From a virus, in IMG/VR virus record IMGVR_UViG_3300032093_000846, positions 1 through 23,664 of that record: DNA of 23,664 nt, one strand, 5' to 3'. This document shows, in pieces, positions 1 to 23,664 of the stretch; the stretch's first letter is position 1; each line of letters opens with the position of its first letter. The notes below the pieces were generated by a model. The model was not told where the DNA came from, made no database searches, and saw only the letters and a program-made list of their open reading frames with translations. The translations under genes were made by a program, and so were the position numbers.

Positions 1-2
1 CA

Positions 3-1994
3 ATTCCGGCACCAAAGGAGGATCCAGTAACAGGTCCTCAAAATGTTATACAATTCTCCGTTAGATATAGATATCTAAATGATGGAGGATCAGCTCAGCC
101 GTCTGAAAATATAGAGTTTGTTGATAATGATGGACAAAAGAAAAATGCTTCTTTCTCCAATTGGACCGAATATAAAACAGATATAAGAAAAAAAGTTTAT
201 AGCGATTCGAAGGGAATCTATGTTTGGGCAGACGAGATAACTTCCGATTCTAATGTTCAAAATATTAATCAACTTGATATTCCGATTACAAAAGGTGAAA
301 AAGTTGAAATTCAAATTATGTCCATATCCGAGGGTGGATGGCCAGATAACGCTCAAACGTCGGATTTTTCGGAATCTGTAATAATTTCTTTCCCTGATAG
401 CTTATCTGTAACTGGTATTTCTGATACCCTCGCAACAAATAATCAGGATGCTTCGGTAGTAAGAATGCAGAGAACACTTGATTCACAAGGACTTCCGGTT
501 CACCTTTCCCAACAATTTACTTCGGGGGATAAAGTTTATTTCCATGATACGTTAGGAATAGCTTCTGGTTTTTTTAATAGTGCAGGTGCTGTTATAAGTC
601 TTTTCGATAAGATTAATGATATGCAAAACCAAATAAATGCTCTGACATCAAGATTATCCGATGCTAGAGGAACTTTGGAGGTTTATGTTTTGGACCAATC
701 TGGTAATAAGCTTAAGGTTTCTAAAGGTTCATCGATAAAAATAAATGCTGGTTTTTTTAGCGATATATTTTCTGATCCCTTAGGCTCAGATGCGGGTAAA
801 ATAGCATCTTTCACTTATAATATACAACTTTTCAACCCTTCTGCTTCTATTCTTGAACTTGCTTCTACAATCCCTGGCGGTTTATCACAACAAGCACCAA
901 TTATTGACAGTGGGGAACCAGGATTACCTGCTGGGTATGATGATAATCTAGGATATGGATCCTGCCCAATATCAATAACGTCACTAACCACAGCTGAGGT
1001 TTCTGGAAATCAATCATTCAGACAGGCCCCACCCTTTGCCTCCACAAATTCTAAATCCCAGTTTATTTATCCGAGGTTTAGAAGTGTTGGATTTGATCAG
1101 GACCTTTATACTGGAGGGATTCAGACTGGACAATCTTTTTCTAATTCATTTATAGCGAATTATACATATAATGGTTCTGATGGTATTTCCATTATTCCTT
1201 ATATAAATTTTGGGGTGAATGACACATATCCACAAAATGGAAGCTGTATGATTCCATATAATCCCCTTAGTACACCCTCAACCGTAATTGGTGCAACCTC
1301 TGCAAATGTTTGGAGTGGAACTTATAGCGGAGTTACTGGTGGAACACCCAATGGAGGTGGAAATATATCCGAATTTTGTATAGATGTTAGACATCCATAT
1401 CTTATAAGTATTGGTCAAACTACATCTTTTACAAATTATGATTCATTAGTTAAACCTTATTCCGATGGTTTAAAAACATATCCACCATTTAGACACACTC
1501 AAACTTTTTGGGGAGATACTTCTTTAAATCAATATTGGGTTCAACAAAAATATAGGCTTCCAGATAATGCAACAACAAGCTCATCAACACCTAGAAATGA
1601 TAACATGTATTCAGATAAGCTTGGTTTCACCTCGAATGATCAGTTTCTGATTGGAAAATATTCATGTGGAGCCTATCTTTATTTAGCTCCATCATCTGCA
1701 TCATCGGTACAGGTTTCCGGAAGTACTTCTCTATCAACAACCGAACTTGGTGGCGGGGACAGTAATGCAATAAATGTTCCTCTAGTTTTTCAATTCAGAC
1801 CCGTTGATAAGGCTGGGTACATAGGCGGTTGGAGAAAAAGTGGTAACCTTTCCAATATTACATATACTAAGAAAATAGGGATAGATATACAAGCGAAAAA
1901 TTCGGATATATTTTCCTTTGATGTTCAAGTTACTGGATCTTATAAAAACGATACGTTGGTAGCTCCTAATTTTGATAGTGGCTCTTCAACCTAA
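3..1994 (+). CDS. Virion structural protein, 5'-truncated, with FN3-like region
   Basis: The reading frame is already open at the window's left edge (first full codon at position 3) and runs 663 codons to a TAA, so the true start lies upstream. The ATG at 318 is internal, because the 105 codons before it read as ordinary protein. Those upstream residues plus the next ~30 look like a fibronectin type III-like beta-sandwich: alternating strands, then a V-E-I-Q-I-M-S-I-S-E-G-G-W stretch and S-D-F-S-E-S-V-I-I-S, typical of last FN3 strands. A short predicted coiled coil follows (visible residues ~198-222, heptad-like I/L spacing in DKINDMQNQINALTSRLSD). The remainder is Ser/Thr/Asn/Gly-rich and beta-like with only four cysteines in the part after position 318. 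It sits directly upstream of a giant structural gene and the fibre genes, which supports a tail or baseplate-appendage role. I do not recognise a specific T4 counterpart. Confidence 0.75.
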   Translation: MPAPKEDPVTGPQNVIQFSVRYRYLNDGGSAQPSENIEFVDNDGQKKNASFSNWTEYKTDIRKKVYSDSKGIYVWADEITSDSNVQNINQLDIPITKGEKVEIQIMSISEGGWPDNAQTSDFSESVIISFPDSLSVTGISDTLATNNQDASVVRMQRTLDSQGLPVHLSQQFTSGDKVYFHDTLGIASGFFNSAGAVISLFDKINDMQNQINALTSRLSDARGTLEVYVLDQSGNKLKVSKGSSIKINAGFFSDIFSDPLGSDAGKIASFTYNIQLFNPSASILELASTIPGGLSQQAPIIDSGEPGLPAGYDDNLGYGSCPISITSLTTAEVSGNQSFRQAPPFASTNSKSQFIYPRFRSVGFDQDLYTGGIQTGQSFSNSFIANYTYNGSDGISIIPYINFGVNDTYPQNGSCMIPYNPLSTPSTVIGATSANVWSGTYSGVTGGTPNGGGNISEFCIDVRHPYLISIGQTTSFTNYDSLVKPYSDGLKTYPPFRHTQTFWGDTSLNQYWVQQKYRLPDNATTSSSTPRNDNMYSDKLGFTSNDQFLIGKYSCGAYLYLAPSSASSVQVSGSTSLSTTELGGGDSNAINVPLVFQFRPVDKAGYIGGWRKSGNLSNITYTKKIGIDIQAKNSDIFSFDVQVTGSYKNDTLVAPNFDSGSST

Positions 1995-2011
1995 CAATTA
2001 AATAAAAATTT

Positions 2012-5000
2012 ATGTCTTCATCAAAACTTTTTGATTATAATTCATCATTCAGTGTATTAAGAACAAACCCTTCATTGAGCGGAAATCTTAAAATAACCGT
2101 TGATTCTTCCGGCGGGGTTTCTTTTAATTCAATGAATGTGAATCAGACATTAAGTAGCAATAGATTCAAAAAATTCAATATTACTGGCCAAAACTCGTAT
2201 GCTTTAGATATTTATAATTTTTTAGACCAGGGAAAAATTTCAAGTGATGTTTTTTTTCAGGTTGGGACTTTTACTAGAGGAAACTTAGAGGCTGTAAAAA
2301 ATTTCTCTGGAGAATATGATTTTTTCTATGCTTCCGGAGCTTCAACATTAATTGATAAGAATTACAACGAGTCTTTTTCCTATTTTGCACCACTATGGTT
2401 AAAGAATGAAATACCGGACTACTTTGTTATATTCAAAGTCCCAGAACCTGTAAGTTATAAATATTCCGACAATGTTTCTGTTATTGAAGCTGGCACTAAA
2501 TATAAAATTATACAAAAATTTGAATCTGAGGAGACTTTTACTATAAGCTATGGTAAAACTTTGTCGGGGGAGACCATAATATATTCAGCTGGTGAAATAT
2601 TTACTGGCTCATCTGAATTTTCCACATATCAAGTAATATCAGGTACTGGTATTGTTACAGTTTTTGATGAATTAAAAAATATAGAACTTGTTGATGATGT
2701 TGAAAATTATTTCAAGAAAAAGATATTAAATAATGCTTCCATTATAAAAACATTTGATATCTCGGAAAATACCAAGATAGGTAAATATATTAGAAATATT
2801 TTCAATGATCCCAATTTTTCTAATTCACCCATAGATATAAATTGGGGACCAAATTCTTATACTTATTTCAAAGGTATAAGTATATCGGATGGAATATTTA
2901 CTAAAAAAGGCGAGATTTTATCCGATTATATGTCATCATCAGATTCTGATGTTATGATTAATTTCGAATCAAGAATAACGGGGGGATTTTCTAGAAATGG
3001 GATAGTTTGTCCAAATCTTTTGAATCTTGAGTTTTTATTCGATGATGAAGATTCGGATCTTTATACCATTAATAGATATTTCGGGATGTATGTTTCAAGG
3101 AACGATTTCTCGACCCTTAGACTTAATGGCGAATTTTTCTGGAATTTTAGAAATTCTGAGGGTAATAATGATTATCCTAAGCCACCAAGGGATGCATTTG
3201 GCTATTACTACGATATGAATCCATATGGGGTTACTTCAGACTCTGGTGTTAGATTATATTATGAAAATGCTGATGGTTTTTTACCGGGATCAAACGATGT
3301 AAATATTTATGATTCTAATAAAATTTTCTACCTAACTGATAAGGACGGGAATTTCTATAACCTTAAAAAAGATGAGGAGTATGTAGAAAATTCTGAAAAT
3401 TCACCTCAATCTTCATACGGACCCTACAGCTATTCAACTGAGGTTTTCTCTGCGACCGGATCTACCGGGGCTACTTCCGGTAATGTTGTATTACAAGATG
3501 AATCTATAGATTTATTAAATTTTACTGGGATCACAGCAAAAAGATCAACTATAAAAGGGTTTACGCCAGATTCTGCTGGTAGAGCTTATGGTGAAATAGA
3601 ATTTTTAAAACAATACGATAAGGATCTTCCTTTAACTTTTCGTTTATATTGGCCAAATGGATCATTCAAGGACGGAAATTTAAGGTATGATGTGGTCCAA
3701 TCTGGAGATTTTGCAGAGATTCTTGTTTGGGTGGAGGGATCTTATTACTATTCGGGATCTAATTTTTATTTTAATGCAAGGAATGGGACAGTTTCCCAGA
3801 TTGCTGAGGCCTTATCATTTATAATGGATCAGGTGAATTTTTCAACTTGGGATTCCGGTTATGATAATGGCAGTACAATAACAAGAGTTAGAGACTTCGG
3901 AGAATATGGAAACTTGAATTATTTTATAGGTGCATATTCGGATCACAACGGATTTACTTCACTTTATAAGGGGGTTTGGGACAACACTAAAGCATATAAC
4001 TCTGGAGATGTTGTATTATTTGATGGTGGTTATTTCAAAGCTCTTGTAAATATACCATTGGGATTCAGTGATAATCCATATGGAAATGATTGGGAAAAAT
4101 ACTATACTTTCGAATTTTCTGAATATATCAAGATTAATGGGACTGATGCATCAAACATATCTGGTGTAACCTACTTTAAAGGAGGGACAAGAAAAAGAGA
4201 AAATAGAATAGTTTTTTCGTCTGAGAATTTGGGACTTGTAAATGTAGGAGATTTTATTGGTGTTAGAGACGGGTTTTCTAAGGTAAATGAAATATGTAGA
4301 TTTGTTGATTTACCAGTTTATGAGCCTGATTCCGATAAAGTGATAGGTTTTAATAATTTTGCTTACGAAAGTGTGATAGTTCTAGAGGATCAGAATGTTT
4401 TTGTTGATTTTGGTTCAGATAAATCCTTTAATGTTCACAAAGCAGCTTCTCTTAATTTTGGGGTTTTCACGTTCTTTGATGTGAAAGAATTTGATTTCGA
4501 TTTTTGGTATTCCAATTATGGTTATACTCCAACCGGGGAAACCTATAAATATTATCAGATTCAACCAGGAGTATCAGGTTCGATAAAGCCAAATGTTCCC
4601 TATATAGTTAAGCAGGGTCAGATAACATATGGAAACTCCTCTACCCCTATAGGTGATAGTACAACTGGCACATCCAATAGAATTTTTTACGGAGCAACAG
4701 GATTTTCTTCCTATACAAATGCAAATCCGGACCTATTTAAACAAACCGTGGTTTATCCTGCACAATTTTCTGATATTATTTTCGAAGGGATTGGTGGTGC
4801 GTATGGTTTAACCGGTTCTGGATATAATACCGATCTTGATTCATTTAGTGGTTTTATAGGAATACAAAGTTTGAGCCCAGGATCGCTACCAGAAAATGCA
4901 ACAAAGCTTGATACTTTTACGAGGGGAAAGATAGGAAGTGAATATTCTTATTTGGAAGAGAATTACAATACTTCGCTTTCCAATATATCAAGGATAGTTC

Positions 5001-7519
5001 CTTATATTAATAAATGGGTTTATTTGGGAGGAAGTGATGCAAGAGGTAATAGATATAGATTAAATTCAAGTCCAGCTTTTACCCCAACAAACTTCTCACC
5101 AAGTCTGGATAGGAATTCACCAGACCCAAGATATCTAACCCATGAATGGTTCCTTCTACAAACTCCTCCCCCAGATTTCCCATTAGCATTAATGAACGAT
5201 CAGAATAGTTACCTTTCGTCCGATTTAGATATGACCTTATTGAAAAGTGCGGATCCTGTGGACGAGCTTTATCTTTCTTCATATTTCACTGTTGAACCTG
5301 AGGATTATCCTATTGAATTTAGGGATCTAAAATCGTATACAAAGGAGCTTTTCTCTCCTCTTATTTATAGCAAGACTGATGGATTTTATGAGACTCTTTT
5401 CAGAGGAATAAAAATAACATTTAAAAGAAGATCTAATCTACAAAATCCACTAAATGATTCATTAGATAGATATGTTCCAAGATACAGGGGATACGAAGAT
5501 TATAAATTTTCTGCTGTATTAAGACCAATTTATGAAAATACAACGGACATCCAATCTCCTGTTAGATATGAAATTATTGAAAATGCTCAGCAAAAATTTA
5601 TTGTTTTCGTGTGTGATGTTGTTATGTCTGATTACAAATCAATTCCTGTTGGATCAACTGGCGATATTCCTTATTTAGACTATACACTTTTATATTCATT
5701 AAGTAACAAAGAATCCCTTGTTTCAGCTACTGGGGAAATAGGGCAAAGATTCTATAAAAACGGAGATGTTAAATTAAGTTGTGCATTGGATTTATCTGTT
5801 ACCTCAGGAAGCTTTGTTAATGCAACCTCGGCAGGATCAATCAATCTCATACCGAATGCAGACTATGATACTGATCTTAGAGATGAAATACATTCATTCT
5901 TCGTTGAAACAACAGATTCCACATCAAGTACTGTACAGGATCCTACAGGTTTCGCTAGTTTTAAGGTGCCTTCATTTTCATCAAGCCCCGTGGTATCTTA
6001 CCCGTGGCCTACTGGGGTTGGACCAAATTATATAAGCTTTGGTAGGGTAACTTCACAAAGTGCTACTGGAGCATATTATTTCGTTTTACCTTTTTCAACA
6101 GCTGACCCTGTTACTATTCCTTTTGGTGCCCAGTCAATCTACCAAAATAAACCAGTGTTCCAGGTGGATGGAGGTTTAAATTACTATGACGCAATACTGA
6201 GAAGAATATCTGCATCTGAACTTTATTCAAGGATAAATTCAAGATCGCAATTCATTAAATATACAACCTATTCATGGGACGGGACACAAACAGTTTCTTC
6301 CTCCGATCAATTCGAAATAAATTTGGAAAGACCAACCAGGATTATTAAAAATGCTGGGTCGTATCCAACCAAATTTTTTGGAGGACCTAAAAATTTAGAT
6401 GATTACAAGCCAACAGCATATAATATTAATACCGGATCAGCATATTCGTCCACACTTTTAAGATATTCCGGTGAGTATGAACCGCTGACAAGAAAAATAA
6501 TACATTTTGATAGGGACAAAAGCGATTCTTTATCTGGATATGGAATTTTAGATTTATCCTTTAGAAATTGTAATTTTGCTCCGGCAAAGTATTATTTTGG
6601 AGTAATAAAAAATCTAAATTTTTCAAAAGTTTCACTTGGAAACAATATTTTAGCATTAAGCCAAAATCTTCCGGAGGGACCGGTTTATCCCCTTATTGAT
6701 CAATCTCCAATATGGAAAAAAGACTTCAATACATTCCAATCTAGCTGGGATCCTGGATATTATGAATTTTTTACCGGACCATCAATCTATCAAAAAGTAG
6801 CGGGAACTAGATCAATGATAGAGAGTAAAACTTTTTTTGGTTCAAAAATGATGCAAACACCATTCGAAGTTGATTTTGACAATTATATAATTTTACAGAT
6901 TTCTAGAACTAGTGGAAATAGCGATGTTAATTTCATAAATTCCCAAATTAACTCATTTTTGGAAAGTATACAATCAATTACTCCCGAAAATTCAGGAACG
7001 GGGATTGGAAAACCTGATAGATATCTTTCAGGAACAGATTATAACAAAATGGATCTTGCAATATTTCCAAACGCTGAATTAATCTGGCAATATTTTCCCG
7101 AAACAAAAACTGTTGGTGGTATTATAAGACTAGATAGAATGCTTAGAAGGTATCTTTTAAATGAGGGCATAAAAAAAGTTTTCATAGATAATATAATATC
7201 CGATTTTGGAGTTGGTGATCCAAATTCTATTAATGATGATGTTAATGCATACATTGACAGTAATGTTTCTGTTTTATATCAGGGATTAACATTCGATCTT
7301 TTTGTAAATGAAGATACAGAAACTGGAATTTCAGATATGGATCAATCTATAATAGTAAGAGGGGATTTAAGCAATTCCGATTTTTTTAAATATGGATACT
7401 ATCCAGAAACCAATTTCAAATTAACTAAAATAAATGATTTAATTTATTCCTTTGAATATAATCTATCTGGCGAATTTGCATATTATATGCAATTCAATTT
7501 AAAGATCAATAAAATATAA
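2012..7519 (+). CDS. Giant virion structural protein (1835 aa) with CBM5/12-like motif
   Basis: This is the longest gene in the window. No T4 homologue is recognised. Composition is aromatic-rich (F, Y, W), Ser/Asn/Gly-rich and beta-like throughout, with no signal peptide or membrane segment, as in large phage tail proteins. The N-terminus (L-R-T-N-P-S-L-S-G-N-L-K-I near residue 17) resembles the opening of large conserved structural proteins I associate with phages of Bacteroidota; this is recollection, not a search result. Residues 656-694 fit the carbohydrate-binding module 5/12 pattern: W656, Y662, G665-D666, Y674, A677, P689 and W694. That points to glycan contact at the host surface. 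It starts 17 nt after the preceding gene and ends 2 nt before the first collagen-like fibre gene, so co-transcription and joint assembly are likely. Baseplate-associated or tail-fibre-base protein is the best guess; a tape measure is unlikely because long helices are absent. Confidence 0.75.
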   Translation: MSSSKLFDYNSSFSVLRTNPSLSGNLKITVDSSGGVSFNSMNVNQTLSSNRFKKFNITGQNSYALDIYNFLDQGKISSDVFFQVGTFTRGNLEAVKNFSGEYDFFYASGASTLIDKNYNESFSYFAPLWLKNEIPDYFVIFKVPEPVSYKYSDNVSVIEAGTKYKIIQKFESEETFTISYGKTLSGETIIYSAGEIFTGSSEFSTYQVISGTGIVTVFDELKNIELVDDVENYFKKKILNNASIIKTFDISENTKIGKYIRNIFNDPNFSNSPIDINWGPNSYTYFKGISISDGIFTKKGEILSDYMSSSDSDVMINFESRITGGFSRNGIVCPNLLNLEFLFDDEDSDLYTINRYFGMYVSRNDFSTLRLNGEFFWNFRNSEGNNDYPKPPRDAFGYYYDMNPYGVTSDSGVRLYYENADGFLPGSNDVNIYDSNKIFYLTDKDGNFYNLKKDEEYVENSENSPQSSYGPYSYSTEVFSATGSTGATSGNVVLQDESIDLLNFTGITAKRSTIKGFTPDSAGRAYGEIEFLKQYDKDLPLTFRLYWPNGSFKDGNLRYDVVQSGDFAEILVWVEGSYYYSGSNFYFNARNGTVSQIAEALSFIMDQVNFSTWDSGYDNGSTITRVRDFGEYGNLNYFIGAYSDHNGFTSLYKGVWDNTKAYNSGDVVLFDGGYFKALVNIPLGFSDNPYGNDWEKYYTFEFSEYIKINGTDASNISGVTYFKGGTRKRENRIVFSSENLGLVNVGDFIGVRDGFSKVNEICRFVDLPVYEPDSDKVIGFNNFAYESVIVLEDQNVFVDFGSDKSFNVHKAASLNFGVFTFFDVKEFDFDFWYSNYGYTPTGETYKYYQIQPGVSGSIKPNVPYIVKQGQITYGNSSTPIGDSTTGTSNRIFYGATGFSSYTNANPDLFKQTVVYPAQFSDIIFEGIGGAYGLTGSGYNTDLDSFSGFIGIQSLSPGSLPENATKLDTFTRGKIGSEYSYLEENYNTSLSNISRIVPYINKWVYLGGSDARGNRYRLNSSPAFTPTNFSPSLDRNSPDPRYLTHEWFLLQTPPPDFPLALMNDQNSYLSSDLDMTLLKSADPVDELYLSSYFTVEPEDYPIEFRDLKSYTKELFSPLIYSKTDGFYETLFRGIKITFKRRSNLQNPLNDSLDRYVPRYRGYEDYKFSAVLRPIYENTTDIQSPVRYEIIENAQQKFIVFVCDVVMSDYKSIPVGSTGDIPYLDYTLLYSLSNKESLVSATGEIGQRFYKNGDVKLSCALDLSVTSGSFVNATSAGSINLIPNADYDTDLRDEIHSFFVETTDSTSSTVQDPTGFASFKVPSFSSSPVVSYPWPTGVGPNYISFGRVTSQSATGAYYFVLPFSTADPVTIPFGAQSIYQNKPVFQVDGGLNYYDAILRRISASELYSRINSRSQFIKYTTYSWDGTQTVSSSDQFEINLERPTRIIKNAGSYPTKFFGGPKNLDDYKPTAYNINTGSAYSSTLLRYSGEYEPLTRKIIHFDRDKSDSLSGYGILDLSFRNCNFAPAKYYFGVIKNLNFSKVSLGNNILALSQNLPEGPVYPLIDQSPIWKKDFNTFQSSWDPGYYEFFTGPSIYQKVAGTRSMIESKTFFGSKMMQTPFEVDFDNYIILQISRTSGNSDVNFINSQINSFLESIQSITPENSGTGIGKPDRYLSGTDYNKMDLAIFPNAELIWQYFPETKTVGGIIRLDRMLRRYLLNEGIKKVFIDNIISDFGVGDPNSINDDVNAYIDSNVSVLYQGLTFDLFVNEDTETGISDMDQSIIVRGDLSNSDFFKYGYYPETNFKLTKINDLIYSFEYNLSGEFAYYMQFNLKINKI
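3977..4093 (+). other. CBM5/12-like carbohydrate-binding motif inside the giant protein
   Basis: Encodes residues 656-694 of the 1835-residue protein. The spacing W-x5-Y-x2-GD-x7-Y-x2-A, then P and W about 15-20 residues later, matches the small chitin-binding type 3 (CBM5/12) module that many phage and bacterial extracellular proteins use to hold polysaccharide. The call rests on the motif alone. Confidence 0.5.
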
Positions 7520-7521
7520 AT

Positions 7522-9099
7522 ATGCCATTAACCAACATAAAAATATTAAATTATAGCGACAATCAATCGGAATTTATAGATAAGGTAAATTATAATTTTG
7601 ATGATCTCGTGGAGGCACACGGTGGATCTCAAGGAATACTGGGACCTACTGGTGCAGACGGTGCTATTGGTGATAGAGGATTGCCCGGAATTTCAGGATC
7701 CCCTGGAAGAAGAGGAAATAGATGGTATATACAACCAACTTCTCCATTTGGTAGTAACGTTTCTGAGGGAGATTTTTGGATTGATTCCGCTGGGGATATT
7801 AGGGTTTTAGACTCTTTAGGATGGTCGTTTACCGGTTATAGTATTTATGGTGAAGGCAAGATATTTGAATCCAAGGATTCGTATTTTAGCTATGGAGGTA
7901 CAGGTCAATCAGTTTATATGAACCAGATTAATGGTGAAAATTATTTAATGATTGTTGCTGATAGAACATCAAATTCTGGAATTCTAAACGAGAATTTATC
8001 AAAATTTGTTGTTTCCGTAGATCAGACCATAAATTCTGGTCCGCTAGTGGAATTTTCTAAAAGTGATGTTGAGGATGGCTCAATTCAGGATTATTCAATC
8101 CACCCAGTATTCAAATGGGAAAATACTTCGCCCAATGATAATTCTTTACTTTTGCAAATACCTGGAGGGTCTTTTAATATGGGAGCAAGTGGAGGATTCC
8201 AAGCTAATTTTTCGGATTTTAATTTTAGATCAACAAGGAATATTGACATAGACTACGGGAATACAAATTCCGGAATTTATTCAACTGGTGGAATTTCTAT
8301 AAATGCTGGTCCGACGTCATCATTCATTTTTAGAAGCAATCAATTAAATATACACGGAGGTTCAGGATCTGCTACGGGATCTTTTAATTTCTTTCCACAA
8401 GGAAACCAGGACGTTCCAAGTGTTACCTTAAATATTGGAGGAACCTCCGGATTAAGAACGGAAAGAACATCAGATGACTTTAACTCTTTGTCTCACAATG
8501 TTTATCCACTTTATCTGGGTAGTTCGAATGGTCCAGAATTTTACGTCAACACAAAGGGTAAAATTAGAATAAAAAAAACCCAGTCACCATATACAATAAG
8601 ATCTTCAACTCCTGGAGCAACCGGTACATATTTGACTGAAAATATAAATTGGTTTCTTATATCTAGACCGCAAACACCTCAACAATCGGTAGTTCTTGGT
8701 GACGGTAATAGAATACTTCTTAATACAAATCCTATAACATCTGGTAATATTGGAATTGGTATTTTTACAGGATCTGATGGATCATTTGGAACTACTGGTG
8801 GTATAAATCCGGGAGAAGCTATAGAAATAAATGTTACTCTATCCAGAAATGCCACGGAAAATTCGGTTAATTATCCGAATAGTCTTTGGCCTAATATGGG
8901 TGTTAATGACGGAACTATTAGATATTTAGGAAAGGGTATCACGGGTGGGTCCGTTTCACCATTGGTTGTTTTTCCCTCAACATCATATTTTAGAAGTGTT
9001 GATTTTAATATTTTGAGGGGACCAACCGGATCTTCAAGCCTAGTTTACTACAGAGCTTATGGCCCATTAGGTGGATCTGCTGGATCTTTTACTCTTTAA
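7522..9099 (+). CDS. Collagen-like tail fibre protein, paralogue 1
   Basis: A 525-residue protein. Residues ~13-30 carry a D-K-V-N-Y-N-F motif shared with the two following genes. Residues 38-67 form ten uninterrupted Gly-X-Y triplets ending at W68. Next comes a G-D-F-W-I-D ... G-W segment (about 82-102), common after collagen-like stretches in phage fibres. Residues ~100-230 align loosely with paralogues 2 and 3 (K-F-V-V-S ... E-F-S-K-S-D ... F-K-W). The C-terminal half is Gly/Ser/Asn-rich, beta-like and not alignable by eye, as expected for a receptor-contact tip. Collagen-like repeats in phage fibres are known to form trimeric rods, so a trimeric fibre is the inference. It begins 2 nt after the giant gene. 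Receptor and exact virion position are unknown. Confidence 0.8.
   Translation: MPLTNIKILNYSDNQSEFIDKVNYNFDDLVEAHGGSQGILGPTGADGAIGDRGLPGISGSPGRRGNRWYIQPTSPFGSNVSEGDFWIDSAGDIRVLDSLGWSFTGYSIYGEGKIFESKDSYFSYGGTGQSVYMNQINGENYLMIVADRTSNSGILNENLSKFVVSVDQTINSGPLVEFSKSDVEDGSIQDYSIHPVFKWENTSPNDNSLLLQIPGGSFNMGASGGFQANFSDFNFRSTRNIDIDYGNTNSGIYSTGGISINAGPTSSFIFRSNQLNIHGGSGSATGSFNFFPQGNQDVPSVTLNIGGTSGLRTERTSDDFNSLSHNVYPLYLGSSNGPEFYVNTKGKIRIKKTQSPYTIRSSTPGATGTYLTENINWFLISRPQTPQQSVVLGDGNRILLNTNPITSGNIGIGIFTGSDGSFGTTGGINPGEAIEINVTLSRNATENSVNYPNSLWPNMGVNDGTIRYLGKGITGGSVSPLVVFPSTSYFRSVDFNILRGPTGSSSLVYYRAYGPLGGSAGSFTL
7633..7722 (+). repeat. Gly-X-Y collagen-like triplets (10) in fibre paralogue 1
   Basis: Ten consecutive triplets encode G-X-Y with Pro, Asp and Arg in the X and Y positions, without interruption, immediately before a Trp. 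Length and position are nearly the same in the two downstream paralogues. Confidence 0.9.
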
Positions 9100-9121
9100 A
9101 TTTATAATACCCTTGCGGATT

Positions 9122-9129
9122 GATATATA
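9122..9129 (+). promoter_or_regulatory. Candidate late promoter element GATATATA
   Basis: Lies in the 54-nt gap before the second fibre gene, with its first base 32 nt upstream of the ATG. The same octamer occurs in three other intergenic gaps (13020, 16162, 21698). It resembles the TATA-like -10 element of T4 late promoters (TATAAATA). No experimental support, and the background is AT-rich. Confidence 0.35.
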
Positions 9130-9153
9130 TACCATTATAGACTATTCCCAATA

Positions 9154-10848
9154 ATGGCAGATTTAAAACTTTTAAGAATAGAGGACGGAGATTCTCAAAA
9201 AAATCTTACTGATAAATGCAACTTCAATTTCCAGGAGGTTGTACTTTTTGGTGGAGGTCCATATGGAAGAATTGGTGATGAGGGTCCGGATGGACCAAAG
9301 GGAAATGCTGGTCCAATTGGATCTGTAGGGGATCCTGGTGGAAGAGGAAATTTTTGGTATGTTGGTGATACAGAGCCCGTTGGAATATCGGGTAGTCCAG
9401 TCATAGATGGGGATTTTTGGGTAGACACCTCTGATGATAATACTGTTTATATATTTGGTAACTCCCAATGGAATGAATATTTTTTGAATATAAAATCCCA
9501 GGATTTATTTGATATCGATGGCCCAATATCGAATTCTGCTGGAATAACTAATAAATTTGGATATTTTATATCATCCGAAACCCCAATCGATTATAATATT
9601 GTAATAAGTGATAATCAAAGTGCATATACAAATGGTACTCCTTTGCTTCCAAATACCGTACTAAATCCCCAATATAGTAAATTCATCATCAGTACAAATT
9701 CATCCATTAGTGGTGCTTTTTCAAACATATTGGAATTTAATAAATCTGATTATTTGTCCAATCCTTTATATCTCTCAGGTACCCCAAGATTTTATTGGTT
9801 GACAAGTGGTGCATCATCATCGGATAATAAATACGGAATCGGATTCATAACCGGTGGTTATTTCAAGATTGATTCCCCATTTAGAAATTTAGTATTTAAT
9901 GCCGGGAATGGATCAGCTAGTATTAATTCAAATGGATTCAATGTCTCATTAAATTCATCAACAGGGACTCTTTCTATATTATCTGGAAATTTTATAGAAT
10001 TTAATATAAATGGAAATATAACATTCTACGGAAGAAATCTCGCATCAAATTTACAAAATTTTGATTTCTATACTGGATTTTCTCAGAATCTTTTTTCAGG
10101 AAATTTGGGTACTGCTCTTAGATTAATTTCGCAAAACACATCAACCGGGAATTTAAGATATATTTATAATGCAACCTCAAACGATACAGCTTCCTTATTT
10201 ACTGTAAATCAGGTAACCCCATCCCAATTTGGTCTTTTAAAAATTTATGGAGCTGGATTGGTTAGATATAACAAGATAGTAACATCACTTCAGAAATCCC
10301 AAACAATAACACAATCCTCAACTTGGTCCACCCCAGCAACGGTAAATTGGACTACTGTTTTGCCAGGAATTTCTATAAATTCATCGGGAAGTAACTTCCT
10401 TTTCTGTAATAATGGATCCGATTATTTCATAACAAAAGATGCACTTGCTTCTGGTGGTGACAGAGGAATAGCTATTTGGGTTCCTGCAACAGGATCCGCT
10501 CCAGGTAATTACGAGGGCTGGTTGAATCTATTAGAAAATAATGAATCCATAAATTTTAGAGTTTATAGTGACGGTAGCGATTATTTTAGATATATTGGTC
10601 TGAATACGGGAAATTCACCAACCAATTCTCCTAATAATTCGGTTTCAAATAATTATTCTTATGCTGATTTAGGACAAGGTGCATCCATGATAGATATAAC
10701 TATAATTAATATAACAGGTACTGGTAATACAAACGGAAATAGAAGATGGTTTAAAGTTTATTATTCTGCATCAGGAGGAAACTTAACCCCTAGTGGAACA
10801 TCGACAATAAGATGTGGTTCATTAGTAACATTTAATTCAACAGCTTAA
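9154..10848 (+). CDS. Collagen-like tail fibre protein, paralogue 2
   Basis: A 564-residue paralogue of its neighbours. The N-terminal motif is D-K-C-N-F-N-F at residues 20-26, followed by a G-G-G turn. Eleven Gly-X-Y triplets span residues 35-67 and end at W68, the same place as in paralogue 1. A G-D-F-W-V-D segment and a shared block (K-F-I-I-S ... E-F-N-K-S-D ... F-Y-W) follow. The C-terminal ~200 residues, from about S390, are beta-like with many Asn, Gly and Ser and differ from the other two, so the tip has probably diverged for another ligand or position. A 54-nt gap with a candidate promoter precedes it; the next gene starts 2 nt after its stop. Fibre function is inferred from family and position. 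Confidence 0.8.
   Translation: MADLKLLRIEDGDSQKNLTDKCNFNFQEVVLFGGGPYGRIGDEGPDGPKGNAGPIGSVGDPGGRGNFWYVGDTEPVGISGSPVIDGDFWVDTSDDNTVYIFGNSQWNEYFLNIKSQDLFDIDGPISNSAGITNKFGYFISSETPIDYNIVISDNQSAYTNGTPLLPNTVLNPQYSKFIISTNSSISGAFSNILEFNKSDYLSNPLYLSGTPRFYWLTSGASSSDNKYGIGFITGGYFKIDSPFRNLVFNAGNGSASINSNGFNVSLNSSTGTLSILSGNFIEFNINGNITFYGRNLASNLQNFDFYTGFSQNLFSGNLGTALRLISQNTSTGNLRYIYNATSNDTASLFTVNQVTPSQFGLLKIYGAGLVRYNKIVTSLQKSQTITQSSTWSTPATVNWTTVLPGISINSSGSNFLFCNNGSDYFITKDALASGGDRGIAIWVPATGSAPGNYEGWLNLLENNESINFRVYSDGSDYFRYIGLNTGNSPTNSPNNSVSNNYSYADLGQGASMIDITIINITGTGNTNGNRRWFKVYYSASGGNLTPSGTSTIRCGSLVTFNSTA
9256..9354 (+). repeat. Gly-X-Y collagen-like triplets (11) in fibre paralogue 2
   Basis: Eleven uninterrupted G-X-Y triplets directly precede the conserved Trp. 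Third positions are varied, so the repeat is conserved at protein rather than DNA level. Confidence 0.9.
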
Positions 10849-10850
10849 AG

Positions 10851-13013
10851 ATGGGATTTAATACTAAGTATATTTTTAGAGGAGATAGTGATGAAGTTAT
10901 AAGGGATAAAATCAATTATAACTTCAATCAGATAATGTTTTTTGGAGTTGGTCCGGATGGACATGTTGGTCCAATAGGTGCAACTGGTATATTTGGTCCG
11001 GCTGGATTCAAAGGTAAAAAAGGAGTAACCGGAAGTGCTCCTTCCATATGGTATAGACAACCGAATCAACCTACAGGGTCCAAAATATATGATGTCTGGA
11101 TTGATACGTCATCAAGTAATGGTGATATCTATACTTTAGGACCAAGTGGATGGGTTTTTAGTCAATTTAGCCAATTCAATTCGACTTTCTTTGAAGCATA
11201 TGTAAATATACTAGGACCAGGATCTTCGATTGATAAATCAACTATTGGTTTTAATTCAACAAATGTAAATGGTGCAACTGCTTCCCTAGTTTTATCCGAT
11301 AGGATTTTACCATCCTCTGAAATAAATAAAAACGCTTCCAAAGTTGTTATATCAACAATTGATCAAACATCAACCCCCGTGATGACATTTGGAAAATCAA
11401 ATAGCGTTTCCACCGGAGTTCCTTCATTTTATTGGGATTCCATTGGTTCTAATAATAATTTATCACTTAAAAGTGATGGAAATATATCTTTTGTATCATC
11501 TCTGGAAATTAATATCGATACAGATTCTGCATCAACAATTCTTTTCGGAAATTCTGCTTCCTTTGCAAGTAATAATTCATTCAAAATCGGTGGAACTGGC
11601 GACTTTTATATAACAAGTAATTATAGTACCGGGTCAGGAACTCCATTGCTAATTAATACTGGTAATCTAAATCTAAATTCAGATTTTTTTACTATAAATT
11701 TTCCAATGGAAATAAGAACAAGCAATTCCAATTCTTATGTGGCTTCATCGATTCCATTAAATCCGAAATTGGATGGTGGAATACTTTTAAATTCAACAAG
11801 TTCACCTAGTAGGATTTTTGAGATTCTTGATTCATCAGGATCGCCCTATATTTCGCAGGCACCATTAGGAACAAACGGAGCTGGTAATTTTTCTCAAACA
11901 ATTATTGGATCCACTGGTGGGGTTGTGGGAGGAACTGCTGGTCCATTTTCATATTTAGTAAAATCAACATCAAATTACAGACAAAACACGATACTTTTGA
12001 ATGGAGTTTTGCCCTATGCAACTGGCCCAATTTCGCTACAAAACAAAAGAATAAATAATATAATCGACCTTTCTCAGGCATCTTTATGGGTAAATGACGT
12101 TATAGTTATTACTCCAACTTCTTATACCGACCAATCAGATAATGGAATTTACATAAGGATTCCCTCGAGTAATTCAACGTCAAATACCCCACTATATGAG
12201 GATTTTTTATCTTCCACATATAAGATATTTTTAAATTCGATAGATTCAAATTTTCAAGTTAAATATATTAAAGGGTTTGTTTTTTCAATAGCTGGTCTCT
12301 TTTATTATTATGATTTTGCTAACGCCTCCATACCTGTTTCGGCTGGGATAAATTGTCAATATGTTGAATTCACATGGGTTTCTAGGGCTACCCAAACTAG
12401 ACAAGCTCCAAGGGCTTTTTGGAAAACGTGCAATGGATATTATGGACAAATAGACTTTGAATTAATATTACAAACCCAGCCTGTTGTGATTACTAATCCT
12501 TTAGTCATAAATTGGACCACTAATATGAATAGCTATAATAGAACACCACAATCAAATATTTTGGGGGTTGTTCTTGGTTACTCAACTAATCCGGTAAATC
12601 AAGGCGGATTTTTGACTACTCTATTAATTAACAAAATTAATTCAAATGGAACTAAAATTAATCTAGTTACAAGTACTTTACCATTTGGTAATGCTGCAGG
12701 TTATATATTTAAATCTGGAACTTATAATAATCAGGCTGTTACTTCCGCCGATACGATAGAGGTGGAACTAAAGGCTCAAAACACAACCTCCAGTTATACG
12801 GTTATTTATGATTTGCGAATACTCGATGAATTTGGTAATCTATTGGCATCTCAAAATTGGAGTTCTGAAGTTTACGGACAGACAACATCTCAACAAACAA
12901 TTAGAATTCCTGGGGATATATATAATTCTAATACACTTATTATTGAAGCCTTAGCAGAAAGATTTCTTACGCTTACTTCAGGAACTAACGTTAGTGGTCT
13001 TCTTGGAGGTTAA
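10851..13013 (+). CDS. Collagen-like tail fibre protein, paralogue 3
   Basis: The longest of the three paralogues at 720 residues. It shares D-K-I-N-Y-N-F at residues 19-25, ten Gly-X-Y triplets at 34-63, a Trp at 67 and a V-W-I-D-T ... G-W segment. A block K-V-V-I-S ... F-G-K-S-N ... F-Y-W then matches the paralogues. The extra length is C-terminal: a region near residues 390-520 with L-N-G-V-L-P-Y and aromatic stretches, and a final ~200-residue beta-like domain. The longer tip suggests this is the main or outermost fibre subunit, but that is inference. It starts 2 nt after paralogue 2, with no separate promoter seen, so the two are probably one transcript. ATG at 10851 follows directly on the preceding stop and gives an N-terminus that aligns with the paralogues. 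Confidence 0.8.
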   Translation: MGFNTKYIFRGDSDEVIRDKINYNFNQIMFFGVGPDGHVGPIGATGIFGPAGFKGKKGVTGSAPSIWYRQPNQPTGSKIYDVWIDTSSSNGDIYTLGPSGWVFSQFSQFNSTFFEAYVNILGPGSSIDKSTIGFNSTNVNGATASLVLSDRILPSSEINKNASKVVISTIDQTSTPVMTFGKSNSVSTGVPSFYWDSIGSNNNLSLKSDGNISFVSSLEINIDTDSASTILFGNSASFASNNSFKIGGTGDFYITSNYSTGSGTPLLINTGNLNLNSDFFTINFPMEIRTSNSNSYVASSIPLNPKLDGGILLNSTSSPSRIFEILDSSGSPYISQAPLGTNGAGNFSQTIIGSTGGVVGGTAGPFSYLVKSTSNYRQNTILLNGVLPYATGPISLQNKRINNIIDLSQASLWVNDVIVITPTSYTDQSDNGIYIRIPSSNSTSNTPLYEDFLSSTYKIFLNSIDSNFQVKYIKGFVFSIAGLFYYYDFANASIPVSAGINCQYVEFTWVSRATQTRQAPRAFWKTCNGYYGQIDFELILQTQPVVITNPLVINWTTNMNSYNRTPQSNILGVVLGYSTNPVNQGGFLTTLLINKINSNGTKINLVTSTLPFGNAAGYIFKSGTYNNQAVTSADTIEVELKAQNTTSSYTVIYDLRILDEFGNLLASQNWSSEVYGQTTSQQTIRIPGDIYNSNTLIIEALAERFLTLTSGTNVSGLLGG
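10950..11039 (+). repeat. Gly-X-Y collagen-like triplets (10) in fibre paralogue 3
   Basis: Ten uninterrupted G-X-Y triplets; the position relative to the conserved downstream Trp differs from the other paralogues by only a few residues. Confidence 0.88.
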
Positions 13014-13019
13014 ATTTAA

Positions 13020-13027
13020 GATATATA
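13020..13027 (+). promoter_or_regulatory. Candidate late promoter element GATATATA
   Basis: Sits in the 27-nt gap after the third fibre gene, 21 nt upstream of the next ATG. Same octamer as at 9122, 16162 and 21698. AT-rich background makes a chance match possible. Confidence 0.35.
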
Positions 13028-13040
13028 AAAGAAATAAATT

Positions 13041-13286
13041 ATGGGAAAACTTACAAAAAAGGAGAAATCTGAAATTCTTAAATTGTCGAAAAAGTTCATT
13101 CAGATTCATCAGGAACTTTTCACTGTCGAGGAGTCTCTTAAAAACATGTCAAAAAAATCCGAATGTCTTCTTGGTGATTTAGAAAAATGTAGAATGGAAG
13201 AGGAAAGTTTTATAAAATCCCTTTCAAATAAATATGGTGAGGGGATTCTAGATCCTTTCTCTCTATCTTGGGAAAAAAATATATAA
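13041..13286 (+). CDS. Small helical protein of unknown function (81 aa)
   Basis: An 81-residue, charged, almost wholly helical protein. Heptad-like hydrophobic spacing runs from about residue 8 to 65 (I/L/F positions amid many Lys and Glu), consistent with a coiled coil. The C-terminus carries a K-Y-G-E-G-I-L-D-P motif. Two cysteines (near residues 43 and 50) are present without a metal-binding pattern. It lies between the fibre genes and a large tail protein, ending 1 nt before that gene's ATG, so the two are probably translated from one message. The role could be structural or assembly-related. An overlapping frame starting at 12994 was rejected because it would overlap the preceding gene and has less protein-like composition. 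Confidence 0.7.
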   Translation: MGKLTKKEKSEILKLSKKFIQIHQELFTVEESLKNMSKKSECLLGDLEKCRMEEESFIKSLSNKYGEGILDPFSLSWEKNI

Positions 13287-13287
13287 A

Positions 13288-15609
13288 ATGGCATTTTCAA
13301 CAACATCAAAATATGTTCAATTAACTCCATATTTATTATTGGAGTATATGTATGCTGATCAACCCAATCCAGAAGATTACTTTACAAATTCTGGACCCAT
13401 AACAGTGGGGTATGACAAGCTCATAAATGGATACATGTCAAATGGTGTTCAGATTTTTAATCCGGTTCAGGATTATTCTATAACACACAATTCCACTACA
13501 AATAGTGTTGTTAGGATAGCTGAAAACTCCTTTGTTACGCTTAGTTCAGATCTTATAATTCCTTTTAATGATTATTCTGAAGAACTCACAAACACTATAG
13601 ATCTACCAATTACATTTCCTTCTAATTTATTGGTTGTTTATGATACAGTAAAGTATCACATAAGAGCAGGATATAATTTAAATAACCTTGATGGTATAAT
13701 ACTGTCCATAGATTATGAGGATGTAAATCAAAATCCAGTAATAGTATCGCAAATTTTAATTAAAAAAGGAACAGAGCAAGACTATGTTTTAAATCCAAAT
13801 CCTGTTACAATCGGCGCGGATATCTATGATAAATATTTTGAGATAAAGATTCCTAATCTCCGAGATATGAATAATAAATATCTTGTTGCCTCCCCTGTTT
13901 TTAAACCACAAACATTAGCTGGTTTAATAAGTGAAAGTGGAAGGGGATTCATGTATAATTCACCCATAAGAGTAACAACTTGGCAGGTACAAAACACAGT
14001 GGACTTTGCTGGATACGCCAGATATAATTCTTCAAAAATTGGTACTCTTTCCTTGGAGCAAGAGGATCCATTTTCAAACATAGGTGCAACAATTCAAGAA
14101 TCTGATAAAGGTGAATTTTTTGAATTTTTTGCAACCGATAATGAGGGATTTATAGAGGATTTTATTCTTTTCCAAAATTCCATAGGAAATTCATATTACA
14201 TAAGTCACAAAATAGAAGTACTGGAACAGATCGGTGCATCATTTATAAGAACTTCACAGTTTGAAGAAATCCAAACAACATCATATGACACCCCAAATTT
14301 TTATAGACCCATAGTTAGGAATGGTGGAGTTGCTGCTAGTTTCACTTTAAGATACACTATGACACTTATTAACAGTAAGGATCAAAGTAGGACTATAAGA
14401 ATATCATCATATACATCAACCAATCCATCACAGTGGGGAACAAAGATTACACCCATACAGCTTAGTGAATTCCCACAGGTTCAAAGAATTTATAATAGGA
14501 TTTATTCTCAACCAACAATACAGATGAATCCTATAGTTCCCAAACCTAAGGAGATAATAAAATATACCAATGTTTTTATTAATGAGAATTATGTATCCTC
14601 CAGTTTCGATAACTTAACTTTTACAAATAACTCGTTAAGTATAGATACAGGATCATCCCAAACTGTTGCTATGGGTAGCGGGAAGATGACAATAGCTATA
14701 TCCCCTTTCGATAACTATTTTAAATTCAAATTTGTTAAAAGTGGGCCTTCATCGGATCCAGTCCCTATTGATCTTACAAGTTCAGGTGATTTTAGTATTT
14801 CTTTTATAGATCCAACTGGTAAAAAAATACAGGTGCCTTCCCTGAAAGACAATAACCTTGCAAGCCCGTCTAATGGTGAGCTAGCATTTAAAATTGATGA
14901 ATCGTATTCAACCACAATATTGCAATTAAACGACAGAAGATTTTTTATAACTAACAGCGTTTCAATTAACCAAGTTTCAACTTCAGTTACTGATAGGAGC
15001 ACAGTTACAGTTAATTCTGGCACTTCTAGCAACGTTTTAGAAAAAACAATAGAAACAGTTATTAAAGGTAGAAGAGATGAAGCATTGGCTGTTAAATCAT
15101 CAAATAACTCAATTTCTGTTGCTTCGAATACTACTGGAATAATAAATTCCGTAAATAATTCTAATTCTGTCATATATTGGGGTTATTGGAAAAAGGACGG
15201 GGAGGAAGATTTCCAAACTGGACCTACTGCAGCTGCTCCTGTAGTTCAAACCGTAGGACCAACTGCATTTACAAGTGGACAGGATCTTATAGGTCAGGTA
15301 AATGCACCTATTCCTTCCATTAGATCAATCACACCAGCAACATCAGGTCCATCCGGAGCAATAGGAACCGTTTCAACTGCTTCTAATACAAATCAGATAT
15401 TAACAGGAAATACATTGATAGCAGCTCTTTCTGTTGAGATAAGAGCATACAAAAATCTCCTATGGGCGGATAGAACAATATCTAATTATTTCTTAAAACC
15501 TGGTAGACCAGGAAGAATAAAATATCCAAAATTAACCAGGGATGAATTTGTAAAGGCAGCAACAGGTATTCTATCTCCTTCATTTTTAAGAAATCTTAAG
15601 GTAAGATAG
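13288..15609 (+). CDS. Large beta-rich tail structural protein (773 aa), role unknown
   Basis: No T4 counterpart is recognised. The N-terminal ~400 residues are beta-like, with no signal or membrane segment. Residues ~430-600 look like one or more Ig-like sandwiches, including a stretch D-L-T-S-S-G-D-F-S-I-S-F-I-D-P-T-G-K reminiscent of the N-terminal domain of siphophage baseplate protein BppU; this is weak resemblance only. A low-complexity Pro/Thr/Ser/Gly linker spans roughly residues 640-700. The last ~65 residues change character to a basic, helical domain (E-I-R-A-Y-K-N-L-L-W ... L-T-R-D-E-F-V-K-A-A). The gene is followed after 2 nt by a probable tail-tube-fold gene, so a tail or baseplate position is likely. 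I considered tail sheath because of the neighbour, but sheath hallmarks are not visible. Confidence 0.65.
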   Translation: MAFSTTSKYVQLTPYLLLEYMYADQPNPEDYFTNSGPITVGYDKLINGYMSNGVQIFNPVQDYSITHNSTTNSVVRIAENSFVTLSSDLIIPFNDYSEELTNTIDLPITFPSNLLVVYDTVKYHIRAGYNLNNLDGIILSIDYEDVNQNPVIVSQILIKKGTEQDYVLNPNPVTIGADIYDKYFEIKIPNLRDMNNKYLVASPVFKPQTLAGLISESGRGFMYNSPIRVTTWQVQNTVDFAGYARYNSSKIGTLSLEQEDPFSNIGATIQESDKGEFFEFFATDNEGFIEDFILFQNSIGNSYYISHKIEVLEQIGASFIRTSQFEEIQTTSYDTPNFYRPIVRNGGVAASFTLRYTMTLINSKDQSRTIRISSYTSTNPSQWGTKITPIQLSEFPQVQRIYNRIYSQPTIQMNPIVPKPKEIIKYTNVFINENYVSSSFDNLTFTNNSLSIDTGSSQTVAMGSGKMTIAISPFDNYFKFKFVKSGPSSDPVPIDLTSSGDFSISFIDPTGKKIQVPSLKDNNLASPSNGELAFKIDESYSTTILQLNDRRFFITNSVSINQVSTSVTDRSTVTVNSGTSSNVLEKTIETVIKGRRDEALAVKSSNNSISVASNTTGIINSVNNSNSVIYWGYWKKDGEEDFQTGPTAAAPVVQTVGPTAFTSGQDLIGQVNAPIPSIRSITPATSGPSGAIGTVSTASNTNQILTGNTLIAALSVEIRAYKNLLWADRTISNYFLKPGRPGRIKYPKLTRDEFVKAATGILSPSFLRNLKVR

Positions 15610-15611
15610 TT

Positions 15612-16160
15612 ATGTTATTAAATCCAAAAGGCAGTAGTTTTTATTTTGTTTTCCCAAGGGGTTTTTTTCCTGAGGCAATAACTGAAAAGTATCTCCCATA
15701 CATAAGGAAACAGCCGATTCCTTTCGATAATATAAACGATTATATGAATAGTACTATTCAAACCATCGGGTTTCCAAGTATGCAGATAGATAGTGTTGAA
15801 CAAGTAAGGAATCTGGGGAAAAAAATACAATATAAGAGTTCAACACCTATACAGGACCTATTCAGTCAGGATTTTACTATAGATTTCAAAAATACTGACG
15901 GATTTATGAATTACTTCATAATGTTGGATACGGTTTTATGGAATCTTAATTTCAAAAACGAGAATCTTTGGATACAGGACCTACCTTTAAGAATTTTAGA
16001 TGGCGAGGGTAATATAGTTGCTTCAGTTACTTTTAAACAATCTATATTCACCTCATTTACTGAGCTTTCACTTAATTACACCCAGAACAATCCACAATTT
16101 GAATCATTCAAGATGGGTTTTAAATGTAATTATATTGACATCAGAATGGAATTCAAATAA
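15612..16160 (+). CDS. Probable tail tube-fold protein (gp19/gp54-like)
   Basis: A 182-residue protein close to T4 tail tube gp19 (163 aa) in length. The second half has the tube-like order: strand with F-T-I-D-F-K, helix (F-M-N-Y-F-I-M-L-D-T-V-L-W), L-P-L-R-I-L-D-G-E-G-N-I-V, then two closing strands S-F-T-E-L-S-L-N-Y and F-E-S-F-K-M-G-F-K-C-N-Y-I-D. The N-terminal F-Y-F-V-F-P and I-G-F-P-S-M-Q-I-D segments fit the first beta-strands. The tail tube, the tube initiator (gp54) and related baseplate proteins share this fold, so the exact role is open. The gene begins 2 nt after the preceding structural gene. Assignment is by fold pattern, not by clear sequence identity. Confidence 0.5.
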   Translation: MLLNPKGSSFYFVFPRGFFPEAITEKYLPYIRKQPIPFDNINDYMNSTIQTIGFPSMQIDSVEQVRNLGKKIQYKSSTPIQDLFSQDFTIDFKNTDGFMNYFIMLDTVLWNLNFKNENLWIQDLPLRILDGEGNIVASVTFKQSIFTSFTELSLNYTQNNPQFESFKMGFKCNYIDIRMEFK

Positions 16161-16161
16161 G

Positions 16162-16169
16162 GATATATA
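16162..16169 (+). promoter_or_regulatory. Candidate late promoter element GATATATA
   Basis: Immediately after the tube-like gene's stop, 31 nt upstream of the next ATG, in a 32-nt gap. Same octamer and similar spacing as at 9122. Confidence 0.35.
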
Positions 16170-16192
16170 CATTAAAGTAAAATATAAAATAT

Positions 16193-16423
16193 ATGAGAAC
16201 GTTTTCAGATTTACAAAAAATAAACGAAATGAAATATGGTCAACCACTTTTCAGTGAAAAGGATCATATGAAAAATCTCCTAATCGCTGCTTCTGGAAAT
16301 GATAGGAGAGTACTTGATGATATTGTAGAATGTTTATCAGACGAGCAGGTAAAAAAATGTTATGATAAGCTTTCTAAAGTTTATGGGTATACGGGTAATA
16401 CTGGTAACAGGGAGCATGTATAA
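16193..16423 (+). CDS. Small protein (76 aa), unknown function, N-terminus resembling a capsid-targeting peptide
   Basis: Unrecognised. The N-terminus, M-R-T-F-S-D-L-Q-K-I-N-E, resembles the T4 internal-protein capsid-targeting peptide M-K-T-Y-Q-E-F-I-A-E, which ends in the prohead protease consensus (I/L)-x-E; here I-N-E is at residues 10-12. However, the residue after the Glu is Met, not the usual small residue, so cleavage is doubtful. Residues ~25-62 are predicted helical (N-D-R-R-V-L-D-D-I-V-E-C-L-S-D-E-Q-V). The tail is Gly/Asn/Thr-rich. A candidate promoter lies 31 nt upstream; the resolvase gene follows after 17 nt. An alternative frame starting at 16018 overlaps the tube gene and was rejected. 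Confidence 0.65.
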   Translation: MRTFSDLQKINEMKYGQPLFSEKDHMKNLLIAASGNDRRVLDDIVECLSDEQVKKCYDKLSKVYGYTGNTGNREHV

Positions 16424-16440
16424 TTTTTAATTAAGATTTA

Positions 16441-17097
16441 ATGAATTTAGTTGGAATAGATTTTTCCATAAATTGCCCCGCATTTTGCTGTTACAAGGAT
16501 GGTAAATTTATCTGGGGTTCCTTAACAAGATCGGATAGAACAAAAAACTCACTAGTAAAAAATTCTAAAAAGCCATATTCAGTATTGGATTCGGATGAAA
16601 ATTTTATACTGATGTTTATAGAAAAGAATGATTTGCCGTCCGATTACTCTAAAAGGGAAAGAGTTAAGATCTTATATTTTTTAGAAATAGTTGACGATCT
16701 TTGGAATTCCATAATTGAAATAATGGGAGATTGTAATTTTGATGTAGCAATGGAGGGATTGAGTTTTTCTTCCAATGGAAATTCATTAATAGATATATCA
16801 ATGGCAACTTCACTTTTGAGAGAAAGAATAATAAATAAGATTGGTGTTGATAAATTTCACGTTTTTTCACCAACATCAATAAAAAAATTTGCATTAAAGG
16901 GTAATGCGAAAAAGAATGAGCTTTACGAGTCATTAATCGATTTTAAACATGGCGAAACAAACCTCAGCATATTCTCTAGAATTCTAGAGCAAAATAAAAA
17001 AGAATGGATAACCCCGTCGGGGGTTGTAAATAAACCTATAGACGACATTGTGGATGCCACTTGGATAGTTCTATATTTATTGAAAAATTTGAGTTAA
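16441..17097 (+). CDS. RuvC-like Holliday junction resolvase
   Basis: A 218-residue protein with an RNase H-like RuvC nuclease fold. It would cut four-way DNA junctions left by recombination and replication before packaging. The four acidic positions expected for two-metal catalysis can be placed: D7 in G-I-D-F-S (strand 1), E105 in V-A-M-E-G-L-S-F (strand 4) and D202/D205 in D-D-I-V-D-A (final helix), with a conserved-type Lys pair at 157-158. T4 uses the unrelated endonuclease VII (gp49) for this job, so the enzyme may be a functional replacement. It starts 17 nt after the preceding small gene and is followed by a strong terminator, so it probably closes the structural transcript. The family call is good; actual substrate preference is unknown. 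Confidence 0.8.
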   Translation: MNLVGIDFSINCPAFCCYKDGKFIWGSLTRSDRTKNSLVKNSKKPYSVLDSDENFILMFIEKNDLPSDYSKRERVKILYFLEIVDDLWNSIIEIMGDCNFDVAMEGLSFSSNGNSLIDISMATSLLRERIINKIGVDKFHVFSPTSIKKFALKGNAKKNELYESLIDFKHGETNLSIFSRILEQNKKEWITPSGVVNKPIDDIVDATWIVLYLLKNLS

Positions 17098-17175
17098 TTT
17101 CTTAGGGAAATTTAAGAGGAAATTTAAGGTAATTTTATGAATAATTTTGAATCAATAGAATATCAATATATTATG

Positions 17176-17211
17176 ATGGATAGAGGCACTGGTGCGTCTA
17201 TCCATTTTTTT
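17176..17211 (+). terminator. Rho-independent terminator after the resolvase gene
   Basis: A perfect 9-bp stem (arms 17176-17184 and 17197-17205) is extended by a G-G mismatch and three more pairs closing a four-base CTGG loop. A run of seven T follows at 17205-17211. It separates the structural/resolvase transcript from the gp32 gene. Strong by structure; not tested for activity. Confidence 0.85.
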
Positions 17212-17346
17212 ATATAGTAACAATAATATGTACCCAACACACAGGGAAGATAGAAAAAAATAAATTTATATGATCTAAGGGAAACAAAAGTTAAATTAAA
17301 GGTAAAAAAATTAAGAATTAAAATTTAAAAAAAATCAAGAAAAATT
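17212..17346 (+). promoter_or_regulatory. A-rich leader of the gp32-like gene, candidate autoregulatory operator
   Basis: This is the untranslated stretch between the terminator and the gp32-like ATG. The last ~55 nt is very A-rich and C-poor, carries TTAAA at 17291, 17296, 17318 and 17325, and lacks a Shine-Dalgarno sequence. T4 gp32 represses its own translation by binding an unstructured A/U-rich leader nucleated by an upstream pseudoknot. A short CCC/GGG pairing (17233-17235 with 17244-17246) could be the structured nucleation site, but I could not establish a pseudoknot. A promoter must lie in or before this region; none is clear. Confidence 0.35.
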
Positions 17347-18333
17347 ATGAGCAATTTAGACATTTTCAATTTAGACGCGGAATCGCTAGTAACAAAAGTA
17401 CCAACTTCGGGAAATGAAAAGGATGATTTTTATAAACCATATCCAGAAAATGGTAAGGATGGTGTTTATAAATCTTTAATAAGATTCATCCCAAATTCAG
17501 AAAATCCAGCAAAATCAAAAATTCATAAATATTATGTTTATTTGAAAGATCCATCAACTGGTGACGGATTCTCAGCGGATTGTCCATCAACCGTTGGTAA
17601 GAAATCAATTTTAAAGGATATATTTTGGAAACTTAAAAATTCACATTCTGCAGCGGACCAGGAGTTGGCAAAATCTTTCTCCAGAAAGGAGGATTATTAT
17701 TCATTGATTCAAATTATTCAGGACAGAAACAATCCTGAATTGGATGGAAAAATTATGATTTTCAAGTTTGGTAGAAAAATCAACGATATGCTTGAAGCTC
17801 AGCTTCAGCCTGAATATGGAACCCCTTGCAATCCATTTGACCTTTTTGAAGGTAAGGAATTTTCATTAAACGTTAGAAAAGTTGGCGAGTGGAATAATTA
17901 TGATCTTTGCTCGTTTGTTGGTGAAAAATCACCAATCAAGATTAACGGCAAACCAATGCAAAAAAATAAGGAGGATATGGATGTTATTCTATCTTATTTA
18001 AATGAGGGTCCAAAAAATTTAACTAGCTTTGATTATAAAGATTGGGATGATGATCTTACCAACAAGGTTATGAGTGTTATTAGAAACTCCGTGCCTGAAC
18101 AAAGGGTAGTAAATGAGGTATTATCTGGTGTATCAAATAATTCTTCTTCATCATATAATGCAAAATCATCTGGCTCTGCAAACCAGTCTTATTCAAAACC
18201 TGAATCAAATTCAACATCAGAAATCTATGAGGAGGCATCACAAACCATGGTTTCTGGACATGATAAAGGTTCTCAGCAAAATAGCTACACCAGTTCACCT
18301 GGATCACTTGATGATCTATATGCGGATCTATAA
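17347..18333 (+). CDS. ssDNA-binding protein, T4 gp32-like
   Basis: A 328-residue protein (T4 gp32 is 301) that coats single-stranded DNA during replication, recombination and repair. Correspondences to T4 are visible in order: Y-K-S-L-I-R-F-I-P-N (41-50) with the gp32 strand ending in I-R-F-L-P; I-I-Q-D-R-N-N-P-E-L-D-G-K (123-135) and F-K-F-G-R-K-I (139-145) with the OB-fold core; F-E-G-K-E-F-S-L-N-V (167-176); W-N-N-Y-D (182-186); and a Ser/Asn-rich linker followed by the acidic tip S-L-D-D-L-Y-A-D-L (320-328). Two differences stand out. The T4 Zn(II) site C-x-x-C is missing (only H60 and C79 remain), and the basic LAST motif near the N-terminus is absent. It is a single-gene unit between terminators with a long A-rich leader, consistent with high, self-controlled expression. 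Confidence 0.9.
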   Translation: MSNLDIFNLDAESLVTKVPTSGNEKDDFYKPYPENGKDGVYKSLIRFIPNSENPAKSKIHKYYVYLKDPSTGDGFSADCPSTVGKKSILKDIFWKLKNSHSAADQELAKSFSRKEDYYSLIQIIQDRNNPELDGKIMIFKFGRKINDMLEAQLQPEYGTPCNPFDLFEGKEFSLNVRKVGEWNNYDLCSFVGEKSPIKINGKPMQKNKEDMDVILSYLNEGPKNLTSFDYKDWDDDLTNKVMSVIRNSVPEQRVVNEVLSGVSNNSSSSYNAKSSGSANQSYSKPESNSTSEIYEEASQTMVSGHDKGSQQNSYTSSPGSLDDLYADL

Positions 18334-18346
18334 TATATAATAATTA

Positions 18347-18378
18347 AAAACAGCACTTCTTCAGAGAGGTGCTGTTTT
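18347..18378 (+). terminator. Terminator after the gp32-like gene
   Basis: A perfect 10-bp stem (arms 18347-18356 and 18369-18378) is extended by four inner pairs (one G-U) around a TCAG loop. A short T run is in the 3' arm. It lies 13 nt after the gp32 stop. The downstream primase must be reached by readthrough or by its own promoter. Confidence 0.75.
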
Positions 18379-18395
18379 CATATAAAAAGATCCCT

Positions 18396-19463
18396 ATGAG
18401 AATAGAAAAGATTGAGGACCTTATAAGAACAATTCTTGCAAGGGAATTTCCAAATGATTTACAAAAGCAAAAAATATACAAGGCTGGGAATAGATTTAAT
18501 TTCTCATGTCCTTATTGTGGGGATTCTAAAAATTCAAATAAAAAAAGAGGAAATTTTTATTCGGATACTTTAGCTTTTAAATGTTACAATGGTGGTTGTG
18601 GAATATACAAGGATGCAGTTTCTTTTTTTAAGGATTATTCTCTAATAAATCGTTTCAGTGGGGATGAAAGGGAGGAAATTAAAAATATATTAGAAACTAA
18701 CAAATCCAATAGAAATAAATATTCCTATGGCTCCATAGATATAGAATACTTCTTCGATAATGACATAAGTGATCTTCTCATTGATCGTAGCTTTTTCATG
18801 GAAAAAATGGGCTTGCAGGATATAGTGGGATCAAATATTTTCAAGTATATTTTAAGAAGGGAACAAAAACCTGATAGGAAATTTGCATGGGATCCGAAGA
18901 AAGAGAAGATTTATATTTTTAATCTTACACCTAAGGATAAGATTCTTGGTCTACAGGTTAGAAATATGGGATCTTATAAGGGTGGAGCTAAATATTTAAC
19001 TTATAAACTAAGTGGAATATACGAGAAACTACTTCTATATACAGACCAGGATTACATCGAAAGAGCAAAATCAGTTGATCCTATATCGCATGTTTTTGGC
19101 ATAGGAACCCTAGATTTCTCTAAAGATATTACTATTTTTGAAGGTCCCATGGATTCTTTTTTCTGGCCAAATTCTGTTGGTTTATGTTCACTTGAAAATA
19201 AATTTCCATTCGATGTGGATAATAAAAAATTCTTTTATGATTGGGACAGGGCGGGTATAGAAAAAAGTATGGATCTTTTAAGCAAGGGACAAACAGTTTT
19301 TAATTGGGGAAAATTTTTGGATGAGAATAATATAACCAGAGATAAAAAATGGGATCTGAATGATTTAGTTGTTCATCTTAGAAAGATACAAAAAAAGGTT
19401 AAAAGATTAGATCTCTATTTCACTAATGATATTTTAGATTTAGCTTATTTTATAAATGACTGA
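18396..19463 (+). CDS. DNA primase, T4 gp61-like
   Basis: A 355-residue primase (T4 gp61 is 342) making RNA primers for the lagging strand with the replicative helicase. An N-terminal zinc ribbon, C38-P-Y-C41 and C63-x4-C68, is followed by S-K-N-S-N-K-K-R-G-N-F-Y-S-D, closely like gp61's C-P-V-C-G-D-S-K ... R-G-W-Y-Y-G-D. A TOPRIM-type catalytic core shows E249-G-P-M-D253 and D282-W-D284, with W-D-L-N-D near 319-323. The chosen start is ATG 18396. A longer frame begins with GTG at 18369, but that lies inside the terminator's 3' arm and adds nine residues before the gp61-like N-terminus, so it is unlikely. The last 8 nt overlap the next gene. The helicase partner (gp41-like) is not in this window. 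Confidence 0.85.
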   Translation: MRIEKIEDLIRTILAREFPNDLQKQKIYKAGNRFNFSCPYCGDSKNSNKKRGNFYSDTLAFKCYNGGCGIYKDAVSFFKDYSLINRFSGDEREEIKNILETNKSNRNKYSYGSIDIEYFFDNDISDLLIDRSFFMEKMGLQDIVGSNIFKYILRREQKPDRKFAWDPKKEKIYIFNLTPKDKILGLQVRNMGSYKGGAKYLTYKLSGIYEKLLLYTDQDYIERAKSVDPISHVFGIGTLDFSKDITIFEGPMDSFFWPNSVGLCSLENKFPFDVDNKKFFYDWDRAGIEKSMDLLSKGQTVFNWGKFLDENNITRDKKWDLNDLVVHLRKIQKKVKRLDLYFTNDILDLAYFIND

Positions 19464-19695
19464 TATATTAGGAGATGACCAAACTTCCCAATGGGAGGAG
19501 CAAATAAGATTGAATTCTCAAAGAATTAAATTCCCTGTTGTTATAACAGGAGATCCTGAATTGGATGTTAATTTTGAATTTAATGACCCCGATATCGCGA
19601 TAAAGGAAAAAGAAAAAAATAAAGCTGATAAAAAAACAGTTAAAGTAGTGGATCTAAACATTTCTAATAAAAAAAACAAAAGAAAACTTTTTTAA
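19456..19695 (+). CDS. Small acidic/basic protein of unknown function (79 aa)
   Basis: Unrecognised. A 79-residue protein with an acidic first half (E-L-D-V-N-F-E-F-N-D-P-D) and a strongly basic last ~30 residues of Lys/Asn, probably disordered. The ATG overlaps the end of the primase gene by 8 nt and the stop is 1 nt before the next ATG, so translation is probably coupled. It sits between primase and a UvsY-like candidate, and may be an accessory of replication or recombination, but nothing in the sequence proves it. Confidence 0.6.
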   Translation: MTDILGDDQTSQWEEQIRLNSQRIKFPVVITGDPELDVNFEFNDPDIAIKEKEKNKADKKTVKVVDLNISNKKNKRKLF

Positions 19696-19696
19696 T

Positions 19697-20140
19697 ATGT
19701 CAAACGAAAAAACAGATTTCTCCAAAATTTTCGAAGGGGAAAGGGAGGAATGGAAAGAAAAAATTCAAATTTTAGCTGTAGAAATGAAGGACATAAAAAC
19801 CCTTGCGAAAGCCCAGGTTGACATGTTTAGTTATAGACAAATATTATTAGAATATAGTTTTAAATTAGCTGGCATAGTTTCCAAATTGAATTCTAAGTAT
19901 AAGGTTGAAAAAGCTAGAAGGATGAGGGAACTTACTGAGACTATAAATCATAGATATGGAGCAAATGAGAAGATGCTTTTAATAGAGGGAGACGTTTCTG
20001 AAATTTACGAAAAAATAGAGCTCGTGGAGGGACATAGAAAGTTTATCGATCAAACAACACAAACAGTTGATCACATGTTGTATGGGATACGACAAAGGAT
20101 AGCTTTAGAGGAATACCTAAGAGGATCCACGGTAAAATAA
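19697..20140 (+). CDS. UvsY-like recombination mediator candidate (147 aa)
   Basis: A helical, charged protein of 147 residues (T4 UvsY is 137). UvsY loads the UvsX recombinase onto gp32-coated ssDNA. The central part V-D-M-F-S-Y-R-Q-I-L-L-E-Y-S-F-K-L and the C-terminal I-E-K-I-E-L-V-E-G-H-R-K-F-I-D ... I-A-L-E-E-Y-L-R-G match the shape of UvsY's two helical ends (C-terminal T4: D-M-R-A-F-E-A-G), with similar spacing. In T4, uvsY and uvsW are near neighbours, and here the UvsW-like gene starts 9 nt after this one's stop. The match is by position, length and pattern rather than strong identity, so another helical accessory protein is possible. Confidence 0.5.
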   Translation: MSNEKTDFSKIFEGEREEWKEKIQILAVEMKDIKTLAKAQVDMFSYRQILLEYSFKLAGIVSKLNSKYKVEKARRMRELTETINHRYGANEKMLLIEGDVSEIYEKIELVEGHRKFIDQTTQTVDHMLYGIRQRIALEEYLRGSTVK

Positions 20141-20149
20141 TTTTAAATT

Positions 20150-21691
20150 ATGATTAAGTTTAAAGTTTCTGATGATGATCAATGGATTATTCTTTTGGAG
20201 TGTTCAGAGGATGTAGAAAGAAGACAAATTGAATTATCACTAACACAGAAAATACACAACCATTTTTTCCACCCTCTGGTCAAGAAAAAGATATGGGATG
20301 GAAGCATATGTTTTGTTGATAAAAAAGGACCATTTTGGAGGGTTCCCATAGGACTATGGAAGGAAGTAATGAATATAGGAAGCAAATATGGTTTTGAGAT
20401 CGATATTGATGGACTTGAAAGAATAATAAAATCTGATATAACCTTAGAGGATTTTACCAAATGGGTGAATGATTTTTTTGAAGATGGTATAGGTGGAGAT
20501 CCAAATAAAAAGCCGAGGGATTATCAGATCGAAACTGCTTGGAAAATAATTAGATATAGATATTCGGTGTCTGAGGTAGCAACATCCTCAGGTAAGACTT
20601 TAATATCATTTATAATATTTTCCTATTTAAAATCTAAAGGCCTTGTAAGGAAGGTGTTAATGATTGTTCCTAATACCAACCTAGTTTTTCAGGGTAATGA
20701 TGATTTCGAGGAATATGGAATAGATAAATTATCTGGTGTAAAGATTCAACAAATAGGTGGGGGAAGCAAACTCAAGGATGGTTGCGATATAATTATAGGA
20801 ACTTTTCAATCACTTGTTAAGAGGGAAAAAGAATTTTTTGATGAGGTTGATGTTGTTTTTGTGGATGAGTGTCATCATACCAATAGTAACTCCATAAAGA
20901 AAATAGTTTCTAATTGCATGGGATCAAAATGGAGATTTGGTCTAACCGGAACTCTCACAAAAAAAGGGACAGCTGATTATCTTACAATACAGCAATTTCT
21001 TGGTCCATTAGTTATGGAGATTCCTCCTAGTTTTCTTTTCGATAATAATTATGCAACCCCAGTTTCAATAAAGGTTGTTTGTATGGACTGGTTAGAAAAT
21101 TCATATAAAGAAAAATTATCGGATCTTAAGTTAAATGATAATAATATTGAGGGGAATGAAATTTATAATCTTGAGAGAAAACTTGTTATAGAGAGCAAAA
21201 AGAGACTTAAATACGTCGTTGATTTTATAAATAAAACATCCAAGAATTCTCTTGTTTTATTTCAATCTGTAAAGGAGGAATACGGCAAGCAAATATTTAA
21301 TTTGCTCCGTGAAATAAATCCTACCAAGGAGGTTTTTTATGTTGATGGTGATACCAATGATAGCTTGAGGGAGGAGTATAAGAGGAGGATGTCAGTTGGC
21401 GAAAATAAAGTATTAGTTGCAACTTACGGCACATTTTCCACTGGTATATCTATAAATAATCTTCATAATATATTTTTGGTTGAATCATATAAAAGTGAAA
21501 TACTTATAAAACAAAGTTTAGGTAGGGGAATGAGAAAAATGGAAGGGAAGGATAAGGTTGTAGTTATAGATTTTGTGGATGATTTTAGTATTGGAAGATA
21601 TAAGGGTTACCTTTCAAAGCACAGTTCTGAAAGGATAGAGATTTATAAGAGGGAGGGATTTGAATATAGAATATACAATATAAAACTATAA
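20150..21691 (+). CDS. uvsW: ATP-dependent helicase, T4 UvsW-like
   Basis: A 513-residue SF2 helicase (T4 UvsW is 503) that remodels branched DNA: R-loop removal, fork regression and branch migration. An N-terminal domain contains W-D-G-S-I (49-53), matching W-D-G-R-I of T4. Helicase motifs are in order: Y-Q-I-E-T near 125-129, Walker A A-T-S-S-G-K-T (144-150), V-P-N-T (173-176), D-E-C-H-H (239-243), T-G-T (266-268), V-A-T-Y-G-T-F-S-T-G-I-S (423-434) and Q-S-L-G-R-G-M-R (455-462). The C-terminal L-S-K-H-S-S-E-R-I-E-I-Y is very close to T4's L-K-H-G-I-D-R-I-Q-R-Y, which argues for UvsW over other SF2 enzymes. It lies 9 nt after the UvsY candidate. The catalytic motifs look intact. Confidence 0.9.
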   Translation: MIKFKVSDDDQWIILLECSEDVERRQIELSLTQKIHNHFFHPLVKKKIWDGSICFVDKKGPFWRVPIGLWKEVMNIGSKYGFEIDIDGLERIIKSDITLEDFTKWVNDFFEDGIGGDPNKKPRDYQIETAWKIIRYRYSVSEVATSSGKTLISFIIFSYLKSKGLVRKVLMIVPNTNLVFQGNDDFEEYGIDKLSGVKIQQIGGGSKLKDGCDIIIGTFQSLVKREKEFFDEVDVVFVDECHHTNSNSIKKIVSNCMGSKWRFGLTGTLTKKGTADYLTIQQFLGPLVMEIPPSFLFDNNYATPVSIKVVCMDWLENSYKEKLSDLKLNDNNIEGNEIYNLERKLVIESKKRLKYVVDFINKTSKNSLVLFQSVKEEYGKQIFNLLREINPTKEVFYVDGDTNDSLREEYKRRMSVGENKVLVATYGTFSTGISINNLHNIFLVESYKSEILIKQSLGRGMRKMEGKDKVVVIDFVDDFSIGRYKGYLSKHSSERIEIYKREGFEYRIYNIKL

Positions 21692-21697
21692 TATTTG

Positions 21698-21705
21698 GAT
21701 ATATA
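21698..21705 (+). promoter_or_regulatory. Candidate late promoter element GATATATA
   Basis: In the 32-nt gap after the UvsW-like gene, 26 nt upstream of the next ATG. Same octamer as the three gaps in the structural region; if real, it would place the following genes under late control with the virion genes. Confidence 0.35.
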
Positions 21706-21723
21706 GAAAAAAAGTATTTTATT

Positions 21724-22272
21724 ATGAGAATTAAATCATTTGATAATTTTATAAACGAGTCCCAATATACGAACTATTATGAGGCTAAAGGAAAGAGTGG
21801 ATTTTCTAGATGGTTGAGAAAAGTTGGTGATAAAATAGGTTTACCAGCAAAGGAAGTTGAGTACAGCAGCTATTATTCGAATGATGTTGATGCAATGTCA
21901 ACTCTCAGGAGTGCATCAAATACTATAGCATTAGCTTTAAGGGGACTAACAAAGGGAAGTGCTGCATTTTTGGATCTTATAACACCAAAATCACCAGATC
22001 AAACAAAATCAGAAATGAAGGATTTGAGTAACAGTGAAATAGAACAAAAAAGAAAGGAAGCATTCAAAAAGTGGGAAGATGAAAAGTTATCGGGCAAAGT
22101 AACTGACGAGGATGCGGAAGGATTTTTTAAATCTGGTGTTCTAAAGGGAAAACAACATTTTGGTTCAGATTATAGCATATTGAAGCCAAGAAATAGAGAA
22201 GAGGAATTATATGGGGACTATTTAAGGGATTCAATGAAGTCATATTACAGGGGCATAAGAAGATCAAAATAA
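21724..22272 (+). CDS. Protein with putative capsid-targeting N-terminus (182 aa), function unknown
   Basis: The first 12 residues, M-R-I-K-S-F-D-N-F-I-N-E, followed by Ser, resemble the T4 internal-protein capsid-targeting peptide (M-K-T-Y-Q-E-F-I-A-E, cleaved after Glu by prohead protease gp21, consensus (I/L)-x-E before a small residue). The mature protein would be ~170 residues: a Ser-rich helical region with a hydrophobic stretch (T-I-A-L-A-L-R-G-L ... A-A-F-L-D-L-I, about 57-76), then a charged helical part rich in Lys/Glu/Asp. A membrane segment is possible but the hydrophobic stretch is short and broken. It precedes the nucleotidyltransferase-like gene by 2 nt. If packaged, it would be an internal or injected protein; a scaffold/core protein is the main alternative. 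Confidence 0.65.
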   Translation: MRIKSFDNFINESQYTNYYEAKGKSGFSRWLRKVGDKIGLPAKEVEYSSYYSNDVDAMSTLRSASNTIALALRGLTKGSAAFLDLITPKSPDQTKSEMKDLSNSEIEQKRKEAFKKWEDEKLSGKVTDEDAEGFFKSGVLKGKQHFGSDYSILKPRNREEELYGDYLRDSMKSYYRGIRRSK

Positions 22273-22274
22273 AA

Positions 22275-23210
22275 ATGAGTGGGTTATTAAGTTTTTCGTC
22301 TTTCCTAAAATTATTCGAGGGGGGTAATGCTATTAAAGATTCAGTAGGAATTAAGGAATCACAGTTTATAGGGACATTAGAAAGTATAAAATCAGAACTT
22401 TTCCCTTTAATTGGATTTGGCCCTGGTGATATGAATGATAAATGGGTAATAATTGGAAGTATCGGGAAGAAAGAAAATCCAGATGATCAATCGGGAGATC
22501 TTGATATAGGCTATGATGTTAAATGGTTTTCAAGAACAAACGGAATATCACAAAAAGAAGCTTCTGAGTTTATTGCGGATAATCTAGAAAATAATGAATT
22601 GCTTTATAAAATATTCGGCACTAATCTTCCAACTAAACTGATGAAAGGTCTCAATATAACATCAATTGGTTGGCCAATTGAGGGAGATTTAAAAAATGGT
22701 TTAGTACAGGTTGATTTTATTCCTCTATCGGACATGGATTGGGCGGAGTTTATATATTATTCCCCCGATTATAAGAAGAGGGAGAGTAGATATAAAAGTG
22801 CTCATAGAAACTGGCTATTTTCTGCAATCTTATCATCTAGAGCAAATGTTTTAGAAAGGGATGATCAGGGAAATGTATTCGTTTATGAAACACCCGTTCT
22901 TGTATTGAGTGATGGACTTTTCTGGCATACCAAATCATACAAAGGAAAATTGGTTCCAAGGTTAGCAAGATCAAAAAAAATAGATGGAAGTGAGAGATTT
23001 GTTACCAATGATCCTCAAGAATTTATTGATTTTTTACTTGGGCCCGGATTTAAACAAGAGGATGTGAGAACTTTTGAAGATGTTTTCAATATAATTACCT
23101 CTCCCGGTTTTGAATTAGAAGATAAGTTAGGTGACATTAAAACAAAATATGTAGAATTTTTAAATAGGGTAGGGTTAGAATTACCAATTGAATTAAATAG
23201 AATTAAATAA
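22275..23210 (+). CDS. Nucleotidyltransferase-fold protein with putative capsid-targeting N-terminus
   Basis: A 311-residue protein. The polymerase-beta-like nucleotidyltransferase signature is visible: G61-S62 in I-I-G-S-I-G-K-K, the metal-binding pair D75-L-D77 in S-G-D-L-D-I-G-Y, and a third Asp D147 in V-Q-V-D-F-I-P. Enzymes with this fold transfer nucleotides to proteins, RNA, DNA or small molecules; the substrate here is unknown. The N-terminus (L-L-S-F-S-S-F-L-K-L-F-E, then G-G-N-A) resembles a capsid-targeting peptide, with a possible cleavage after E15 ahead of Gly. The last ~130 residues are helical with no recognised domain. It begins 2 nt after the preceding gene and ends 5 nt before a ligase gene, suggesting shared expression and perhaps a joint nucleic-acid end-processing role. 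Confidence 0.7.
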   Translation: MSGLLSFSSFLKLFEGGNAIKDSVGIKESQFIGTLESIKSELFPLIGFGPGDMNDKWVIIGSIGKKENPDDQSGDLDIGYDVKWFSRTNGISQKEASEFIADNLENNELLYKIFGTNLPTKLMKGLNITSIGWPIEGDLKNGLVQVDFIPLSDMDWAEFIYYSPDYKKRESRYKSAHRNWLFSAILSSRANVLERDDQGNVFVYETPVLVLSDGLFWHTKSYKGKLVPRLARSKKIDGSERFVTNDPQEFIDFLLGPGFKQEDVRTFEDVFNIITSPGFELEDKLGDIKTKYVEFLNRVGLELPIELNRIK

Positions 23211-23215
23211 TTTTT

Positions 23216-23664
23216 ATGGCTGGAATAAGTCACTTATACGATATTTACAACAAGAAGGGAGAAGATTTTATAAAAGGTCTTTTCAATTCATATGTAACAG
23301 TTAACGAGAAAATGGACGGTTCAGCCTTTGTTTTCGAAAGGGATTTGGAAACTGGTAGGTTCAATTTCTATAAGAGGGATTTGAAATATCCAATAACTTT
23401 GGTTGATCGTACACTTATGAAATATTACGAAAAACCAATAAATTATATAGAATCCCTACCCCCTCATATAATACAGGAAATTCCTAGAGGCTGGAGATTT
23501 GGTCTGGAGTATTTTTCAACAAATAAACCGGTTGAAATTGCATACGATAGATTACCAAAAAACAATCTTATATTATCATACGTTCATACTAAAAGTGAGA
23601 ACGGAAAACCAATGGAAACGATCCAAGACAAAGAAAAATTAAATACTTGGGCTGATCTGATAGG
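23216..23664 (+). CDS. KxDG-type nucleic-acid ligase, 3'-truncated by window end
   Basis: The visible 149 residues are open to the window's end. K32-M-D-G35, in V-N-E-K-M-D-G-S-A-F-V-F, is the nucleotide-attachment motif I of the ATP-dependent DNA/RNA ligase and capping-enzyme superfamily. R-F-G-L-E98-Y-F fits motif III/IIIa. The close Glu before the Lys and hydrophobic tail after the Gly resemble phage RNA ligases of the Rnl2 type, but the part that would separate RNA from DNA ligase (motifs IV and V) is outside the window. It starts 5 nt after the nucleotidyltransferase-like gene's stop. No capsid-targeting N-terminus is seen. Confidence 0.7.
   Translation, partial: MAGISHLYDIYNKKGEDFIKGLFNSYVTVNEKMDGSAFVFERDLETGRFNFYKRDLKYPITLVDRTLMKYYEKPINYIESLPPHIIQEIPRGWRFGLEYFSTNKPVEIAYDRLPKNNLILSYVHTKSENGKPMETIQDKEKLNTWADLI

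Follow-up and report, generated by a model that had tools for sequence, protein, structure and literature searches.

Three tandem collagen-headed phage fibre proteins, two with fixed ends and a third with an exchangeable tip

Three adjacent genes, F1, F2 and F3, in a 23,664-nucleotide stretch of viral DNA (positions 1 to 23,664 of IMG/VR record IMGVR_UViG_3300032093_000846; hereafter the window) encode homologous collagen-headed proteins. We moderately favour the reading that these are trimeric tail-tip (baseplate) fibres of a large phage, with F1 and F2 as fixed structural parts and F3 bearing an exchangeable, receptor-facing tip. The genes of the locus are:

3..1994, + strand: C-terminal part of U1220, a conserved upstream protein of ~1220 aa, its gene cut by the window start
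2012..7519, + strand: W1835, a large protein directly upstream of the fibre genes in nearly all relatives and a putative docking partner
7522..9099, + strand: F1 (525 aa), the first of the collagen-headed fibre proteins, conserved over its entire length in relatives
9154..10848, + strand: F2 (564 aa), the second such protein and a full-length homologue of F1
10851..13013, + strand: F3 (720 aa), the third, with a tip that varies between phages
13041..13286, + strand: g81, a small conserved protein after F3
13288..15609, + strand: g773, a conserved protein closing the slot
15612..16160, + strand: g182, a tail-tube-like protein (phrog_45, E 1.3e-6)

The order W1835-F1-F2-F3-g81-g773-g182 is kept in relatives, and U1220-W1835-(one to three head genes)-g773 recurs with more distant loci included, a framing shown for a selection of 39 loci (L004 and 38 of the 71 found with F1). 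At the level of sequence similarity, the tail-tube likeness of g182 marks the window surroundings as tail genes, and from this gene neighbourhood we infer the baseplate placement of F1-F3. Neither W1835 nor U1220 matched a solved structure at E 0.1. Matches to sigma-70-like promoters (20 found, 34.7 expected) and to terminators (6 found, 4.0 expected) were not above chance.

The three proteins open on a common plan, for which the following features are relevant:

7564..7617, + strand: predicted N-terminal helix of F1, residues 15-32, containing N-Y-N-F (predicted structure of low model confidence)
7624..7722, + strand: collagen-like run of F1, residues 35-67, 11 Gly-X-Y triplets
7723..7842, + strand: small Trp-led beta domain following the collagen of F1, about residues 68-107
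9256..9354, + strand: collagen-like run of F2, residues 35-67, 11 triplets
10950..11039, + strand: collagen-like run of F3, residues 34-63, 10 triplets

As originally predicted, an N-(Y/F)-N-F motif lies near residue 23 of the three adjacent reading frames (NYNF, NFNF and NYNF at residues 23, 23 and 22 of F1, F2 and F3), and the uninterrupted runs of 11, 11 and 10 triplets end close to a first Trp at residues 68, 68 and 67. N23, N25 and F26 of F1 and the Gly of all 11 of its triplets are invariant (16 of 16 alignment rows), collagen length is nearly fixed within a lineage, and N-x-N-F is present in 158 of 158 heads, a count that is partly circular since the finding profile itself contains the motif. 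Scores against Pfam Collagen (PF01391) of 19.3, 16.9 and 14.5 bits for F1, F2 and F3 fall below the curated cut-off of 27.2 bits, and these repeats are described here, by their sequence, as collagen-like segments of uninterrupted Gly-X-Y and not as PF01391 members. The predicted sharing of a block up to about residue 230 also held: residues 1-33 and 68-230, aligned apart from the collagen, scored above all 300 shuffles in each of the three pairs, and in pairwise BLASTP 214-295 residues aligned at 28.6-33.2% identity (E 2e-18, 1e-22 and 5e-17). Homology of the heads therefore extends beyond the collagen, to about residue 215-230, and similarity limited to the Gly-X-Y stretch, which the original prediction had named as counter-evidence, was not what the alignments gave. 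Five related records of 127-434 kb contained the full head at exactly three adjacent places, with all other matches collagen-only; the Collar family (PF07484) was detected in none of the five window-type records and was present in a sixth (G006). The predicted N-terminal helix of F1 is likely to be a trimerisation and docking head. Head helix and collagen rod, the latter about 9-10 nm long at 2.9 A per residue, may hold three chains together as a trimer, and the docking site of the head would be a baseplate protein, for which W1835 is the likeliest candidate.

Relatives with one or two copies occupy the same gene slot. Among the 98 of 121 loci with both W (the W1835 homologue) and g773 in view, 31, 45 and 22 carried one, two and three copies (26, 26 and 19 of 71 after dereplication, which removed identical heads only, the near-duplicates L077/L078 and L081/L094 staying in); loci were fetched via the F1 head or W, and zero-copy loci are thus under-sampled in these counts. 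A head gene followed W in 46 of the 48 W-found loci, with L121 ending inside W and no head seen in L123. W length did not simply track fibre copy number (medians 1660, 1565 and 1838 for one, two and three copies; n = 23, 26 and 19). For comparisons between three-copy phages, 15-16 orthologues were available per fibre protein; the set of 15 dereplicated phages leaves out L078, L091 and L092 (near-identical or identical copies), L082, L087 and L090 (cut or incomplete sets) and L094 (broken F2 frame); alignments A1 (F1) and A2 (F2) include L087. In the head tree, F1, F2 and F3 were each monophyletic (15/15 each; support 1.0, 0.73 and 1.0), bearing out the proposed duplication. The rise in copy number is independent in two lineages, and the first gene of two-copy phages grouped with F1 in one tree (0.825) and with F2 in another (0.915). 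Two duplications may have taken one ancestral fibre to two and then three copies, and tip turnover would since have persisted in the F3 branch alone.

This arrangement also bears on whether F1-F3 join end to end into a single long fibre, each forming one segment of it, an idea close to the stacked segments of the original prediction and one we hold to be quite unlikely. Adjacent genes, a similar plan and a variable distal end on F3 would suit it, but the docking head is repeated in each protein, which suggests equivalent attachment sites, and a single protein suffices in single-copy relatives.

The original prediction also held the C-terminal parts of the three proteins to be unlike each other, which did not stand for F1 and F2. 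Their end domains are:

8578..9096, + strand: C-terminal beta domain of F1, residues 353-525, with best fold matches to phage spikes including the CBA120 TSP4 XD1 domain
10306..10845, + strand: C-terminal domain of F2, about residues 385-564, a homologue of the F1 C-domain (probability 97.8%)

Compared as single sequences, the C-terminal parts were marginally similar (4 of 300 shuffles reached the observed score); profile-profile comparison aligned the two proteins over 1 to 508 (E 5e-46) and their last domains alone with a probability of 97.8% (E 8e-13); none of 20 column-shuffled controls exceeded 0.7%. Judged from these profiles, the homology of F1 and F2 extends over the whole of both proteins. 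Across the 15 dereplicated phages both were nearly constant in length with conserved C-termini (median identity 0.70 for the last 10 residues of F1 and 0.52 for F2 516-564), and trees of their C-terminal parts had 11 of 12 (F1C) and 12 of 12 (F2C) splits in common with the backbone protein W. Conflicts at support of at least 0.9 numbered one between W and the F1 head, two between the F1 head and U1220, and one each between F1C and U1220 and between the F3 head and U1220. Ending in a fixed beta domain, F1 and F2 are most likely invariant structural or spacer pieces that would hold or trigger other parts.

For the F1 C-domain, phage spikes or tail parts made up all six of the best-ranked solved structures. 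F1 354-518 matched TSP4 residues 78-180 at Z 5.3, below the tool's reliable level (rmsd 3.5, 93-94 aligned), and StcE (4dny) was also listed (Z 3.6, rmsd 3.8, 97 aligned), so that the fixed end domain of F1 and F2 would at best weakly resemble the XD1 fold of T4 gp9/gp10 and CBA120 TSP4. The AlphaFold models were poor (mean pLDDT 49.3 for F1 and 47.9 for F3, head and mid regions mostly <50), and searching viral predicted structures with the F1 model was uninformative (query TM-scores 0.06-0.16). The top F1 row was a capsid spike (9ny6_C; Z 5.7, rmsd 3.4, 90 aligned), which, with weak PHROG 'head and packaging' virion matches (E 0.079 for F1 and 0.0065 for F3), might suggest head or collar decoration fibres in place of tail-tip parts. 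We regard this as very improbable, as the slot lies between conserved large genes and the tail-tube-like gene, and the PHROG matches of F1-F3 are mostly 'tail fiber', all centred on the collagen stretch; beyond those weak matches, Pfam and PHROGs returned only collagen-driven tail-fibre matches.

For F3, the predicted dissimilarity stood in part, the C-terminal region consisting of:

11943..12470, + strand: core end domain of F3, about residues 365-540, conserved among F3 orthologues
12483..13010, + strand: appended tip of F3, residues 545-720, with a predicted Ig-like beta-sandwich at 580-708 and no sequence relative found

As single sequences, the C-terminal part of F3 was indistinct from shuffles (254 of 300 reached the observed score against F1, 247 of 300 against F2). 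Its core is probably distantly related to the F1/F2 C-domain, with a profile probability of 72-78% that fails when two-copy phages alone represent F3 (0.8 and 3.1%). Only about 545-720, the last ~175 residues, is by sequence clearly a separate module. Across the 15 dereplicated phages F3 ranged from 575 to 1284 aa, with the appended module swapped and the end decaying (median identity 0.11 for 666-720). The pair L085/L095 illustrates this, with identities of 0.93 for W, 0.90 and 0.80 for the F1 and F2 C-parts and 0.88 for the F3 head, against 0.29 for the F3 tip. The lengths rising along the window (525, 564 and 720 aa) are no rule, as in L080 and L104 the longer of the two proteins is F2, not F3. 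The window tip matched neither ORFs of at least 80 aa in the related loci covered nor phage records, and gave a probability of 0.2% against the beta region of L079/L083/L088; with F3 as query for related loci, none of five pattern matches was confirmed. The best fold rows for the F3 model were transglutaminase/Ig-like sandwiches (Z 8.6, rmsd 2.7, 90 aligned), followed by carbohydrate-binding and many unrelated sandwiches, and the arrangement being a common one, we assign no function from it.

Tip diversification, proposed for all three proteins, thus applies to F3 only, and F1 and F2 keep their ends. The suggestion of several receptors is unlikely for F1 and F2 because their C-termini are conserved and their trees congruent with W. 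A related reading, three independent receptor-binding fibres with one receptor each, in the manner of the branched tailspike complexes that Ackermannviridae carry, appears improbable to us. Tandem paralogues on a shared base would fit it, such multi-spike sets exist (described in part of PMC8825819), and within one phage F3 ends differently from F1 and F2; conserved ends co-inherited with the backbone are, however, unlike receptor-binding tips, and F3 alone exchanges modules between phages. We therefore return to a division in which F3, sharing the plan of F1 and F2 and ending in an exchangeable appended module, is most likely the carrier of the receptor-facing tip.

The set is ordinary in kind; what is unexpected is that, in relatives, F3 and g773 bear HINT domains of the self-cleaving type. 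A domain of this kind forms the end of eight of the 15 dereplicated F3 orthologues, the F3 profile matches the bacterial intein-like structure 2lwy (E 1.7e-9), and g773 of several relatives has an added C-terminal HINT domain. All 24 dereplicated HINT domains, from F3 orthologues and other virion proteins of relatives, have the Cys start, T/S/VxxH block and HN end; no nucleophile follows the final HN, one Thr excepted, and any activity would therefore be cleavage without splicing. Window F3 has no Pfam HINT match and the window is not listed by the local HINT profile; window g773 also lacks the domain. A tentative and rather doubtful reading is that F3 could be a tail-tip plug-in slot that takes autocatalytic HINT domains among its modules, also traded with g773, in which self-processing would drive fibre maturation, timed tip release or covalent joining; the window phage would then be the HINT-free state of both proteins. 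We found no description of a HINT domain at a tail-fibre end in the open-access literature searched, which is weak evidence of absence, and these domains raise the testable question of self-processing virion proteins.

Overall, these results provide a rule for widespread, hardly annotated large phages, namely a fixed slot with one to three collagen-headed fibres. In the lineage of the window, tip change in the last fibre only points to F3 as a likely host-range site and also indicates which proteins are poor candidates.

Searching named phages with F1 returned one record only. Sphingomonas phage PAU gp266 (head E 4e-5) and a protein of uncultured phage LR756500 (head E 2e-20) have the same head directly downstream of a W1835 homologue, as single copies unlike the three of the window; the LR756500 protein has 1789 aa and a second head-like stretch at 1445-1475. 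PTm1 and pT24 encode a W homologue, and the head was not found in roughly 26 kb of each. The EHEC prophage proteins EPclA-D, which part of PMC3368898 describes as trimeric phage fibres with coiled coil and collagen stalk, resemble F1-F3, but their collagen stretches differ in length by multiples of three (same excerpt) whereas that of F1-F3 is nearly fixed within a lineage, and a Pfam scan (E up to 1) detected no PfN, PfC or Pf2 domain in F1-F3. The Ackermannviridae spikes TSP1-4 (CBA120) are several paralogous trimeric tail-tip proteins with common N-terminal modules, as F1-F3 would be, and with an XD1-like fold that the F1 C-domain may weakly resemble; according to part of PMC8825819, XD1 of TSP4 spans residues 80-178 and has the T4 gp9/gp10 fold, common also to StcE, and each TSP recognises a different LPS, whereas two of the three ends are fixed in F1-F3. 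That part of the paper mentions no collagen in these spikes. T4 gp9, gp10, gp11 and gp12 are likewise encoded in tandem as trimeric baseplate-periphery proteins, as F1-F3 would be, and the F1 C-domain may weakly resemble the XD1 fold of gp9/gp10. The F1 profile (E up to 0.1) and the F3 profile (E up to 0.01) gave no sequence match to gp9, gp10 or gp12, and these T4 proteins are not known to have a collagen rod. An excerpt of PMC3004832 states that gp10, gp11 and gp12 are thought to share one ancestral fold, later specialised, and places their common motif in the solved C-terminal parts; in F1-F3 the clearest shared part is instead the head. The parallel is with T4 and its tandem trimeric baseplate proteins, which go back to one ancestor, but the part that F1-F3 share contains a collagen rod.

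Three open reading frames, all in the same direction and separated by intergenic gaps of 54 and 2 bases, encode collagen-headed fibre proteins in the window:

7522-9099, first fibre gene, F1 (525 aa)
9154-10848, second fibre gene, F2 (564 aa), same direction
10851-13013, third fibre gene, F3 (720 aa), same direction

Each shared N-terminal head comprises N-x-N-F, located on a short predicted N-terminal helix in the F1 and F3 models, followed by 10-11 Gly-X-Y triplets and a Trp-led beta stretch. In separate regional alignments, every one of the three protein pairs exceeded all 300 shuffles at residues 1-33, in the collagen run and at residues 68-230. Because the non-collagen regions also beat every shuffle, the homology reaches beyond Gly-X-Y and is no artefact of it, and the common block reaching ~230 proposed in the original prediction is upheld. 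The collagen run was nearly constant in length inside each lineage, with 10-12 triplets in 61 of 62 window-lineage heads (the exception being a broken frame in the related viral locus L094), 7-8 in all 12 heads of single-copy loci L105-L123 and 8-14 in the remaining 84 heads. This near-fixed triplet number points more to a rod of defined length (~9-10 nm) than to a free linker. In L094, F2 (17110-18827) is broken into a pair of ORFs, of 86 and 484 aa; its counterpart in L081, of the same phage type, is intact, and the split is likely a frameshift or assembly error.

A search with W1835, a large protein encoded upstream of the fibres, returned 48 related loci, with head genes immediately after its homologue (W) in 46; in phage PAU, gp266 has the head and directly follows the W homologue gp265. 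Close relatives have conserved the arrangement W1835-F1-F2-F3-g81-(often a ~280-aa gene)-g773-g182. The F1 search returned 71 loci, and the slot description covers 38 of these plus L004, all of which, within the reach of their contigs, have W and the large protein U1220 on the upstream side and g773 on the downstream side. Among the 98 of 121 loci with both W and g773 in view, a single head gene was present in 31, two in 45 and three in 22 (26, 26 and 19 across 71 dereplicated loci). Named W relatives are phages of Tenacibaculum and Prevotella (Lak) and phage PAU, whose host was reassigned to Sphingobacterium (PMC3738902, excerpt), making a Bacteroidota host likely for the window phage. L004 (LR756500, 10001-15370) encodes a lone head protein of 1789 aa, in which residues 1445-1475 form another head-like stretch. 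The ~280-aa gene of many relatives is missing at the g81/g773 junction of the window (13286-13288), as in L081 and L093. At the window end, a cut ORF (23216-23664; no PHROG match at E 0.01) contains a K-x-D-G stretch, which we take to resemble a nucleotide-transferring ligase motif.

The C-termini had been described as unlike each other. This stands for the last ~175 residues of F3, a separate module for which no sequence relative was found in related loci and phage records, and fails for F1 and F2, whose relation is masked in single-sequence comparison and becomes visible with orthologues. Profiles of related-phage orthologues aligned F1 with F2 over 472 columns (1-508, E 5e-46), and their end domains alone gave a probability of 97.8% versus ≤0.7% in 20 column-shuffled controls. 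F3 was alignable with F1/F2 only to about residue 295. Its core matched pooled F1, F2 and first genes of two-copy phages with a probability of 72-78% (controls ≤0.6%), and of 0.8 and 3.1% when two-copy phages alone stood for F3, so that relatedness of the F3 core end domain to that of F1/F2 is probable rather than proven.

F1, F2 and F3 were each monophyletic in the head tree, and the second genes of two-copy phages clustered with F3 (support 0.96). F2 may have been gained late or lost in two-copy phages, as two trees conflict over the first gene of these phages (with F1, 0.825, versus with F2, 0.915). First and second genes of two- and three-copy loci among L016-L075 fell into separate clades, with additional duplication in L017, L044 and L060, so that lineage expanded the slot independently. 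The C-terminal parts of F1 and F2 shared 11 of 12 and 12 of 12 splits with the W tree, with no conflicts at support 0.9; four other tree pairs showed one or two conflicts each at this support. F1-F2-F3 is a real, old paralogue set within a known kind of structure.

Across 15 dereplicated three-gene phages, F1 and F2 are fixed and F3 is variable, a more ordered set than originally supposed. Lengths spanned 509-594 (F1), 555-671 (F2) and 575-1284 aa (F3), and median pairwise end identity was 0.70 (F1 516-525), 0.52 (F2 516-564) and 0.11 (F3 666-720). Between the closely related L085 and L095, identity dropped only in the F3 tip (0.29 versus 0.77-0.93 elsewhere), which holds an intein-like HINT domain in L095 and a different Cys-led box in L085. 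The ~110-residue Cys-led C-terminal module also occurs in the second fibre of two-copy L096 and L098; it matched no NCBIfam family (L085, L096 scanned) and, in L085, no Pfam family at E 0.01 beyond those tallied for F3 orthologues. DUF5122 beta-propeller repeats (E down to 6e-19) were present in 3/15 F3s (L079, L083, L088; 1159-1284 aa), the best L079 repeat (789-818) lying N-terminal to the conserved F3 end domain.

F3 ended in HINT at the extreme C-terminus in eight of the 15 phages (L076, L077, L079, L083, L084, L086, L093, L095), mostly preceded by a Gly/Ser-rich linker. Pfam returned Intein_splicing (6), AXH (4), PT-HINT (4) and Hint (3) among the 15 orthologues, and profiles matched solved HINT/intein domains, including bacterial intein-like 2lwy (E 1.7e-9). 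Head proteins of L021, L022, L036, L050 and L061 also carry HINT. Homologues of g773 bore C-terminal HINT in L076, L077, L081, L084, L086, L093 and L117, starting (L081 aside) a few residues past the window g773 stop. All 24 dereplicated HINT domains had Cys at the start and HN at the end; the following residue was never Cys/Ser and was Thr once (L061). Both F3 and g773 (13288-15609) of the window lack HINT. In the HINT tree, F3 domains of L076, L084, L086 and L095 lay among g773 domains and the L081 g773 domain among F3 domains; this mixed placement, with several supports weak, suggests exchange between the two genes.

The F1 model was poor overall (mean pLDDT 49.3) and better in the C-domain (353-525), whose best six solved-structure matches were all phage spikes or tail parts, including 9ny6_C (Z 5.7, rmsd 3.4, 90 aligned) and TSP4 7rej_B (Z 5.3, rmsd 3.5, 93 aligned, residues 78-179). 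TSP4 residues 80-178 form XD1, with the fold of a T4 gp9 domain and gp10 XD1 (DALI Z 5.0 to gp10), and such modules are apparently spacers (PMC8825819, excerpt). An XD1-type F1 C-domain is accordingly offered as a predicted lead, short of proof of membership. In the proposed working, fibre trimers would dock on W1835 through the head, F1 and F2 would serve as invariant structural pieces, and F3 would add an exchangeable tip meeting the host. T4 gp9-gp12 are trimeric baseplate proteins of neighbouring genes, whose divergence from a single fold has been proposed (PMC3004832, excerpt). Profile searches of solved proteins with F1 and F3 demonstrated no sequence membership in this group; it is in their proposed working that F1-F3 would resemble gp9-gp12, as trimeric baseplate proteins of adjacent genes.
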